A stretch of DNA of 64,000 bases. It comes from an uncultured Nitrospira sp. Lineage in GTDB: Bacteria; Nitrospirota; Nitrospiria; Nitrospirales; Nitrospiraceae. Numbering within the stretch: the first letter of the stretch is position 1; each line of letters starts with the position of its first letter. Position numbers and translations under genes: made by a program. This document shows, one piece after another, positions 1-64,000 of this stretch. The stretch is taken from contig CABVRW010000009.1 of NCBI GenBank assembly GCA_902500785.1, positions 1-64,000 of the forward strand, given 5' to 3'. The notes under the pieces are model-generated. The model saw only the letters and a list, made by a program, of their open reading frames with translations. It was not told the origin of the DNA and did no database searches.

Positions 1-651
1 CTAGTCCGGCTGGACGAGACCGGTGCGAATAGCTAAACGAACTAGTCCAGGGACATCGTGGATATCGAGCCGCTCCATGAGCTGCGCTCGGTGGGATTCG
101 ACGGTTTTTATGCTCAGATCGAGACGTTGGGCGATCTGCTTCGTTGAGCATCCCTCTGCGATCAGTTGAAGGATTTCACGTTGGCGACCGGTCAGCCGCG
201 CCAGAGGGCCGGTCTGGGACTCCCCTTTTCGACAATAGGCATCAACGGCGAACTTCGCCATGCCTGGTGTCAGATAGGTCTCGCCCCGCCACACCGCTTT
301 GATGGCTAATTCCAGCTCATTCCGATTTGCGTCTTTGAGCAGATACCCGGCGGCGCCTGCGCGAAGCGCCTCCTTAAGGTACTCTTCGTTCGTGTACATG
401 GACAGCATCAAAATCTTGGTTCTCGGACATTCCTGTCGAATGCGGCGGGTGGCTTCGAGCCCATTCATGCCCGGCATGGCAATATCCATCAGCACCACAT
501 CGGGCTCGAGTTCTTTTGACAGCTTCATTGCGGTTCGACCGTCGCTGACCTCTCCGATCACGAGGAGGTCTTCGATTTTCTCGAGCAACACCTTAAAGCC
601 TGCACGCACCAAAGTATGATCTTCGACGAGGAGTACCCGTATGCTATTCAT
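1..651 (-). CDS. NarL/FixJ-family response regulator
   Basis: Cytoplasmic transcription factor of a two-component system, 216 residues and complete. The receiver domain spans about residues 5-120. It has the acidic pair near the N-terminus (VEDH), the phospho-acceptor Asp in VLMDIAMPG near residue 54, and the conserved Lys in LLKDA. A LuxR-type helix-turn-helix follows at about 148-210 (LTGRQREILQLIAEG, then SIKTVESHR). The gene overlaps the 3' end of the upstream histidine kinase by 8 bp, so the two are almost certainly co-translated and are cognate partners. The target genes and the signal cannot be read from the sequence. Confidence 0.93.
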   Translation of the reverse strand: MNSIRVLLVEDHTLVRAGFKVLLEKIEDLLVIGEVSDGRTAMKLSKELEPDVVLMDIAMPGMNGLEATRRIRQECPRTKILMLSMYTNEEYLKEALRAGAAGYLLKDANRNELELAIKAVWRGETYLTPGMAKFAVDAYCRKGESQTGPLARLTGRQREILQLIAEGCSTKQIAQRLDLSIKTVESHRAQLMERLDIHDVPGLVRLAIRTGLVQPD

Positions 652-2179
652 ATTCTGCCTCGGCCGTCCCAGAACTCGTCGGGAATGTCGCGCGAATTTC
701 AGTTCCCATCGTAGGGGCTGACTGGATCACCATGCGCCCTCCCGCGAGGCGAACCCGTTCTTCCATCCCGGAGAGTCCTACACTGGTCCCTGCACGAGCT
801 CCCGTACGGATCAGATTCGGGTCAAACCCGATCCCATTGTCGCGGACAATGAGGTCGAGCTTCCGGCGACCCATTGTCAGACGAACTTCCACGGCCGTTG
901 CTTTCGCATGCCGCGCGACATTCGTTAAGGCCTCCTGGGTCAGACGAAAGCAGGAGATTTCTACCTCGGGAGAGGGTCGTGGCATGCCCTCATCGGCCAG
1001 AAACTGAAGCGTCCATCCGGCACGTTCCGCCTGTCTTCCTACATACCACCTCAGCGCAGGAACGAGTCCCAGTTCATCAAGCATCGACGGCCGCAAGTCC
1101 AACGCCAGATTGCGTATATGCTGGAGCACTTGATCGAGGATTTGCAGACTGTCGGAAAGCGGTTTGCCGTCTGCGGAGGCCCTCGAATATTCACGCTGCT
1201 CCCCGAGTTCACGGAGGTTCATTTTAATGGCCGTCAACGCTTGTCCGATCTCATCGTGCAAATCCCGGGCAATCGCGCGACGTTCCAGCTCTTGAATTTC
1301 CATCAGTCGTCGTGAGAGGACTCGCAACCGGCTATTGGCGTCACTCAATGCCGCCGTGCGTTCCGCGACACGATGCTCCAATTCTTCATGCGCGGCTTGC
1401 AGCGCTTCTTGCGCCTGTTTTTGTTCGGTAATATCCGTATTCAGCTCGAGACTTGCGCGAGGCACACCGTGTGAATTGTTGAGGAGCGTCCACCGGCTGG
1501 AGACCGTGATCCTGTCGCCGCTGCGAGTCGTATGCAGGAGTTCCCCTGTCCAATAGCCCTGGGCGAGAAAGATTTTTTTGATTTCCTCCAATGGCTGCGG
1601 AAACTCGGTCTTCAGGAAATCGTGAATGTACGCGCCATCGGCCTCCTCGCTGGTCCATCCATAGAGGCGCACCGCTCCGTCATTCCAATAGTCGATCGTA
1701 TCGCGCTCCAGGTCACGGACTAGAATCGCATCGTTGGCGAGGTCGAGCAGTTCGGCGTGATGCTGGAGCACTTCGTTCGACGGTATTTCCCCGCGGATCT
1801 CTTGAACCACCAGGGCATACCCCGCGATATGGTCGGATCCGTCGGGTATCGCGCTGATCGAGAGGTGAACCGGAATGAGCCGGCCATTGCGGTGTCGGTA
1901 GGTCCACTCGCTCTCTGTCGTATGGCCCGGTTCGGTGTTCGCAACGATGATCCGAAATTCATCCGTCGCTGGGGTCGCCGGTTTGGCCGTGTCCGCGGCC
2001 ACACGATGCGTCAACTCGGTTGGATCATGAAATGCAGCGAGGGACAATGTGCCCACGACCTCCTCCGCACAATATCCCAAGAGGCGTTCAGAGGCGTTGT
2101 CGAAGCTCGTAATGATACCGGTCGGGGAGATTGAGAGGATAGCAAGCGTCTGCTGCCGACTCGTGTTTCTCTCGCCCAT
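644..2179 (-). CDS. PAS-domain sensor histidine kinase (NarX/HisKA_3 class)
   Basis: 511-residue sensor kinase with no obvious membrane segment, so probably cytoplasmic. Two PAS domains lie at about residues 10-125 and 135-255, followed by a coiled coil at about 255-290. The HisKA_3 dimerisation domain has the phospho-accepting His in ARDLHDEIGQAL. A HATPase domain closes the protein (VRDNGIGFD, then GLSGMEERV). The start is supported by a GGAGG box 5 nt upstream. It overlaps the NarL-type regulator by 8 bp. PAS sensing suggests a redox, gas or small-ligand signal, but no haem or flavin signature is visible. Confidence 0.92.
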   Translation of the reverse strand: MGERNTSRQQTLAILSISPTGIITSFDNASERLLGYCAEEVVGTLSLAAFHDPTELTHRVAADTAKPATPATDEFRIIVANTEPGHTTESEWTYRHRNGRLIPVHLSISAIPDGSDHIAGYALVVQEIRGEIPSNEVLQHHAELLDLANDAILVRDLERDTIDYWNDGAVRLYGWTSEEADGAYIHDFLKTEFPQPLEEIKKIFLAQGYWTGELLHTTRSGDRITVSSRWTLLNNSHGVPRASLELNTDITEQKQAQEALQAAHEELEHRVAERTAALSDANSRLRVLSRRLMEIQELERRAIARDLHDEIGQALTAIKMNLRELGEQREYSRASADGKPLSDSLQILDQVLQHIRNLALDLRPSMLDELGLVPALRWYVGRQAERAGWTLQFLADEGMPRPSPEVEISCFRLTQEALTNVARHAKATAVEVRLTMGRRKLDLIVRDNGIGFDPNLIRTGARAGTSVGLSGMEERVRLAGGRMVIQSAPTMGTEIRATFPTSSGTAEAEYE

Positions 2180-2522
2180 CTCTCCCTCCGTTCTTCCCGC
2201 TTCTGTCTGGGGAGGAACAGGTTGATTGTCAGTCGACGCGAACCTTTAAGCTAACATTAGATTTCTTCCAATTGCTATCGGTGTCGGATGGTTGTCGGTT
2301 ACAGAAGCCGACCAGTTCATTCCGGCGACAATCCGACAACGGAAGAGGGGCTCGCCGATGCTGTCTGTCGATAGGGCTGCATCCCTGTGAAGGATGCCCG
2401 CTGCCTTCTGACATAAGGATCGCAAATGTACGGCGGTGAATGGAGGATGGTGGCGTTGAGGCGGCGAGAGACCGCTCTCCGGATGTGGTCATAGCCGCAC
2501 TATTCTGCTGGGTGCCGGCGAT
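2180..2522. other. intergenic region upstream of the histidine kinase
   Basis: About 340 bases without a convincing gene. An 87-codon minus-strand reading frame (2229-2492) is open but has Ser/Arg-rich, low-complexity content and no recognisable domain, so I do not call it. The region must hold the promoter of the kinase/regulator pair, but I see no clear -35/-10 pair. Confidence 0.4.
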
Positions 2523-5500
2523 TCAAGACATGCGTGACCTGGCGCCAACGGCTTGATTGTCATGGGTGACCGTAAGCTCCGTTCCGTCAGGAAAGGTTGC
2601 GCCTAACCGAATCTTGCGCGAAGGGCCGCGTAGGGTCACGCGAATCGAATGTCCGTCCCATTGCCAATCCATGGAGCCGCCGGGGAGCGTGAGATTCGAA
2701 ACCGTCATCGCTTGTGCGAGCCAGTCCCTGGGAACTCCCGCGCCGATCACTACCGTGGGCTCGGTTGCCTTGTTATCCATATAGGCCAGCATGTCTTGCT
2801 GCAACAGCAACAGCAATGCCGCCGTCTCATAGTCCGGGGAGACCACTGCAAGATTGTGCCACCCTCGGACGTATTGCCAGCCATCCGCGACCTCTGTGAA
2901 CGCCGGACGCGGTACATTCCATGTATACAGCCCGGGGGAGGCCTGCTGATCCCACAGCTGGTTCAGCGCAACCCAGACGGCTTCCGGTCGCCCCAGGCGC
3001 AATGCCAGGTGAGCGTCGGCCAATCGCGCTGCGATCGTTGTCCTGTCGGTAGATGGCCGATACGTCGTCGGCAGTTGTCCCAACTCGTTGCGGCGGATGA
3101 CAGGTGGGGACGAAGATTCCATACTCACGGTTGAGACCATGGCCTCGGGAGCGCCAAGAGGGCTCTGGCGCTGCCAGTTCTCATGTAATGTTCGGGCATG
3201 GGTCCGCCAGCGCGCCGCCTGCCGGTGTTTCCCAAGCCGTTCGGCGAACTCGGCTGCGGCGATCAATCCCTGGTAGCTGACGGCATTGACGTAGAGCGAC
3301 GGCCACTCGTTGCCGACACGGCCCACGATCAGCCCGTCACGGGCCGGTCGCGCCAGCACGCGCACTTTCGTTTGTTGCGCGTATCGGAGGTCATAGGGGG
3401 AAGGCACGATAAAGGACTCCGTGATCGGGATGCGGGTCGTCAACATGTCCTCGATACGTTGGGCTTTCCGGAGGATGTGCGGCCACAACCACTGATCATG
3501 GTCGCGGTCGGCGATAGAGTCGGCGGAATCGGTGAGAGCCCAGAGAGTCAGGCCTGGCGCATCCGCCTCGGGCCCCGCGCCGCCGCCGAAGTCATGGGTG
3601 GCAAGATATTGAGAGAGCACCCGGGTCACGCGAAGGTCGCCGGCGCGAGCGAGGGCCGCCGTAATGTAGGCACCCTGCCGCTGCCAGGCGCGATGGAACA
3701 AGATGGGGTCGCCGGGCCTGGTTTCGCGGCCGACCAGGCTCATCATGAGATGATCGACCTGCGCGTCCATGGAAGCCTGAAAGCGTTGGTCGGGCAGGTC
3801 GAGGCGGACCCGATTCGGGGCATTTCTGTACCAGTGCTGCATTTGAATGGGAATTCGCAAATCGGAGAGGACAAGCCGGTATTCCTCCCCCCTCGCTGAT
3901 GCCTCGTGAGGAAGCGCCAGCCGAGCATAGCCCCAGCCGGATTCACCGGTCCAGGACCGATGGTCCGATTCGTCCGCCATCCAGTTCACGGTCGTCTCAT
4001 CCCCGAGCGAGACGTGCACGGGAGCGGGCGAGACGCGCACGGTCCAGCGATGATTGACGGCCACCTCTTCGCCGTCCCAATTCAGCGCGGTAATCGGTCC
4101 GCCTGCGGGCCCTACGCTACGAATCAGAATCGCGGGGCGGTAGGACGTGTGGTTCTTGAAGCGAAGTTCCCAATGCGTGGCGTCCAGTCGAGACCAGGTC
4201 GCGTCATATTGTGGCGTGTGAGTCACGATCGCAGGAACATGGGATTGCGTGGACGGTGCAAGTGTTTGTCGAATGTCGCTCAGCGGCACGGTCTGGCTGG
4301 TCACCACCGGGCGTCCATCGGAGGTGCAGAGCCAGAGCGAGACCCCAAAGCTCGGGGTTTGCGGACTGAAGTCTCCGCCCGGCTCGTGATAGGCATGTTC
4401 GGCTTCGGAAGAACCGGGAATCGCTAGGGGGATGTGTCCGACCGACCTCGGCCAAGGGCGATCCGGATCGTTCTGCATCATGCCGGTCATCGCGTCACGT
4501 TGCGGGGTGAAGTGCGTCGCAGACTCCACGGCCTGCTGGAACTGCTGCCAGTTGTTGAGGCCGGCGCACAGGGCCAGGAGGCCCGCAAGGACGAGCACCA
4601 CCGGTCGTCCCGGGCCGAGCGCTCCCAACGCCGCCACGGCAAGGAGGAGCGGCATGAAATTCAGACTGTAGGTGAACGTCTCCTCTCCGTAGACCATGTG
4701 CAACGAAAGTTCAAACAGCAACAAGGCCGCCAGCACGAGCCGGAAGCGCAGCTGACGTTCCATTGTCACCAGTCGCCAGAGTCCGTTCAGGAGGAGCATT
4801 GACCACAGGCAGACGGCCACCAACCCCAGGGGGCCCGCCGAGCCAGGAGAGGAAAATTGAAAGGCCAGGCGTTGCGATAACCGGAAGGAATCGTCGCCGT
4901 ACTGAATGTACCCATCATCGTCAATGAAGCGAATGCCCGGGGCGATGAGGGTGTGAAAGGCAAAGGACGAGGCGATGTTGTGCATGGCTCCCGACTGGGG
5001 ATGATTGATCCAGTGCGCCTCTTTGCGGCTGCCGATGAAAAACTCCGCTGATGGGAAGATGGTCTTTTGCGCGCCCCACAGGAGCACGACCAGGCAAAAC
5101 GCGTTGATGGAGAGCTGCACCGCCTGCTTTATCGGCCAGCGCGCCACGGTCGTCAAGAGGCCGGCCATCCAGTTGGTGACGGTCACACTGAGCGTGAAGG
5201 CGCTGGCGACCACATAGAGGGCGGCGCCGAACCGGCGTTGTTCGGCAAACAGGAGCAGGGCGAGCGCGAGCATGATCGACCAGGAGCCCCAGGTATAGGA
5301 GTTGGGCACGGGGAGCCAAAAGATCGCCGATGCACTGGATGACCCGAGGGCCGTGAAGACCGAGGCATCGAGCTTTCGGCAGCCCAGCAAGCGCAGCAAG
5401 AGGTACAACGTTCCGATCCAGAGGCCTCCGAGGAAGCTGGTTACATACAGAACGGCCTGGAGAGGAGGGAGGGCCAACGCGTGCCTCACCAGGTAGACGG

Positions 5501-5993
5501 GGACGAAGGTGAGGAGCGAGAACAGGGGGTGCACGGAGGTTCTCGAGTGGTCGTCGGTGACGGAGACCATATTGGAGACTTCACGGAGCGTATCGGATTC
5601 AAACCAGAAATCCATCGACTGAAGGAGAAAGGAGGGGATGAGCATGGCAATCCAGAGGCAGGTGATGCCGACCGAGATGGTCAGGAGCGCGGCAATGAAC
5701 CAGTCTGCTCGATCCAACCAAGCCCTGTGAGGCAGTGCTTCTGGGGCGGGCGCCGGCAGGACCCTGGTTTCCCCATATGGGATGTCTGGCTCAAGATCGG
5801 GAAGCGCACGTGCTGTATTGCCGTCTTCTACAAAACCCATAGCTGCTCGAGCGGGCTTGGAATGGATGGACACGATTGCGTGCAAGCTGTCGATTGAGGA
5901 ATCGGTCGATTCGGCGGCGGACTGAAGCGGGGAGAGGGTGATGAGCCGGATCGGATCGATAGGGTCGCTCGCAGAAGGGGGGAAATTGCGCAA
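2523..5993 (-). CDS. large multi-pass membrane protein with C-terminal glycosidase-like domain
   Basis: 1156 residues if the TTG at 5993 is used; the first ATG in frame is at 5840 (Met52). The start is therefore uncertain, and neither site has a strong ribosome-binding box. Residues about 95-480 hold roughly ten hydrophobic segments, as in polytopic glycosyltransferase-type proteins. The remainder is soluble and probably periplasmic. Its last 400 residues (about 730-1130) look like an alpha/alpha-toroid glycosidase-type fold, with Trp-rich helices (YTWNVPRP, WQYVRGWHN) and a terminal beta-sandwich after GAGVPRDWL. The fold is inferred from pattern, not from an alignment. It is divergent from a GT87-type glycosyltransferase, which suggests a role in surface polysaccharide assembly or trimming. 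Confidence 0.75.
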   Translation of the reverse strand: MRNFPPSASDPIDPIRLITLSPLQSAAESTDSSIDSLHAIVSIHSKPARAAMGFVEDGNTARALPDLEPDIPYGETRVLPAPAPEALPHRAWLDRADWFIAALLTISVGITCLWIAMLIPSFLLQSMDFWFESDTLREVSNMVSVTDDHSRTSVHPLFSLLTFVPVYLVRHALALPPLQAVLYVTSFLGGLWIGTLYLLLRLLGCRKLDASVFTALGSSSASAIFWLPVPNSYTWGSWSIMLALALLLFAEQRRFGAALYVVASAFTLSVTVTNWMAGLLTTVARWPIKQAVQLSINAFCLVVLLWGAQKTIFPSAEFFIGSRKEAHWINHPQSGAMHNIASSFAFHTLIAPGIRFIDDDGYIQYGDDSFRLSQRLAFQFSSPGSAGPLGLVAVCLWSMLLLNGLWRLVTMERQLRFRLVLAALLLFELSLHMVYGEETFTYSLNFMPLLLAVAALGALGPGRPVVLVLAGLLALCAGLNNWQQFQQAVESATHFTPQRDAMTGMMQNDPDRPWPRSVGHIPLAIPGSSEAEHAYHEPGGDFSPQTPSFGVSLWLCTSDGRPVVTSQTVPLSDIRQTLAPSTQSHVPAIVTHTPQYDATWSRLDATHWELRFKNHTSYRPAILIRSVGPAGGPITALNWDGEEVAVNHRWTVRVSPAPVHVSLGDETTVNWMADESDHRSWTGESGWGYARLALPHEASARGEEYRLVLSDLRIPIQMQHWYRNAPNRVRLDLPDQRFQASMDAQVDHLMMSLVGRETRPGDPILFHRAWQRQGAYITAALARAGDLRVTRVLSQYLATHDFGGGAGPEADAPGLTLWALTDSADSIADRDHDQWLWPHILRKAQRIEDMLTTRIPITESFIVPSPYDLRYAQQTKVRVLARPARDGLIVGRVGNEWPSLYVNAVSYQGLIAAAEFAERLGKHRQAARWRTHARTLHENWQRQSPLGAPEAMVSTVSMESSSPPVIRRNELGQLPTTYRPSTDRTTIAARLADAHLALRLGRPEAVWVALNQLWDQQASPGLYTWNVPRPAFTEVADGWQYVRGWHNLAVVSPDYETAALLLLLQQDMLAYMDNKATEPTVVIGAGVPRDWLAQAMTVSNLTLPGGSMDWQWDGHSIRVTLRGPSRKIRLGATFPDGTELTVTHDNQAVGARSRMS

Positions 5994-6140
5994 ACTTCTT
6001 GTCAGGCAAGGCCTTGACTGTTATGAAAATCTTGGTGCTGGAGGGCCATTGCTCCGGACGGCGACGTCACGGTGTAGCCGGGAGGACGATTCCCTCTCGT
6101 CAGGTTGGCGACTGGGGAGGCGAATAGAGGCGGTCATTCC

Positions 6141-7517
6141 ATGTGGCAGTATGTCATCTTCTATGCGTCGGCCGCTCTGGTCGGTCTGCTGTGGTTCCTT
6201 GCCCTTCGAGACGCCTTCGACCGAAGAATGCTGCGTGCGTTCCTGGGCTGTGTCATGAGCGTGGTCGCGGTCTGGACATGGCAGATCTCCGAACCTTCGG
6301 TCCTGTTTTCGGATTTCAACGTGGCCTATTACCCGGCCGGCCGCGCCGTGCATGAGGACCTCCCACATCTCTTTACGCGTTGCTGGGATACTCCGGTGTG
6401 CGGCTTCGTTAATATTCCGATCGTCGCATTTCTGTTCACCCCGTTCTCGATCCTTACCCTACGTCATGCGCAATGGCTTTTTGTGGGCCTGTCGTTGATC
6501 ACTGTCGGGATGAGTCTGTTCCTGCTCTGGTCCCTCACGGATCGGACGTGCTCGCGGAGATGGGCGATCGTCGTCCTGTTCGCGCTGAATGGACCGCTGT
6601 TCTATAGTCTCAAAGAGGGGAACCTGACTCACTTCACGCTGCTGCTGCTGATCGCCGGCGTCGTCTGTCTGGACATCGGTCGGGATCGAAGCGCAGGCGT
6701 CTGCTTCGCGCTGGCGGCGATCATCAAACTGCCGCTGTTGCTGTTCGCGGTGTATTTTTTCGGCACGCGGCGGTGGGGGGTGGTCCTTGGCTATGGCGTC
6801 ACGCTCGTGGCCGTGACGGCCTTGTCGTTGTGGTATGCGGGTTGGGCCGGCCATGTCGAATGGTATCGCGAAGTCATCATGCCGTTTTCGAATAAGGGCC
6901 TCTCGGCCTTCAACGTGCAATCCATAGAGGGTTTTCTCCTTCGGCTGCAGGACGGCGCCGGCCTGTACGAGTGGAAGCCGGTGGAGGTGGCGGGACACGT
7001 CAAGATGGCCGGGCGAGTCTGCGCCGCATTGCTCGTGGGACTCTCGTGCCTCCTGTTTCTGCGGAACCCAGGCAGGCAGCCTCGGGAGGTGATGTTTCTT
7101 GAGTTGTCGATGGTGCTGTGTCTCTCGTTGATCATCAGCCCGATTTCATGGAGTCACTATTATCTGCTCTTGCTGCTGCCCTTGGGGCTGTATGCGGGCA
7201 AGCGGCTGCCGATCCAGGATCACAGCGGCTGGCCCCTGGCAATGGTCCTGTGTATCCTCTGCATTACTCCACCGGTTATGTTTCTGGGGGAGGACGGTGC
7301 GCTCCATGGTCAGCTCGCCAGAGTGCTGCTCTCTCACTATCTGATGGGCGCACTGTTGTTGTGGGGGCTATTGGCCTATGCGCGCTGGCAGGTTGCCGAG
7401 AGCCATCACCTCCGATTGGTCTCCGCAGTCCGCGAGACTCGTCCTTCAGCTCGGATGACGAATGGCCACGATCCCGAGGAAGACGATGGGTCATCCGATC
7501 AACAGAGAGCGGGATGA
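6141..7517 (+). CDS. GT87-type (DUF2029) polyprenol-dependent glycosyltransferase
   Basis: 458-residue integral membrane protein with ten or more hydrophobic segments and a charged hydrophilic tail (about 420-458). The pattern fits the DUF2029/GT87 mannosyltransferase family: an early loop with an acidic residue (FSDFNVAYYPAG), a short NIPIVAF segment, and a later ISPISWSHYYLLL segment typical of the family. I chose the ATG at 6141 (MWQYVIF) because the hydrophobic N-terminus begins there; an in-frame start 36 nt upstream is possible. It probably adds a sugar from a lipid-linked donor at the inner membrane. It diverges from the large membrane/glycosidase-like gene. Confidence 0.8.
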   Translation: MWQYVIFYASAALVGLLWFLALRDAFDRRMLRAFLGCVMSVVAVWTWQISEPSVLFSDFNVAYYPAGRAVHEDLPHLFTRCWDTPVCGFVNIPIVAFLFTPFSILTLRHAQWLFVGLSLITVGMSLFLLWSLTDRTCSRRWAIVVLFALNGPLFYSLKEGNLTHFTLLLLIAGVVCLDIGRDRSAGVCFALAAIIKLPLLLFAVYFFGTRRWGVVLGYGVTLVAVTALSLWYAGWAGHVEWYREVIMPFSNKGLSAFNVQSIEGFLLRLQDGAGLYEWKPVEVAGHVKMAGRVCAALLVGLSCLLFLRNPGRQPREVMFLELSMVLCLSLIISPISWSHYYLLLLLPLGLYAGKRLPIQDHSGWPLAMVLCILCITPPVMFLGEDGALHGQLARVLLSHYLMGALLLWGLLAYARWQVAESHHLRLVSAVRETRPSARMTNGHDPEEDDGSSDQQRAG

Positions 7518-7541
7518 AGAAGACTGATGGTGATGGTCGGC

Positions 7542-8129
7542 TCAGTCCATGCGCTCGGCTCGTACGACATACCGTAAGGGGCCGCCGGCCTTGATCGCTC
7601 CAAATGGAAAACAGGTCACGAGCACAAGATCCTGTGTGTCTCGTCCCGTCAGAATGACATCACGCCTCGAATCCAGGACCCGCCGCTGAGTGACTCGATA
7701 CCGCAGGGTCGTTCCGTCTCTTCCTGTCAGGTCGATCTGATCATTCAGTCGCACAGCTTTCAAGAAACGGAAATGCGTGTCCCGGTGACCGGTCAGCATT
7801 ACGGTACCCTCCTGCCCGGGTGAGGCGCTGGAGGTCACATGGCCAGGACCGAACGCCAGTGTCCGGCCGTAAGCGCCTGCGAGCACGATCAGGTCCGCCG
7901 ATGGGCGCTGCATGTGAAGGTGCGCGACCGGCCAGGTATCGGCCCAAGGCCAGGGTTTCGGCATCGGCTCTCCCGCCAGGGCGCGGGACCAGGCTCGCTG
8001 CAGGAGAAACTGCGCGAGCCTGGCCTTCGCATAGATCCACGACCCTTCTCCGATCTGCCAGCATCCGACGGCCAGGAGGCTCACCGTCACTATCGCCAGA
8101 AGACGTGTACTCAGACGAGTTCGACTCAT
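7542..8129 (-). CDS. class GN (marine proteobacterial-type) sortase
   Basis: 195-residue membrane-anchored transpeptidase with an N-terminal hydrophobic segment (LLAIVTVSLLAVGCW). The sortase barrel shows the catalytic His in TGHRDTHF, the Cys in LVLVTCFPF and the Arg in GGPLRYVVRA. The arrangement (FGPGH, then LVTCFPF) fits the Gram-negative sortase family, which is normally paired with one dedicated substrate. The start at 8129 overlaps the stop of that substrate gene as ATGA (8126-8129), so the two are translationally coupled. A start 24 nt further upstream is also open. It should cleave the LPKTA signal of its neighbour. Confidence 0.9.
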   Translation of the reverse strand: MSRTRLSTRLLAIVTVSLLAVGCWQIGEGSWIYAKARLAQFLLQRAWSRALAGEPMPKPWPWADTWPVAHLHMQRPSADLIVLAGAYGRTLAFGPGHVTSSASPGQEGTVMLTGHRDTHFRFLKAVRLNDQIDLTGRDGTTLRYRVTQRRVLDSRRDVILTGRDTQDLVLVTCFPFGAIKAGGPLRYVVRAERMD

Positions 8130-10267
8130 GCGGCCTCTCTGCGGAGCCCCCACAACAGCCCGGCCAGCATGAGCGCCGTCGTCCCCAGCAGAATCTGCAG
8201 TTGTCCGCTGGTCGCGGTTTTCGGCAAGGCCATGAGTGCCGTCTGATCTTGCGAGCTCGCCAGGTTGGCCGCCTGGTCGCGTTCAACCCCGGGCTTGTCT
8301 GTCGGTCTGGCCGGAGTGATATCGACCGCAACCAGACTCGTGAATTGACTGACTAAATGATGGGCCAGCGCCACATCGAGCACGGCGGTTCGAATCGTGT
8401 CTTCCGCGACGCCTTTATAGGCCTCGTCCATGAGCGCGGAAATCTTTTGCCTGGCCCAATAGACGGAGAGACCTCCATGGCTGGTGGCGTGCTTGAAGGA
8501 AACCGGCAGCGACCAGGGTGTGGTTCCCGCCCGCCCGCGCAACATGACGTGTGGCGGGAGCGAACCGGCTTTGAGCGCGAGCACGATCGGCTCGGCTTCA
8601 TATAGGTCCGTGATGCTCGGAGGGAACTGTTGCAGATCCGTCCATCCGGCCGAATCGATCGTGATGTCGTTGAGCACCGGGCGCTCAAGTTTCTTGAACA
8701 GGCCATCCAGCTTGTCCGTTACCTCATTCACATTGCCGATATAGGTGAACGTGCCGCGACCGAATTCGGCGGTCTTTCGCATGAGGTGACTGTTGGGTGT
8801 CGAGCCGATGCCGATGGTGAACAGACGTCGGTTTGCCAATCGATGGTGCAGCAGTTCGAACAGTTCCTCTTCATTGCCGACCTGGCCGTCGGTCAGCAGA
8901 ATGACCTGCTGGAGCCGGGAGCTGTCTTGTGGGCTCTTGAGCGCTTGTCTCAACGCGGGAAGTACTTCGGTTCCGCCGTCGGCCGAGAGTTGTTCGGTGT
9001 ACCGGATCCCCTGTTTGATCGTCGTGGTCGTCACCGGTTGCGGCGCAGGGAAGAGTGCCCGGACGGTGTCGTTGAATTGAATGATATTGAATCGATCCTG
9101 CGTGCTCAGCCGTGAGAGGGCGGTGACCAATGAGCGTTTCGCCTGCTCAATCGACCCGCCGGCCATGGATCCAGATCGATCGATGACGAAGGTGAGGTCT
9201 CGCGGGACGCGCGGCGCCTGTGCGGCATGCTGCGTCGGCGGGACGAGCATCAGCATGGCATAGGTCTCGCCGTTCTTCTGCTCCGTAAACACCGTGGCCA
9301 TGGGTTCGGCGCGCGGCGTCGGATGCCAGATGAGTTGGAAGTCGCGATCCGCCGGCACGGTGTCCGCTCGCAGGCTGATCTGATATCCGCCGTCAGTGTC
9401 CGGAATCACGATGATGGGATGAAACGGTGACTCGACCGTATCGATAGGAAAGCCAGGATTCAGGGTCAGAGAAAGACTGACCGGGTTCATGGCGCCTTGG
9501 CCGGGTGATTGCGCCGGAGGCGTGATGCGGGAGGCATCGGGAACGCGATCGGTGTCCAGGCTCATGCCCGATCCCTTGGAGGCTTGATCTTCAATGATCA
9601 CCGGCGTGCCGGGGATGTAGCGCGGGCCGACGGCCATGGGAAAGCGGAGTTGAAACAATCCGTTCTCGTATCGAACCGTCTCCTGGTATTCGATCTCGAT
9701 GGTGACGCCCTCGCCTGGCCCGATATTGGCTACGGAGGTGGTAAAGATGTTCGGGCGTTCTTGCTCAACGAGGCTGGTCCGTTTCCCTTCCAGCTTGGCC
9801 TGTTCGTAGACCTTCTTGGCCTCGGTCCGCTCCTTGATCTGTCCTTCGATGATGCGGTCGCCGACCTTCATACGGAGGTGGTCCACTGCGGCGGTCTCCG
9901 GCAGCGGAAACACATAGACGCCCTCCAGCCAGTCGCCTTGTTTCCGGCTGGGGTTCGTAAACTCCTGCCGCACCGTTGCGCGCGCGATGGTGCCGGTCAC
10001 GGCGAGATGCGCGTCGCTCTTCACGAGGGGCGCCGGCGTATACCGGCCTGCTTGCTTGGTCCGGAGCAGCAAGGCGCCTTCCGTGACGTCGTTGAGGCCC
10101 ATGGTGGGAACGATGCCGGTATGGAGCGTGGCAGGCGGTTCTCCGGCTGAAGCGGAGAAGGGCGGGGTGGCCATGCTGAAGGTGGAGAGCAGCGCGCAGA
10201 GCGTCAGGCGCGCCGCAAATTGGAGCGTGCGGCAGCGACGGGCACAGAGAGAGTTATGGAGCATCAT
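8126..10267 (-). CDS. VIT/vWA-domain sortase substrate (marine-sortase target protein)
   Basis: 713-residue exported protein. It has an N-terminal signal peptide ending near SASAGEPP, a VIT domain at about 80-200 (VTGTIARATVRQEF, GVYVFPLPE), and a von Willebrand A domain at about 330-520 with a MIDAS site (FVIDRSGSMAGG). The C-terminus is a sorting signal: LPKTATS, a hydrophobic stretch, then RREAA. The frame is open a further 99 codons upstream, but the ATGATG at 10267/10264 begins the signal peptide and follows an ACGAGGAC box, so the real start is one of these two Met codons. The sortase gene follows with a 4-bp overlap. The role is probably a surface-attached metal-dependent adhesin-like protein. 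Confidence 0.9.
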   Translation of the reverse strand: MMLHNSLCARRCRTLQFAARLTLCALLSTFSMATPPFSASAGEPPATLHTGIVPTMGLNDVTEGALLLRTKQAGRYTPAPLVKSDAHLAVTGTIARATVRQEFTNPSRKQGDWLEGVYVFPLPETAAVDHLRMKVGDRIIEGQIKERTEAKKVYEQAKLEGKRTSLVEQERPNIFTTSVANIGPGEGVTIEIEYQETVRYENGLFQLRFPMAVGPRYIPGTPVIIEDQASKGSGMSLDTDRVPDASRITPPAQSPGQGAMNPVSLSLTLNPGFPIDTVESPFHPIIVIPDTDGGYQISLRADTVPADRDFQLIWHPTPRAEPMATVFTEQKNGETYAMLMLVPPTQHAAQAPRVPRDLTFVIDRSGSMAGGSIEQAKRSLVTALSRLSTQDRFNIIQFNDTVRALFPAPQPVTTTTIKQGIRYTEQLSADGGTEVLPALRQALKSPQDSSRLQQVILLTDGQVGNEEELFELLHHRLANRRLFTIGIGSTPNSHLMRKTAEFGRGTFTYIGNVNEVTDKLDGLFKKLERPVLNDITIDSAGWTDLQQFPPSITDLYEAEPIVLALKAGSLPPHVMLRGRAGTTPWSLPVSFKHATSHGGLSVYWARQKISALMDEAYKGVAEDTIRTAVLDVALAHHLVSQFTSLVAVDITPARPTDKPGVERDQAANLASSQDQTALMALPKTATSGQLQILLGTTALMLAGLLWGLRREAA

Positions 10268-10320
10268 GTCCTCGTTTCGTATGGTTGATGGTCTGGTGGT
10301 GATGGATGGTCTGCGGACGG

Positions 10321-10351
10321 GCCTGGGAAAGACGGGTCGTCTTTCCCAGGC
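10321..10351. other. perfect 14-bp inverted repeat between two minus-strand genes
   Basis: Two 14-base arms (GCCTGGGAAAGACG and its complement) are separated by three bases, giving a very stable hairpin in either strand. It lies between the OmpA-domain gene and the sortase-substrate gene, both transcribed leftwards. No T-run follows on the minus strand, so it is not a textbook intrinsic terminator. It may attenuate read-through or protect an mRNA end. Confidence 0.6.
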
Positions 10352-10364
10352 GTCGTCCCTGCCA

Positions 10365-11177
10365 TTAATTGCCGTCGGTCGGATCCGAAGCGCCTTCTGC
10401 CGGGTCGGGTGTGGGGGCTGGAAGGCTCTCGTTGAGTGAGTCGGTTTGCTCGGCTTCGATCGGGAGATCGAGGCGGTTTGAGAAGGGATCGGTGACCGGT
10501 TCAGCGGCGAGGGTAGGAACCACCAGGTGTTCCCGGCCCACGTTCCGGAGTTCCAAGTGCACACGACGATTCATCCGTCGACAGACATCGCTGTTGTCGA
10601 GGCAGAGGGCTCCTTCTTCACCCAGGCTGACGGTGCGGATCGCAGTCTCGGGTACACCCAGCGCCATCAGTTGCTGCTTGACCGTCTCCGCCCGCTTCAG
10701 GCCGAGGATCTTGTTGAAGCTCATGGAGCCCTGTTGGTCGGTATATCCTTGGAGGAGGATCCCCCAATCCGGTTCACTCTTGAGAAACTCCGCATGGCGT
10801 AGTAAGGCGGCCTTGCCGTCGTCGCTCAAGCCCTTCCGTCCGATTTCAAATTGAATGTCATCGTGCAGAATGTCCGTACTTCTGGTTGCCAACGGGGCTG
10901 CGTCTACATGTGTCGATGGAATCGGGGCGGAGACCGGCACGTGGTCCGTGGCGTCCTTGAGCACGTGGGACACTTCGACATGGTTGAGAGTCTCTGCCGA
11001 ACGGGTGCTATGGGCTTCCTCGTCTACCTGCGAGTAGTACCAGAATGCGGATACGACGACGGTAAGGAAGAACACCAGCCCGCCGAGGATATAGACGTCC
11101 TTCATGTCTTTATCCGGTCCGACGAGTGTGGGGGTGCCTGGTCCTGCGCTGACGGTAGCTGCGGGTGTCTTGTGCAT
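10365..11177 (-). CDS. OmpA-domain cell-envelope protein with N-terminal membrane anchor
   Basis: 270 residues. A single transmembrane helix lies near residues 28-47 (VYILGGLVFFLTVVVSAFWYY). An OmpA-type peptidoglycan-binding domain spans about 105-220, with the signatures QGYTDQQGSMSFNKILGLKRA (split here: QGYTD, then LGLKRAETVK) and NRRVHLEL. The C-terminal tail is acidic and Pro-rich. An AAGGAG box sits 9 nt before the ATG. It is upstream of and co-directional with the sortase substrate and sortase, with a strong hairpin between. It is inferred to tether the inner membrane to peptidoglycan. The OmpA call is firm; the functional link to the sortase pair is only positional. Confidence 0.85.
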   Translation of the reverse strand: MHKTPAATVSAGPGTPTLVGPDKDMKDVYILGGLVFFLTVVVSAFWYYSQVDEEAHSTRSAETLNHVEVSHVLKDATDHVPVSAPIPSTHVDAAPLATRSTDILHDDIQFEIGRKGLSDDGKAALLRHAEFLKSEPDWGILLQGYTDQQGSMSFNKILGLKRAETVKQQLMALGVPETAIRTVSLGEEGALCLDNSDVCRRMNRRVHLELRNVGREHLVVPTLAAEPVTDPFSNRLDLPIEAEQTDSLNESLPAPTPDPAEGASDPTDGN

Positions 11178-11606
11178 GGTCGTCTGCTCCTTGTGTTACG
11201 GGCCGGTGATCCCGACTCGTTGGTTGTTGATCGATGACTCGACTGCCTGTTCCTGTGGGGGCCGCGCGTAGATGCTCACCTCCTTCCTGCCGGGCCCCCA
11301 CGTTGGTCGGTGCGTAGAGCAAGGCGGAGACCAGACGTTGCCACGCGGCCGAAGAGAAAAAACTGTTGTGAGAACAGCGAGTTATAGAAAACGACTCGAC
11401 GCGAGGGGCCAGCGAGTCATGCGGGGATCAGCGGGGATGCGGGGATAGCCCCGCAGGGACAACATGGTGAAACGGAAGGTCGCGCACCTCATTCCGCGGA
11501 GGACGCCGGAGGGCCTTGCGAGACGTGTGAAGTTGCATAGCACTCAGGTCTGCTCCTGAGGAGGAGAATCCGATTTCGCGTCCAGTCACAGATCGGCAAA
11601 AATGTT
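11178..11606. other. divergent intergenic region with GCGGGGAT repeats
   Basis: A gene-free stretch between the minus-strand OmpA-domain gene and the plus-strand secreted-protein gene. It carries three copies of GCGGGGAT at 11421, 11431 and 11439. The last is part of a small hairpin (GCGGGG-ATAG-CCCCGC, 11439-11454). The repeats could be a binding site. No coding sequence is convincing here. Confidence 0.4.
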
Positions 11607-11634
11607 TTGACGGTGTTCGATGCTGGGGTAACAT
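11607..11634 (+). promoter_or_regulatory. candidate sigma-70 promoter for the secreted-protein gene
   Basis: TTGACG (11607-11612), a 16-base spacer and TAACAT (11629-11634). It points at the gene starting at 11737, which would have a leader of roughly 95 nt. Confidence 0.45.
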
Positions 11635-11736
11635 CGGAAGGCGAGGCAAGGGTGTCGCAGGGTGTGAAGGAACGTAGGGGCCGATGTGCGCAACAGAGGC
11701 TCTTGTACTTGGGGCGCAACATTGAGGAGCCGTTAC

Positions 11737-12549
11737 ATGGTGAAGTTACTCTTATGGGTGTTGGTCGGCTGGCTGGTGATGGTCCAATCGGCGAGTGCAG
11801 GCGAGTATCAATTGGTCATCGGCGAGGGGGTGGACGTATGCGAGACCTGTCAACGCAATTTGGAGCGAATGACTGTGCATCCGGCCTGCGAACGGGACTA
11901 TAGCCGGGAGCTGGGGTTGGGAGCTCCCGAATGGAAGCCGTTCGATGTCCTGGGCCATATTAGCGTGATGGAGCAAGTTCTGACCTACCTGGCGACCGGC
12001 AAGGAGTTCGCTGAGGACCGATCCATCATGAGTGAGGAACAATTCGTCGATACCATACGCAGGATCGGCACAAAGGAAGAGCCATGGGCCTATTGGGCGC
12101 AAGTCGACATCAATAATGAGGGAACGCTAAAGCCCGTGCTCAAACTTCATTCATCGTTCTGTAATCTGAGAGAGGATGGATCCTTCGGTCGAGCCTATTC
12201 CGCTCCCATCGTCGTGCTCAAAGAGAATCTCAGCGGGATAGATCGCGCGATGACGAATCTGGTCATGCAAAATCCCTACAGGACTGGAGATCTGCCGGGT
12301 GAAACCAATTACCAGCTCTACGGGGTATTCAGCTACAAGGGAGAAACCTATTTTGACCGCTGGAATGACGCGGGGAACGAGGATGAGAGTGAGCGCTCGA
12401 CGTTGAGTATCTATGAGTCAAACGGTGACAAGACCAGAAAAGTCTGCCAACTGAAAGAGTTACAGGTCAAAAGGTGGTTCCCCAATAAACCCTGCGCATT
12501 TCGTCACTGTTCCTCGGGAAAGTTAGTCCCTATCAGATTCACGCCCTGA
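11737..12549 (+). CDS. secreted cysteine-containing protein of unknown function
   Basis: 270 residues. The start is set by a GAGGAG box 8 nt before ATG 11737 and by the signal peptide that begins there (KLLLWVLVGWLVM, cleavage near ASAGE). The mature protein has seven or more Cys: an early CETC pair, one soon after (HPACERDY), one mid-protein (SSFCNL) and three near the C-terminus (VCQL, PCAF, HCSS). Disulfides in the periplasm or outside are therefore likely. I do not recognise a family. It stands alone, followed by the decayed methyltransferase end and the toxin-antitoxin pair. Confidence 0.75.
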   Translation: MVKLLLWVLVGWLVMVQSASAGEYQLVIGEGVDVCETCQRNLERMTVHPACERDYSRELGLGAPEWKPFDVLGHISVMEQVLTYLATGKEFAEDRSIMSEEQFVDTIRRIGTKEEPWAYWAQVDINNEGTLKPVLKLHSSFCNLREDGSFGRAYSAPIVVLKENLSGIDRAMTNLVMQNPYRTGDLPGETNYQLYGVFSYKGETYFDRWNDAGNEDESERSTLSIYESNGDKTRKVCQLKELQVKRWFPNKPCAFRHCSSGKLVPIRFTP

Positions 12550-12592
12550 GGTTGACCGGCTGCTCGCACTCCACGACACAACACCTACCCGA

Positions 12593-12838
12593 TCATCGTA
12601 TACCCAGCCACCAGAGGGACGTCATCTCCGCTGCGCGGGCGGTGCGGAGGGGGTCGGCCTGGTCGGAGGTATGGGGATGACTCGGCCGGACATTGATCTT
12701 CCCGATGATGATGAGCCCTGCTGCGTCGAAGTCCGCGAGCAGCTCTGCCCGTAACCGGAGGCCCCGGTGCTCGGCGAGATCCGAAGCAGCAGTCAGCCTT
12801 CGCCGTTCGGCTCCAGATGGGCCTCCACCCTCCTGAGA
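12593..12838 (-). pseudogene. decayed duplicate of the 3' end of the neighbouring methyltransferase gene
   Basis: Read on the minus strand, this segment matches the last ~80 codons of the intact methyltransferase (13592-14713). Shared strings include the segment NVRPSHP, QADPLR and AARAAEMTSLW near the C-terminus. The first ~110 bases are nearly identical at DNA level. Further in, identity drops, a Trp codon has become TGA and the frame is shifted, so it cannot encode the domain. No start or N-terminal part is present. The copy lies about 1 kb from the intact gene with the toxin-antitoxin pair in between. Confidence 0.8.
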
Positions 12839-12905
12839 TCCAGACACCGAAAATCGCACCCTTTGAGATCGAGTGTCTGTCGACTGCGCGAGTGTAGAGC
12901 GAACC

Positions 12906-12938
12906 TTGCCAGCTAGTTTGATCCTGTATACAATACAG
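12906..12938 (+). promoter_or_regulatory. toxin-antitoxin promoter with overlapping palindromic operator
   Basis: TTGCCA (12906-12911), 17 bases, then TACAAT (12929-12934). Overlapping the -10 is a perfect inverted repeat CTGTAT-ACA-ATACAG (12924-12938). Next to it is a second one, ACAAT-ACAGC-ATTGT (12930-12944). Such sites are typical of autorepression by the antitoxin of type II modules. Confidence 0.6.
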
Positions 12939-12964
12939 CATTGTTATCACGTCAGGAGGTGGCC

Positions 12965-13192
12965 ATGTCTGTGCGATTGAACATCACGATGGATGACGAG
13001 GTGTACGCACGGCTGAAGAAGGAAGTGCCGCCCAAAAAGCTCAGTGCGTTTATCGAATCTGCCGTCAGATCCAAGCTCCATCCCGCCGCAAACACGCTGG
13101 ATGCCGCCTATCGGGCAGCCAGGAAAGAAGGGTGGAGAAAACAGCTGGCGGATGACTGGCAGGGCACCGATAGCGAAGGATGGCCCAAGTGA
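12965..13192 (+). CDS. ribbon-helix-helix-type antitoxin of a MazF-like pair
   Basis: 75 residues. The start at 12965 follows an AGGAGG box with ideal spacing; the frame is open 8 codons further upstream. The N-terminal half reads as a ribbon-helix-helix DNA-binding fold (beta strand VRLNITMDDEVYARL, then helices with LSAFIESAVRSKL). The C-terminal half is charged and Trp-rich (GWRKQLADDWQG), as expected for the toxin-neutralising tail. It overlaps the toxin gene by 13 bp. It should bind MazF and repress its own promoter through the palindrome just upstream. Confidence 0.82.
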   Translation: MSVRLNITMDDEVYARLKKEVPPKKLSAFIESAVRSKLHPAANTLDAAYRAARKEGWRKQLADDWQGTDSEGWPK

Positions 13193-13527
13193 GGAAGACG
13201 CCTCGTCGAGGGGATGTGTATTGGGTGGCACTCGATCCGAGTCTTGGCTCCGAGATCAAGAAAACTAGGCCGGCCGTGATCGTCTCCAACAATTCGTGTA
13301 ATGCCTTTGGGGCACGCGTCGTAGTGCTCCCTCTTACCAGCCAGGTGGATTCGCTTTACCCAGGGGAAGCGCTGATTACCGTTGACGGCAAACCGGCTCG
13401 TGCCTTGGGGGATCAGATTCGTTCGCTGGATAAGTCTCGACTGCGGGCCAGGATTGAAACATTGAGTCAGGATGAATTGGCGACCGTCGAAGACGCTATT
13501 CGCGTGACGCTCGGTTTGCGGCCATAA
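13180..13527 (+). CDS. PemK/MazF-family endoribonuclease toxin
   Basis: 115 residues, full length for the family. Hallmarks are RRGDVYWVALDPSLGSE near the N-terminus, the core KKTRPAVIVSNN, the basic/Thr strand VVLPLTSQ, and the C-terminal D-Q-I-R-S-LDKSRL segment. MazF toxins cleave mRNA at short sequences to halt growth; the cut site here is unknown. It is translated from the 13-bp overlap with the antitoxin. The pair is bounded by two copies of the methyltransferase 3' end, which suggests that it arrived by insertion or recombination. Confidence 0.9.
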   Translation: MAQVRKTPRRGDVYWVALDPSLGSEIKKTRPAVIVSNNSCNAFGARVVVLPLTSQVDSLYPGEALITVDGKPARALGDQIRSLDKSRLRARIETLSQDELATVEDAIRVTLGLRP

Positions 13528-13591
13528 GCGCAGCGCATGGTCTCCTTCGACTTGGGTCGACAGGGTGGCCCTCAGAAAGTGAATCCACTTG

Positions 13592-14713
13592 TTACCGCAC
13601 CCCCAGCCGCCAGAGGGACGTCATCTCCGCTGCGCGGGCGGCGCGGAGGGGGTCGGCCTGGTCGAAGGTACGGGGATGACTCGGCCGGACATCCGTCTTG
13701 CCGATGACCATGAGCCCGGCCTGTTCAAACAGAGCGAGTAACTCCGCTCTCGTCCGCAGTTCCAACTGTTCGGCCAGATCGGAAAGCAGGAGCCAGCCTT
13801 CTCCGCCTGGTTCCAGGTGGGCCGCCAGACCTTTGAGAAATGCGGACAACATGCGACTCTCGGGATCGTAGATCGACTGTTCAATGGGCGAAGTCGGCCG
13901 CGCCGGAACCCAGGGTGGGTTGCAGACAACGAGCGGTGCCTTGCCTTCGGGAAAGAGATCCGCCTGCACGACCTCCACTCGGTCGGTGAAACCCAAGCGC
14001 GTCAGATTTTCGCGGGCGCAGATCAATGCGCGAGGATCCTGGTCGGTGGCGACGATGTGTGCGACCCCCCGGCGGGCGAGGACCGCTGCGAGCACGCCGG
14101 TGCCGGTTCCGATATCGAAGGCCAGCGCACAGGGGGGCAACGGTGCGTCGGCCACCAGTCCTACATACTCGCTGCGAATGGGCGAGAACACGCCATAGTG
14201 CGGGTGGATGCGATCACCGAGCGCAGGAATCATGATCCCATTCTTGCGCCATTCATGTGCGCCGATCAGTCCCAGCAGTTCCCGGAGTGATACCAGCGAG
14301 CGTTCTTCGCCAGGACCATAGGCCTCCGTGCAGGCGAGTCGAAGATCGGGAGCGCGGCGGAGGCGAATCTCATAGTCGTCCTCCAGCGCCACCAGCAACA
14401 GGCCTAAGATCCGGGCTCGGCGAGACTGGGTCTGCCGATGAAAGTGGAAGGACTCCGCCGGGGATGCGCCTGGTTTAGGGGGATGACGGTCGACTCGCCG
14501 CGCCATGGCATTCAGTAACTGTCGCGCATTCTGGAAATCGCCCCGCCAGAGCAGGGCGGTTCCCTCGCAGGCCAGGCGAAAGGCTGCGTCGGCGGTCAGG
14601 CTGTCATCCGCGATGGTTATCCGCACGGGCGGAGGGGAGCCCCACTCCGAGCGCCAGCGCGCCGAACACGTCTGCTCGGTTTCGGTCCAGGTCACCGGCG
14701 AACGCGCACTCAC
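13592..14713 (-). CDS. class I SAM-dependent methyltransferase (HemK/RsmC-like)
   Basis: 373 residues. The N-terminal ~185 residues are helical and of unknown role. The C-terminal domain is a Rossmann methyltransferase with the SAM-binding motif FDIGTGTGVLAAVL, an acidic ribose-binding residue (ATDQDPRAL) and the NPPW catalytic motif (LVVCNPPWVP). NPPY/NPPW motifs mark methylation of planar nitrogen, as in glutamine or base N-methyltransferases, so the substrate could be protein, RNA or DNA. The 3' end of the gene is duplicated in decayed form about 1 kb downstream, beyond the toxin-antitoxin pair. Confidence 0.85.
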   Translation of the reverse strand: MSARSPVTWTETEQTCSARWRSEWGSPPPVRITIADDSLTADAAFRLACEGTALLWRGDFQNARQLLNAMARRVDRHPPKPGASPAESFHFHRQTQSRRARILGLLLVALEDDYEIRLRRAPDLRLACTEAYGPGEERSLVSLRELLGLIGAHEWRKNGIMIPALGDRIHPHYGVFSPIRSEYVGLVADAPLPPCALAFDIGTGTGVLAAVLARRGVAHIVATDQDPRALICARENLTRLGFTDRVEVVQADLFPEGKAPLVVCNPPWVPARPTSPIEQSIYDPESRMLSAFLKGLAAHLEPGGEGWLLLSDLAEQLELRTRAELLALFEQAGLMVIGKTDVRPSHPRTFDQADPLRAARAAEMTSLWRLGVR

Positions 14714-14822
14714 GACCGGACCCTACCTGCCGTTCTCGATATTGCCGAACGCGTTTCAAGCACAATGTTTCCCATATATGTCGTTCTGGTTCTGTAGTCT
14801 GACTCGGTGAGTCTGGGCTATT

Positions 14823-17528
14823 CTACCCGAAATGTTGCCGCACCAGGGTTTCGACGGATTTGAAGTGCCGCTCGGGAAGGTTTTTGAAGCGCCGTTTACA
14901 ATCGAGCAGGGCTTCGTCTACGGTCGCGAACGGTTCGATGGTTTCCATAAGGTGCCCATAGTAGTCCATCAGCTTCAGTTCGACGGTGCGCAGCAACGAC
15001 GGGTCCCCGGCCAGGGCGGACGCCGCCCGAGCCTGGTCGTTCCCCGATTCCACGAGCGCTTGAAAGCAAAGGCCCTTGAGTCGCTGGGTGACCGTGCTGC
15101 GATCCCATCCCAGCGCTTTCGCGGTGGCTTGCATGTCGAACCGATACTGGCGCAATTGATTCAAGACGGCGGCATCGCCGGCCGGGTCAGGGAGGAGCGG
15201 TTGTGTCTCGGTCTGCAGAACGGCAGACGACGGCTTGCCGGGGAGGCGAAGATCGGCGCTGGTGAGGATCGGTCCCTCGCAGAGCGCGACCGCCTGTTCG
15301 AGGCACTGGCGCAGCTCCCGCACGTTGCCTTTCCAGGCTTGTTGCTTGAGCGTCGCCAGCGCTTCTTCTGAGAGCTGCACGTTAGCGTGAAGGGTTTGCC
15401 TCCCGGCTTCGCGCAAACAGGCCTCCGCGAGGGACGGGATATCGTCGAGGCGGTCTCGTAGCGGCGGTAGGTGCAGGACGAGGCCCTTGAGCCGAAAATA
15501 GAGGTCTTCGCGAAACCAGCCTTCCGACACGCCACGCTGAAGGTCTTTGTTGGTTGCGGACACGATGCGGACATCCACCGTGGTGGGGCTCGTCGCCCCG
15601 ACACGGTAGAAGGTTTTGTCCTGCAACACCCGCAACAGTTTGCTTTGATGGTCGAGGCGGAGGTCGCCGATCTCGTCCAAGAAGATGGTGCCCTGATGCG
15701 CCAGTTCGAAATAGCCTTTGCGATCCGTGAGCGCGCCGGTGAAGCTGCCGCGGACGTGACCGAAGAGTTCGCTTTCGAACAGCTCCGGAGAGATGGCGGC
15801 CATGTTCACCGCGATGAAGGGCTTCGCCGATCGCGGGCTCAGGCGGTGCACGGCGCGCGCAAACAGCTCTTTGCCCGTTCCCGGTTCGCCGGTGATCAGG
15901 ACCGTGACGGTGGAGCGGGCACCTTTCTTGAGATCACGAAACATTGTCAGGATGGCCGGGTTTCGAGTGACGATGCCGAGGTGCTCGCATTCTCGGCAGA
16001 ACGCGTCCTGTTCCACATTCCCGAGTGGTGCCGCACTGAGGGTTGCGGCGCGCATGTGTTGGAGTTGTCGCTCGAGCTCGTCCATGCGCTGCCGCGTGGC
16101 GTCCTCTTGCGCCTGGGCGTCGGCGATTCTGAGCGCAAGGTCGGCGGCGCGCTTCGTCGACTCAGCCTCCTTGGAGGCGGAGTGAGACATGCTGGCACGG
16201 GCCGATTCCAAGTCTTCTGTCAAGGATTCCACCGCTGTCTCCCGGTAGACGAGCGCCTCGTGAACCGCCACCAAATTCTGCTGAACCTGCAGCATGTCCT
16301 GTTCCAACAGCGCTAGGCGTCGGGTCGCCACAATCTGCCCGAGCAGGCTGGTGGTCACGAGGACGATAATGGCTGCGGTGACGGGAATCACGAACGGCAG
16401 GACCCAATAGGCGTTGGTGAGCAAGGTCAGGGCGAAGACCAGATAGAGCACGAGGCTTCCCGTACCCAGCAGCAGCCCCTTCCAGTCCGGCCACCGGAGG
16501 ACGATCCAGGCCACACAGAGACAGAGTGCGAAGGTGACCAGCAGCTTCTGAAGCGGGGAGAGTTCACGTATCCAGTTCTGGGTGAGCAGTGTCTGGACCA
16601 GATGGGCTTGCAAGAGCAGGTCCGACGCCTCCTGGCCCGATGGAATGGCTCGCTCAGGCGGGGCGCCCGGTTGGGTCAGCAAGAGCACGACTTTCCCGTT
16701 GACCAGCGTGCTGAGTGCCTCATTGTCCTTCTGGTCGATCAAGCGGGAGAGTTCGGCCATCGTCGTTGTCGGGAAGGCGGTGGGCCCTTGCTGCCCGACA
16801 AAGTTGAGGAGCAGTCGCCCTTGAGGGTCCAGTGGGATAGTCAGAGCGCGGGTGGCGCCACCCGGCGTCCGCGCGTTGTCCAGCCGTATTTCCCCCGAGC
16901 GGCGTTCCACTTGGCTCACTGGAACCTGCCAAAAAGTGGCAGCCAACGAGAAGCCCAGGGCTGGAAGTTCGTCGGCTCCATTGCCGTGAAAGAGCCGAGT
17001 TCGGCGCACAATGCGATCCGAGTCGAGGACTGTTTGGAGCGCGCTTCTGCCCGGCGTGAGGCCGTGAGCCGGTAGGGCAAGCAGCTCCGTGTTCTGTTCG
17101 AGGGGCGGAGCCAGGAATGCCGGATAGGCGACAGTTCCGGCCGATTTGACGGCTTCAATCACCAAGGCATCGCTGACGGCGCCACCGAGATTGGGGGGAC
17201 TCGGCAGGTCGAGCGGAATATCAATCCCGATGGATGCGGCCCCCGCATCATGCAGCCCCGTGATGAGTCTAGCAGAGAGGCTGCGATCCCATAGGCCGGT
17301 GCCGAACTGTTGTTCGCTCGCCTGACCTCTGACGACCAGGAGGAGAGGTGAGTTCGGAGCCGGTTGTGAGCGAAGCCGCATCCAGGTGTCGTAGGGAGCC
17401 CATTCCAGCGCGGTATACGTCACGGGCGCCGGTGTCCACATGACTTCGGTGAGGGCGAGGGAGACCAACGCCATGACGACGGCTTGCAGCCAGACATTCC
17501 TGACGAACAGGCGGGTGGCTATTCGCAT
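14823..17528 (-). CDS. membrane-bound CHASE2 sigma-54-dependent activator
   Basis: 901 residues with an unusual layout. An N-terminal transmembrane helix leads to a CHASE2 extracytoplasmic sensor domain (about 35-320). Two or three transmembrane helices follow (about 330-400), then a coiled coil (about 405-490) and an AAA+ sigma-54-interaction domain (about 520-745). The AAA+ part has Walker A GEPGTGKE, the sigma-54 contact loop as GSFTGA (usually GAFTGA), Walker B FLDEIGDL and an arginine-finger region. A Fis-like HTH lies near 800-825 (MQATAKALGWDRSTVTQRL), with a ~70-residue tail. It would couple an envelope signal directly to sigma-54 transcription. The A-to-S change in the loop is conservative. 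Confidence 0.9.
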   Translation of the reverse strand: MRIATRLFVRNVWLQAVVMALVSLALTEVMWTPAPVTYTALEWAPYDTWMRLRSQPAPNSPLLLVVRGQASEQQFGTGLWDRSLSARLITGLHDAGAASIGIDIPLDLPSPPNLGGAVSDALVIEAVKSAGTVAYPAFLAPPLEQNTELLALPAHGLTPGRSALQTVLDSDRIVRRTRLFHGNGADELPALGFSLAATFWQVPVSQVERRSGEIRLDNARTPGGATRALTIPLDPQGRLLLNFVGQQGPTAFPTTTMAELSRLIDQKDNEALSTLVNGKVVLLLTQPGAPPERAIPSGQEASDLLLQAHLVQTLLTQNWIRELSPLQKLLVTFALCLCVAWIVLRWPDWKGLLLGTGSLVLYLVFALTLLTNAYWVLPFVIPVTAAIIVLVTTSLLGQIVATRRLALLEQDMLQVQQNLVAVHEALVYRETAVESLTEDLESARASMSHSASKEAESTKRAADLALRIADAQAQEDATRQRMDELERQLQHMRAATLSAAPLGNVEQDAFCRECEHLGIVTRNPAILTMFRDLKKGARSTVTVLITGEPGTGKELFARAVHRLSPRSAKPFIAVNMAAISPELFESELFGHVRGSFTGALTDRKGYFELAHQGTIFLDEIGDLRLDHQSKLLRVLQDKTFYRVGATSPTTVDVRIVSATNKDLQRGVSEGWFREDLYFRLKGLVLHLPPLRDRLDDIPSLAEACLREAGRQTLHANVQLSEEALATLKQQAWKGNVRELRQCLEQAVALCEGPILTSADLRLPGKPSSAVLQTETQPLLPDPAGDAAVLNQLRQYRFDMQATAKALGWDRSTVTQRLKGLCFQALVESGNDQARAASALAGDPSLLRTVELKLMDYYGHLMETIEPFATVDEALLDCKRRFKNLPERHFKSVETLVRQHFG

Positions 17529-17724
17529 GGGTGGTGGCGCCTAGCAGAATGGTGAAACAGTATGCCGGCGTCCTGCTCGCGCAGGCACTGCCGGCTCATT
17601 GGCCGCGGACCTCGCTCTGGTCGCTTGGGACGATTGATCGAACATCCTCCGAGCGGACCTGGTCCTGCTTCTGAGGCATATCGGTCGATTTGTCGAGGTG
17701 ACGGAACTACGGTTCAATAGCCTG

Positions 17725-19008
17725 CTAGGATTTGGGAGGCTCGGACGCGATCTCCTCGAGCATACGTTTCGCCTCATCCCGTGGCAGGCCTTTGAGATAG
17801 CTTTTCGCCTTGGCCAGGTCCGGCGCCAGTCCCAGTCCTTTGCCGTAGATGCGAGCCAGGGCCGTGCGGGAGGGAATGGCTCCATCGGCAGCGGTGGACT
17901 CCAAATAACTCAGGATCCATTGACCATGGGGCGGAAGTTGGCCATCGAGCCCCTGCTCATAGAGCTGGACGAGAGTCGCATGTGAGATGTCGTTGAGGGC
18001 ATAGGCTTCCCGTAACAGCACCGGCAGGGCCTCGGCGGTGCGTCCCTGCTTGAGCAAGGTGGTGCCGACGGTTTCTGTTGCCTGGTCTCCTCGGTCGAGA
18101 TCGGGAAAGTCCAGCCACAGCTGGTCGCAATAGTTCTTGAAGGCCTCCGCCGCCGCTTTGGACTGTTTCGTCTGGAGGGGACCTCTGACCGCCGCCAGCC
18201 GTCTGAGTTGGGTCAGCGCTTGCGCGGCTTCTGGAAGCCCTTGCTCGAAGGCTCGGGCCCACCAGGTGATGGCCATGATTTGACTCTTCTCCACGCCTTG
18301 ACCCGAGCGATAGGCGTTTCCAAGAAAATATTGGGCTTTGGCCAATCCTGCCAGCGCGGCGGCCTCAAGCTCCTGGGCCGCGTCCTTCTCCCGTCCCGCC
18401 ATTTTCAGCACTAGCCCGAGTCGATAATGGGCCTCGGCGAAGTCCTCTTTCAGGCGCAACGCTTCCTGGTAGGCCTTGATGGCCGATTGCACATGTCCCC
18501 GGGTGTAATGAATCGTGCCCATGCTGTAGTGCGCTTGCACAAGGTTTGGATCCAGACGGACGGCCTCCTGGAGCTCCGTCATGGCGGTGCGCCAGTCTTG
18601 TTTGGCCATGAGTGCAGTACCCAAGTCCAAATGGGCTTGCGCGACGGTCGGATGGAATCGCAAGGCGGTCCGATATTCATCGATCGCCCCATCGGTGTCG
18701 CCCAGCTGGAATAATGTTCGGCCCAGGGTGAGACGTGGTTCCTGGGCATCGGGTTCGAGATGCAGCGCTTGTCGTGCCTGGGTGAGGATTTCCAGTAGAC
18801 TCAGCGGTGCAGGGACCACCGGTACTGGCGCCGGTTCCGGCGTTTCCGGCGGAGGAAGGGATTCGGGAGGGAGTGGTTCTTCCCGAATGGGTTCCGGTAG
18901 AGGGAGCGCGGAAGGATCTTCTTGCGCACCGGCCCACGCCGGGTGGATGAGCAGGGCCGCCGTCAGGATCAAAGGCCACCCTCTCATGGTGGCGCGGTGC
19001 AGGAACAT
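17725..19008 (-). CDS. secreted TPR/Sel1-repeat protein
   Basis: 427 residues from Met at 19008; 18987 is an alternative start, and the frame is open to 19167. A signal peptide (GWPLILTAALLIHPAWA) is followed by a Pro/Glu-rich linker. Tandem TPR motifs then span about 75-240 (YRTALRFHPTVAQAHLDLG, AHYRLGLVLKMAGREKD). A Sel1-type repeat follows (AYRSGQGVEKSQIMAITWWARAFEQG, given here in two parts: GQGVEKSQIM, ITWWARAFEQG). The fold is a protein-protein scaffold in the periplasm. It lies upstream of the CHASE2 regulator gene on the same strand and may act in the same envelope process, which is inference from position only. Confidence 0.82.
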   Translation of the reverse strand: MFLHRATMRGWPLILTAALLIHPAWAGAQEDPSALPLPEPIREEPLPPESLPPPETPEPAPVPVVPAPLSLLEILTQARQALHLEPDAQEPRLTLGRTLFQLGDTDGAIDEYRTALRFHPTVAQAHLDLGTALMAKQDWRTAMTELQEAVRLDPNLVQAHYSMGTIHYTRGHVQSAIKAYQEALRLKEDFAEAHYRLGLVLKMAGREKDAAQELEAAALAGLAKAQYFLGNAYRSGQGVEKSQIMAITWWARAFEQGLPEAAQALTQLRRLAAVRGPLQTKQSKAAAEAFKNYCDQLWLDFPDLDRGDQATETVGTTLLKQGRTAEALPVLLREAYALNDISHATLVQLYEQGLDGQLPPHGQWILSYLESTAADGAIPSRTALARIYGKGLGLAPDLAKAKSYLKGLPRDEAKRMLEEIASEPPKS

Positions 19009-19167
19009 AGGCGCTGACAAACCTCCAGGTGAAAAGACTTCTCTATATACACATAGATGAGCCGGAAATTCCATGGGAGTTCGGGTGGAAAACGCGTCCG
19101 GTCTTGTGCGGGCCGGTGCATGCGACTTCATGATCAGGAGGGGGAGTCGGCTATGGCGCCCGATCAC

Positions 19168-19836
19168 TCACTGGCTGAGTAAGGCCAGAGCCACGACCAT
19201 TGCGACCAGCAGACCCAACAAGCCCAGTATGAGATAGCGCCACAAGGAGAGTTGGTCCTGGACCGGCATGAACCCCAAGCTGACACCCTCTGCCAGAAGC
19301 CAGTTTCTGAATTCCTGCGGAGAGACATGGCTGAGGCCGCGGTCTGTGCAGGAGGCGATGAAGCGATCCACCACGACGCCCTGGAGTGCAGCGCGAATCA
19401 GCTTCTCCAGCCAACGTGGGAGTCGGAGTCGGTTCCCGGTCTGAGTCACGCAGCGGTCGACAATGGCTTCGTATTCCTGTCGAACCGTGGAAAGAGTTCG
19501 TGCTGCCGCTGGTGTCGTCCTCTCCATGGGGGGGAGGGTGTGAAGCCAGTCACGGAGGGTGAGTTCCAATCGCTCGACCGTGTGTTGGGCTGCGCTCAAC
19601 ACACCGGCGAGGACGCCGCCGATCAGCGCGAAGACGACACACAGTGCGGTGAGAGACCAGCTGCCCAGGGTGGCCCATGTGCCATGGGTTGAGACGGAAG
19701 TGCTGGACCAGACGGCAGCGCCTCCCACGATGGCGATCGCTGTGAGGACGTGCAGCGGCAGGGTCCAGACCAGCGTGCGGAGGAAGGTGCGGGGCTTCTT
19801 CGCGCCGGGGAGGGGTGACGGGGTGGACATAGTCAC
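19168..19836 (-). CDS. two-helix inner-membrane protein of unknown function
   Basis: 222 residues. Hydrophobic segments lie near 24-44 (LPLHVLTAIAIVGGAAVW), 55-75 (SWSLTALCVVFALIGGVLAG) and at the extreme C-terminus (YLILGLLGLLVAMVVALALL). The middle is a soluble helical region (about 80-185), perhaps in the cytoplasm. I recognise no family. The gene sits 12 bp after the HIT gene and just before the TPR gene, so it is probably part of one minus-strand operon. Either the ATG at 19836 or the one 6 nt later may be used. Confidence 0.7.
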   Translation of the reverse strand: MTMSTPSPLPGAKKPRTFLRTLVWTLPLHVLTAIAIVGGAAVWSSTSVSTHGTWATLGSWSLTALCVVFALIGGVLAGVLSAAQHTVERLELTLRDWLHTLPPMERTTPAAARTLSTVRQEYEAIVDRCVTQTGNRLRLPRWLEKLIRAALQGVVVDRFIASCTDRGLSHVSPQEFRNWLLAEGVSLGFMPVQDQLSLWRYLILGLLGLLVAMVVALALLSQ

Positions 19837-19848
19837 TAGGCGATGGGG

Positions 19849-20298
19849 TCAGGGCCTCTGCGGCATCTGATTCAGGTGAGCCGGCCAGACGTGTCGGAGA
19901 CGGTCCACCTCGGCAGCAAGTGCGTCCGGTTGAAGCTGGACCGGTTCATGCGCGATACGCCACACCGGGTCGAGCGGCGCCGGATCGCGGGGAAGGCGTG
20001 GAATCAGATGCCAATGGATGTGGGGGACCTGGTTGCCGAGCAGCTCATAGTTGATCTTCACCGCCCGCCACGCCTCGGCGAGCACAGCGGCGACCTCGGC
20101 GACTTCTTCAATGAGGCGGCTGCGTTCGTCGCGAGAGAGGTGGAAGAGTTCCGTGGCATGGTGTTTCAGTACCAGCACGGTCCAGCCGGGGAAGAACTGG
20201 TCGTCATGCAGATAGGCCTGCGTGAGTCCACAGTCGGCGATGAAATAGTCCTGCTTCGGCCACAGGCCAACGCAGACTTTGCAGCTCAGCTGGTTCAT
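19849..20298 (-). CDS. HIT-family nucleotide hydrolase
   Basis: 149 residues. The histidine-triad motif is HIHWHLIPR (H-x-H-x-H), which binds the phosphate of nucleotide conjugates. An N-terminal CxxC-like pair (CKVC) and a preceding WTVLVLKHHATEL strand fit the HIT fold. It is probably a nucleoside-monophosphate-conjugate or dinucleoside-polyphosphate hydrolase; the exact substrate cannot be read. The start overlaps the stop of the preceding gene as ATGA (20295-20298), which implies coupled translation. Confidence 0.85.
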   Translation of the reverse strand: MNQLSCKVCVGLWPKQDYFIADCGLTQAYLHDDQFFPGWTVLVLKHHATELFHLSRDERSRLIEEVAEVAAVLAEAWRAVKINYELLGNQVPHIHWHLIPRLPRDPAPLDPVWRIAHEPVQLQPDALAAEVDRLRHVWPAHLNQMPQRP

Positions 20299-20921
20299 GG
20301 CTGGCTGACGGCGTGGCCTTCTTCCGGAGTGATCAGGCCCTTCTTGATCAACAGCTGAATGAGTTTATCCGTAGTCGCTTTCTGCGGCGCGACGGCGGCC
20401 GCTGCGGCTGCGGCCGAGCTTTTCGGTTTAGGTGGCTCGCGTTTTTGTCCCATCACGCGGAAGGACGGGGTGAAGACAACAACATAGTCCAAGTTGCGGA
20501 GGCGGACGGTGGCGGGAAGGCTCTCGCTGTGGGGGGGGAGGTCGGGAGTGGCCCCGGGAGGAATACGAAAAAATGGTTTGCCGTCCTCTGTGTATCCATC
20601 TTGGCCGAGGACCTCCATTCGGCTCAGCAGGGATTCGTTCGTCAGGTTCGTGTGGTCGTCCCCCGCGATGTTGGTGATGCGATCCAGCACGAGGATCAAG
20701 GAGTCGGCGATGAAGGGGTCCGCGGAATTGTTGCGGACCGTCACGTCATATCGGTACTCGCTCGAAAAGTTATCCCGGCTGCGCAAGGTGACAAATGCGG
20801 CGGCTTTACCGGTCAGATCAGTCAGTTGCTCGGCTGCGACGGCGACCAGAGGCGTGCAGGTCTCCGCCAGCAGGAGGCAGACGCTTCCCACCAATAGCTG
20901 TATGGACCGCGTGTTTCCCAT
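20295..20921 (-). CDS. secreted protein of unknown function with poly-Ala linker
   Basis: 208 residues. The start at 20921 follows a GGGAGGG box and opens a signal peptide (IQLLVGSVCLLLAETCTPLVAVAA). The mature part (about 30-160) looks like a beta-sandwich (YRYDVTVRNNSADPF, LDYVVVFTPSFRVMG). It is followed by an eight-Ala linker and a short helical end (DKLIQLLIKKGLITPEEG). That tail resembles the short C-terminal helices of other envelope proteins that start a coiled segment. No family is recognised. It is the first gene of the minus-strand HIT/TPR/CHASE2 run. Confidence 0.72.
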   Translation of the reverse strand: MGNTRSIQLLVGSVCLLLAETCTPLVAVAAEQLTDLTGKAAAFVTLRSRDNFSSEYRYDVTVRNNSADPFIADSLILVLDRITNIAGDDHTNLTNESLLSRMEVLGQDGYTEDGKPFFRIPPGATPDLPPHSESLPATVRLRNLDYVVVFTPSFRVMGQKREPPKPKSSAAAAAAAVAPQKATTDKLIQLLIKKGLITPEEGHAVSQP

Positions 20922-21013
20922 GATACCCTCCCGGTTGTCGCACCGCCGTGGACTCAGAATAACAAAGCCCCACAGTGAGTGCGAGGAAATCCTCTGCGTC
21001 GGTGGTGGTTTGC

Positions 21014-21043
21014 TTGACACGTTCTTTTCACGGACGATATTCT
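21014..21043 (+). promoter_or_regulatory. sigma-70 promoter for the HD-protein/yjbQ/protease genes
   Basis: TTGACA (21014-21019), an 18-base spacer, TATTCT (21038-21043). It would start a transcript with a ~35-nt leader before the ATG at 21084. Confidence 0.6.
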
Positions 21044-21083
21044 GCCCGCCGGTAGATGATCGACTGCGGTTTACCACACCTAC

Positions 21084-21956
21084 ATGGCCAAGACACGTAT
21101 TACGTCCCCTCCGTTGATTCTCCCGCGCGCCTTAGTCTCCAACTTGTTGCGTCTCTATGACTATCCGGACCCGCGTCGTCCTGGACGGCTCATAAAGGGC
21201 TATGATTGTCCGCATGCACTTCGGACGGCCCGGATGTGCGCCGCCGTGGCCCAGAGCATGGGACACCAGCCGGCGCGCGTGCGGCAGTATCAAATCGCCT
21301 GTATCTTGCATGATTTGGGCCGCGCCGGGCTTGATCGACGACTCTTCGGCCGGATCTGGTCCTGGGCCCGCGCGCAGGGAATCCCCACGAGGCCACGTGA
21401 ATGGCGGGCCATTCACCCGGAGACCCGTTATGGACGGGAAACCGAGGCGTTTGTGGCGCGGTATCGAGACGCGATGGAAGAGGCCGGCATCGCCCTGAAT
21501 CCCTGGGCCTGTGAACAGGTGGAAATGCGGCTGGGGTATGCCCGCAGGCTGGCGGCTCGATTACGTGTCGTGAAACCGCGCTTGCGCGAGCTGGCGGTCG
21601 CCTGGTCACCGTGGATGAGCCGGATCATATTGTACTACTACTATCCTGAGAAGCTCAAGGGCGCGCAGCCCTGGGTGCGGCAGCTGGCCGAGATCTTGGT
21701 CGCTTGCGAACAATTTGAAGCCTATAGCAATCAGCGCCGGGGGCGTGACTATTATGGGCGACGGCGCGAAGAGTTGTCGGAGGCCTTCGCCTATTTGGAT
21801 GCGTTGCAGGAGGACGCGATCATCAGTCGTCCGGTGGTGCAGGCCTTACGGGCGCTTGCGTCGGAAGGGGTGTTCGATCGCGTTCTGGAGGAGGCGAAGG
21901 GGGAGCCGCTGTCCCGACGCGAGCGCATGTTCTTACGCCGGGCGGGTCAGGAGTAA
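21084..21956 (+). CDS. HD-domain phosphohydrolase-like protein
   Basis: 290 residues, cytoplasmic. The metal-binding HD motif is ACILHDLGRAGLD near residue 78, with an upstream His in KGYDCPHALRTARM. Later His and Asp residues (AIHPETRYGRE; VACEQFEAYSNQRRG) match the order of HD-GYP-related proteins, but a clear GYP motif is not present. The substrate is unknown; the family hydrolyses phosphate esters, including cyclic dinucleotides. It is the first gene of a three-gene plus-strand run with YjbQ and a PDZ protease. Confidence 0.8.
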   Translation: MAKTRITSPPLILPRALVSNLLRLYDYPDPRRPGRLIKGYDCPHALRTARMCAAVAQSMGHQPARVRQYQIACILHDLGRAGLDRRLFGRIWSWARAQGIPTRPREWRAIHPETRYGRETEAFVARYRDAMEEAGIALNPWACEQVEMRLGYARRLAARLRVVKPRLRELAVAWSPWMSRIILYYYYPEKLKGAQPWVRQLAEILVACEQFEAYSNQRRGRDYYGRRREELSEAFAYLDALQEDAIISRPVVQALRALASEGVFDRVLEEAKGEPLSRRERMFLRRAGQE

Positions 21957-21960
21957 ACTT

Positions 21961-22383
21961 ATGCCGGTCAGGAGTGTGTCGATTCAGGTGACTATGCAGG
22001 GCGATTGCCGGGTGGAGAATATTACCGGACAGGTCCAAGCGGTGCTGAAGCAGACGCAGTTGCGCACGGGGATTCTCACTCTCTTCATCAGGCACACGAC
22101 TGCTTCCGTCTTGATCATTGAGGATGAGCCGGGCATCCGCGCCGATACGAAGGCGCTATGGGAACGATTGATTCCGGCCGATCCCGGCTGGCAGCACAAC
22201 ACGCGCAATGCAGGAGAAGACAACGGCCATAGCCACTTGCGTGGTCAGTTGCAGGGACAGTCACTCACAGTACCCTTCAACGAGGGAGCGCTGACGCTCG
22301 GAATCTGGCAGCAGATCGTGGTGTTGGATTTCGATACTCGCCCGCGAACCAGGGACCTCGTGCTGCAGGTCATCGGGGAATAG
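21961..22383 (+). CDS. yjbQ: YjbQ/UPF0047 family protein (secondary thiamine-phosphate synthase type)
   Basis: 140 residues, family length. Signatures are GILTLFIRHTTASVLI, an acidic EDEPG, NTRNAGEDNGHSHLRGQ and a C-terminal QQIVVLDFDTRPRTR. The conserved His and Glu/Asp residues form the family's proposed active site. Family members can make thiamine phosphate weakly in vitro, but the physiological role is unsettled. The start has an AGGAG box 7 nt upstream. It lies 4 bp after the HD gene and 1 bp before the protease gene. Confidence 0.9.
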   Translation: MPVRSVSIQVTMQGDCRVENITGQVQAVLKQTQLRTGILTLFIRHTTASVLIIEDEPGIRADTKALWERLIPADPGWQHNTRNAGEDNGHSHLRGQLQGQSLTVPFNEGALTLGIWQQIVVLDFDTRPRTRDLVLQVIGE

Positions 22384-22384
22384 G

Positions 22385-23515
22385 ATGCGTCTGAGCGGGG
22401 CGAGTACATCGGGGCGCGGCGGGGGTCGGCGGGAACGTGGTCTGAAGGCGGCGCTGTTGGCGGTGGGACTGTCGTCACCCGCATGGCTCTGGATCGCCGA
22501 GGGAACGGACGGGGTGCGTCTGGCAGAATCAGCCGTCCAGACCGAACTTAGCTCGGAGGAATTGGCGACCATCGCCGTGTTCGAGCGCGCCACGCAATCG
22601 GTGGTGTTCATTGCGAATACGGCGATGCAGCGTGATCCCTGGTCGTTTAATCTGTTCGAAGTTCCGCAGGGATCCGGGACGGGCTTCGTGTGGAGCCGGC
22701 AGGGGCACATCGTCACCAATTACCATGTTATTTATGGGGCGGATGCCATCACGGTGACGTTGGCCGATCGCACGGAGCACAAGGCGAAAGTCATCGGCGT
22801 CGATCCCGATCACGACCTCGCCGTGTTGCAGATTCACGCTCCCGAGGCGGCGCTTCAGCAGGCTACCATCGGCAATTCCCAGTCACTGCGGGTCGGGCAG
22901 AAGGTCCTGGCGATCGGCAACCCTTTCGGCCTTGATCATACCCTGACCACGGGCGTCGTGAGCGCCCTTGGCCGCACCATCAAGTCGATGAGCAATCGGA
23001 CCATCGAGGGGGTGATTCAAACCGATGCTGCGATCAACCCGGGCAACTCGGGGGGGCCGTTGCTGGACAGTGCCGGACGGCTGATCGGCGTAAATACCCA
23101 GATCATGAGTCCGAGCGGCGCATTCGCCGGTATCGGGTTCGCGGTGCCGGTCGATATGGTGAGTCGGATCGTACCTGAATTGATCAAGCATGGAAAGCTG
23201 ATCAGGCCGGGATTGGGTATCTCATTGGTCCCCGATGCCATGGCGCGGCGCTGGGGCGTCACCGGCGTCATTATCGGGAAGGTCGGGCGAGGCAGCGCGG
23301 CCGAGCGCGTCGGGCTGCGTGGCGCGCGTGAGACGGTCAGAGGCCGGATCGAGTTGGGCGATATTATCGTCGCGGTGGACGGCAAGCCGGTGGAGACGGT
23401 TGAGGATTTGATGGACCGGATGGAGCAGCACAAGGTCGGCGACCAAGTGACGATCGAGTACTCCCGTGGCAACCGCCGATTGCAGGTCACGGCGACGCTT
23501 CAGGCTGTCAATTGA
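22385..23515 (+). CDS. trypsin-like serine protease with C-terminal PDZ domain (DegP/HtrA family)
   Basis: 376 residues. An N-terminal hydrophobic export segment (AALLAVGLSSPAWLWIA) is followed by an S1C protease domain. The triad is His in VTNYHVIYGAD, Asp in DHDLAVLQI and Ser at about residue 222 in NPGNSGGPLLD. One PDZ domain follows (about 270-370; RGRIELGDIIVAVDG). A single PDZ makes it DegS/MucD-like rather than DegP with two. It acts in periplasmic protein quality control. It directly precedes the proteasome genes, which is a suggestive but unproven link. Confidence 0.92.
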   Translation: MRLSGASTSGRGGGRRERGLKAALLAVGLSSPAWLWIAEGTDGVRLAESAVQTELSSEELATIAVFERATQSVVFIANTAMQRDPWSFNLFEVPQGSGTGFVWSRQGHIVTNYHVIYGADAITVTLADRTEHKAKVIGVDPDHDLAVLQIHAPEAALQQATIGNSQSLRVGQKVLAIGNPFGLDHTLTTGVVSALGRTIKSMSNRTIEGVIQTDAAINPGNSGGPLLDSAGRLIGVNTQIMSPSGAFAGIGFAVPVDMVSRIVPELIKHGKLIRPGLGISLVPDAMARRWGVTGVIIGKVGRGSAAERVGLRGARETVRGRIELGDIIVAVDGKPVETVEDLMDRMEQHKVGDQVTIEYSRGNRRLQVTATLQAVN

Positions 23516-23601
23516 TCCGTGGGGTGTGTGAACCGACCGCGACAGTGCGGTTGTCCTCTGTGTTAGGATGACCAAAGTTGGACCAGCCGGAGGAACGATA
23601 C

Positions 23602-25353
23602 ATGAGCGACCATAGAAAATCGGATCAGCCTGAGGCGGGTGGGCCGCAGCCCCCGCGACACGAGGCCTCGGCCTCTCCCGATCCGATCGAGTTGATAGAA
23701 GAATGTCTGGCTGCCTTTCCAGACGGCGACCCGCGCCAGAAGCTGCTCTACAAATTGCGACATGTGGTGACGGCCCAGTCGGTCGCCCAGGACCGGCGCG
23801 AAACTGAAGTCAAGAAACTCAATGAGGTGGTGGCCAAGTTGACGGCGCCCGCCAACCGGGTCGGACTGTTGCTCGAAGTGCCGGCCGAACATGTGGCGCG
23901 CATCGTCGTCGGAGGGGCGGAGTATTATGCCAACATCGATCCGCGCCTTCGGGCGGAGGACCTCAAGATCGGGACACAGATTCTGGTGAATGAAGCCTAT
24001 ACGGTCATCAAAGCCCTGGGGTATGACCGCAATGGACCGGTGCTCAAGGTCGCCGAGGTGTTGCCGGATGGGCGCATTCGTTTCGAGCAAGATATGGGCC
24101 GGCAAGCGTTGATTTTGCAGCGGTCCAGTGATTTGGTCGGGGCGGACCTCAAGGCCGGGGATGAAGTCCGCATTGAGCCGACTCATCGGATCGCCATCGA
24201 AAAATTCGAGAATCGTCAGGCCAGGACGCATCTCCTGGATGAAGTGCCCAACGTGACGTGGGAACAAATCGGGGGCCAGCATCAGGCGATCGAGGCGATC
24301 CGCAAGGCCATCGAATATCCCCTGCTCCATGCCGACACTTTTACGAAATATCAATTTACGCAGCCGAAGGGGTTCCTGCTCTATGGCCCGCCGGGCTGTG
24401 GCAAGACCTTGATCGGACAGGCCGCCGCCGCCAGTTTGGCTCAGCTCGTCCGTGAGTCGCAGGGGCAGGCCGCTTCAGCCGGCACATCGAAGAACCCACC
24501 GGTGACTAGCGGCGCGTTCTTGCACATCAAGGGGCCGGAGATTTTGAACATGTGGCTGGGCGAGTCCGAGCGGATTGTCCGGGATCTCTTTGCGAAAGCC
24601 CGCGCCAGACGCAAAGAGGGGGCGCTGCCGTTTATTTTCATCGATGAAGCCGAGTCCGTGTTGGGCACCAGGCGATCGATGCGGTCGTTCAATATCAACA
24701 ATACGTTGGTGCCGATGTTCTGCGCCGAGATGGACGGCATTGAATCGCTTCAGGATGTCGTGATCATTCTGGCGTCCAACCGGCCTGATTTGATCGATCC
24801 GGCGGTGCTGAGACCAGGTCGAATCGACAGGAAGATCAAGGTCGCGCGGCCGAGTCGAGAGGCCGCCGTCGAGATTCTTGCGGTCTATTTGACGCCCGCG
24901 CTGCCGCTTGATCCAGAATTGCTGGAGCGTAACGGACAGGATCATGACGCGGCGCGCCGCGCGGTGATCGAGCAGGTCGTCGAAAGTCTCTTCTCACGGA
25001 CGGATCAGAACCGCGTGTTGTCGATTCGTCTTCGGAATGGGCAGCACAAGGTGCTGTATCGCGGAGATCTTGTCAGCGGGGCGATTCTCTCCTCAATCGT
25101 ACAGCGGGCGAAGGAGAAGGCGATTGAGCGGGTGGTGGCGCAGGCCGGGGTGCCTTCCGGCGACGGAATCCGTGCGCAGGACCTGCTCGATGCGGTGCAA
25201 GAGGAATACCGGGAAGGCGAGATGTTGCCGCCGGATGACGCCGCGGAGGAATGGCTCAAACTGCTGGATCATCATCCTGAACAGGTCGTCGGTGTCTCGT
25301 CCTTCCGCCGTGGGCGAGCAACGGAAGAACGATTGGTGAACCAGATCATCTGA
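23602..25353 (+). CDS. mpa: proteasome-associated ATPase Mpa/ARC
   Basis: 583 residues. The start follows a GGAGGA box; the frame is open 8 codons further up. Domain order fits ARC/Mpa: a charged N-terminus, a coiled coil (about 30-85), OB-fold interdomain (about 90-200), then an AAA+ module with Walker A GPPGCGKT (near residue 263), Walker B FIFIDEAES and arginine fingers (LRPGRIDRK). It unfolds Pup-tagged proteins and feeds them into the 20S core. The end of the protein is ...LVNQII and lacks the QYL-type tail that docks Mpa on the alpha ring in actinobacteria. It heads a co-directional block dop-pup-prcB-prcA-pafA. Confidence 0.93.
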   Translation: MSDHRKSDQPEAGGPQPPRHEASASPDPIELIEECLAAFPDGDPRQKLLYKLRHVVTAQSVAQDRRETEVKKLNEVVAKLTAPANRVGLLLEVPAEHVARIVVGGAEYYANIDPRLRAEDLKIGTQILVNEAYTVIKALGYDRNGPVLKVAEVLPDGRIRFEQDMGRQALILQRSSDLVGADLKAGDEVRIEPTHRIAIEKFENRQARTHLLDEVPNVTWEQIGGQHQAIEAIRKAIEYPLLHADTFTKYQFTQPKGFLLYGPPGCGKTLIGQAAAASLAQLVRESQGQAASAGTSKNPPVTSGAFLHIKGPEILNMWLGESERIVRDLFAKARARRKEGALPFIFIDEAESVLGTRRSMRSFNINNTLVPMFCAEMDGIESLQDVVIILASNRPDLIDPAVLRPGRIDRKIKVARPSREAAVEILAVYLTPALPLDPELLERNGQDHDAARRAVIEQVVESLFSRTDQNRVLSIRLRNGQHKVLYRGDLVSGAILSSIVQRAKEKAIERVVAQAGVPSGDGIRAQDLLDAVQEEYREGEMLPPDDAAEEWLKLLDHHPEQVVGVSSFRRGRATEERLVNQII

Positions 25354-25455
25354 ACTGATGCCATGTCGGGTGTGAAACGTGACGGGTGGGCGGCTCGGAA
25401 CAAGCAGGTGATCAGCTAGTTCTTGTCGCCTTTGACAGAGCTCCGGTAGGGACAT

Positions 25456-26976
25456 ATGCATCTCTTCGGCATCGAAACGGAATACGGTATTACCAGAGAA
25501 GATCTCGACACGGTCGATCCTGTCGAGGAATCGATGGAGTTGGTGCGCGCGCACCTGACCGGGAGCTTTGAACGGCGGTGGGACTATCGAGGCGAAGATC
25601 CGCATGAAGATGCGCGCGGATTCCGTGTTTCTGGCCTGCAGCAGGACAAGGAGGAAGATGACTTCGCCAAGGTCGATGCCCATCGACCGTTTTCATTTCA
25701 TGAGATGAAAAGCGATCTGGTCTTGCCGAACGGCGCGCGGTTTTACAACGACCATACGCATCCCGAGTATTCCACTCCGGAATGTCGTACCCTCAAAGAT
25801 CTTCTGGCACATGATCGGGCAGGAGAACGCATTGTCCAGCGAGCAGCGGATCGCCGCAATCATCAGCTCGGTGGTCCGCACGTGCAACTCTACAAGAACA
25901 ATACCGACTTTCATGGCCACAGTTATGGCTGTCACGACAACTATCTGGTATCGCGCTCATTGCCGTTTCCACAATTGGTGAGTGGACTCATGCCGTTTCT
26001 GGTGAGCCGCCAGCTCGTGGCCGGAGCCGGGAAAGTCGGGATGGAAGCGCAGGAGTCAGGCTTTGTGCCGGGCCCGTTCCAACTTTCGCAACGGGCCGAT
26101 TTTATGGAGGCGGAGTTGGGCGTCGATACGATGCACAACCGGCCGATTCTCAATACACGGGATGAACCGCATGCCGATCGAACCAAGTACCGGCGTCTGC
26201 ATCTGATTCTCGGCGATGCCAATATGTGCGAATATGCGACTGCCCTCAAGGTCGGCACCACCAGACTGGTGTTGGACCTGCTTCAGCGCGGCGGCGCCCC
26301 GAGTCTAGAGTTGGAGCAGCCGGTTGCCGCCATCAAGCAACTCTCTAGGGACCCCGAACTGAAGGCGACGGTGCGATTGAAGGATGGCCGAAGCCTGTCC
26401 GGACTCGCGATTCAAAGGGAGTATTGGAATGCGGTGAGCCGCTGCTGCGCGGGTGATGATCCGGATACCGATTGGGTCTTGCGGGAATGGTCCGAAACCC
26501 TCCGCTTGCTCAGTCAGGATCGAGCACAATTGGTCGGGAAACTGGATTGGGTCACGAAGCAGTGGCTGCTTGAGACGTTTATGCGGGAAGAGCGGCTCGC
26601 GTGGGAAGATCCGTGGCTCGCCAGTTTGGATCTGGAATATCATAATATGAACCCTGACCGCGGACTGTTTCTGGGGCTCGAAGCCGAGGGGAAAACCTGG
26701 CGTATGACGAACGAGCGTGATGTTGCGCAGGCCCTGACTGCCGGTCCGGCGGATACCCGAGGCGGGCTCCGCGGGTTGTGTGTGACTCGGTTTCCGGACC
26801 AGATCACGGGCATGCAGTGGGAGCGGGTACAGTTCGCAGGCGGACTGCGTGCGCGAACGCTTGAAATGGGTGACTTGTTTGAGCCGGAAGCGGTGCAGGC
26901 CTGCGCCGCGTTGTTTGAGGCATCCGCGTCTCCAGCGGATGCGCTGGCGGCGTGGACGAGACGAAAGGACCAATAA
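25456..26976 (+). CDS. dop: Dop, deamidase/depupylase of the Pup system
   Basis: 506 residues of the carboxylate-amine-ligase fold. It begins with the nucleotide/metal-binding IETEYGI. It has the Dop-specific loop signature RWDYRGEDP...DARGF (about 40-55), then NGARFYNDHTHPEYS, LYKNNTD and NTRDEPHAD. The Dop loop and the H-HPEYS segment separate it from PafA. Dop removes Pup from substrates and, where Pup ends in Gln, deamidates it. Here Pup already ends in Glu, so depupylation is the more likely role. It is 102 bp downstream of mpa and 2 bp upstream of pup. Confidence 0.92.
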   Translation: MHLFGIETEYGITREDLDTVDPVEESMELVRAHLTGSFERRWDYRGEDPHEDARGFRVSGLQQDKEEDDFAKVDAHRPFSFHEMKSDLVLPNGARFYNDHTHPEYSTPECRTLKDLLAHDRAGERIVQRAADRRNHQLGGPHVQLYKNNTDFHGHSYGCHDNYLVSRSLPFPQLVSGLMPFLVSRQLVAGAGKVGMEAQESGFVPGPFQLSQRADFMEAELGVDTMHNRPILNTRDEPHADRTKYRRLHLILGDANMCEYATALKVGTTRLVLDLLQRGGAPSLELEQPVAAIKQLSRDPELKATVRLKDGRSLSGLAIQREYWNAVSRCCAGDDPDTDWVLREWSETLRLLSQDRAQLVGKLDWVTKQWLLETFMREERLAWEDPWLASLDLEYHNMNPDRGLFLGLEAEGKTWRMTNERDVAQALTAGPADTRGGLRGLCVTRFPDQITGMQWERVQFAGGLRARTLEMGDLFEPEAVQACAALFEASASPADALAAWTRRKDQ

Positions 26977-26978
26977 CC

Positions 26979-27173
26979 ATGCGATATATGTTGATGCCGG
27001 AACGTCGTGAGGCCCCGGGAGATCCCATGCCGAAACCACCGGGTCCCTCGGAAGAAGGCGGCGGCCCTCGACGGCCAGAAACAGACTCTCCAGATAAGGA
27101 TAATTTGCTGAAGCGGATGCGGAAGGTCGATCCGAAGCAGGCGGAGCGGTATCGGCAACGAACGGGAGAGTGA
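26979..27173 (+). CDS. pup: Pup-like ubiquitin-like tag (UBact)
   Basis: 64 residues, intrinsically disordered in composition: Pro/Glu/Gly-rich at first, then a basic helix-prone stretch (LLKRMRKVDPKQAERYR). It ends in RQRTGE. A terminal Gly-Glu is the activated form attached by PafA to lysines. Because Glu is encoded directly, no deamidation by Dop is needed. It matches the description of UBact, the Pup relative of Nitrospirota and other Gram-negatives (ending R-T/S-G-E/Q). Starts at Met4 or Met6 are also possible. It lies between dop and prcB in actinobacterial order. Confidence 0.9.
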   Translation: MRYMLMPERREAPGDPMPKPPGPSEEGGGPRRPETDSPDKDNLLKRMRKVDPKQAERYRQRTGE

Positions 27174-27255
27174 GGGGATGGTAACGGGTAAGGCGTCCGG
27201 TGGTCGGTCAGAGTCTGATCGCTTGACGATTCATGATTCACGAGGGGTTGGTGTC

Positions 27256-28032
27256 ATGGGGATGCAAGGAGACTTTTTCCAGCTCTTGAAAGAGCAGGGG
27301 TATCAATTCGGCAATCCTGTTGCGGCCGCAGCCGGAATGGATGTTCCAAACGCCACCACGATTCTCGCGTTGAAGTATCGCGATGGCGTACTGGTCGCGG
27401 GCGATCGCCGAGCGACGGCGGGGAATATGGTGATGTATGACCGCACCGACAAAGTGTTGGAGATTGATCGTCATAGCGTGATGGCGATCGCGGGTGTGCC
27501 GGCGACTGCGTATGAGATGGTGCGGGTCCTGGAACACTCGTTCAAATACTACCGGCGCACGCAACTGCAGGAGCTGAGTTTTGAAGGGAAGCTTCGAGCC
27601 GTGTCCAAGCTGCTCAAGGAGAATGTGCCGGCCGCGTTGGCAGGGACCGGTGCCGTCGTCCCGGTGTTCGCAGGGTACGACCATGGACAAGAGACTGCGA
27701 AGATTTATTTTTACGATATTTTAGGGGCTGAATTTGAGGCCGTCGAGTATGCCGTTTCCGGTTCGGGCTCGCCGACCATTCGAGGCATCCTCCATTATGT
27801 GAATACATGGGGTCCGCAACCCTTGGCGAGTCTCCCTGAAGAACAGGCTACGATCCAGGCGCTTCGGCTCCTCACGAGCGCGGCGGAGTTCGATTCGGCC
27901 ACCGGTGGGGTGAATCGGGAGCTGAATCTCTATCCGGTCGTTAAACTCATCACCTCCGCCGGCGTGCAGACCATTGCGGATGCCGATTTGAAACGATTGT
28001 ATGAGCGCGAAGTGGTGCGTGGGCGCGAATAA
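27256..28032 (+). CDS. prcB: 20S proteasome beta subunit
   Basis: 258 residues from 27256, a start supported by a GAGGGG box; the frame is also open from 27178. A 33-residue propeptide precedes the catalytic Thr (NA|TTILALKYRDG), which leaves a 225-residue mature subunit. Counting from that Thr, Asp17 (VAGDRRAT) and Lys33 (DRTDK) are in place, so it is an active N-terminal nucleophile protease. SGSGSPTIRG fits the conserved later motif. It forms the two inner rings of the core, with PrcA outside. It lies 82 bp after pup and 43 bp before prcA. Confidence 0.94.
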   Translation: MGMQGDFFQLLKEQGYQFGNPVAAAAGMDVPNATTILALKYRDGVLVAGDRRATAGNMVMYDRTDKVLEIDRHSVMAIAGVPATAYEMVRVLEHSFKYYRRTQLQELSFEGKLRAVSKLLKENVPAALAGTGAVVPVFAGYDHGQETAKIYFYDILGAEFEAVEYAVSGSGSPTIRGILHYVNTWGPQPLASLPEEQATIQALRLLTSAAEFDSATGGVNRELNLYPVVKLITSAGVQTIADADLKRLYEREVVRGRE

Positions 28033-28075
28033 ATGAAAGGCAGGATAGTGAGCCCTATGTTGAAGGTGACACGTT

Positions 28076-28915
28076 ATGTATGAGGAACCCTATCGGTGGA
28101 TCGAAGCGGTCGGCAATCGACGTCAGTATCTCGATGAGCAATTTTCGAAGGGCTCGCCGGTTGTGGCCCTGGCGTATGCCGATGGTATTCTGCTGCTCAC
28201 CGTCAGTCGGGGGACACCCAAACTCTACGAGGTATACGATCGCATTGCGCTTGGCGGAATGGGACACCCGGCTGATTTGGAAAAGTTGCGCTTCTCTCTG
28301 CTGGAGATGGCCCATGTCGAGGGGTTCAACCGGTCGCCGTCCGATGTCACCGGCGCACGTCTCATGAAGTATGGGCTGGCGCCGACCATCAAGCAGGCCT
28401 TTGAAGAGATTTACAAAGCGCCCTTTATCGCGAAAATTTTACTCGCTGAATTAGGTGTGAAGCCGGAGCGAGACCTGTTCCTGACGATCAACTACGACGG
28501 AAATTTCGAGGAGAGCCGAGGCTGGGCTTCAATAGGAGCGACGTCCGCCGTTCAAATCCGGATGCGGCGCTATTTTGAATCGCACTCTGCGTTGGCGCAG
28601 ACCTCGTTGGCGCAGGCTATCGACACGGCCCTTTGCGCTTGGGCCGTGGGCTCTTTGGCTCAAGCTGCGTCAGAGGCCTCGGCTGGAGAACCTTCCGCGG
28701 AGCAGGGGTCGGAACCGAGGACGGAAGGGGACGCGTCTGGAATGCCTGACAAGGCCGCTCTCTTGGCGCATGTGCGGCAGACCGTCGCTGAGAAGCCGGT
28801 GGAATGCGTCCTGCTGGAACGTCGTGGACCTGGTTCCGCCAAGTATCGCGCGCTCCGATCTGACGAACTGGGTGCGCTGCTGCCGCCCGCGGTCAGCGCA
28901 CCGCCCACGAGCTAA
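28076..28915 (+). CDS. prcA: 20S proteasome alpha subunit
   Basis: 279 residues. The proteasome alpha fold spans about 1-195 (VVALAYADGILLLTVSRGTPKLYEVYDRIAL is the core, here given as ADGILLLT and LYEVYDRIAL). No catalytic Thr is present, as expected. The N-terminus (MYEEPYRWIEAVG) is the likely gate. A ~80-residue C-terminal extension follows that is rich in Ala/Ser/Glu and ends in a Pro/Ala tail; it is longer than usual for the subunit. The start has an AAGGTGA box. It forms the outer rings that bind Mpa. The pafA ATG begins 1 bp after its stop. Confidence 0.92.
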   Translation: MYEEPYRWIEAVGNRRQYLDEQFSKGSPVVALAYADGILLLTVSRGTPKLYEVYDRIALGGMGHPADLEKLRFSLLEMAHVEGFNRSPSDVTGARLMKYGLAPTIKQAFEEIYKAPFIAKILLAELGVKPERDLFLTINYDGNFEESRGWASIGATSAVQIRMRRYFESHSALAQTSLAQAIDTALCAWAVGSLAQAASEASAGEPSAEQGSEPRTEGDASGMPDKAALLAHVRQTVAEKPVECVLLERRGPGSAKYRALRSDELGALLPPAVSAPPTS

Positions 28916-28916
28916 T

Positions 28917-30407
28917 ATGCTGAATCGAATTTTTGGACTCGAAACGGAGTACGGCCTCCTAGTAAATCAGGATCGGCCCGACCACTCCCCGTCCTGGGTT
29001 GCCCAGCGCATTCGGGATCACATTTTTCATGTCGATCGGCGAGGGGTCCTCGATCTTCACCATCGTGGCCATGATGAACCGCCCGGCAACGGAGGATTTT
29101 TAACCAATGCGGGCCGCATCTATATCGATATGGGCCATCTGGAGTATGCCTCTCCGGAGTGCACGACCCTTGCGGATCTTGTGGCATCTGATCGCGCTGG
29201 AGACCGGATCATTCAGAATGCCGTGACGGCCTTGGGGTTGGACGAGACCGTCTCGCTCATCAAGAATAATATCGATCATGAAACCGATGCGACGTTCGGG
29301 TCGCATGAGAACTACCTGGTCACGCGGCAATTTCCCTTCTCCCGGCGTGGGCTCGGTCCGCTGGTGACGTTCCTCGTCACCCGTCAGGTATTCACCGGTG
29401 CCGGGCGAATCGGATGTGCGAGTGATCCGAACGAATGGGTGCAAGTCGGCGGGCTCATCTTGCACCGGCCGGGACTGCGCGATGCCGTAGATCGATCGAT
29501 TGTGCCGTTTCAGATCTCCCAACGGGCCGACTACATCGTCAACGACTTCTTTGAATGGGTGCAACACAATCGGGCGATCGTCAACACGCGCGACGAACCG
29601 CTGGCCGATCCCAATCACTATCGCCGAATCCACCTGCTGTGCGGGGATTCGAACATGGCTGAGTATGCCACGGCCCTCAAGATGGGGACCACCGGTTTGG
29701 TGTTGCAACTGATCGAGGCGGGGCAGGCTCCGCGTGGGCTGGGGATCAGCGAACCGGTCGAGGCGCTGCAGGATATCTCCCGCGATCCGGATCGTCAGTG
29801 GATCGTTCGATTGGAGTCGGGGCAGTCGATGTCCGCCGTCGACATTCAGGAGCAGTTCCTCGCCGCGGCCCAGCGTCATTGCAAGGGGCAGGACGAAGAG
29901 ACGGATTGGGTGTTGGCTCAATGGGAAGCCGTGCTGACGGATTTGCGTGGCGGGTATGAAAAACTAGTCGGCCGGATCGATTGGGCTTCGAAGCTGTGGC
30001 TATTGGAGACCTATCGAGATGCAGAACAGGCGGCCTGGGACGATCCTATGTTGAAGAGTCTCGATCTGGAATACCACAATCTGCATCCCGAACGAGGGCT
30101 CTGCTACGGCCTCGAGGAGGAAGGGCGGGGGCTTCGGCTGACGACCGACAAGATCGTTCATCTGGCGCAGGACCATCCGCCGCGCAACACGCGGGCATTT
30201 GGACGCGGTGAATTGGTCCGGCATCTGCTGGCCGGCGGGGGCGGGGGAATCGTGACGGAGGTCCCGCTCGACTTCGACGACCAGATGGCCTGCGAGTACA
30301 TCATCAACTGGTCGAATTTCAAATTGCGGGGAGCCGCGCCGTTTTTTATGGCCGATCCGTTTCAGACCTATGCGCAGGATGTGCGCACTCACCTCGCCGC
30401 TCGATAG
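28917..30407 (+). CDS. pafA: PafA, Pup--protein ligase
   Basis: 496 residues. It opens with FGLETEYGL, the ATP/metal-binding segment. It then has NAGRIYIDMGHLEYASPEC, SLIKNNIDHETDATFGSHENYL and NTRDEPLAD, and ends with the C-terminal lysine-recognition domain (NFKLRGAAPFFMADPF). It lacks the Dop loop and has the PafA-type C-terminus (W-x-NFKLR...DPF). It attaches the C-terminal Glu of Pup to substrate lysines using ATP. The real start is 28917, 1 bp after prcA. It closes the six-gene set and converges on an unrelated minus-strand gene 7 bp away. Confidence 0.92.
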   Translation: MLNRIFGLETEYGLLVNQDRPDHSPSWVAQRIRDHIFHVDRRGVLDLHHRGHDEPPGNGGFLTNAGRIYIDMGHLEYASPECTTLADLVASDRAGDRIIQNAVTALGLDETVSLIKNNIDHETDATFGSHENYLVTRQFPFSRRGLGPLVTFLVTRQVFTGAGRIGCASDPNEWVQVGGLILHRPGLRDAVDRSIVPFQISQRADYIVNDFFEWVQHNRAIVNTRDEPLADPNHYRRIHLLCGDSNMAEYATALKMGTTGLVLQLIEAGQAPRGLGISEPVEALQDISRDPDRQWIVRLESGQSMSAVDIQEQFLAAAQRHCKGQDEETDWVLAQWEAVLTDLRGGYEKLVGRIDWASKLWLLETYRDAEQAAWDDPMLKSLDLEYHNLHPERGLCYGLEEEGRGLRLTTDKIVHLAQDHPPRNTRAFGRGELVRHLLAGGGGGIVTEVPLDFDDQMACEYIINWSNFKLRGAAPFFMADPFQTYAQDVRTHLAAR

Positions 30408-30414
30408 ACATTGC

Positions 30415-31335
30415 CTATCGCCTGAGTCCTACGCGTTCCAGCGCCCCTTTCGAGACATCGAACGCAACGCGCAGTTGCACCGCGAAGTATTTCTGGACCA
30501 GGCCGGATTGATCCAACGGTCGGTCTTCCTCCCGATAGAACGCCACTTCCATATCGTTCCAGCGGACGGCAATCCCGATGATCCAATCGAGTTCCGAGGG
30601 GTTGAGGGTATTGCTTGCTTCACGGTCGGTGAAGAAGTTCATATCCCCGTACAGCACCACCTTATTCTTGTACATATCCAGGTCGGCATGGGCCACGTAT
30701 CGGAACAGCGCGCGGCCGGTATTGTTCGGGCGCGAAAAGTATTGGCTGTTGTGGAAGAGCCATCCCGCGCCGGCATAGGCCGTGAGATTTTGGTTGGGGA
30801 GGGTACGTCGCCACAAGGCGGAGTCCTGGATGGCTTGGAAACGCGCCGTCACCAGCGCATCGGCGTAAGCCTGTTTGAGGCCACGGCGGTCCAGTGGGGC
30901 ATCACGTTCGTACTGCAGGCGCCAATTGAACCGATCGAGGACGCCGGTGAACGCAAAGGTGCCGTCCCATTCCGACAGTTTGATCCATCCGTCGGTGCGG
31001 TCCGAGAAAAAGTTCTGATCGGTGTAAAACGTGAGGTATTGCTTATAGAGGTCCGTTTCCAAGTGCAGCATGTGCCGCATGCCGACGAGTCCGGTATTGT
31101 CGGGTCTGGCGGCGAACGTCGGATTTTTTACGAAGGCACTGGTCAGCAGATAGCCGCCGAAGAGCGTTTCCTCTTCTTCGCGCGTTTCATGTTCCGGGTC
31201 ATCCATCGCAGGGAGTGGGCGCCCGTACTTTTCAAGTCCGAAGGCGGGCTCCGAACAGAGGGCGAGGAGCGGCAGCAAGCCGATCAACAACACCAGCCAA
31301 TGCGGGCCAGGACTGGCTGGTCGACGGGTCGTCAT
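30415..31335 (-). CDS. two-repeat outer-membrane beta-barrel-like protein
   Basis: 306 residues. The start at 31335 is set by an ATGA overlap with the preceding lipoprotein gene (31332-31335). A signal peptide (HWLVLLIGLLPLLALCSEPAFG) precedes the mature protein. The mature part contains two homologous ~100-residue repeats (about 55-165 and 190-300). Each runs from a Phe/Arg-Pro-x-Asn-Thr-Gly stretch (ARPDNTGL; SRPNNTGR) through a DMYK/DLYK strand, then QNFFSDR/MNFFTDR, ending APLDRRGL.../RPLDQSGLVQKY. Alternating hydrophobic-aromatic strands look like a beta-barrel. I do not recognise the family. Confidence 0.72.
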   Translation of the reverse strand: MTTRRPASPGPHWLVLLIGLLPLLALCSEPAFGLEKYGRPLPAMDDPEHETREEEETLFGGYLLTSAFVKNPTFAARPDNTGLVGMRHMLHLETDLYKQYLTFYTDQNFFSDRTDGWIKLSEWDGTFAFTGVLDRFNWRLQYERDAPLDRRGLKQAYADALVTARFQAIQDSALWRRTLPNQNLTAYAGAGWLFHNSQYFSRPNNTGRALFRYVAHADLDMYKNKVVLYGDMNFFTDREASNTLNPSELDWIIGIAVRWNDMEVAFYREEDRPLDQSGLVQKYFAVQLRVAFDVSKGALERVGLRR

Positions 31336-31730
31336 TTTGGGCAATTGGCGAAGATCGCTTCGCAATCGTTTGAAGCGTCGACTGAACTCGGCACAAAACG
31401 ATACCGAACCTGATCGACTCGTTGGTCTTTGAGCACGACGGTTGCCCAACAGCCGTGATGCACGGTGGGAAGGCTGCTCTTCGAGGACACCATGGACTCT
31501 TCGAGCAGGGGGGCCTCTTTGTAGTACCGGAGCAAGGTGACCGTTCCATCCTCACGCTCCTGGAGCGGTGTTCCAGCCCAGGCCAGCACCAGTGCCCTGC
31601 TGGTGCCTCGCAGGGTTTGTTGATGAGGATAACCTTCGGTGACAGGTGGAACGCTTTGGCAACCCAGCATGCAACCGGCAAGCAGGGTGTTCAGAATCCA
31701 GAGGTGATCTCGAATGTGAAGAGGGCGCAT
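31332..31730 (-). CDS. small lipoprotein, unknown function
   Basis: 132 residues from Met at 31730, chosen because the lipoprotein signal begins there (LWILNTLLAGCMLGCQS). Either of two lipobox-like sites (LLAGC, MLGC) could be lipidated. The frame stays open 68 codons further upstream, but that part lacks export features. The mature protein resembles a short beta-rich domain (LVLAWAGTPLQEREDGTVTLLRYY, WATVVLKDQRVDQVRYRFVPSS). Its stop overlaps the start of the two-repeat barrel protein as ATGA, so the two are likely partners in the outer membrane. Confidence 0.65.
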   Translation of the reverse strand: MRPLHIRDHLWILNTLLAGCMLGCQSVPPVTEGYPHQQTLRGTSRALVLAWAGTPLQEREDGTVTLLRYYKEAPLLEESMVSSKSSLPTVHHGCWATVVLKDQRVDQVRYRFVPSSVDASNDCEAIFANCPK

Positions 31731-32155
31731 GATCAATGGCACGAACAGAGGAGCAGGCACTGTGAGTAACATACCTGCCTGGTCAAAGCAACCAATCAGG
31801 AACGGTGCATGAAACTTACCCGCTTCCGATCTTCTTGCGCAGAGCTTCGATTTCGACTCCTCGAGCACGAGATATCCATTCTCCAAGCTGAAGCGACCGG
31901 CGTCGGACGCGAGTACTGGATGCGCGCGCTTCACACGATCGACGTTGTGAGCGATGAGGCGATGACCGTCGAGATGCAGTGCGTCATGCCTGTCGCGAGG
32001 TCGGAGTAGGCGTCAGGATCATGACGGGCGTCATCGTTCTGACTTGTCACGAAGCCTCGCATGGGTGGACCTCCATCACGGACAGAGTCTTTATGACCTG
32101 TAGCTATCATCTAAGTTAATTATGGTAGGTAAATGCATTTTTTTAATCGGATGAG
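31731..32155. other. long intergenic region between divergent genes
   Basis: No convincing gene. Open frames of ~65 codons on both strands look like noise. The stretch from about 32110 is AT-rich. A 14-base palindrome ATGACGGGCGTCAT sits at 32021-32034 and could be an operator. Confidence 0.4.
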
Positions 32156-32183
32156 TTGACAAATATGTCTAATTCCCTAGAAT
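32156..32183 (+). promoter_or_regulatory. sigma-70 promoter upstream of the PilZ fusion gene
   Basis: TTGACA (32156-32161), a 16-base spacer, TAGAAT (32178-32183), in an AT-rich island unlike the surroundings. It points at the gene starting at 32420 and gives a leader of about 230 nt. Confidence 0.6.
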
Positions 32184-32419
32184 AAGCTTCGAGTATGGGA
32201 TGTTTATGACCGACGCTGTGTGCCAATCCTGAGGCCGTGCGTGTCGTCAATCCTTCCTTGTCCGATCATCCGACATCCTCCCGAGACCGTGGAATCGTTC
32301 GTGCGCTTGCAAGAGTTCAGCCTCGTCTTGAGCTCGACCTGTGAGTGAGCGGCGCGGGCCACATGTATTCACTACAGTGCTGTGTCATGCTCAGCACTCA
32401 CTTTGGCGGGAGGAATCGT

Positions 32420-35152
32420 ATGTCGGACCATGTCGCTGCGCGCAATGAGAGTATGTCTGTGACCGGCCTGCTGGGGCAGGAAGACAGTCGGCAATCTTCC
32501 GTATCGGCTCGAAAGAAAACCGGCGATGCTTGGTCCCTCTCCATTGCCGAGCGGCGAGCCTCCCGCCGACTCGACACTCGCGTTTCAACAGTGCTTCGCT
32601 TCCAGGATCAGACGTGGATAGGACTGACGAAGAGTTTGAGCCTGGGGGGACTTTCGATGGACTTCACCGAGGAAGTCCCTGCGATGCTGAACCAGCAGAT
32701 TTTGTTGAGTCTCGATTCCGACGCCGGTCGGCTTGAGAGTGCGGGGATTGTGTGCGGCCTTCGTGGGTTCGAGGAGAGGCTCGGTTCAGGCCATATGCGA
32801 AGAGGGGTGACACTGGCTATCCAGTTCGTCCGTTTGAGCGCCGGTGATGAACAGGTGGTGGCATCATGGCTGAGCGAGGGACGAGTACGTTCAAGCGGGT
32901 TGCGCCTTGCCGCCGCGTTGGTCGCGCAAGACAGTGAGGATGCCCTTCTTGATGCCGCCTCTCACTTGTCGGTGGTTTCGCCGGCCTCGCGGCCGTGTGT
33001 GACGCGGGCGCCCGAGCGGCCACGTCAGGAGCGCCGACGTCAGCAGCGGGTGACGGTTGGATTGAGCACTGAAGTCAGCCTCAAACATCGAGCCGGTGAT
33101 CGACTGGTGGCCGGTGCGGTGACGACAGACTTGACGCCGAACGGAGCCTGTGTGCGCCTGTCGGCTGAAGAAGATTTGCTGGGGTCGGAATTGGAACTGC
33201 GCTGGATGACATCAAGCGCCGCCCAGGGCGCGTCACCTGCGTCCCTGTCTGCCGCAGCCTGCTCCGTGGTGGGCGAAGTGGTATGGACAAGGCCGGGGGA
33301 AGCCGAGGTTCGTTCTGGTGGCGTGCAGGTGAGTGGTCGGACTGTCTTGGCGGGCGTGCGATTCTTTCCGGTCGCAAAGGAAGCGGAAGATATCATTGAA
33401 CAGCTGCTTGGGCAGATGCCGGGGACGGGCATGGCCGGCAGGGAGAATGGACCGTCTGTCATCAGTGAATTCTCCGACTGTGTCCGGCCGTCCGGCCTTC
33501 GCATCGCGTTGTGTCACGATCGACCTCAATCGGATCTGTCGAACGACGCGCCGATCGTGGTGCTGGCTCCTGGGTACGGAGAGAGCAAGCGCGATTATGT
33601 GCCGCTGGCCTATTACCTCGCCGGCAATGGGTTTCATGTCGTGCGTTTCGACAATGTGAATCATGTCGGAGAAAGCGACGGGCTGGCCACGCAATTTCGG
33701 TTAGAAGATATGGAAATCGATTTGGAAACCGTGCTGGAGCATGTGGCGGCTCAATGGCCCGGTCGTGCCATCGGGCTTGTGGCTACGAGTCTGGCCGGTC
33801 GCGTCGCCCTGAAGGTCGCGGGGCGAGTGCCTCATCTGAACCTGCTGGTCCTGATCAACGGAATCATGGACGTCCGGCATACGTTGCAGGCCGTGCATCA
33901 AGAAGATCTCATTGGGGAACATCTGGCCGGTATGCGCAAAGGCGTGGTCAATATTCTCGGCCTGACCATCGATGCGGATCGCTGGCTGGAGCACGCCGTC
34001 CAGGGCGACTATGCCGATTTGGCCACCACCCAGCGAGATGCCGCGCGCGTACGAACTCCGGTCGTGCTGTTTCACGCCGAGCAGGACGCCTGGGTCGATT
34101 CGTCGTCCATCGATGCCGTGGGCGAGGCGATGGGGCCGTATCTCCGTCATTCGTATGTGGTGCCCGGCGCATTGCATCGACTGCAGGAGAGTCCCCGGAA
34201 GGCCCGCACGGTCTATCGTCAAATCGCCCTGTGTTGCCAACAGGAGTTGTGGCCGAAACGTCGCACGGAACGGATGGTCGAACCTTCACATCGAGAAATC
34301 GGTGTGCAAAACCGGACTGAGCGTGAGCGGAGCAAGAAGCGCCGGTCGATGGGCAAATCGGATCACGTGGCATTTTGGCAAGAGTACCTGCAGAATTTTC
34401 AGACGATTCCGAATGTCGCTGATTTCTGGCGCCTCATGGATCATGTCTATCGCCTGATGGGCGACTGCCATAATGGTGAACGGATCTTGGATGCTGGGTG
34501 TGGCAATGGTAACCTCGGTGTGTTCCTTCAACTGAACCAGGCGTTTCGGCAACGGTATGCCCGTCGCGGCGACTTTCGCTCGCCTGACTATGTCGGGGTC
34601 GATTTTGTGCCGACGGCTCTGGCCCAGGCGAGGATCAACTTCGAGCAGGTCGGTGCGGCGCTACAGGGGCAATTTTATGAGGGGCTTCGGGCCTATGTTC
34701 CGATGTCGATGCGGGTGTGTCGAGCCGATCTGGAGTCCCCCCTGCCGTTTCCTGATCATTCCTTCGATCGAGTCGTATGCAATCTGGTCATTGGGTATGT
34801 ACGCGACCCCCTCTTTACCTTGCGCGAGTATCTGCGTGTGTTGGCGCCTCACGGTCGGTTGGTGGTGTCCAACTTGAAACCCTATGCGGATCTCTCGGCG
34901 ATTTATCGCAGCTTTGTCGAAACGGTTCAGACGCCGGACCAAGTCGAAGAAGGTCGTCGTCTCCTCGACAATTCTGGTAGAATCAAGGAGCGCGAAGGCG
35001 AAGGCATTTTCCATTTCCACTATCAGGCTGAATTGGAAAGCTTGTTGCGCGCGGCGGGTGTCACTCATCCCCAGGTCTATACCACATTCGGGAACCAAGC
35101 TCTCATTGCCGTGGCCGACAAGGGCCTGGCGAATCTGACGGTCGCCGCATGA
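32420..35152 (+). CDS. PilZ-PilZ-alpha/beta-hydrolase-methyltransferase fusion protein
   Basis: 910 residues from the ATG at 32420, which follows a GGGAGGA box. Four modules in order. PilZ 1 (about 45-155) begins with RRASRRLDTR. PilZ 2 (about 205-330) begins RRRQQRVTV and has DLTPNGACVRLS. An alpha/beta hydrolase (about 355-620) has the nucleophile Ser near 455 in GLVATSLAGRVAL, an Asp near 551 (HAEQDAWVDS) and a His near 584 (GALHRL); the elbow resembles acyl-transferase/thioesterase types. A SAM methyltransferase (about 640-910) has LDAGCGNGNLG. PilZ arginine motifs suggest c-di-GMP control. The substrate is unknown and may be a lipid or acyl chain. A membrane histidine kinase follows 33 bp later. 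Confidence 0.88.
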   Translation: MSDHVAARNESMSVTGLLGQEDSRQSSVSARKKTGDAWSLSIAERRASRRLDTRVSTVLRFQDQTWIGLTKSLSLGGLSMDFTEEVPAMLNQQILLSLDSDAGRLESAGIVCGLRGFEERLGSGHMRRGVTLAIQFVRLSAGDEQVVASWLSEGRVRSSGLRLAAALVAQDSEDALLDAASHLSVVSPASRPCVTRAPERPRQERRRQQRVTVGLSTEVSLKHRAGDRLVAGAVTTDLTPNGACVRLSAEEDLLGSELELRWMTSSAAQGASPASLSAAACSVVGEVVWTRPGEAEVRSGGVQVSGRTVLAGVRFFPVAKEAEDIIEQLLGQMPGTGMAGRENGPSVISEFSDCVRPSGLRIALCHDRPQSDLSNDAPIVVLAPGYGESKRDYVPLAYYLAGNGFHVVRFDNVNHVGESDGLATQFRLEDMEIDLETVLEHVAAQWPGRAIGLVATSLAGRVALKVAGRVPHLNLLVLINGIMDVRHTLQAVHQEDLIGEHLAGMRKGVVNILGLTIDADRWLEHAVQGDYADLATTQRDAARVRTPVVLFHAEQDAWVDSSSIDAVGEAMGPYLRHSYVVPGALHRLQESPRKARTVYRQIALCCQQELWPKRRTERMVEPSHREIGVQNRTERERSKKRRSMGKSDHVAFWQEYLQNFQTIPNVADFWRLMDHVYRLMGDCHNGERILDAGCGNGNLGVFLQLNQAFRQRYARRGDFRSPDYVGVDFVPTALAQARINFEQVGAALQGQFYEGLRAYVPMSMRVCRADLESPLPFPDHSFDRVVCNLVIGYVRDPLFTLREYLRVLAPHGRLVVSNLKPYADLSAIYRSFVETVQTPDQVEEGRRLLDNSGRIKEREGEGIFHFHYQAELESLLRAAGVTHPQVYTTFGNQALIAVADKGLANLTVAA

Positions 35153-35185
35153 TGACATGGCCTCGGTTCTACCAGAGTACCTGAC

Positions 35186-38100
35186 ATGAAAGTGCTCGCA
35201 TTCAGCGCGCTGGTGAATGCGTTGGCGGCGACAGGGCTCGGAATGTTCGTGTATTTCCGGGATCCTGCCGCTCCACGCAACCGGATCTACGGGCTGTACT
35301 GTCTGAGCATCGCGTTTTGGAGCATTTTCTACTGCGGCTGGCAGCTCACCGAGTCCAGGGATCTTGCACTGAGTCTCCTGCGGTTGGTGATGGCCGGCGC
35401 AGCCCTCATTCCGATCCTGTACTTTCATCATACCGTTACCTTTCTTGATATTGCGGCGCGTCATATCAAAGCGTTGAAGATCGGCTATGGACTGGCCGCG
35501 TTGTTTCTGCTGGTCGATACGACGCCCTGGCTCGTGGCGGATGTGCATCCTGCCATGTCGTTCTCCTTTTGGCCGGTCCCCGGCCCTCTCTTTCATCCCT
35601 TCCTGCTGTATTTTCTCTGGTATGTCGTTTATGCCACCTCGCTCGTGGGTGTCGCGCTTAGAGATGCCAATGGAATTCGGCGCCATCAATATGCATACAT
35701 GCTGGCCGCCAGCATCATCGGGTATGTAGGCGGGGCCACGAATTTTCCTCTCTGGTATGGCGTGCCGCTCCTGCCCTACGGGACGGTGCTCATCACGATG
35801 TATACGGCGCTGATGGCGTATACGATCGTTCGGTATCGCCTGATGAACATCAGTGTCGTGCTGAACAAGGGCCTCGGATACGCCATTGTGCTGGCGATTA
35901 TCGTGGTGGCCACCTCCATCGGTGCCGTCCTCAGTAATCGTGCAACCGGGCATTCTACGCCTCCGTTGTTGGCCGGAACGCTGTTTCTGATCTGTGCGCT
36001 ATGGGTGCTCAGCAATAACCCTCGCTCTACCTCCAATACGATCTTCAGCGCTGTGTGCGGGGCTGCCTGCCTGTGGTTATTCGGCTGTTTCATGCTGTTT
36101 TCCGCATCCCGTGAGGACGAGGCGCTCTTCTGGGTGCAGGTCATTTATACCGGGGTGGTCTTTCTACCCGCCCTGACCTATCACTTTGCGCAGAGTCTCG
36201 CCGGGGTGGCTGCGCATGATCGCCTGATCATGTGGAACTATGCCGTCGGCGCGCTCTTTTGGAGCCTATTGTTCACGCCCTATCTGGTGGACGGTCAGTA
36301 TGTCTACTATTGGGGCCGATATCCCAAGGCCGGGGTGCTTCATCCATGTTTGGTGGCATACGTGGTCGCGGGCGGGGGCATGACGGTCTATCGGCTGTAT
36401 CAGGGCTATCGACTCCACCTGAGTTCATCACCTCTCCTCGGCGCCCAGCTGAAATATACCGTTGTGGCTCTCGCATTGGGATTTCTGGCCTGTCTGGATT
36501 TTCTCCAGAATTATGGTGTGGGTTTCTATCCGGTCGGATACTTGCTGGCAGGTCTTTCCGTCACCGTCGTGGCCTATGCCATCGCTCGATACGAATTGAT
36601 GGATGTGTCGTTCGTTCCGAGCCGCCCGAAAGTGATGCTGTCGATCAAGCTGATGGGGCTGATTCCGGCCTATATGATGATCCTGCTCGTCATCAGAATT
36701 TTTACCGGGACGTTCCACTATCTGCTGGCTGGAGTGCTCTTTGGCTTGTTCGTCATCGTCTCCAGTGGTTTGGCCAACCTTCAGAAGGGGGTCGAGCGAG
36801 CGATCGGGCAGACCTTGTTTCGGGAGCGGTATGATGCCTACGATACCTTGGTGCAATTTTCCAAATCGCTTGTGGCGATTCTGGAACTGAAATCCCTCAC
36901 GAAAGAAATCGTGCAAACGCTCGCGCGCGTGATGAACATTAAGACGGCGTCTGTCTATGTGCTCGACAAGGAGCAAGGCATCTACGGTTTGACCGCATCT
37001 TATGGATTCGCGACCCGTGATGCGATTGTGCCTCCGATCAAGATGGAGGGGGAGTTTCCCAGGACCCTCCTGCGAACGGAGACGGCCCTTGTCCGAGAGG
37101 AAATCGAATACGACAAGGCCGATAGGGACTATCTGCGCTTGCTCGACACCTTGAAAGGCTTGGAATCGGAGGTCTGTATTCCGTTGATCAGTAAGGAGCG
37201 GCTTGTCGGATTCTGCAACTTAGGGCGCCGGTCCAATCATGGCATGTATTCCACCGAGGAGTTGGCCCTCCTCAAGACGTTGGCACAACATGCCGCGATC
37301 GCGATCGACAACGCCTTGTTGTATGAGGATCTTCGCCGATCCCAACTGTTGATGCGGCGTACCGACCGGTTACGATCACTCGAAACCATGGCCGGCGGGT
37401 TTGCCCATGAAATTCGAAATCCGTTGACCTCCATCAAGACCTTCGTTCAGCTGGCCCCTGAGCGACGGGACGATGTGGAGTTTATGGAGCAGTTCAGCCA
37501 GGTGGTGTGTGAGGACGTGGAGCGGATTGAGCGGCTGGTCCATGAGATTTTGGATTACGCGCGTTATATGACGCCGAAGCTCACGCAAGAAAATCTTAAC
37601 GACGTGGTGTCTTCCTGCCTGTATTTCATCGAGGTAAAGGCGAGCAGCAAGGCGATCACGATCGAGAAGGAGCTGGCCGGAGACCTGCCCTTTGTCAAGC
37701 TGGACCGACAGCAAATCAAGCAGGTCCTGCTGAACCTGTTCATCAATGCGATGGAGGCGATCGGAGGCGATCAGGGCGGCCGCCTGTCCGTGCGCACGCG
37801 CAAACTCGTCAAGCCGATGAATGAGCCGTGGGTTCAGATTGAGGTCGAAGACAGTGGGCCGGGGATCGATCCTCAGGATCTGGACCATATCTTCGATCCG
37901 TTCTATACCACCAAGCACGAAAGTGGGGAGCGAGAGGGTACGGGATTGGGGCTCACCATTGCCCACCAAATCGTGCAGGAACATGGCGGATATGTCGAGG
38001 TCTCCAGTGATGTCGGTCATGGCACGAAGTTCATGGTGAATCTTCCGGTCAATCCACCCTTGGCCGAGTGGCAGGCCGCACAGCCTGCGTATGAGGATGG

Positions 38101-38194
38101 TAGACGACTTGCCGGAGCGTTTCTTGCTCGGCCTCATCTAGGATTAGATGAACAGTTCGGCAAGCCGCCTTCGGTGATTAAGGCCGGCGGCTGA
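35186..38194 (+). CDS. large membrane histidine kinase with multi-helix sensor and GAF domain
   Basis: 1002 residues. Two successive blocks of transmembrane helices fill about 1-260 and 270-540. They resemble HisKA_7TM-type sensor modules, apparently in duplicate. A cytoplasmic GAF domain follows at about 555-715 (VQTLARVMNIKTASVYVLD, ALLKTLAQHAAIAIDNALLYEDL). A HisKA domain has the phospho-accepting His near residue 740 (FAHEIRNPLTSI). A HATPase domain closes it (NLFINAMEAIGG, EDSGPGIDP, GTGLGLTIAHQI). No response regulator is adjacent, so it is an orphan kinase in this window. It lies 33 bp after the PilZ fusion and is probably co-transcribed. Confidence 0.9.
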   Translation: MKVLAFSALVNALAATGLGMFVYFRDPAAPRNRIYGLYCLSIAFWSIFYCGWQLTESRDLALSLLRLVMAGAALIPILYFHHTVTFLDIAARHIKALKIGYGLAALFLLVDTTPWLVADVHPAMSFSFWPVPGPLFHPFLLYFLWYVVYATSLVGVALRDANGIRRHQYAYMLAASIIGYVGGATNFPLWYGVPLLPYGTVLITMYTALMAYTIVRYRLMNISVVLNKGLGYAIVLAIIVVATSIGAVLSNRATGHSTPPLLAGTLFLICALWVLSNNPRSTSNTIFSAVCGAACLWLFGCFMLFSASREDEALFWVQVIYTGVVFLPALTYHFAQSLAGVAAHDRLIMWNYAVGALFWSLLFTPYLVDGQYVYYWGRYPKAGVLHPCLVAYVVAGGGMTVYRLYQGYRLHLSSSPLLGAQLKYTVVALALGFLACLDFLQNYGVGFYPVGYLLAGLSVTVVAYAIARYELMDVSFVPSRPKVMLSIKLMGLIPAYMMILLVIRIFTGTFHYLLAGVLFGLFVIVSSGLANLQKGVERAIGQTLFRERYDAYDTLVQFSKSLVAILELKSLTKEIVQTLARVMNIKTASVYVLDKEQGIYGLTASYGFATRDAIVPPIKMEGEFPRTLLRTETALVREEIEYDKADRDYLRLLDTLKGLESEVCIPLISKERLVGFCNLGRRSNHGMYSTEELALLKTLAQHAAIAIDNALLYEDLRRSQLLMRRTDRLRSLETMAGGFAHEIRNPLTSIKTFVQLAPERRDDVEFMEQFSQVVCEDVERIERLVHEILDYARYMTPKLTQENLNDVVSSCLYFIEVKASSKAITIEKELAGDLPFVKLDRQQIKQVLLNLFINAMEAIGGDQGGRLSVRTRKLVKPMNEPWVQIEVEDSGPGIDPQDLDHIFDPFYTTKHESGEREGTGLGLTIAHQIVQEHGGYVEVSSDVGHGTKFMVNLPVNPPLAEWQAAQPAYEDGRRLAGAFLARPHLGLDEQFGKPPSVIKAGG

Positions 38195-38289
38195 TGGAGA
38201 TGGTGAGGTTGCTGCGAGGTGTTCTGCCAGGCTCAAGGTGTCACGAATTTTTGAGCGAGATGATAGCGGCCGCGTGTTGCCGGTAGGAA

Positions 38290-39270
38290 TCATGATTGAG
38301 AGAGCCATTCGAGTATTCTGTTCTCTGCCCAAAACCGATCCTCTCCGGTGTGGCGTTGCTGAAAAAAACCACAGTGCCCGCCATAACGTACCATCGCCAA
38401 GGTAATGCGTGCATTGTGGCTGATCGCCGGAGTATCGAACATCACGGCCGGAATGAACGGATCATCCTGCGCCGTGATAATCAGGGTGGGAACGGCGATC
38501 TGCTGCAATACATGACGCGCACCCGCGCGGTCATAGTAATCAACCACATCTTGATATCCTCCGTCGCTGGCGGTGTAGGCCGCATCGAATTGGGTGATCG
38601 TCTTCATCGCGTCTAACGGCGAGAGGTCCCATACCCCTGGAAAGAGCGCAGCTTTCCGTCGCATTCGGGCTTTAAGACGAGACAGGAAGTGCCCATGATA
38701 GAGCCAATTGCTGGGATGCTCCAAAGCCGTGACGCATTGCGTGGGATCAATATTCGGGCTGACGGCCACCACGCCTGCTAACGCCGGAGCAGAACGCCCC
38801 ATTTCACCGGCCGCTTTCAGCGCAAGATTTCCTCCCATCGAGTAGCCCACGAGCCAGATGCCAGTCAGGCCGTCGCGGATCGTCAATTCACGAACGATCG
38901 CGCGGTAATCGCCGCTGAGTCCGCTGTTGTAGAGTGTTGGCGTAAGGTGATCGGTGCCTCCGCAGGTGCGTTGGTTCATCCGAATCACATTAAATCCTAT
39001 ACGATAGGCTTTCGCTGCCAGCCCGCGCATATAGTGCGACTCTGCACAACCCTCGAGTCCATGGATCAAAATCATGGTTCGGGAGGTGATCGGTTGAGGT
39101 TGCCAGTGGCAGAATCCGAGCAGCTGCGTGTTTGGCTCAGTGGTGAACAGACGTTCAACTTGAGGGAGATTCCTCGCCAGGGGTGGCCGAGGCCAGTAGC
39201 GAGGTACCACTGTCATGAGGTGGGGGTTACGCAGAAGGAATGCGGGGGTGAATGCATTCGAAAAGATCAT
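38290..39270 (-). CDS. YheT-type alpha/beta hydrolase
   Basis: 326 residues, full length for the YheT/AB-hydrolase-1 esterase family. The oxyanion and substrate region is LIHGLEGCAESHYMRG. The catalytic Ser is in GYSMGGNLALKA, the Asp in TAQDDPFIP and the His in YGGHCGFFQ. An NQRTCGGTDH segment follows the core strand, as in YheT. Family members are carboxylesterases of uncertain natural substrate. It is transcribed alone, convergent with the histidine kinase and divergent from the aldolase gene. Confidence 0.9.
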   Translation of the reverse strand: MIFSNAFTPAFLLRNPHLMTVVPRYWPRPPLARNLPQVERLFTTEPNTQLLGFCHWQPQPITSRTMILIHGLEGCAESHYMRGLAAKAYRIGFNVIRMNQRTCGGTDHLTPTLYNSGLSGDYRAIVRELTIRDGLTGIWLVGYSMGGNLALKAAGEMGRSAPALAGVVAVSPNIDPTQCVTALEHPSNWLYHGHFLSRLKARMRRKAALFPGVWDLSPLDAMKTITQFDAAYTASDGGYQDVVDYYDRAGARHVLQQIAVPTLIITAQDDPFIPAVMFDTPAISHNARITLAMVRYGGHCGFFQQRHTGEDRFWAENRILEWLSQS

Positions 39271-39406
39271 GCGGGTTCTATAATAGACAACGAAGACTGC
39301 CGGCGCACTTCAAATTTTCTTAAGAGAAGACGAGGAGTTCTTCTCAAGGGGTGCAGTCGAGTGACCGATAACAGATGCTGGTAGGGTGCCCCTAAAGGAG
39401 GTATGT

Positions 39407-40054
39407 ATGCTTACGGCGATCGGCGATGTGATGCGGCGGGTATACGAGCGAGGCTGGATCACGACCAGAGACGGTAACATCAGCATGCGGAAGCGGGAGG
39501 GCAAGTATCTCTACATCACACCTTCTGGGTGGCGAAAGACGATTGTGCACCCGGAGCATGTGGTGCGATTGGAGGTGGTCACCGATCCCGAGACCGGCTA
39601 CTTGGTTCCCAATGTGCGTGATGGCCAACAGCCTTCCGGGGAGCTGTGGATGCATTGGAATCTTCAGCGGGATACGAAGAAGACGCGAACGGTCGTCCAT
39701 GTTCATGCGACGCACATCGTTGCGGCCATCTATGCGGGAATCGATTTGCAGGCGATGAGCGCCGAGTTTCCAGAAATTTCTCGCTATACGCGTGTCGGCC
39801 GAACCGTCCCTGCGTTGCCGGCCTTGTCCCGCGATTTGGCGGATCAGACCGCAGAATGCTTGGGATTAGGAAAGGATGGAACGCTGGAATTTGACATTGT
39901 CGGTCAAATGAATCATGGCGTATGCGCGGTAGCAACGGATCCCTGGGCGGCCTACGAACATATCGAGAGGCTGGACCATATCTGTGAGATCGTTTTGAAG
40001 AGTGGGGTTATGTCGAGGACGTTGGGCCAACAGCCGCTTTCTGTGAAGCGGTAA
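39407..40054 (+). CDS. class II aldolase/adducin-family protein
   Basis: 215 residues. The start at 39407 follows an AAAGGAGGT box 5 nt upstream; the frame is also open from 39386. The active-site layout matches the class II aldolase fold: GNISMR near the N-terminus for phosphate binding, YITPSGWRK, and the Zn-binding VHVHATHIVA (H-x-H-x-x-H). A later His is in EFDIVGQMNHGVCAV. These enzymes cleave or isomerise sugar phosphates such as L-fuculose- or L-ribulose-phosphate; the substrate is not resolved. It stands alone, 5' to the tRNA-Asn on the other strand. Confidence 0.88.
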   Translation: MLTAIGDVMRRVYERGWITTRDGNISMRKREGKYLYITPSGWRKTIVHPEHVVRLEVVTDPETGYLVPNVRDGQQPSGELWMHWNLQRDTKKTRTVVHVHATHIVAAIYAGIDLQAMSAEFPEISRYTRVGRTVPALPALSRDLADQTAECLGLGKDGTLEFDIVGQMNHGVCAVATDPWAAYEHIERLDHICEIVLKSGVMSRTLGQQPLSVKR

Positions 40055-40116
40055 GTGGGAGCGAGCAGAAAAGAGAACGGGGTGAGAGCCTCACACTGTC
40101 AGGCCCGTTTGTATGG

Positions 40117-40192
40117 TGGCTCCCCGGGCAGGACTCGAACCTGCGACCAGCCGGTTAACAGCCGGCTGCTCTACCAACTGAGCTACCGGGGA
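40117..40192 (-). tRNA. tRNA-Asn (GTT)
   Basis: A 76-nt cloverleaf with a 7-bp acceptor stem (TCCCCGG/CCGGGGA), a D-arm (GCTC...GAGC), an anticodon stem GCCGG/CCGGC with loop CTGTTAA (anticodon GTT), a T-arm (GCAGG-TTCGAGT-CCTGC), discriminator G and an encoded CCA. It lies just downstream of a small minus-strand gene and is probably on the same transcript. Confidence 0.97.
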
Positions 40193-40256
40193 ACAAAGAG
40201 ATTCAAGATAATCGTCGGCATTCTAGCAAAACTAAAGAGAGAAGGGGGAGACTTTT

Positions 40257-40526
40257 TTAGATGCCGAAATCATCAGTCTCGTCTTCGTCTGAAGAGGCGT
40301 CAGTATTTCCTTCCGCCAACGCGGCAAAATGTTTTGCCCAAGTAAGATAGAGATTTCCACTATCCCGCATCGTATCGGCGGCTTTGATAAGCTTTTCTGC
40401 TAGTTCCGGGTCTTTCCCTCCCGCATGTATGACTGCAGCTTGCCGTTCGATGGCTTTGGGGTATTCGTGCAAGAGGCCTGCAATCTCACGAAGGAGTTCA
40501 TCGAGCACATTGTTTTCTTGTTCCAT
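40257..40526 (-). CDS. small conserved-looking hypothetical protein
   Basis: 89 residues, helical and acidic at the end. It opens with ENNVLDELLREIAGLLHEY. It continues ELAEKLIKAADTMRDSGNLYLTWAKH (in parts: EKLIKAADTM, GNLYLTWAKHF), and the C-terminus is Asp/Glu-rich (DASSDEDETDDFG). No catalytic motif or membrane segment. The translation is compositionally gene-like. It starts downstream of the terminator that ends the oxidoreductase operon and leads into tRNA-Asn. Confidence 0.6.
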   Translation of the reverse strand: MEQENNVLDELLREIAGLLHEYPKAIERQAAVIHAGGKDPELAEKLIKAADTMRDSGNLYLTWAKHFAALAEGNTDASSDEDETDDFGI

Positions 40527-40549
40527 TAGATCCTCTCAGTGCTCAGTTC

Positions 40550-40588
40550 AAAAAAAAGCCCCATAGCGTCCCACGCTATGGGGCTTTT
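40550..40588 (-). terminator. intrinsic terminator of the oxidoreductase operon
   Basis: A 12-bp perfect stem (GCCCCATAGCGT/ACGCTATGGGGC, 40558-40584) with loop CCC, followed on the minus strand by a run of eight T. It lies 22 bp past the last gene of the operon. The opposite side also has a TTTT run, so it may work in both directions. Confidence 0.9.
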
Positions 40589-40605
40589 GAGACGCGGCAG
40601 TTCTG

Positions 40606-40884
40606 CTATCCTTGGTATGCTTGTCCGAGACCTGCAGACTCGCCTTTGTGGCTCATCAGCTGCCCAGTGGCGCTGACCGCCTGCATCTCAATCGCCTCGT
40701 GTTTGGCGGCGTTGCAGACAACGACGCACAGTTCGCATCCCTTACAGCGATCAATCGTGACTTCCGCCACCATCTTAGCCGAATTCAGATCCAAGCAGTT
40801 GGCTTCCGGGCAGTACATGATGCAGAGGCGGCAGCCCTTCTTGGCCACGCACTTCTCGTCGATCACTTGCGCTACGTTATACAT
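40606..40884 (-). CDS. ferredoxin-like delta subunit of 2-oxoacid:ferredoxin oxidoreductase
   Basis: 92 residues with two 4Fe-4S binding motifs: CVAKKGCRLCIMYCPEAN and CKGCELCVVVC. Each has the C-x2-C-x3-C core; the first has an additional upstream Cys. It relays electrons between the catalytic subunits and external ferredoxin. It is the last gene of the five-gene operon, 23 bp after the gamma-subunit gene, and is followed by a strong terminator. Confidence 0.88.
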   Translation of the reverse strand: MYNVAQVIDEKCVAKKGCRLCIMYCPEANCLDLNSAKMVAEVTIDRCKGCELCVVVCNAAKHEAIEMQAVSATGQLMSHKGESAGLGQAYQG

Positions 40885-40907
40885 GCGACGTGGTTCCTTC
40901 TCTCTCG

Positions 40908-41615
40908 TTAAGCCGCAACGGCAGGATTGCCGACTCGTAACTCGATTTTGTTCTTATCGGCCCATTCGCTTGCAATTTCATATGCCGCTTTGACCGTCGC
41001 CAGGTTCTTTGCCAACAACATTTCCTTCTTGGCGAATTTTTTCTTAATCGCTTCGTCCAAGGAGGCGGTTCCACCGGATGCCACGAATTTCTTCCCGAAG
41101 CGCTCCTGCAACGCGCCGTCGAGGGCTTCCATAGAGACGCACTTGGTAATACCTGCTACCGAGCCGATCATGGACATGTTCGTCGAGAGCTCGGTGCCAG
41201 CGACTTCGATTGCGAGTTCCGTTCCCGCAATGTAGAACAAGGCGACGTTCAGATCCTTCAGCCGGTTGATGTCTTCTTCCGACAAAAGGGGCTGGGCTGA
41301 GTTGATGATGACGACTCCCCCCTCTTTGACGCCGGAGTAGAACGGCATGGTATAGCTCTTTCCCATCGTAATGACCTGGGGATGAAACACCTCGATCACA
41401 TCAGGAAATACCAACTCTCCCCGGTCATAGATCCGCTCAATCCCGATGCGACAGTAGCTTTCTGCTGGAGCCATTCGCTTTTCAGCTCCGAAAAACGGAT
41501 TCGAAATGGAAAACTTCCCGTCACGATTAGCGGCCATGGCCATGACATGGGCTGCCGTCACGGCACCTTGCCCACCCAATCCGGACATACGAATATTGAT
41601 TCTTTTCTTGATCAT
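40908..41615 (-). CDS. gamma subunit of 2-oxoacid:ferredoxin oxidoreductase
   Basis: 235 residues. The fold is that of the gamma domain, with the loop MSGLGGQGAVTAAHVMA near the N-terminus, which binds CoA or the interface. KRMAPAESYCRI and VSMEALDGALQERFG also fit. It associates with alpha, beta and ferredoxin subunits in the CO2-fixing enzyme. It lies 17 bp after the beta-subunit gene. Confidence 0.88.
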   Translation of the reverse strand: MIKKRINIRMSGLGGQGAVTAAHVMAMAANRDGKFSISNPFFGAEKRMAPAESYCRIGIERIYDRGELVFPDVIEVFHPQVITMGKSYTMPFYSGVKEGGVVIINSAQPLLSEEDINRLKDLNVALFYIAGTELAIEVAGTELSTNMSMIGSVAGITKCVSMEALDGALQERFGKKFVASGGTASLDEAIKKKFAKKEMLLAKNLATVKAAYEIASEWADKNKIELRVGNPAVAA

Positions 41616-41632
41616 AAGCGACCTCCGGTTCC

Positions 41633-42535
41633 TTAAGCTTTTCCCGCTAGCTGTTTGGCGGCGGCTTTGCGTTCCTTGTCCTTTGCGGCCAGTTCCGCCA
41701 AGAGTTGTTTCGCCGGTTCGCTGATGTACTCTTTGTAAGCAAACCGTTCGGTTGGCTTTTCGGAGTCACGCATTTCTTGAAGGCCTTCCATGCTGTTCTT
41801 GCCGATTTCAAGAATGCACGGGGTGTACAGCTGGATATATGTTGGTCCGATTTCACGCGCGATCAAGACCGAATTCCGGATCACCTTTTCCACGAGAGAA
41901 GGCTTGCTCACCGTGCAGTTGACCACATAGTGACAGCCGGACTCTCGAGCAATTTCAGGTAAGCGGACCTTGTCGAACAGTTTTCCGACCGGAGCCATCT
42001 TGGCAACAAATCCCTTTTGCATCAGGCCGCTCTCCTGGCCGCCTGTATTGGCATACAGTTCATTGTCGAAACAAATGGTGGTGAACTTCTCCTGGCGAAA
42101 CCAGGCTTGCAGAGTCATGTCCAAGCCGATATCGACCGTCGCTCCATCGCCCGCTAAAACGACCACGTCTTTCACGCGGTCAGGGAATCGCACACTCAGG
42201 GCTCGCTTCAGTCCTGACGCGATTGCGTTTTGATTGCCAAACAGGGAGTGAATGTTGTGCACGGCGACCATCGGGAATACAAGGCTGGTACAGCCTGTTG
42301 ATCCAACCATGACTGTGTCTTCCGGATTCGGAAGGGAGGCGAGGATATAACGAAAGGCCATTGATTCCGGGCAGCCGGCGCACAAAGAATGCTGCTCGAT
42401 CAGTTCCTTGGAGGTTCCAATATCTTTCCAGCCGCGATCCTCTTTCCCGTAGGTCGCGCTTTGAACGAGATCCTGATAATCCGACGGCATGATGTCATAT
42501 AGATCCGGAGAAATTTTGATTCGCTCCTTGCTCAT
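41633..42535 (-). CDS. beta (TPP-binding) subunit of 2-oxoacid:ferredoxin oxidoreductase
   Basis: 300 residues. The thiamine-pyrophosphate motif is GDGATVDIGLDMTLQ with downstream FDNELYANTGGQ. Cys residues in HSLCAGCPESM bind a 4Fe-4S cluster proximal to TPP. It carries out reversible oxidative decarboxylation of a 2-oxoacid together with the alpha subunit. Whether the substrate is pyruvate or 2-oxoglutarate cannot be told from this subunit alone. Confidence 0.9.
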   Translation of the reverse strand: MSKERIKISPDLYDIMPSDYQDLVQSATYGKEDRGWKDIGTSKELIEQHSLCAGCPESMAFRYILASLPNPEDTVMVGSTGCTSLVFPMVAVHNIHSLFGNQNAIASGLKRALSVRFPDRVKDVVVLAGDGATVDIGLDMTLQAWFRQEKFTTICFDNELYANTGGQESGLMQKGFVAKMAPVGKLFDKVRLPEIARESGCHYVVNCTVSKPSLVEKVIRNSVLIAREIGPTYIQLYTPCILEIGKNSMEGLQEMRDSEKPTERFAYKEYISEPAKQLLAELAAKDKERKAAAKQLAGKA

Positions 42536-42602
42536 GTATGCCTCCTCAAGGCTTGTCGCTCGCGTAGTTGATGGCTTATGGACGGTTATTTAACGGCTAT
42601 TC

Positions 42603-43814
42603 TCAGCTACCTCTCCCAGCAAGTGATTCGGATCGGAGGCCGAGGGCTGTCTTGATCTCTGAGACGATGATTTCCGGTGGCATAGTCATTCCACCACACA
42701 CGTGAGGGCCAGCATGTACGCGCTCGCTGTTTGGAATGGTGGCTTTGATTTCCTTCGCGAGCCATCCCGTCACATTAAACTCTGGCACAAAGATGTGTCT
42801 GGCATTCTTGGTGGCCTCACGAATTTCCTCTCCGGGCCAGGGGCGTAGTGACTTCACTTTCACTAATCCACAACGCACGCCTTCATCTTCAAGCAAGCGG
42901 ATGGCTTCTCGTCCCTGAGAGACCGCAGTGCCTGAGGCAACAATCACCACCTCTGCATCGGTGTTCTCCGTTTCGATCAAGCCATTGATCCACTTGATCG
43001 TGTGTTTGCGCGATCGTTCCACCGCTGCCCAAATTTCCTGTTGCCAAGAGGCGTGGGTGGCATAGCTGATGTAGTTGCTCTTCATAATGAAGGGGTCGCG
43101 CATCATTCGGACAGGCGGACATTCCATGTCCATGCAGGGCACAGGTGAGCGGTAGGGATCGTAAGGGGGCAGGCACATATCGGCTGGGGTGAGGTTAACG
43201 ACGTCTTTTGTATGGGTCACAAAGAAACCGTCGCAGCATAATGCCAACGGCAAATGCACTTCTGGCTCTTCCGACACCATGAAGCCCTTGAGGATCCAAT
43301 CGAAAAAGTCTTGCGCCGTTTCTGCGTGCCAAACGAGCATGCCTGTATTCAACAGGTAAGAAATCTCAATGGTATCAGGCTGAATTGACAGCGGGGAGTT
43401 GATGCCACGACACGTGACGATCATTTGAATCGGCAGGCGTGCGCCAGCCCACATGGGAAAGTTTTCCATGGCGCGCATCGTGCCAGGGCCTGCGGTTGTG
43501 GTGAAGACTCGTGCTCCACCAAAGGCAGCACCGGCACACTGGGACATAACGGCAAACTCGCTCTCGCCGCGAAAATAATCACCGATGTAGCCTTCAGCGA
43601 ACAATTCTCCGATGAGGGCTGCCGCTTCACTCTGGGGCGTGATGGGGTAAGCGATCATCACGTCACAGCTCGCGCGCCGCAAGGCTTCCTTAATGACCTC
43701 GCTGCCGGTATAAAAGGATGGATTGCGAGGGGCCTCGTTCATCATCTTCCACGCATCTGTATAGGTCTGGCCCTTTTTATTTTGTGTCCCGATGTGGGAT
43801 TTTATTTCAGCCAT
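42603..43814 (-). CDS. alpha subunit of 2-oxoacid:ferredoxin oxidoreductase
   Basis: 403 residues with the pyrimidine-binding fold of transketolase-like enzymes. Signatures are GSEVIKEALRRASCDVMIAYPITPQSEA (in parts: CDVMIAYPITPQSEA) near the N-terminus, SEFAVMSQCAGAAFGGARVFTTTAGPG (here FTTTAGPG) and EVVIVASGTAVSQGREA in the C-terminal domain. In Hydrogenobacter-type five-subunit enzymes this is the alpha chain. It lies between the 211-residue extra subunit and the beta chain. Confidence 0.9.
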   Translation of the reverse strand: MAEIKSHIGTQNKKGQTYTDAWKMMNEAPRNPSFYTGSEVIKEALRRASCDVMIAYPITPQSEAAALIGELFAEGYIGDYFRGESEFAVMSQCAGAAFGGARVFTTTAGPGTMRAMENFPMWAGARLPIQMIVTCRGINSPLSIQPDTIEISYLLNTGMLVWHAETAQDFFDWILKGFMVSEEPEVHLPLALCCDGFFVTHTKDVVNLTPADMCLPPYDPYRSPVPCMDMECPPVRMMRDPFIMKSNYISYATHASWQQEIWAAVERSRKHTIKWINGLIETENTDAEVVIVASGTAVSQGREAIRLLEDEGVRCGLVKVKSLRPWPGEEIREATKNARHIFVPEFNVTGWLAKEIKATIPNSERVHAGPHVCGGMTMPPEIIVSEIKTALGLRSESLAGRGS

Positions 43815-43856
43815 GGACTCGGCCTCCTTTTATTCGTTAGAAGTGCTTCAAGCTAT

Positions 43857-44492
43857 CTAGTTTGAAGCACTGGTCTTGGCTGTTGTCAGCCGTGGTTTAA
43901 CCGTGCCTTTGAGTTTGCGGATCCACTCCCCTAATTTCAGGATCTTCTCTACGGAGGCATCTCTAAAGGAGAGCATGGCATCTTCATGCCCTGCCTGCGC
44001 ACACATCGCGACTGTATAGCATGATGTCCCGCCGCGGATGATCTTGAGTGACAAGTTCGCCTGGTGGCAGTGTACTCCGATGAACATGCAGCAGTCGATC
44101 TTGTTGTGCCAGATAGTCAGGTTCGGGTGGTTGGGGTTAATTTCTACTTCAGGATTAATCTTCGGATATTTGGGGCGATAGTCCGGCATCGGAATCAACA
44201 TTGGCTTTTGCCCGGGCTGAACACATTCTTTCAAAATGTCATACAATTTTCTGACGGCGGCGGCCTTCTTGGCGGCTTTTTCGTTCCAGGCCCATAAAAC
44301 TAAGGGGCCAGGGAAAATGGTCGGGACCTGCGCCATCAAGAATTGGCGTGCCGCTTCTTCGTAAGCTTTCTCTTCGGGAACGATTACGCCGTTGATATGG
44401 GCCTCGCCTGGATTGGGGAGATAAATTCCCATGGAGGCTGCTGCCGGTGGCAGGAAGTGCTCTGGGCCTGGTAACACGCGATACTGAGTCAT
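43857..44492 (-). CDS. extra (epsilon-type) subunit of five-subunit 2-oxoacid:ferredoxin oxidoreductase
   Basis: 211 residues, first gene of the operon. I recognise it by position and by its HxC-rich middle segment (WHNKIDCCMFIGVHCHQANLSL, in parts: IDCCMFIGVHCHQ), which suggests metal or cluster binding. It is the kind of additional small subunit seen in five-gene por/for operons of Hydrogenobacter and Nitrospira. The rest is Pro-rich and helical. I cannot assign it to pyruvate versus 2-oxoglutarate enzyme from sequence alone. A consensus promoter lies about 210 bp upstream. Confidence 0.72.
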   Translation of the reverse strand: MTQYRVLPGPEHFLPPAAASMGIYLPNPGEAHINGVIVPEEKAYEEAARQFLMAQVPTIFPGPLVLWAWNEKAAKKAAAVRKLYDILKECVQPGQKPMLIPMPDYRPKYPKINPEVEINPNHPNLTIWHNKIDCCMFIGVHCHQANLSLKIIRGGTSCYTVAMCAQAGHEDAMLSFRDASVEKILKLGEWIRKLKGTVKPRLTTAKTSASN

Positions 44493-44700
44493 TCAAACCT
44501 GCTCTCTTTTTGGGGTTAACAACTTGGAGAAGGGACACCCTCGATTAAAGCGTGAGGTCAAACCACTCTATGCTTTCTCGATGTTTCTCTGCAACACGGC
44601 AGAAGGCCCACTGTGGGGAAATTTAGGGCCAGCACCCGAGAAGGCTGTTAGGCCTTTTGAACTAGAGCACTCCGGCCTTCGCAAACGGTGCTAAGTGCGC
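44493..44700. other. 5' leader of the oxidoreductase operon
   Basis: About 200 bases with no gene, between the promoter -10 at 44701 and the first ORF. It contains several short GC-rich inverted segments. It would be a long untranslated leader that could host post-transcriptional control. No known riboswitch fold is recognised by eye. Confidence 0.4.
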
Positions 44701-44730
44701 ATTATAGGTGGCAATCTTTCGGGTTGTCAA
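44701..44730 (-). promoter_or_regulatory. consensus sigma-70 promoter for the oxidoreductase operon
   Basis: On the minus strand TTGACA (44725-44730), 18 bases, TATAAT (44701-44706): both hexamers are exact consensus. It faces the first gene of the five-gene operon, with start expected near 44694. Confidence 0.8.
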
Positions 44731-44836
44731 TCTGATGAACTGCAGGAGATGCAGGGCGACCTTGCCCCGGCCTGGATGCGCCGCGTTTTTACCATGCGAG
44801 CCCTGAGGTGGTCGATCTTAGTCCTGTACGGCGAAG

Positions 44837-45124
44837 CTAGGTGTGAGGTGGCAATGCGGGAAGCACGCGTTGGAATGGGTGGACTTCCACGCGTTCGAAA
44901 ACTCCGTACACTGTGTAAGGGTCTTCTTGGGCGATCCGCTGAGCTTCTTCGAGCGAATCTGCCTCTATGACGATTAGGCTACCAGACTGGTCGGTGAACG
45001 GGCCAGCCAAGAGAACTCGCCCTCGGCGGTTTAACGGCTCTAGCCCGGCGAGGTGAGCGGGCCGATGAATCTTGCGTTTTGCCTGGCCGTCAGGCCCATC
45101 AAAGCCAAGAATGACAAATGTCAT
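44837..45124 (-). CDS. YciI-family protein
   Basis: 95 residues, typical YciI size. The fold is a ferredoxin-like dimer; the segment RPAHLAGLEPLNRRGRVLLAGPF matches the family core (shown as AHLAGL and LLAGPF), followed by ADSLEEAQRIAQEDPYTVYGVFE (QRIAQEDPY). The active-site His-Asp pair of the family is plausible but its role is not known. It follows the DUF2203 gene on the same strand, 20 bp apart, and lies upstream of the oxidoreductase promoter. Confidence 0.85.
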   Translation of the reverse strand: MTFVILGFDGPDGQAKRKIHRPAHLAGLEPLNRRGRVLLAGPFTDQSGSLIVIEADSLEEAQRIAQEDPYTVYGVFERVEVHPFQRVLPALPPHT

Positions 45125-45144
45125 AGAGATTCCTGGGCCCTTTG

Positions 45145-45558
45145 TTAAGGAGCGGTTCCCTCAAGAGGCTGGCGGTCTTTATATCCGCAGGAGGTCTCGT
45201 GCCACCATAGAATCTCGTCTTCGCCAAACTTCCAGCACAGATATACGATGCGGTCTTCGAACTTATAGGGGAAATCACACAGCCCTAAATCGACGTCTTT
45301 GATGACCACGCCAAGCTCGTGAATTGCCTGCAAGCTTCCGCTGATCTCGTGGAGGGCTCGAATGTAGAGGGCACCTACGGGGCTTCCGCCGCCCGATGCC
45401 GCCTGCGCACTGGCTTTGCTCACCTCTTCCTTAGTACTCGCGATAACGGTTTTAGCTCGACGTATCGCGGCAAACCGTTGGTTGAGTTGAGGCAGTAGTT
45501 CGTTGGCTTCTGCCAGGGTGAAGATGCGATCGGGTGTGTCGTGGTCTGATTTTGCCAT
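45145..45558 (-). CDS. DUF2203-family protein
   Basis: 137 residues. DUF2203 signatures are FTLAEANELLPQL at the N-terminus, then a helical middle, then the C-terminal block KDVDLGLCDFPYKFEDRIVYLCWKFGE, ending in LWWHETSCGYKDRQPL (parts shown: LGLCDFPYKF, WWHETSCGYKDR). The Cys/His near the end may bind metal. The function of the family is unknown. It precedes and is probably co-transcribed with the YciI-type gene. Confidence 0.85.
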   Translation of the reverse strand: MAKSDHDTPDRIFTLAEANELLPQLNQRFAAIRRAKTVIASTKEEVSKASAQAASGGGSPVGALYIRALHEISGSLQAIHELGVVIKDVDLGLCDFPYKFEDRIVYLCWKFGEDEILWWHETSCGYKDRQPLEGTAP

Positions 45559-45592
45559 AAATATTTGCCCGGCCGATCTTTAACATATCAGT

Positions 45593-45611
45593 CCTTGGGC
45601 TGCAACCAAGG
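45593..45611. promoter_or_regulatory. inverted repeat upstream of the DUF2203 gene
   Basis: CCTTGG, 7-base spacer, CCAAGG. It lies about 35-50 bp upstream of the DUF2203 start and is a candidate operator. No regulator is assigned. Confidence 0.35.
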
Positions 45612-45741
45612 CTATGCTCCACCGAAAAATGGCTTGCTTGGTGACTGAAGATGACTGGTAATCGGTTTGTTATCCGTTTGAGTGATAGCGGGTAAGGGTT
45701 TGAGCTGTAGTGCGTGAGACTACTGATCGGGCTTTAATTTG

Positions 45742-45770
45742 TTGACAATGTTCCGGCTCGGCGCTAGAAT
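45742..45770 (+). promoter_or_regulatory. sigma-70 promoter for rho
   Basis: TTGACA (45742-45747), a 17-base spacer, TAGAAT (45765-45770). It gives rho a leader of roughly 300 nt, long enough for autogenous control. Confidence 0.65.
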
Positions 45771-45929
45771 TCAATCAACTTCGCGATTCTCATAAATAGC
45801 TTTACCTTCTGTGCATCGGCTTCCGAGACCCATCTCAAGCATAAATTCCCAGAGCAGTGCAATATCGGTCTCGCAATAGTGGGTTATTTTCATTTCCGCG
45901 AAATCTAAATCGTCAACGCCTTCATCGAA
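45771..45929 (-). pseudogene. possible gene remnant in the rho leader
   Basis: A 52-codon open stretch on the minus strand between two stop codons. Its translation looks like real protein (AEMKITHYCETDIALLWEFM, then GLGSRC). The motif YCETDIALL resembles the C-terminal part of DnaQ/PolB-type 3'-5' exonucleases. No start or upstream domain is present. It underlies the rho leader, so it may simply be the relic of a lost gene. Low confidence. Confidence 0.3.
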
Positions 45930-46080
45930 CTATCCTGCCGAAGACAACCAGCAGGTTGACACCTAGACAATCATTTCTGTGAATTCGTTCATGACCACTC
46001 AATCGTTTTTCTCATTTTGGGGAGCTGTCGGGTTGAGAGCCCGATAGGGAAGAGGTATGACACAGGTTAAAGGGGAAGTG

Positions 46081-47328
46081 ATGCATCTCGCGGAGCTCAA
46101 ACAGAAGTCGATTGCCGACTTGAATGAGGTGGCGCGGGACCTGAAGATCGAGGGTGCGGCGAACCTGCGCAAGCAGGAGCTCATTTTTGCCATTCTGCAG
46201 GCTCAGACCGAGAAAAACGGTGTTGTGTTTGGCGAAGGAGTGCTCGAGACATTGCCGGATGGCTTTGGATTCCTACGTGCACCTGACTCTAACTACCTTC
46301 CGGGACCTGACGATATCTATATCTCCCCGTCACAGATTCGCCGATTTAATCTCAGGACAGGCGATATTGTGTCGGGGCAAATACGTCCACCGAAAGAGAG
46401 CGAGCGCTATTTTGCCTTGCTCAAGGTGGAAAAGGTCAATTATGAGGATCCGGAAGTCGCGCGCGACAAGATCCTCTTCGACAACCTGACGCCGCTCTAT
46501 CCCGAAGAGCGATTGAATCTCGAATTCGATCGCGAGGAGTACTGCACGCGGGTGATGGACCTCACGACGCCGATCGGTAAGGGACAGCGGGGCCTGATCG
46601 TTGCCGCTCCCCGGACGGGCAAAACCATGCTCCTGCAGGCGATCGCTCGTGCCATCCTGAAGAATCATAAGGAAGTCACCTTGATCGTGCTCTTGATTGA
46701 TGAGCGGCCGGAAGAGGTGACGGATTGGCAGCGACAGGTGAAAGCGGAAGTGATCAGCTCCACCTTTGACGAGCCGGCCCAGCGGCATGCGCAGGTGGCG
46801 GAAATGGTGTTGGAAAAAGCGAAGCGGCTGGTCGAACACAAGAAGGATGTGGTGATTCTCCTCGATAGCATCACTCGGTTGGCGAGGGCCTACAACACGA
46901 TCGCGCCTCCCAGCGGGAAGGTCCTCTCTGGCGGTCTGGATTCCAACGCTCTGCAGCGTCCGAAGCGATTCTTTGGCGCCGCTCGGAACATTGAGAACGG
47001 CGGGAGTTTGACGATCATGGCGACCGCACTGATCGATACCGGCAGTCGCATGGACGATGTGATCTTCGAAGAATTCAAAGGAACGGGTAATATGGAAGTG
47101 CATTTGGATCGTCGCTTGGCCGACAAGCGCCTGTTCCCGGCGATCGATATCAGTCAGTCCGGGACCCGCAAGGAAGAGTTGCTGGTCGACCGCGACCGCT
47201 TGAACAAGATGTGGATTCTGCGAAAGGTCCTGAGCCCATTGGGAACGATGGAAGCCATGGAGTTCTTGATGGACAAAATCGGCGGGACCAAGACCAATCA
47301 GGAATTTTTGCAATCCATGAATCGCTAG
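46081..47328 (+). CDS. rho: transcription termination factor Rho
   Basis: 415 residues from the ATG at 46081, chosen because Rho proteins begin with this M-(H/N)-L-x-E-L-K segment; an in-frame ATG 24 nt upstream is open. The N-terminal helix bundle and cold-shock RNA-binding domain run to about 130 ([25 protein letters not shown]). The ATPase domain has Walker A APRTGKT and Walker [17 protein letters not shown], then the Q-loop/R-loop region ([20 protein letters not shown]). Hexameric RNA helicase that ends transcription. First gene of a long operon into his. Confidence 0.97.
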
Positions 47329-47429
47329 GCCCCCGCTTGCCAGTGCGGGTCAGTCCAGTGTAAAGTCGTGCACCCTGGCGAGCAGGACACAGGGCGAGTT
47401 AATGAATCAAGGGCAGTAGAGGAGCACGT

Positions 47430-47636
47430 ATGCAAAAGGGAATCCATCCAGTCTACCGTGAAGCGACTGTGCATTGTGCTTGCGGGAACACGTTCAAGAC
47501 GCGATCCACCATTGGAAACATCAAGGTCGACATCTGTGCCGGCTGTCATCCCTTCTTTACGGGAACTCAAAAAATCGTCGATACGGAAGGGCGTGTCGAA
47601 CGGTTTAAGAAGAAGTACGCCAAAAAAGATAAGTAG
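47430..47636 (+). CDS. rpmE: 50S ribosomal protein L31
   Basis: 68 residues. The start MQKGIHPVY is characteristic. It is the zinc-binding type: paired Cys in HCACGNTF and [12 protein letters not shown]. The C-terminus is basic (KKKYAKKDK). It lies about 100 bp after rho and is followed by an intrinsic terminator. Confidence 0.97.
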
Positions 47637-47657
47637 GCCTCAGTCAGGACATCATGG

Positions 47658-47696
47658 AGACCCTGCTTCCTTTTGGGGCAGGGTCTTTTGTTTTTT
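47658..47696 (+). terminator. intrinsic terminator after rpmE
   Basis: A 9-bp stem (AGACCCTGC/GCAGGGTCT) with an 11-base loop, then TTTTGTTTTTT. It probably ends or attenuates the rho-rpmE transcript before prfA. Confidence 0.85.
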
Positions 47697-47732
47697 GGGG
47701 GTACAGCGGGCTACGGCCGGAATGGGCGGGAC

Positions 47733-48815
47733 ATGGAAGATGGGCTGATCAAGAAGTGGGAAGGAATGGCCGCGCGCTACCAAGAGTTGACCAATCAGCT
47801 GATGGACCCGTCCATCCTCACTCAACCGGGCATGATTCACAAGCTGAACAAGGAACGAACAGAATTAGAGGAGCCGGCGCTCCAATTTGTCGCGTATTGC
47901 GAGGCGAAGAAGCAGCTGGATGAGGTGTCCGCCATGCTCCAAGACGCCTCTACGGGGACGGACATGAAACAGCTGTTTGCAGAGGAGAGCAGCCATTTGA
48001 AGCAACAGGTGCTTGATCTCGAAAGTCGCGCCAAGGACTTTCTCACTCCGAAGGATCCTCGCGATGAGAAGAACATGTTTCTGGAAATTCGGGCTGGGAC
48101 GGGTGGGGATGAAGCCGCGCTGTTTGCCGGAGATCTCTTCCGTATGTACCTCAAGTACGCTGAGCGCAATCGGCTCCGTCTGGAAGTGGTCGATGCGTCC
48201 GAGACGGGAATCGGTGGGTACCGGGAAGTGATTGCTCTGTTGGAAGGAAAGGGGGCGTACGGTCGTCTTCGTTATGAGAGCGGCGTGCACCGTGTGCAGC
48301 GTGTTCCTACCACGGAAGCCAGTGGAAGAATCCACACCTCGACGGTGACGGTCGCGGTGATGCCGGAGGTGGATGAGGTCGAGGTTCACATTGACCCCAA
48401 GGATTTGCGTATCGACACATTTTGTTCGTCGGGCGCTGGGGGACAGAGCGTCAATACGACCTATTCAGCGGTGCGTATTACACATATTCCGACCGGCGTG
48501 GTCGTCAGCTGTCAGGATGAGCGTTCGCAGCTGAAGAATCGCACGAAAGCCATGCGGACCTTACGGGCGCGTATTGTCGAAGCCGAACGGGAAAGACAGG
48601 ATGCCGAAATTGCACAACACCGGAAAGCGCAGGTTGGCACAGGCGATCGAAGCGAAAAGATCCGCACCTACAATTTCCCCCAAAACCGTGTGACCGATCA
48701 TCGCATTGGTTTGACGGTGCACAAGTTGGATCAGGTGTTGGCCGGGGACCTCGAAGAAATCGTTCAGGCGCTACGCGCCCATTATGAACACTTGGCCACC
48801 CTGGAAGCCAGATGA
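47733..48815 (+). CDS. prfA: peptide chain release factor 1
   Basis: 360 residues. The GGQ motif is [16 protein letters not shown], whose Gln is methylated by PrmC, encoded next. The codon-recognition element is [14 protein letters not shown] (P-x-T form, UAA/UAG). [17 protein letters not shown] is the class signature. The start at 47733 (MEDGLIKKW) is chosen from family length; an upstream in-frame start at 47673 would lie within the terminator region. The stop overlaps prmC as ATGA. Confidence 0.96.
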
Positions 48816-49777
48816 GCACGCAGCATCTCGGCATGGTCGCCTCTCCCGTTTATACCATCCGCCTGTTGCTGGCTGAAGCCGAACGTAGCCTGAAGGCGGC
48901 CGGCATCGATCAGGCGGCCTTGGAAGCGGCCTGGTTGCTGGAGCATGTCCTGCATTTGTCGCCACTCATGCAGCGTGTGAATGCCGAGCGAGGGGTGCCG
49001 GCCGTGGAATGTGCGAGCGTGCAGACGCTGGTCGCACGGCGAGCCACCCGTGAGCCGCTGCAGTATCTGCTGGGAACACAGGAATTTTGCGGGCAGGAGT
49101 TCGGTGTCACGCCGTCTGTTCTCATTCCGCGTCCGGAGAGTGCGTTATTGGTGCAAGAGACGATTCGTCGGTGCCGGCAGAATCCCGCAGCCATAGTGGT
49201 GGACGTGGGGACCGGTTCCGGTTGTTTGGCCGTATCTGTGGCGTCGATTCTGCCTCAAGCGCGAGTGCTGGCGATCGACGTCTCTTCCGACGCATTGGCC
49301 GTAGCGCGAGCGAATCTGGCACAACATGGGCTTGCGGCACGAATTGAATGTGTGCGCGGGGATCTCCTAGCCCCGCTTGGTATGTATGCGTGGGAGAGTC
49401 AGGTGGACGTGATTCTCTCCAATCCTCCGTATATCGCCGAGCTCGATCTGCTGACACTCCAGCCGGAAGTTCGATGCTTCGAGCCGCGCGTGGCATTGGC
49501 AGGAGGTCATGATGGGATGGATGTGCATCGTCGGCTCTTGCAGCAAGCTCCGACCTATTTGAAAGCAGGGGGGGTGCTGCTGATGGAAGTCGGCTTCGGC
49601 CAAGCCGCGTCGGTGTGCCGCCAGGCCGAGGCAAGCCGGTGGTTTCGCACGTATGATGTTCTGCGGGATGAAGGTGGGATTGACCGTGTCGTCTGTTTCG
49701 AAAAAACGGAGGGTCCGCAGACTCCTCAGAACGATCACACACACATGCCTTCGGTGACGAGCGGGTCGTCCTCCTAA
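48812..49777 (+). CDS. prmC: release-factor glutamine methyltransferase
   Basis: 321 residues. An N-terminal helical substrate-binding domain precedes the methyltransferase fold: [17 protein letters not shown] for SAM, then the catalytic [24 protein letters not shown] is the conserved interdomain segment (R-P-E). It N5-methylates the Gln of the GGQ motif in RF1/RF2. The start overlaps the prfA stop by 4 bp. The C-terminal ~25 residues after the core are Thr/Ser-rich and not conserved-looking. Confidence 0.95.
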
Positions 49778-49782
49778 CTCCG

Positions 49783-51039
49783 ATGGACCAAATCATTATC
49801 CAAGGCGGCAGGCGGCTCCAAGGAGAAGTCCGCACCAGTGGTGCGAAGAATGCCGCGTTGCCGATTCTCGCGGCGACCATTCTCGGCGGCGGCGAGTGCG
49901 TGCTGTCGAACATGCCTCGTGTTGTCGACGTACTGACGATGGGAAAGCTGCTCGGCATGTTGGGGATCGCCGTCGCTCAGGAGGGTGATCACATGGTGGT
50001 GCAGGCCCAGACGCTTGCTTCGACTGAAGCCCCCTACGATCTTGTTCGTACCATGCGGGCGTCGGTCTTGGTGCTGGGACCTCTCGTGGCTCGTTTGGGT
50101 GAGGCGAAGGTATCGCTTCCAGGTGGCTGCGCCATTGGGTCCCGACCGGTCAATTTCCACTTGGCGGGGCTAGAAAAAATGGGTGCGACGGTCGAAATCG
50201 AACACGGCTATATCAAGGCGACCGCGCGTCGGTTGAGAGGCAGCCGTATTTACTTCGATACGCCCAGCGTGACAGGCACCGAAAATCTTATGATGGCAGC
50301 CGTGCTCGCCGACGGTACCACGGTGCTGGAAAATGCGGCGAAAGAACCGGAGATTACCGACTTGGCCGCGTTTCTTGTGAAACGTGGCGCCCGTATCGCC
50401 GGAGCGGGAACAGACATGATTACCATCGAGGGTGTGACAGAGCTGCACGGCGCGGATCATGAGGTCATTCCAGATCGGATTGAGGCAGGCACCTACCTTG
50501 TGGCCGGAGCCATCACCGGTGGCGAGGTGGTGGTCGATCGCTGTCGCCCGGAGCACATGGAGCCCTTGTTGATGAAGCTGCGCGAAAGCGGCGTGGAGCT
50601 GATCGAGGAGAAGGAACGGGTCCGTCTCAAGGTCACCGGGCGCTTGAAGGGGACGAACGTCCGCACCAGCCCGCATCCTGGTTTCCCCACTGATATGCAG
50701 GCTCAGTTTGTGGCGCTGATGGCGGTGGCCGAAGGGACCAGCGTCGTCACGGAGACGATCTTCGAAAGCCGGTTCATGCATGTGGAAGAGTTGTGTCGCA
50801 TGGGCGCGGATATTCGGGTCGAAGGCAATCGGGTGGTCATCACGGGAAAAGAGGGGCTGACGGGCGCGCCCGTCATGGCCTCCGACCTGCGGGCCAGTGC
50901 CGGACTCATCGTGGCGGGACTCGCCGCCGAAGGCACGACGGAAGTCTCGCGGGTCTACCACCTCGATCGAGGCTACGAACGTCTTGAGGAGAAGTTCAGA
51001 GCATTGGGTGCCAGCGTGGAGCGGAGAAAGGGGAAGTGA
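49783..51039 (+). CDS. murA: UDP-N-acetylglucosamine 1-carboxyvinyltransferase
   Basis: 418 residues, family length. MurA transfers enolpyruvyl from PEP to UDP-GlcNAc, the first committed step in peptidoglycan synthesis. Signatures are [27 protein letters not shown], and the active-site Cys in [12 protein letters not shown] (fosfomycin target). [16 protein letters not shown] and [10 protein letters not shown] are the later conserved segments. It lies 5 bp after prmC and its stop overlaps the hisG GTG start (GTGA). Confidence 0.97.
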
Positions 51040-51731
51040 CCGTGGGGGCGATGAGATCGCAACGTAAGCAGTCGCAGGGCCTGACCATTGCGCTGTCCAA
51101 GGGCAAGTTGCTGGGGCCGGTGCTGCACCTGCTGAAACGGGCCGGTTACTACAGTCCCGGACTGTCGGCCGAGAGTCGAAAGTTGGTCTTTGACTGTTCC
51201 TCCAACGATGCCACGTTCTTGATCGTCAGGCCGACCGATGTGCCGACCTATGTCGAGCATGGGGCGGCCGATGTCGGAGTGGTGGGCAAAGATGTGTTAT
51301 TGGAGCAGGGCAGCGACGTGTATGAGCCGTTGGATTTGAAAGTGGGAGCGTGTAGAATCTCGGTCGCCGCGCTCCAGGGGCAGCCTTCGCCGGACCGGTG
51401 GTCCTCGAAGATACGGGTGGCGACGAAGTATCCCAATGTGACCGAGCGCTATTTCAATCAACGTGGTGTGCCGGTTGAAATTGTGAAATTGTACGGGTCT
51501 ATCGAACTTGCGCCGATTGTCGGATTGGCCGATCGAATCGTCGATTTGGTCGAAACTGGCAGCACCTTGAAGGCGCATGACCTGGCCGAGGTTGAGGTGA
51601 TTACCCACTCCACGGCTAGGCTGATCGTGAATCGAGCCAGTCTCAAATTGAAGCATGAACCGTTAAAGACGTTAATTGAGCGGTTGCGGGTGGCGGTGGA
51701 AGACAGCGGCCGGCCAGCTCTGCGCACCTAA
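51036..51731 (+). CDS. hisG: ATP phosphoribosyltransferase, short form
   Basis: 231 residues from a GTG at 51036 that overlaps the murA stop; an ATG at 51051 is an alternative. It catalyses the first step of histidine synthesis. TIALSKGKLLGPVL opens the fold, VGVVGKDVLLE and GSIELAPIVGLADRIVDLVETGSTLK (here LADRIVDLVETGSTL) form the phosphate-binding region. It lacks the C-terminal ACT-like regulatory domain of long HisG, so it should need a HisZ partner, which is not in the window. Confidence 0.95.
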   Translation: MTVGAMRSQRKQSQGLTIALSKGKLLGPVLHLLKRAGYYSPGLSAESRKLVFDCSSNDATFLIVRPTDVPTYVEHGAADVGVVGKDVLLEQGSDVYEPLDLKVGACRISVAALQGQPSPDRWSSKIRVATKYPNVTERYFNQRGVPVEIVKLYGSIELAPIVGLADRIVDLVETGSTLKAHDLAEVEVITHSTARLIVNRASLKLKHEPLKTLIERLRVAVEDSGRPALRT

Positions 51732-51792
51732 CCATGCGATTCAGCGCGCGCGGCATCTGCAAGGCGGGTCTCGCAGCGGCAGGACGGATGAT

Positions 51793-53076
51793 ATGACCAT
51801 TCTGGCCAGTACCGATCGGGCGTATGCCAAGGCGTTGCGAAAAATCGTGACTCGCGCGCGTACTCAAGGCGCCGGCGTGGAGAAAAGCGTCCGCACGATT
51901 CTGAAGGCTGTGGAGCGAGGGGGGGATCGGGCGGTCCTGCGGTACACGAAGAAGTTCGATCGACTCTCCTTGAAACTCGATCAGGTGCGTGTGACCTCTG
52001 AGGAAATCAAGGAGGCCTACTACCATATCCGTAAAGACGAGGGTGATTCCCTTCGATATGCCGCCGAGCGCGTGAGGCAGTTCCACGAGCGTCAACGCAC
52101 CAAAACATGGATGTATCAAGAACGGAATGCCACGCTCGGTCAGATGGTCACGCCGCTCGATGCCGTCGGTGTCTATGTGCCGGGCGGCAAGGCCGTGTAT
52201 CCCTCGTCGGTGCTGATGTGCGCCATTCCTGCGAAGGTGGCGGGGGTCCGGCGTATCGTCATGTGTACCCCGACGCCGAAAGGGGAGATCAATCCCTATT
52301 TATTGGTGGCCGCGGATATCGCCGGTGTCGATGAAATTTACCGTGTGGGTGGGGTGCAAGCAATCGGCGCCATGGCGTTCGGCACGAAAACCATCGCCAA
52401 GGTCGATAAAATTGTGGGGCCCGGGAATATTTTTGTGGCGACGGCCAAGCGGCTGCTCTACGGCACTGTCGGCATCGATATGGTAGCCGGCCCCAGCGAG
52501 CTCCTCGTGGTGGCGGACGAGGACGCCAAGCCGGCACATGTGGCGGCGGATCTGCTCTGTGAGGCAGAGCATGACGAGGATGCGCAAGTCTATTTGGTCA
52601 CGACCTCCGCGTCGCTCGCGAAAGAAGTGGTGCGGTTGCTCCAAGTGCAATTGAAGGGTTTACAACGCGAGAAAATCGCCGCGAAGTCGATTGCACGGCA
52701 TTTTGTGGCTTTCGTCGTTCCTACGATGGAGGAAGCCATTGAGGTGGCGAATGCGATCGCGCCGGAGCATCTGACGTTATCGGTCGATCGCCCGTTTGAT
52801 TATTTGGAGCAGGTTCGGCACGCCGGGGCGTTGTTTCTCGGTCGCTACACGCCGCCCGCAGTAGCGGATTACGTGGCCGGTCCGAACCATGTGTTGCCGA
52901 CCGGCGCGACGGCCCGTTTCTTTTCTCCGTTGTCGGTCAACGACTATGTGAAGGTCAGCAACATCGTGCATTACACCAAAGAAGAGTTGACGAAAGCCAA
53001 GGATCATATCATCCGACTGGCGCATATCGAAGGCTTCGATGCGCACGCCAAATCAGCCCAAAGCAGGTTCGCATGA
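51793..53076 (+). CDS. hisD: histidinol dehydrogenase
   Basis: 427 residues. The start at 51793 is chosen for family length and an AGGAC box; the frame is open 39 codons further upstream. NAD-dependent oxidation of histidinol to histidine. [36 protein letters not shown] and [16 protein letters not shown] are family signatures. Zn ligands include the His in [10 protein letters not shown] and the C-terminal IEGFDAHA. The stop overlaps the hisB start as ATGA. Confidence 0.96.
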
Positions 53077-53678
53077 AAAAGAACGGTGCCCCCAGGCAGG
53101 CCTCGCTTCACCGTGCCACGAAGGAAACGGATATCAGCGTCGAATGGATTTTGGATGGTACCGGTCAGGGGACGATCGCCACCTCCATCCGATTTTTTGA
53201 TCACATGCTGGAACTCCTGGCCAAGCATGGCTTCTTCGATCTGACAGTCCAGGCCAAGGGCGATATCGAAATCGATGAACATCACACGGTTGAAGATGTC
53301 GGGATTGTCATGGGCAAGGCGCTGCATCAGGCGCTGGGTGAAAAGGCCGGCATCAAGCGATTCGGATTTGCGTCGGTCCCACTGGATGAAACCCTCGCGC
53401 AGGTGACGGTGGATCTGAGCGGTCGCCCCTACCTGGTGTATAACGTGAATTTGCCGGATCGAAAGATCAAGACCTTCGATCTGGGTCTATTTGAGGATTT
53501 CTTTCAGGCCTTTGTGACGCACGGCGGGCTGAACCTTCACGTGAATCTTCAGTACGGTCGCAATCCACATCACATCATGGAAGCGATCTTCAAGGCGTTG
53601 GCCAGGGCGCTGGATCAGGCCACCATGTTGGAGGAGCGTCTGTCAGGGGCAGTCCTCTCGACGAAGGGAAGCCTGTAA
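53073..53678 (+). CDS. hisB: imidazoleglycerol-phosphate dehydratase
   Basis: 201 residues, the single-function form without a phosphatase domain. Mn-binding motifs are [10 protein letters not shown] and [14 protein letters not shown], with the second set [18 protein letters not shown] and [18 protein letters not shown] (shown: [11 protein letters not shown]). It dehydrates imidazoleglycerol phosphate. Its start overlaps hisD by 4 bp; 81 bp separate it from hisH. Confidence 0.96.
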
Positions 53679-53759
53679 GTGAAACCAGTGCGGCGATGGG
53701 GCCGATGCCGCCGCGCTGTCACTCACTAGGTCCCCACGGCCCGTCTTCGAACTCGATAT

Positions 53760-54368
53760 ATGATTGCCATCATCGATTACGGCATGGGTAATTTGCGCAG
53801 CGTCTCCAAGGCTTTTGAGGCGATGGGGCACCGGGCTGTGGTCACGCGCAATGCTCGCGCCATCGCGGACGCCAGCCACGTTGTCTTGCCGGGTGTGGGA
53901 GCCTTCGGCGATTGCATGGCGAATCTGGAGCGGTACGAATTGATCGCGCCGATTCATGCCGCCGTTCAATCCGGGAAACCCTTCCTGGGCATTTGCCTGG
54001 GATTGCAGTTGCTGTTCACGGAGAGTGAAGAGTTTGGGCTACACAAGGGGCTTGGCATCATTCCCGGCCGGGTGAAACGGTTTGTCATGGAGCCTCCGAT
54101 GAAAGTGCCGCATATGGGGTGGAACGAGATTCAGATTGTGCAGCCCGCACCTCCGTTTGCAGGGGTCGCAAGCGGCCGGCATTGTTACTTTGTGCACTCG
54201 TATTATGTCGAGCCGGTCGAGTCCTCGGTGATCGCCGCCGTGACCGAGTATGGACAGCTGTTTGCCGCTGCCGTGTGGAAAGACAATGTCGTCGCATGTC
54301 AGTTCCATCCTGAAAAAAGCCAGGCGGTCGGACTTCAAGTGATCAAGAATTTCGGGGCATGGACGTGA
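53760..54368 (+). CDS. hisH: imidazole glycerol phosphate synthase, glutaminase subunit
   Basis: 202 residues. Class I glutamine amidotransferase with the nucleophile Cys in FLGICLGLQLL and the His/Glu pair in CQFHPEKSQ. DYGMGNLRSV opens the fold. It supplies ammonia to HisF. Its 3' end overlaps the following lipoprotein gene by 10 bp. Confidence 0.96.
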   Translation: MIAIIDYGMGNLRSVSKAFEAMGHRAVVTRNARAIADASHVVLPGVGAFGDCMANLERYELIAPIHAAVQSGKPFLGICLGLQLLFTESEEFGLHKGLGIIPGRVKRFVMEPPMKVPHMGWNEIQIVQPAPPFAGVASGRHCYFVHSYYVEPVESSVIAAVTEYGQLFAAAVWKDNVVACQFHPEKSQAVGLQVIKNFGAWT

Positions 54369-55099
54369 GGGCCTGGTTTCCGAAAATTCCTATGATCGCT
54401 CTCGCCTTGCTGCTTGTGTCGGGCTGCAGCGGGACGAAAGTCACGGCCAAGGCCTCGTCGCAGTTGAACAAGTATCAGGTCCATACAATCGCGCTCATCC
54501 CATTTGAAACGATGGCGACGCCTCAAGCGGGAGAGGCGGCGGGGCCGTCGTTTGCCGTACCGTCCGGCGTGCTGCGGTCCGATATGGTCGTCGGTGTTCC
54601 TCCGACGACCGATCACTATGCGTCGCAAACACATCTTGTGCCGGCCTTCGCCGGCGAGAAAATCACCGATCTCATGTGGGTTAACCTCAGGGCACGCTCT
54701 GGGTTGCAACTGATCTCGCCCAGACAATCAGCACGGGTTGCGCGGGAGATTTCGGGAGGGTCTGCGGTCGAGATGGTATCGACCCACAAGATCGCCCAAC
54801 GCCTCCGGGCCGATGCGGCGCTGAGCGGCAAGGTATTGGTCTATCAAGAGCGTGTCGGCGGCCGACTGGGAGCGGATCCACCCGCCGCCGTAGGATTTGA
54901 GGTGAAGCTGGTGGCCTCCGACGGGATGGTCTTGTGGGAGGGAAATTACTACGAAAGACAGCGGCCGATGACGGAAGATTTGTGGGGCTTTATCCAGCGG
55001 TATGGAATGTTTGTCACGGCCGAGGAGTTGGCGGCCTATGGAGCGGCGGAATTGGCGGACGCATTTCCATTCGGTGGTGCAGCAGGTGGGGCAAAATGA
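54359..55099 (+). CDS. lipoprotein inserted in the his operon
   Basis: 246 residues. The lipobox is LLLVSGCSG after a hydrophobic segment (MIALALLL). The mature protein has a TIALIPFETMA strand, a loop-rich middle, KIAQRLRADAALSGKVLVYQERVG (in parts: LRADAALSGKVLVYQ) and EVKLVASDGMVLWEG. The layout of an ALIPF strand and a later V-x-V-Y-x-E motif recalls the TolB-N/LpoB-like envelope lipoproteins that sense or activate other proteins, but I am not sure of the family. It has no histidine-synthesis features. It starts within hisH (10-bp overlap) and ends 22 bp before hisA. Confidence 0.78.
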   Translation: MDVRAWFPKIPMIALALLLVSGCSGTKVTAKASSQLNKYQVHTIALIPFETMATPQAGEAAGPSFAVPSGVLRSDMVVGVPPTTDHYASQTHLVPAFAGEKITDLMWVNLRARSGLQLISPRQSARVAREISGGSAVEMVSTHKIAQRLRADAALSGKVLVYQERVGGRLGADPPAAVGFEVKLVASDGMVLWEGNYYERQRPMTEDLWGFIQRYGMFVTAEELAAYGAAELADAFPFGGAAGGAK

Positions 55100-55121
55100 A
55101 CGTCTCGCGACAGGTGGTTTC

Positions 55122-55847
55122 ATGCGTGTGATTCCGGCGATTGATCTCAAAGATGGCCGTTGCGTGCGACTGCGACAAGGCGACATGTTGGCGGAAACCG
55201 TGTATTCAGAGGATGTGCCCTCGGTAGCGGGGCGCTGGCAGCAGCAAGGTGCGGATCTCATTCATGTCGTCGATCTAAACGGAGCCGTCGAGGGGGAACC
55301 GAAGAATCTTCCCCAGATTGAAGCGGTCCTGAAGACGGTCCGCGTGCAGGTGCAAGTGGGGGGCGGCATTCGGACTATCGAGACGGTGCGGCACTATCTA
55401 CAGGCTGGCGTGGCGCGTGTGGTGCTCGGCACCGCGGCCCTTACGAACCGAGGATTTCTGGAGCAGGCTTGTCGCGAATTTCCCCGGCGTGTTTTGCTGG
55501 GTCTGGATGCGCGGGACGGCAAGGTGGCGGTGAAGGGGTGGACCACGGTATCCGAGACCAGGGCCATCGATCTGCTGAAAGAGCTTGCCGGGCTTGAGCT
55601 AGGCGCCGTCATTTATACCGACATTGCGCGGGACGGCATGCTCAATGGGCCGAATTTGACCGCGTTGCGGGAAGTCGTCGAATGCGCTTCGTTTCCCGTC
55701 ATTGCCTCCGGCGGTATCACTCGTGTGGAAGATCTGCAGGCGGTGCATGCGCTCGGCCCTCGCGTAGAAGGAGCCATCGTCGGCAAAGCGCTGTATGACG
55801 GGAAGATGGACTATCGGATCGCACTGGCCGCGCTCGCTCAGAAGTAA
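55122..55847 (+). CDS. hisA: ProFAR isomerase (phosphoribosylformimino-5-aminoimidazole carboxamide ribotide isomerase)
   Basis: 241 residues, a TIM barrel. The start at 55122 ([15 protein letters not shown]) is set by the family N-terminus. The catalytic Asp8 is in PAIDLKDG, the second Asp in [12 protein letters not shown]. Phosphate loops are [10 protein letters not shown] and [13 protein letters not shown]. It isomerises ProFAR in the histidine pathway. It follows the lipoprotein gene by 22 bp. Confidence 0.96.
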
Positions 55848-55891
55848 CCGAAGGGTGGATACATAGTGTCGAGCCTGTCCCAGGGAGCACC

Positions 55892-56662
55892 ATGTTGACC
55901 AAGCGCATCATTCCTTGTTTGGACGTGAAGGATGGTCGAGTCGTCAAAGGGGTGAGTTTTGTGAATTTGCGGGATGCCGGTGATCCGGTTGAGGTGGCCA
56001 CCATCTACGATCATGAAGGCGCGGACGAGTTATGTTTTCTGGATATTACCGCTTCCCATGAAAACCGTAAGACCATCGTTGAGGTGGTGGAGCAAACCGC
56101 AGCCCGGGTATTCATGCCGCTCACGGTCGGGGGAGGGGTGCGCACGCTGGATGACATTCGGACTTTGCTCAATGCCGGGGCCGATAAGGTGAGTATCAAT
56201 ACCACAGCGGTGCAGCAGCCTGAATTTGTTCGAGAGGCCGCTCAGCGATTCGGCACGCAATGCATTGTGGTGGCGATCGATGCCAAACGTTCCGAGCACG
56301 CTGGTCGCTGGGAAGTGTTCACCCATGGCGGCCGAAAACCGACCGGCTTGGATGCGATCGAGTGGGCGCAACGTATGGAAGGGTACGGGGCCGGGGAGAT
56401 TCTCTTGACCAGCATGGACCAGGATGGCCGCCAGAACGGGTATGATCTGGCGTTGACTGCGGCTGTGTCGGAGGGCCTATCGATTCCGGTGATTGCCTCT
56501 GGCGGTGTGGGCAGCTTGGAGCATTTCTATGAGGGATTGGTACAAGGAAAGGCGGATGCGGTGCTGGCCGCCTCGATCTTTCATTATCGAACCCATACCA
56601 TTCAAGAAGCGAAGGCCTATTTGCGTGAGCGCGGGGTGCCGGTTCGGGCGGAGGGGGTCTAG
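55892..56662 (+). CDS. hisF: imidazole glycerol phosphate synthase, cyclase subunit
   Basis: 256 residues, a TIM barrel homologous to HisA. The catalytic Asp pair is in [15 protein letters not shown] and [15 protein letters not shown]. Phosphate-binding loops are [12 protein letters not shown] and [16 protein letters not shown]. It accepts ammonia from HisH and closes the imidazole ring. The stop is immediately followed by the hisIE ATG with no gap. Confidence 0.96.
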
Positions 56663-57361
56663 ATGGAGCAGGACGTGATGGCGAAAGCCGGTCAGGGCAT
56701 GACGTTTGACGGGCAGGGGTTGCTCCCTGTCGTGATTCAGGATTGGCTTGATGGCACGGTGTTGATGGTGGGCTATATGAATCAGGAAGCCGTCACCAAG
56801 ACACTTCAGACCCGCTCCGTCCACTTTTGGAGCCGGTCGCGTCAGAAGTTGTGGGAAAAGGGCGAGACCTCCGGGCATTTCCTACGCGTGAAGGATCTCT
56901 TTGTCGATTGTGATCGTGACACCATCCTGGTAAAGGCCGAGCCTGTCGGGCCGACCTGTCATACCGGTGAACGCGCCTGTTTTTTTACCCGAATGACCGA
57001 GGATGGGAAGGCGGGTGAGGACAGGACTCAGGACGCCGGCGGGGGCATTTTGGAGCGTGTGTATCAGACGATATTGACGCGCAAGGCCACTCCGCAGCCT
57101 GACTCGTACGTGTCGAAGTTGCTGCAGGGCGGAGCCGATCGCATTCTGAAAAAAGTTGCGGAGGAAGCCGGCGAAGTGATTATTGCCGCAAAGAACCAGA
57201 AGCGGGAAGAGATCATCTATGAGACGGCCGATCTGCTGTTTCACACTCTCATGGTGCTCGGATACCACGATGTGACGCTGAATGAGGTGTATCGGGAACT
57301 CGGAACCCGCTTCGGGAAATCTGGGATCCGACCGGCGCCGGAAGGAGAAGCGCGTGGATAG
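56663..57361 (+). CDS. hisIE: bifunctional phosphoribosyl-AMP cyclohydrolase / phosphoribosyl-ATP pyrophosphatase
   Basis: 232 residues: a HisI domain (about 10-125) fused to HisE (about 135-225). HisI: VLMVGYMNQEAV, SVHFWSRSRQKLWEKGETSGH (shown: FWSRSRQKLWEKGETSG) and metal ligands DCDRD with TCHTGERACF. HisE: KVAEEAGEVIIAAKN and ETADLLFHTLMVL. It performs the second and third steps of the pathway. It overlaps the following HIT gene by 8 bp. Confidence 0.96.
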   Translation: MEQDVMAKAGQGMTFDGQGLLPVVIQDWLDGTVLMVGYMNQEAVTKTLQTRSVHFWSRSRQKLWEKGETSGHFLRVKDLFVDCDRDTILVKAEPVGPTCHTGERACFFTRMTEDGKAGEDRTQDAGGGILERVYQTILTRKATPQPDSYVSKLLQGGADRILKKVAEEAGEVIIAAKNQKREEIIYETADLLFHTLMVLGYHDVTLNEVYRELGTRFGKSGIRPAPEGEARG

Positions 57362-57698
57362 CTGTTTGTTCTGCCGTATCGTTGACGGCCGTATTCCGGC
57401 CAACATTGTCTATCAGGATGAGCAGGTGCTGGCGTTCGAAGACATCAATGCGCAAGCCCCCGTCCATATTCTGGTGATTCCCACACGCCATGTAGCCGCT
57501 GTCCAGGACTGCCAGGATGGGGATAAGACTCTGCTGGGGCATCTTTTGTTGACCTGTTCGAATGTTGCGCGCATGAAAAACCTGGCCGAATCCGGTTATC
57601 GGATCGTCACGAATACGGGAGCGGACAGCGGGCAGACAGTGTTTCATCTCCATATGCATGTGCTCGGCGGGAGACACATGACCTGGCCTCCGGGATAA
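57354..57698 (+). CDS. HIT-family hydrolase (HinT-like)
   Basis: 114 residues from a GTG at 57354 with an AAGGAG box; the reading frame has no ATG in a family-consistent place. The N-terminus CLFCRIVDGRIPANIVYQDE is typical of HinT (shown: CLFCRIVDG), with the triad VFHLHMHVLGGR. It hydrolyses purine nucleotide phosphoramidates. It overlaps hisIE by 8 bp and ends the his operon. A second, different HIT protein is encoded at 19849-20298. Confidence 0.92.
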   Translation: MDSCLFCRIVDGRIPANIVYQDEQVLAFEDINAQAPVHILVIPTRHVAAVQDCQDGDKTLLGHLLLTCSNVARMKNLAESGYRIVTNTGADSGQTVFHLHMHVLGGRHMTWPPG

Positions 57699-57715
57699 TC
57701 TGTTCCTCTCGTCGA

Positions 57716-57745
57716 TTGACACTCACGTGGACCGTTTGTTAGGGT
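57716..57745 (+). promoter_or_regulatory. candidate promoter for dnaG-rpoD
   Basis: TTGACA (57716-57721), 18 bases, TAGGGT (57740-57745). The -35 is exact, the -10 is weak. It would give dnaG a leader of about 75 nt. Confidence 0.45.
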
Positions 57746-57829
57746 GAACGGTCAACTTTCAATCGCGTCCAATGCATTCCAGCCAGGCTCAAGCTGGTTG
57801 GATCCCTGCGGGCACAAGCGAGGACCGCC

Positions 57830-59674
57830 GTGGGCCAAGGCCTGATTTCGGACGACGTCATCAACCAAATCAGAGACCGAGTGGACATCGCGGAGATCGT
57901 GGGTCAACACGTGGCATTGACCCGAGCCGGGCAAAATCTCAAAGGACTCTGTCCGTTCCATCAAGAAAAGTCTCCCTCCTTCACGGTCAGCTCTTCGCGA
58001 CAGATTTTTCACTGCTTCGGCTGCGGAGCCGGCGGCAATGTATATACGTTTCTCATGAAATTGACCGGGGCGGGCTTTCCTGAAATTGTCCGTGATCTGG
58101 GTCGCAAAGTGGGGGTGGATGTTCCAGAATCGGCCGGTGGATATTCCAACGAGGCACGCACGCAACTCAGTCGCCTGGAGCGGCTTAATGCCTCGGCCGG
58201 AGCGTACTATCAGCGCATGTTAACGGATAAAACTATAAGCGCTCCAGCCCGTGCCTATCTCGATGGGCGCGGGATTCACTCCGATACGATCAGGCAGTTT
58301 CAGATCGGCTATGCTCCTCCGGAGTGGGATGGATTGACCAAAGCCATGCTGAAGGAAGGGTTCGCTCCGGCGGATCTGGTTGCGGCAGGTCTCTCCATTC
58401 CGCGAGATCAGAACGGATCGCAAAAAACGGCTGTGTCAGGGCACTATGATCGGTTCCGATCTCGGGTCATGTTTCCGATTATGGATTTACGCAAGCGTGT
58501 GGTGGCGTTCGGCGGACGTATTCTCGGGGAAGGGACGCCCAAGTATTTAAATTCTCCAGAGACGCCGCTGTTCAAGAAGGGGCAGACGTTGTTTGCCCTG
58601 GACGCCGCTCGTGAGGCGGCAGGCCAGCAACATACATTGATGATTGTCGAGGGGTATTTCGATGCCGTCGCGTTGCACCAGGCCGGCATTTGTCATGTGG
58701 CCGCCACGCTGGGAACGGCCCTGACGGCCGAACACATCACCGTGATCAGGCGGTTCGCGTCCAATGTCGTTCTGTTATTCGATCCGGACCAGGCAGGGGT
58801 TCGAGCGGCATTGCGCACGCTGGATTTGTTCGTCAATAGCGGCCTGAGTGTCAAGGTCGTTTCGTTGCCGGAGGGCGAAGATCCCGACACGTATGTCAGG
58901 AAATATGGAGCTGATGGGTTTACAGCCTTGCACCGAGCGGCCCCGAGTTTGTTGGATTTTGCCGTGGAGCATAGTCTGCGCACGGCCGAGTCCGGAACGA
59001 TCGAAGATCGGATCCGCGCCGTGGATGCGGTGTTACGTATTCTACAGAAGAGCGCGCATCCGATCGAACGTGAGGAACGGATTCGTCTGGTGGCGGAACG
59101 GTTAGGTCTCAGCCAGCAGCGGCTGATCGATCGCTATCCCACCCTGTCATCTGAGGAGTCGCGTCGGCCCTCGCTTCGGTCGACGGTCCCGCCCGCTGCG
59201 ACAATGTCGAAACCGAAGGGGAATCCGGAGGAACGGGATCTGGCGCATCTCTTGGTGCAGGGGACTCTGTCGGCTGAGGACCTTCGTCGGTTGTCGCCGG
59301 ATGCCTTTTCAGCGCCGGCCTATCGCCGGCTGATCGAATGTGCGATGCAGCATCTCGAACAGGATGGGAGGGTGTCCGTCCGCGGCCTGTTGGATACGTT
59401 GATCAATGACCAGGAATGTGGTCCGTTGGTCTCGGAATTGTCGATGCTGGAGCAACATTATGATGACGTTCCGGCGCATATTGCCGGGTGTTTGGAGACG
59501 CTGGAGCGGAGAGGCCGCGAGCGAACCATGGGTGTCCTGATTCAGGAATTGAAGGCCGCCGAACGAGAGCGGCGGGACGAGGATGTGCATCGCCTGAACA
59601 GATTGATTAACGATATGCGGATTCGGAAGGCCGGTGTGATGCCGGCTGCGCTGACGTCTGCGGTGAAGGAGTAG
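57830..59674 (+). CDS. dnaG: DNA primase
   Basis: 614 residues from a GTG at 57830, with a GAGGA box. The CHC2 zinc-binding domain is [11 protein letters not shown]...CFGCGAGG. The catalytic Toprim domain has [17 protein letters not shown], followed by [14 protein letters not shown] helical DnaB-interaction domain occupies the C-terminal ~150 residues. It makes RNA primers at the replication fork. It is followed 2 bp later by rpoD, part of the usual macromolecular-synthesis arrangement. Confidence 0.96.
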
Positions 59675-59676
59675 GT

Positions 59677-61482
59677 ATGCCGAAACAAGAATTACTCGGC
59701 GAGGTGAAGAAGCTCATCAACCTCGGTAAGGAGAAGGGCTTTCTCACATACGACGATCTCAACAGCACGTTGCCTGCAGACGTCGTCTCGTCGGACCAAT
59801 TCAGCACGATTATGACGATGTTCGGCGAAATGGACATTGAGATTGTGGAGTCAGCTGACACCGAGCGCACTCCCAAGGCCGCGGAAGGTGAAGAGGCCAT
59901 TGAGGAAAGCGAAGAAGCCGAGGCGTCGGAGGAGAATGAAAAGGAAATCGATCTCACGCCGGGGGCGCTCAGCCGAACCGACGACCCCGTCCGGCTCTAC
60001 CTGAAAGAGATGGGGAGCGTGGCGCTGCTGAGCCGCGAGGGCGAGATCGAAATCGCCAAACGGATTGAAGAGGGGAAAAAGGATATTGCCTCGGTCGTCT
60101 ATGGCTTGCCGATGACCCTGGAGTTTGTGTTGAACCTGCGGGATCAGCTGAAGAACGGCAAGATCGATGTGCGGGAAATCGTGCCGGTGGTCGAGACGGA
60201 AGAGGATTTTGAAGAAGAAGCCGTCGAGAAAGATTACGAAGAGCTGCGGGTCAAAACGCTGGATTCTCTGAACGCGGTTCGCAAGGTCTCCGCGTCCCTG
60301 AAGGACTTGTACGACAAGGCCCGCCATGTCAGCGCCGACCCTGAGAAACAGAAGAAGCTGCGTAAACAGATCGATACGGTGCGCGGGCAGGTTGTCGACA
60401 AGATGGAATCGGTGAATCTGCACGGTGTCTTAAAAGACCGGATGACGCAGCGAGTCCGCGACCTCAACCTGTTGTTTCGCACGGCGGAGCGGGAAGTAAC
60501 AAGCTGTCAGCGCCGGTTGGGTGTCGGTGGCGAAGCCGGAGCCGAGCTGCTGCGGCGGTTATGTCGAACCCATAAAGACCTTCTCGCCGTCAAGCGAAGG
60601 ACCGGTCTCTCCGAAGAGGTCCTGCAGGACATTAAGAAACATTATCAGGCGGCCAAAGGTCGGATCCGTCAGCTTGAGGCGGAAGAAGCGCTGATTTCTG
60701 CCGAAGAGATCAAGGATGCGGTCAAGCATCTCGACGTGGCCGAAGAAAAGGTCAAGCGAGGAAAGGCCGAACTCGTCGAGGCCAACCTCCGATTGGTAGT
60801 CAGCATTGCCAAGAAGTATACGAACCGCGGGCTCCAATTTCTGGATTTGATTCAAGAGGGCAATATCGGCCTCATGAAGGCGGTCGACAAGTTTGAATAC
60901 AAGCGCGGATATAAATTCAGCACCTACGCGACCTGGTGGATCAGACAGGCGATTACTCGCGCGATCGCGGACCAGGCCCGGACCATTCGGATCCCGGTCC
61001 ACATGATCGAAACGATCAACAAACTGATTCGGACCTCGCGCCATCTCGTGCAGAAGCTTGGTCGCGAACCGACGCCGGAAGAGATCGCTGAGCGCATGGA
61101 TTTGCCGCTGGACAAGGTTAGAAAGATCCTGAAAATCGCGCGTGAACCGATTTCGCTCGAAACCCCGATCGGCGAGGAGGAAGACAGTCATTTGGGGGAC
61201 TTTATCGAGGACAAGAAAGCCGTCTCGCCGTTGGAAGCAGCCATTCGGTATGACTTGCAGCGGCAAATCAACGGCGCGCTGGAAACCCTGACGCCCCGAG
61301 AGGAGAAGGTGCTGCGCAAGCGATTCGGTATCGGCGAGGCGACCGATCATACCCTTGAGGAGGTGGGACAGGACTTCGAGGTGACACGCGAGCGCATCCG
61401 GCAAATCGAGGCGAAAGCGTTGCGCAAGCTTCGGCATCCGAGCCGCAGCAAAAAGTTGCGCAGTTTTGTCGAGAGCCTCTAG
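59677..61482 (+). CDS. rpoD: primary sigma factor RpoD (sigma-70)
   Basis: 601 residues. Region 1.1 (about 5-60) is followed by an acidic stretch ([19 protein letters not shown]). Region 1.2 has [21 protein letters not shown] and region 2 has [30 protein letters not shown] and [21 protein letters not shown] (shown in parts: [26 protein letters not shown]). Region 3 (HMIETINKL) and region 4 ([24 protein letters not shown], here [15 protein letters not shown]) are complete. The start follows dnaG by 2 bp. The stop codon falls in the inverted-repeat end of the next element. Confidence 0.97.
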
Positions 61483-61651
61483 CAGGCTGCGGAACAATGT
61501 GATCTGTGCTCAGCACGCGGCGATCAGCATATGTGCACAAAGGCCGTCCAGCACGGCCGAAGCGAACGAAGCGGCGAATCTACTCGTGCCGTACGGTGAG
61601 CCGCTGAGCGATGCGAGCACGTCGCTGACGGATTTTCCCCGCATCCTGCTC
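61481..61651. repeat. 171-bp element with terminal inverted repeats (MITE/REP-like)
   Basis: The ends are AGCAGGCTGCGG (61481-61492) and CCGCATCCTGCT (61640-61651), inverted with one mismatch. Inside are further short palindromes, for example GCCGT-CCAGC-ACGGC and CCGTACGG. No gene is inside. The left end overlaps the rpoD stop codon. The form resembles small non-autonomous elements or REP sequences; I recall similar hairpin-rich sequences in Nitrospira genomes but cannot check here. Confidence 0.6.
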
Positions 61652-61672
61652 GTCGTTCCGGCCGGGGTGGTT

Positions 61673-61701
61673 TGACTCTGTATAGACGGCAGCCTAGAAT
61701 C
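61673..61701 (+). promoter_or_regulatory. candidate promoter for tRNA-Ile(CAU)
   Basis: TTGACT (61673-61678), 17-base spacer, TAGAAT (61696-61701). It sits about 110 bp upstream of the tRNA, just after the inverted-repeat element. Confidence 0.5.
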
Positions 61702-61809
61702 GAGCCCGCTCGAACCAGGCGCAAGCGGCGTGTGCGTCTCTGATGCCGGGTTGATATGATAGACAATGTCAGAAGGCCGTCTGTGTCCAGGTCATTGGCT
61801 TGCGGGGCT

Positions 61810-61886
61810 GGGCCCATAGCTCAGGTGGTTAGAGCGGCTGACTCATAATCAGCTGGTCCTAGGTTCAAGTCCTAGTGGGCCCACCA
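61810..61886 (+). tRNA. tRNA-Ile2 (CAT anticodon, lysidine type)
   Basis: 77-nt cloverleaf: acceptor GGGCCCA/TGGGCCC, anticodon stem GCTGA/TCAGC with loop CTCATAA, T-arm CTAGG-TTCAAGT-CCTAG, encoded CCA. The anticodon CAT could mean Met, but the acceptor stem has C4-G69 and C5-G68, the pairs that TilS uses to recognise tRNA-Ile2 and that elongator tRNA-Met in E. coli lacks. Reading as Ile after lysidine modification is therefore more likely. Confidence 0.8.
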
Positions 61887-61962
61887 GCCTGAGTGCCTCA
61901 CGATGATTTTGGTGCGAGCGGTGTCAGGTGGACGCCGGCATCGCCTAACCCACAAGGAGCCC

Positions 61963-62739
61963 GTGAACCTACAGCTTTCCCCCCTCATTGGATTACAGAA
62001 ACTCGATCTCCGGATCGCCGATCTCAAGGAGCAACGGCGGAAAATCCCCGAACGGCTTGAATCCAAGGAAGCTCCCCTTCGCGAGGCGAAGCGGGTGTTT
62101 CAGCAGGCATCGGCTTCCGTCGAGGCCCTCATCAAGGAACGCCGCGGTCATGAGAAAGACCTTGAGGCGCATGAAGACCGTATCGACAAGATGAAAGACC
62201 GTGCGGCCCAGCTGAAAACCAACCAGGAATATCAGGCGCATCTCTTCGAGGTGGAGCTTGCCAACAAAAAGAAGGGCGAGATCGAAGAGAAAATCTTGTT
62301 GGCGATGGAGCAGATCGAGCAGATCCAGCGGACGATCGCCGACGCGCAGGCCAAACTGCAGGAGTCGGAAGTCCTCTTCACGGCAGAGAAGGCGACGCTC
62401 GAAGAGAAGGACCGGGTTCTTGCGGCGGAGCTGGCCGAGTTGGAGGTCAAGCAGACGCACCTGTCGGGGCAAGTCGACAAGGTGCTGCTGCTCCGCTACA
62501 GCAAGTTGAAAACCACTAGAAAAGAGCAGGCGCTGGCGCTCATCAAGGACGGCATTTGCGTGGGATGTCGTCTACACCTTCCACCACAGCTGGTATCCCA
62601 GGTCAAACGCGGGGAAGATGTGCATACCTGCCCCTATTGCTATAGGATTCTGTATTGGGAAGGGGAGCCGCCTCTTGAATCGAAGGGGCCTGTTGATCCG
62701 GATCAAGCCAAGAATTTCGAAGTCGGCGAATCCGTCTAA
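61963..62739 (+). CDS. coiled-coil C4-type zinc-ribbon protein (DUF164/zf-RING_7)
   Basis: 258 residues from a GTG at 61963, preceded by AAGGAG; the frame is open 20 codons upstream. A long antiparallel coiled coil fills about 5-175 (LQKLDLRIADLKEQRRKIPE, shown as LQKLDLRIADLKEQ). A C-terminal zinc ribbon has two Cys pairs: CVGCRLHL and TCPYCYRILYWE. The family is common in bacteria, often near RNase H or RNA-processing genes; its function is not established. It is followed convergently by the RNase HIII gene. Confidence 0.88.
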   Translation: MNLQLSPLIGLQKLDLRIADLKEQRRKIPERLESKEAPLREAKRVFQQASASVEALIKERRGHEKDLEAHEDRIDKMKDRAAQLKTNQEYQAHLFEVELANKKKGEIEEKILLAMEQIEQIQRTIADAQAKLQESEVLFTAEKATLEEKDRVLAAELAELEVKQTHLSGQVDKVLLLRYSKLKTTRKEQALALIKDGICVGCRLHLPPQLVSQVKRGEDVHTCPYCYRILYWEGEPPLESKGPVDPDQAKNFEVGESV

Positions 62740-62857
62740 CGAGCCACCGAACACTCCGTCCATACCGCGCTCGGTGAGACGCTCAACTTACGGTCTCTAG
62801 ATGGCCTCACCGCTTCGCTTTCTTCGAGTGTGCTGAAGTGGCTTTGAAAGTGGACCG

Positions 62858-63517
62858 TTACGGTTCCCCCAAGACTGACTTCGTGGTTTTGAAGTGCAGC
62901 TTGGCGACGGTACCCAACCTCTCACGCCCGTATTTTTTGACTACCATTCGTCCGGCGAGCTCCACTGTGGGTGAGGCGCCCTTGGGTAGTGTGGTATTCA
63001 GCTCTTGAGACAGTTTTTTCAGGCGCAGAAGAAATTCAGCTCTGGCCAGGATTGATGCCGCTGCCACGGCCAGGTCGGCCTCCGCTTTCGTGCGCTGTAC
63101 CAATCGGATTTGTTTCCCCTTCTCCTGGAGCGCGTTCAGAATCAGTCGTTCGTCGCCGAACTGGTCTGCAATGGCCAAGTCGCAGTCCACTTGTTGAAGT
63201 AAATTTTCCAACGCCCGTGCGTGGCCCCAAGCCAGGAGTCGATTTAAATTTTTAATTTTCACATACAGTTCGTTATATCGCTGTGGCCCGATGGCCACCA
63301 CGCTGTGAGGGCAGAGCAGGCGGATATCGGGTGCCATTTCGAGAATCCGTCCATCGGAGATTTTTTTGCTGTCCCGAACCTGCATCAGGGTCAAGTCCGA
63401 CTCCGAGGTGGGGGTCACAAACACCGCAGCGATGACCAGCGGACCGAAATAGTCTCCCTTGCCGGACTCATCGATTCCGATCCGATTGAGCGAGGAGAGG
63501 TTGGTGGCGGCAGGCAC
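62858..63517 (-). CDS. rnhC: ribonuclease HIII, lacking the N-terminal substrate-binding domain
   Basis: 219 residues. GIDESGKGDYFGPLV is the RNase HIII signature (the DESGKG form, not DEAGRG of HII). Other active-site acids are in QVRDSKKISD and LAIADQFGDERL. The RNase fold begins at residue 13, so the TBP-like N-terminal domain of typical RNase HIII (~300 residues) is absent. It removes RNA from RNA-DNA hybrids. It is divergent from the M48 gene. Confidence 0.88.
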   Translation of the reverse strand: MPAATNLSSLNRIGIDESGKGDYFGPLVIAAVFVTPTSESDLTLMQVRDSKKISDGRILEMAPDIRLLCPHSVVAIGPQRYNELYVKIKNLNRLLAWGHARALENLLQQVDCDLAIADQFGDERLILNALQEKGKQIRLVQRTKAEADLAVAAASILARAEFLLRLKKLSQELNTTLPKGASPTVELAGRMVVKKYGRERLGTVAKLHFKTTKSVLGEP

Positions 63518-63603
63518 TCGGTGAAACTCCTATGTAGCAACTGGCCGAGCAGCGCGGTAATCTAACAGAGCTCACCAGGCTGGTCAATTTGCGGAGGCAC
63601 GTG

Positions 63604-64000
63604 ATGGAGGATCGAGCGGAGATGGTCAGGAGACGGATGTTCATGGTGCGGGCGAACAGGCTGTGCCTCGCAGGCGCCGTCGTCGCCATGCTGGTGACGA
63701 CGGGCTGCCAGACTAATCCTTATACCGGGCGATGGCAACTGATGATGATGCCGATGTCCCAGGAAACGCAGATGGGCGCCCAGGCCTATGCCGAAGTGAA
63801 GAATGATCCCAAGATGAAGCAATCGACCGATCCACGCGAGATTGAACCGGTCAAGCGAGTGGCGGCGCGGGTGATTGAGGCGGCGAAACGATCCAAGTAC
63901 AGTGACATGGCGAATCAATTCGAATGGGAAGTGACGATCATCAAGGACGACAAGACGATGAATGCGTTCGCGTTGCCGGGGGGAAAGATCGCCGTCTATA
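63604..64000 (+). CDS. M48-family metalloprotease lipoprotein (partial, continues past the window)
   Basis: The first ~132 codons of a gene cut by the window edge. The ATG at 63604 follows GGAGG with a 6-base gap; later in-frame Met codons at 63637 and 63643 are alternatives. A lipobox (MLVTTGCQT) precedes NPYTGRWQLMMMP. The visible part matches the N-terminal region of M48/LoiP-type periplasmic proteases (AYAEVKNDPK, then KTMNAFALPGGKIAVY). The HEXXH zinc motif would lie beyond the edge. Confidence 0.82.
   Translation, partial: MEDRAEMVRRRMFMVRANRLCLAGAVVAMLVTTGCQTNPYTGRWQLMMMPMSQETQMGAQAYAEVKNDPKMKQSTDPREIEPVKRVAARVIEAAKRSKYSDMANQFEWEVTIIKDDKTMNAFALPGGKIAVY

Follow-up and report, generated by a model that had tools for sequence, protein, structure and literature searches.

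The window, a stretch of 64,000 nucleotides of Nitrospira DNA, contains one gene that joins two PilZ domains, an alpha/beta hydrolase and a SAM methyltransferase and that directly precedes a sensor kinase gene. This raises the question of what such a protein makes, and whether the kinase has a part in it. Nitrospira are nitrite oxidizers that live in soils and, in wastewater plants, in flocs and biofilms.

Architecture and conservation of the four-module protein

The gene is translated as a stop-free frame of 910 amino acids (32420-35152, forward strand; Table 1). In 23 of the 29 Nitrospira genus genomes it is a single open frame that spans both catalytic domains; G021 and G022, which belong to these 23, lack most of the second PilZ domain and the linker. 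Other copies contain an in-frame stop (G009), are broken into two overlapping frames (G020), or are fragments at a contig edge (G002); in G007, G023 and G025 the genus search found a paralogue alone, with no orthologue of the 910-residue gene. The first-pass annotation had reported the single frame and warned of a frameshift joining separate genes. Because the frame is kept intact in most of the genus, a frameshift or fusion artefact is rejected, and the four-module gene is a real coding sequence kept by most Nitrospira species. The domain order it proposed, PilZ-PilZ-hydrolase-methyltransferase, is borne out by Pfam and a whole-genome PilZ search, and likewise the absence of a named family for this order: no NCBIfam model matches the protein, all matches being far under cut-off. 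Searches recovered the LuxD-methyltransferase core in several phyla and, throughout the genus, the four-module form. Among the named genome contigs scanned, the closest relatives are from Nitrospira, including Candidatus N. defluvii, and a plasmid collection yielded only partial matches of one domain each. No strict match to a sigma-54 promoter is present in the window, where ~0.3 would be expected by chance. Just upstream lie genes for bacterial proteasome subunits and two members of the Pup-ligase family (Dop- and PafA-like; 25456-30407), followed by a 347-residue frame (30370-31413) that has no Pfam or NCBIfam matches.

The hydrolase module is assigned to Acyl_transf_2 (PF02273; 78.6 bits against a gathering cut-off of 20.3), with Hydrolase_4 also matched. 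Among solved structures its best profile match is LuxD of V. harveyi (1THT; E 1e-36), with the elbow and the acid and histidine regions aligned, and 1THT is also the best fold match of an AlphaFold2 model of the 910-residue protein (mean pLDDT 73, ~90 through much of the hydrolase). Both results agree with the acyl-transferase/thioesterase character that had been proposed for the nucleophile elbow, the second through the structure prediction that had been called for. LuxD is the myristoyl-ACP thioesterase of Vibrio, a lux-specific acyl transferase. Ser457, Asp556 and His586 are invariant in 18 diverse active relatives, down to 35% identity, in the core alignment, and again in a second alignment of 20 diverse active relatives; the complete triad foreseen in the first-pass annotation thus stands, with its numbering (Ser ~455, Asp ~551, His ~584) off by two to five residues.

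The methyltransferase region (residues ~684-826; E 1.6e-14) is matched by several class-I methyltransferase models in Pfam. Its motif I is invariant in the diverse active relatives aligned with the 910-residue protein and intact in every triad-intact locus, except for a variant form in two f8 loci. The invariance of the triad and the SAM motif over large divergence in the window's clade indicates that catalysis is under selection there.

Both PilZ domains that had been claimed as c-di-GMP-type exceed the Pfam cut-off (E 2.3e-15; 34.4 and 31.7 bits against 22.5). RxxxR is kept in each. The second motif of PilZ-1 is S-x-S-x-G-G rather than the expected (D/N)xSxxG, and that of PilZ-2 is DxTxxG (DxSxxG in some orthologues), so the suspicion that the domains might lack all binding residues does not apply. 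A more distant relative (L079) has canonical binding motifs in both domains. At the N terminus of the proteins from other Nitrospirales lies a PilZ remnant with neither motif (profile-profile probability 94%, E 8e-8), and in the Verrucomicrobia and Deltaproteobacteria loci no recognizable PilZ was detected with the LuxD-methyltransferase core. As PilZ is missing or motif-less in many relatives, c-di-GMP gating is predicted to be an accessory of some lineages, found in part of the family and not essential to the LuxD-methyltransferase unit.

Table 1. Positions of the enzyme, its catalytic residues, the partner kinase and related fusion genes (window positions unless a locus is named).
Feature	Position	Strand	Basis
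Putative ribosome-binding site GGGAGG, 6 bp 5' of ATG	32408..32413	+	Sequence
PilZ-PilZ-LuxD-like hydrolase-SAM methyltransferase, 910 aa	32420..35152	+	Open frame; Pfam; one frame in most of genus
PilZ domain 1; RxxxR kept, SxSxGG (D/N to S)	32549..32872	+	Pfam; whole-genome PilZ search; motif reading
PilZ domain 2; RxxxR and DxTxxG	33029..33409	+	Whole-genome PilZ search; motif reading
LuxD-type alpha/beta hydrolase (Acyl_transf_2), residues 367-603	33518..34228	+	Pfam E 6.5e-22; 1THT E 1e-36; top fold match 1tht
Nucleophile Ser457 codon (ATSLAGR elbow)	33788..33790	+	Invariant in active relatives; aligned with LuxD ASLSAR elbow
Triad Asp556 codon	34085..34087	+	Invariant in active relatives
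Triad His586 codon	34175..34177	+	Invariant in active relatives
Class-I SAM methyltransferase (Methyltransf_31), residues 684-826	34469..34897	+	Pfam; motif I LDAGCGNG, residues 690-697
Partner sensor histidine kinase, 1002 aa: two HisKA_7TM stretches, GAF, HisKA, HATPase	35186..38194	+	Pfam; start 33 bp past enzyme's stop codon
Kinase first HisKA_7TM domain, putative ligand-sensing part	35213..35851	+	Pfam E 4.1e-18
Kinase GAF domain	36884..37309	+	Pfam
Kinase HisKA and HATPase_c	37382..38053	+	Pfam
PilZ-KAS III fusion	L084:4243-5841		
PilZ-KAS III fusion	L163:9936-11519	-	
PilZ-KAS III fusion	L161:8622-10175	-	
PilZ-KAS III fusion	L162:154-1749		
Catalytically dead paralogue, REC-PAS-PilZ-PilZ-LuxD-methyltransferase	L039:862-5094 (contig C55)		

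The partner kinase and its associated enzymes

The next gene encodes a sensor kinase with matches to HisKA_7TM (PF16927; 66.5 bits against a cut-off of 28.6), HisKA (46.7 bits) and HATPase (96.4 bits). HisKA_7TM is also mentioned in literature on archaeal two-component systems. LuxD-methyltransferase loci were compiled from named genome contigs and 296 phylum genomes, with duplicates removed and contig labels used as given. A HisKA_7TM kinase is the next gene in 57 of the 61 non-redundant triad-intact loci (one of which, from Elusimicrobia, is split over two frames with its Ser not read), mostly overlapping the enzyme gene or within ~230 bp of it. Another kinase type follows in two f8 loci, one locus meets a contig end, and one has no kinase within 2.4 kb. 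Besides Nitrospirota, the core is found in contigs labelled Nitrospinota, Verrucomicrobia, Elusimicrobia and Deltaproteobacteria, all four of which share the order of enzyme then 7TM kinase (these are MAG contigs and the labels may err). The link to the next-encoded kinase put forward in the first-pass annotation thereby extends to several phyla.

No response regulator lies beside the kinase in the window. Four loci (L070, L073, L074 and L079) combine an intact enzyme and 7TM kinase with NtrC and REC-HD-GYP genes; a REC-PAS module is fused in L070 and L074, encoded upstream by a gene of its own in L073, and missing in L079. The enzyme modules and the 7TM kinase of L079 form one 1666-residue frame (6888-11885), the junction of which may be a sequencing frameshift. 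Elsewhere, a divergent PilZ-hydrolase-methyltransferase gene adjoins a hybrid kinase gene and an acyl-CoA dehydrogenase gene (L136:7204-11486, reverse strand).

The methyltransferase and a full-length 7TM kinase are also kept in loci with no working hydrolase, either through replacement of the nucleophile Ser by Asn (L084) or through deletion of the hydrolase (L138/L163). Orthologous PilZ-KAS III genes, the copies 46% identical, are inserted between methyltransferase and kinase in these loci, and the L084 protein has the Cys-His-Asn residues expected of KAS III. This gene is present in none of the intact-hydrolase loci and in only 3 of the 296 phylum genomes. In L161 and L162 it overlaps the gene of the 7TM kinase, and the stretch read contains no LuxD-methyltransferase gene (L162 starts close to a contig end). 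Both binding motifs are present in the PilZ domains of the KAS III proteins. Judged from sequence, PilZ-KAS III directly before or near 7TM kinases apparently replaces the LuxD-methyltransferase or its hydrolase half.

Genes upstream of other 7TM kinases were read in a convenience sample of matches to the first 7TM domain of the window kinase; since the NCBIfam matches are sub-cut-off, the enzyme names are family-level guesses. They comprise PilZ-methyltransferases (L202, L204, L223) and a plain methyltransferase (L205), a thioester-reductase-like NAD_binding_4 enzyme (L210), HMG-CoA reductases with PilZ (L213) and without it (L208), a KAS II-like enzyme (L217), an aldehyde dehydrogenase (L219), and acyl-ACP-reductase-like enzymes (L214, L215, L221, L222; L221 by Pfam only). 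Both HMG-CoA reductase genes (L213:5684-7504; L208:5674-7044, reverse strand) overlap or abut the kinase gene. TENA/CADD-like genes (L206, L207) are less close to the synthase pattern, or off it, and the upstream genes in L209, L211, L216 and L218 are outside it. Several other Nitrospirales have a HAD-type gene of similar size 200-400 bp ahead of a second 7TM kinase, again less close to the pattern or off it (L194:5965-6714, reverse strand, L195, L196, L198 and L200; Pfam-tested in L194). As a control, ~24 other kinase ORFs of the window's own genome had no acyl enzyme upstream in that one genome; their upstream genes encode response regulators, transporter or secretion components, TPR proteins, one glucanotransferase and unknowns.

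The same genome contains a second locus (C55; L039/L147) encoding a REC-PAS-PilZ-PilZ-LuxD-methyltransferase in which the nucleophile Ser is replaced by Asp and the triad Asp and His are lost. Downstream of it are genes for a GAF kinase that lacks 7TM, for an NtrC-type activator and for a REC-HD-GYP protein, the HD-GYP motif of this locus having GNP in place of GYP. This dead paralogue occurs in all 29 genus genomes and, as the only copy, in many other genera; those relatives examined from other genera of the family are dead as well. Across 19 degenerate loci, including two side branches, the kinase is ~425-485 residues long and lacks 7TM, and in L086 the kinase's 7TM domain is reduced to a 73-residue remnant. 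Triad loss maps as a single change on a quick tree with long branches, so the enzyme/7TM correlation is one contrast and not a set of independent repeats; co-loss as several independent events is rejected. The operon type of L070, L073, L074 and L079 may resemble an ancestor from which, in Nitrospira, an active pair (in the window) and a dead regulatory set (C55) later separated.

Comparison with known systems

The window hydrolase and LuxD (1THT; NF052253) have a common fold, triad spacing and non-GxSxG elbow, but the window hydrolase is fused to PilZ and methyltransferase domains. It is not a LuxD orthologue, because the protein scores 80.1 bits against the 420-bit curated cut-off of NF052253. 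None of the lux operon partners (luxC, luxE, luxAB) was found by Pfam among the neighbouring genes, which are the kinase and unrelated genes instead, and a role in light emission is rejected. The Ralstonia phcBSR operon includes genes for a SAM methyltransferase and a sensor kinase, yields a methylated hydroxy fatty acid (PMC8578825, PMC11960443), and has its PhcS phospho-His at residue 230 (PMC11960443). The likeness to PhcB-PhcS drawn here is one of arrangement, with a methyltransferase gene adjoining a sensor kinase gene, as in the 57 triad-intact loci with a 7TM kinase and the two more with another kinase. To our knowledge, PhcB is described as a methyltransferase only, with no fused hydrolase or PilZ.

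In LuxM/LuxN and CqsA/CqsS, an autoinducer synthase that uses acyl thioesters is encoded beside a polytopic sensor kinase; LuxM and CqsA are of synthase families other than that of the window enzyme. The Rpf/DSF system (RpfF, RpfC, RpfG) combines a thioesterase-made fatty acid signal, a kinase and an HD-GYP regulator with c-di-GMP coupling, and relatives of the window gene also carry REC-HD-GYP. RpfF has a crotonase fold and, as far as we know, no methyltransferase or PilZ; the window synthase, in contrast, combines an alpha/beta hydrolase with a methyltransferase, and the synthase itself would be the target of c-di-GMP. PrsK/PrsR of the XrtA/PEP-CTERM system (TIGR02916/TIGR02915) resembles the window kinase in its polytopic-GAF-kinase layout and the NtrC-type regulator of relatives. 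Membership in PrsK/PrsR is rejected, with scores under both cut-offs (146 bits against 300 for the window kinase with TIGR02916). By analogy, the window pair would on the best reading work like phcBS, luxMN or cqsAS, with membership in none of them claimed. In the part of the literature searched, no description was found of such an enzyme or of a fatty-acid-derived signal of this kind in Nitrospira, and no match for a PilZ-fused HMG-CoA reductase or KAS III or for a Nitrospirota autoinducer synthase.

A proposed synthase-receptor pair and its alternatives

The window gene product is best explained as a synthase, gated by c-di-GMP, of a molecule that is derived from an acyl group, probably methylated and read by the partner 7TM kinase, an explanation that as a whole we give a probability of roughly 0.52. 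Its domains point to an enzyme that probably releases a fatty acid and subsequently methylates it, with c-di-GMP in control; the first-pass annotation had already thought c-di-GMP-gated production of a methylated lipid or signal plausible. The hydrolase half of this bifunctional synthase would release the fatty acid, and the fused methyltransferase would then methylate that product, in the simplest form to a methyl ester, as PhcB does. Binding of c-di-GMP to the two PilZ domains would set synthase activity, and the product would be sensed by the 7TM domain of the next-encoded kinase and signalled onward by phosphotransfer. In relatives, the NtrC-type activator and REC-HD-GYP protein of the same operon could close the loop back to c-di-GMP. 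The basis of this proposal is the domain content, the intact catalytic residues, the enzyme-kinase adjacency, the loss of 7TM in the dead clade and the exchange of the hydrolase for another acyl enzyme. From these we infer the substrate, which of the two reactions comes first, control by c-di-GMP and the product as kinase ligand: the acyl step and methyl transfer because of the enzyme families, the ligand because of adjacency, co-loss and replacement. The single change behind triad loss, the many relatives in which PilZ is absent or motif-less, the Ser in place of D/N in PilZ-1, the f8 loci with another kinase, the upstream genes of L209, L211, L216 and L218, and the lack of a response regulator in the window count against the synthase-receptor model.

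The same domain evidence and adjacency would fit equally well an enzyme that makes or edits a membrane lipid or acyl metabolite in a structural or metabolic role, with the 7TM kinase monitoring membrane or lipid state for homeostasis instead of communication; the metabolic HMG-CoA reductase and aldehyde dehydrogenase upstream of related kinases also favour it. However, several different acyl enzymes have a 7TM kinase of the same type as their partner, and kinases next to a dead enzyme lack the 7TM domain, as expected if the product is the ligand, and we regard homeostasis as unlikely. More doubtful still is that the enzyme domains serve above all to regulate or to bind ligands within a signalling complex with the kinase, catalysis being secondary. 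Such an arrangement would be clearest in the dead REC-PAS-PilZ-PilZ paralogue; in its favour are the presence of this paralogue throughout the genus and alone in many other genera, and the kinase, NtrC and REC-HD-GYP genes after it in the loci read; against this stands the invariance of the triad and SAM motif across the window's divergent clade.

Hydrolysis and methylation might also destroy or mask an acyl signal, making the enzyme a quencher or attenuator beside the receptor. A LuxD-like fold could serve as an esterase and methylation can inactivate signals, but a KAS III or KAS II ketosynthase in the same slot fits synthesis and not degradation, which leaves this role improbable. That separate genes with no joint function were fused by chance or artefact is scarcely credible; the unusual domain order speaks for it and nothing further, whereas the LuxD-methyltransferase fusion is kept across several phyla and the four-module form is conserved genus-wide.

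For the synthase-receptor pair, the near-constant pairing of enzyme and membrane sensor kinase suggests an undescribed fatty-acid-based signalling system. It is conceivable, at somewhat less than an even chance, that it belongs to a broad undescribed class of acyl-thioester-consuming synthases, often PilZ-gated, each encoded directly before a HisKA_7TM(-GAF) kinase that reads its product. The synthase slot would be exchangeable (LuxD-methyltransferase, KAS III, KAS II, acyl-ACP-reductase-like enzyme, thioester reductase, HMG-CoA reductase or methyltransferase), the dead REC-PAS copy would now be a cytosolic regulator in Nitrospira, and the class would form a lipid-signal family in which c-di-GMP directly controls signal synthesis. 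If true, Nitrospira would have a concrete synthase-receptor pair, c-di-GMP would intervene where the signal is made, by way of PilZ domains joined to the acyl enzymes, and a simple gene-context rule (an acyl enzyme directly before a HisKA_7TM kinase) would find more lipid-signal systems in uncultured phyla.
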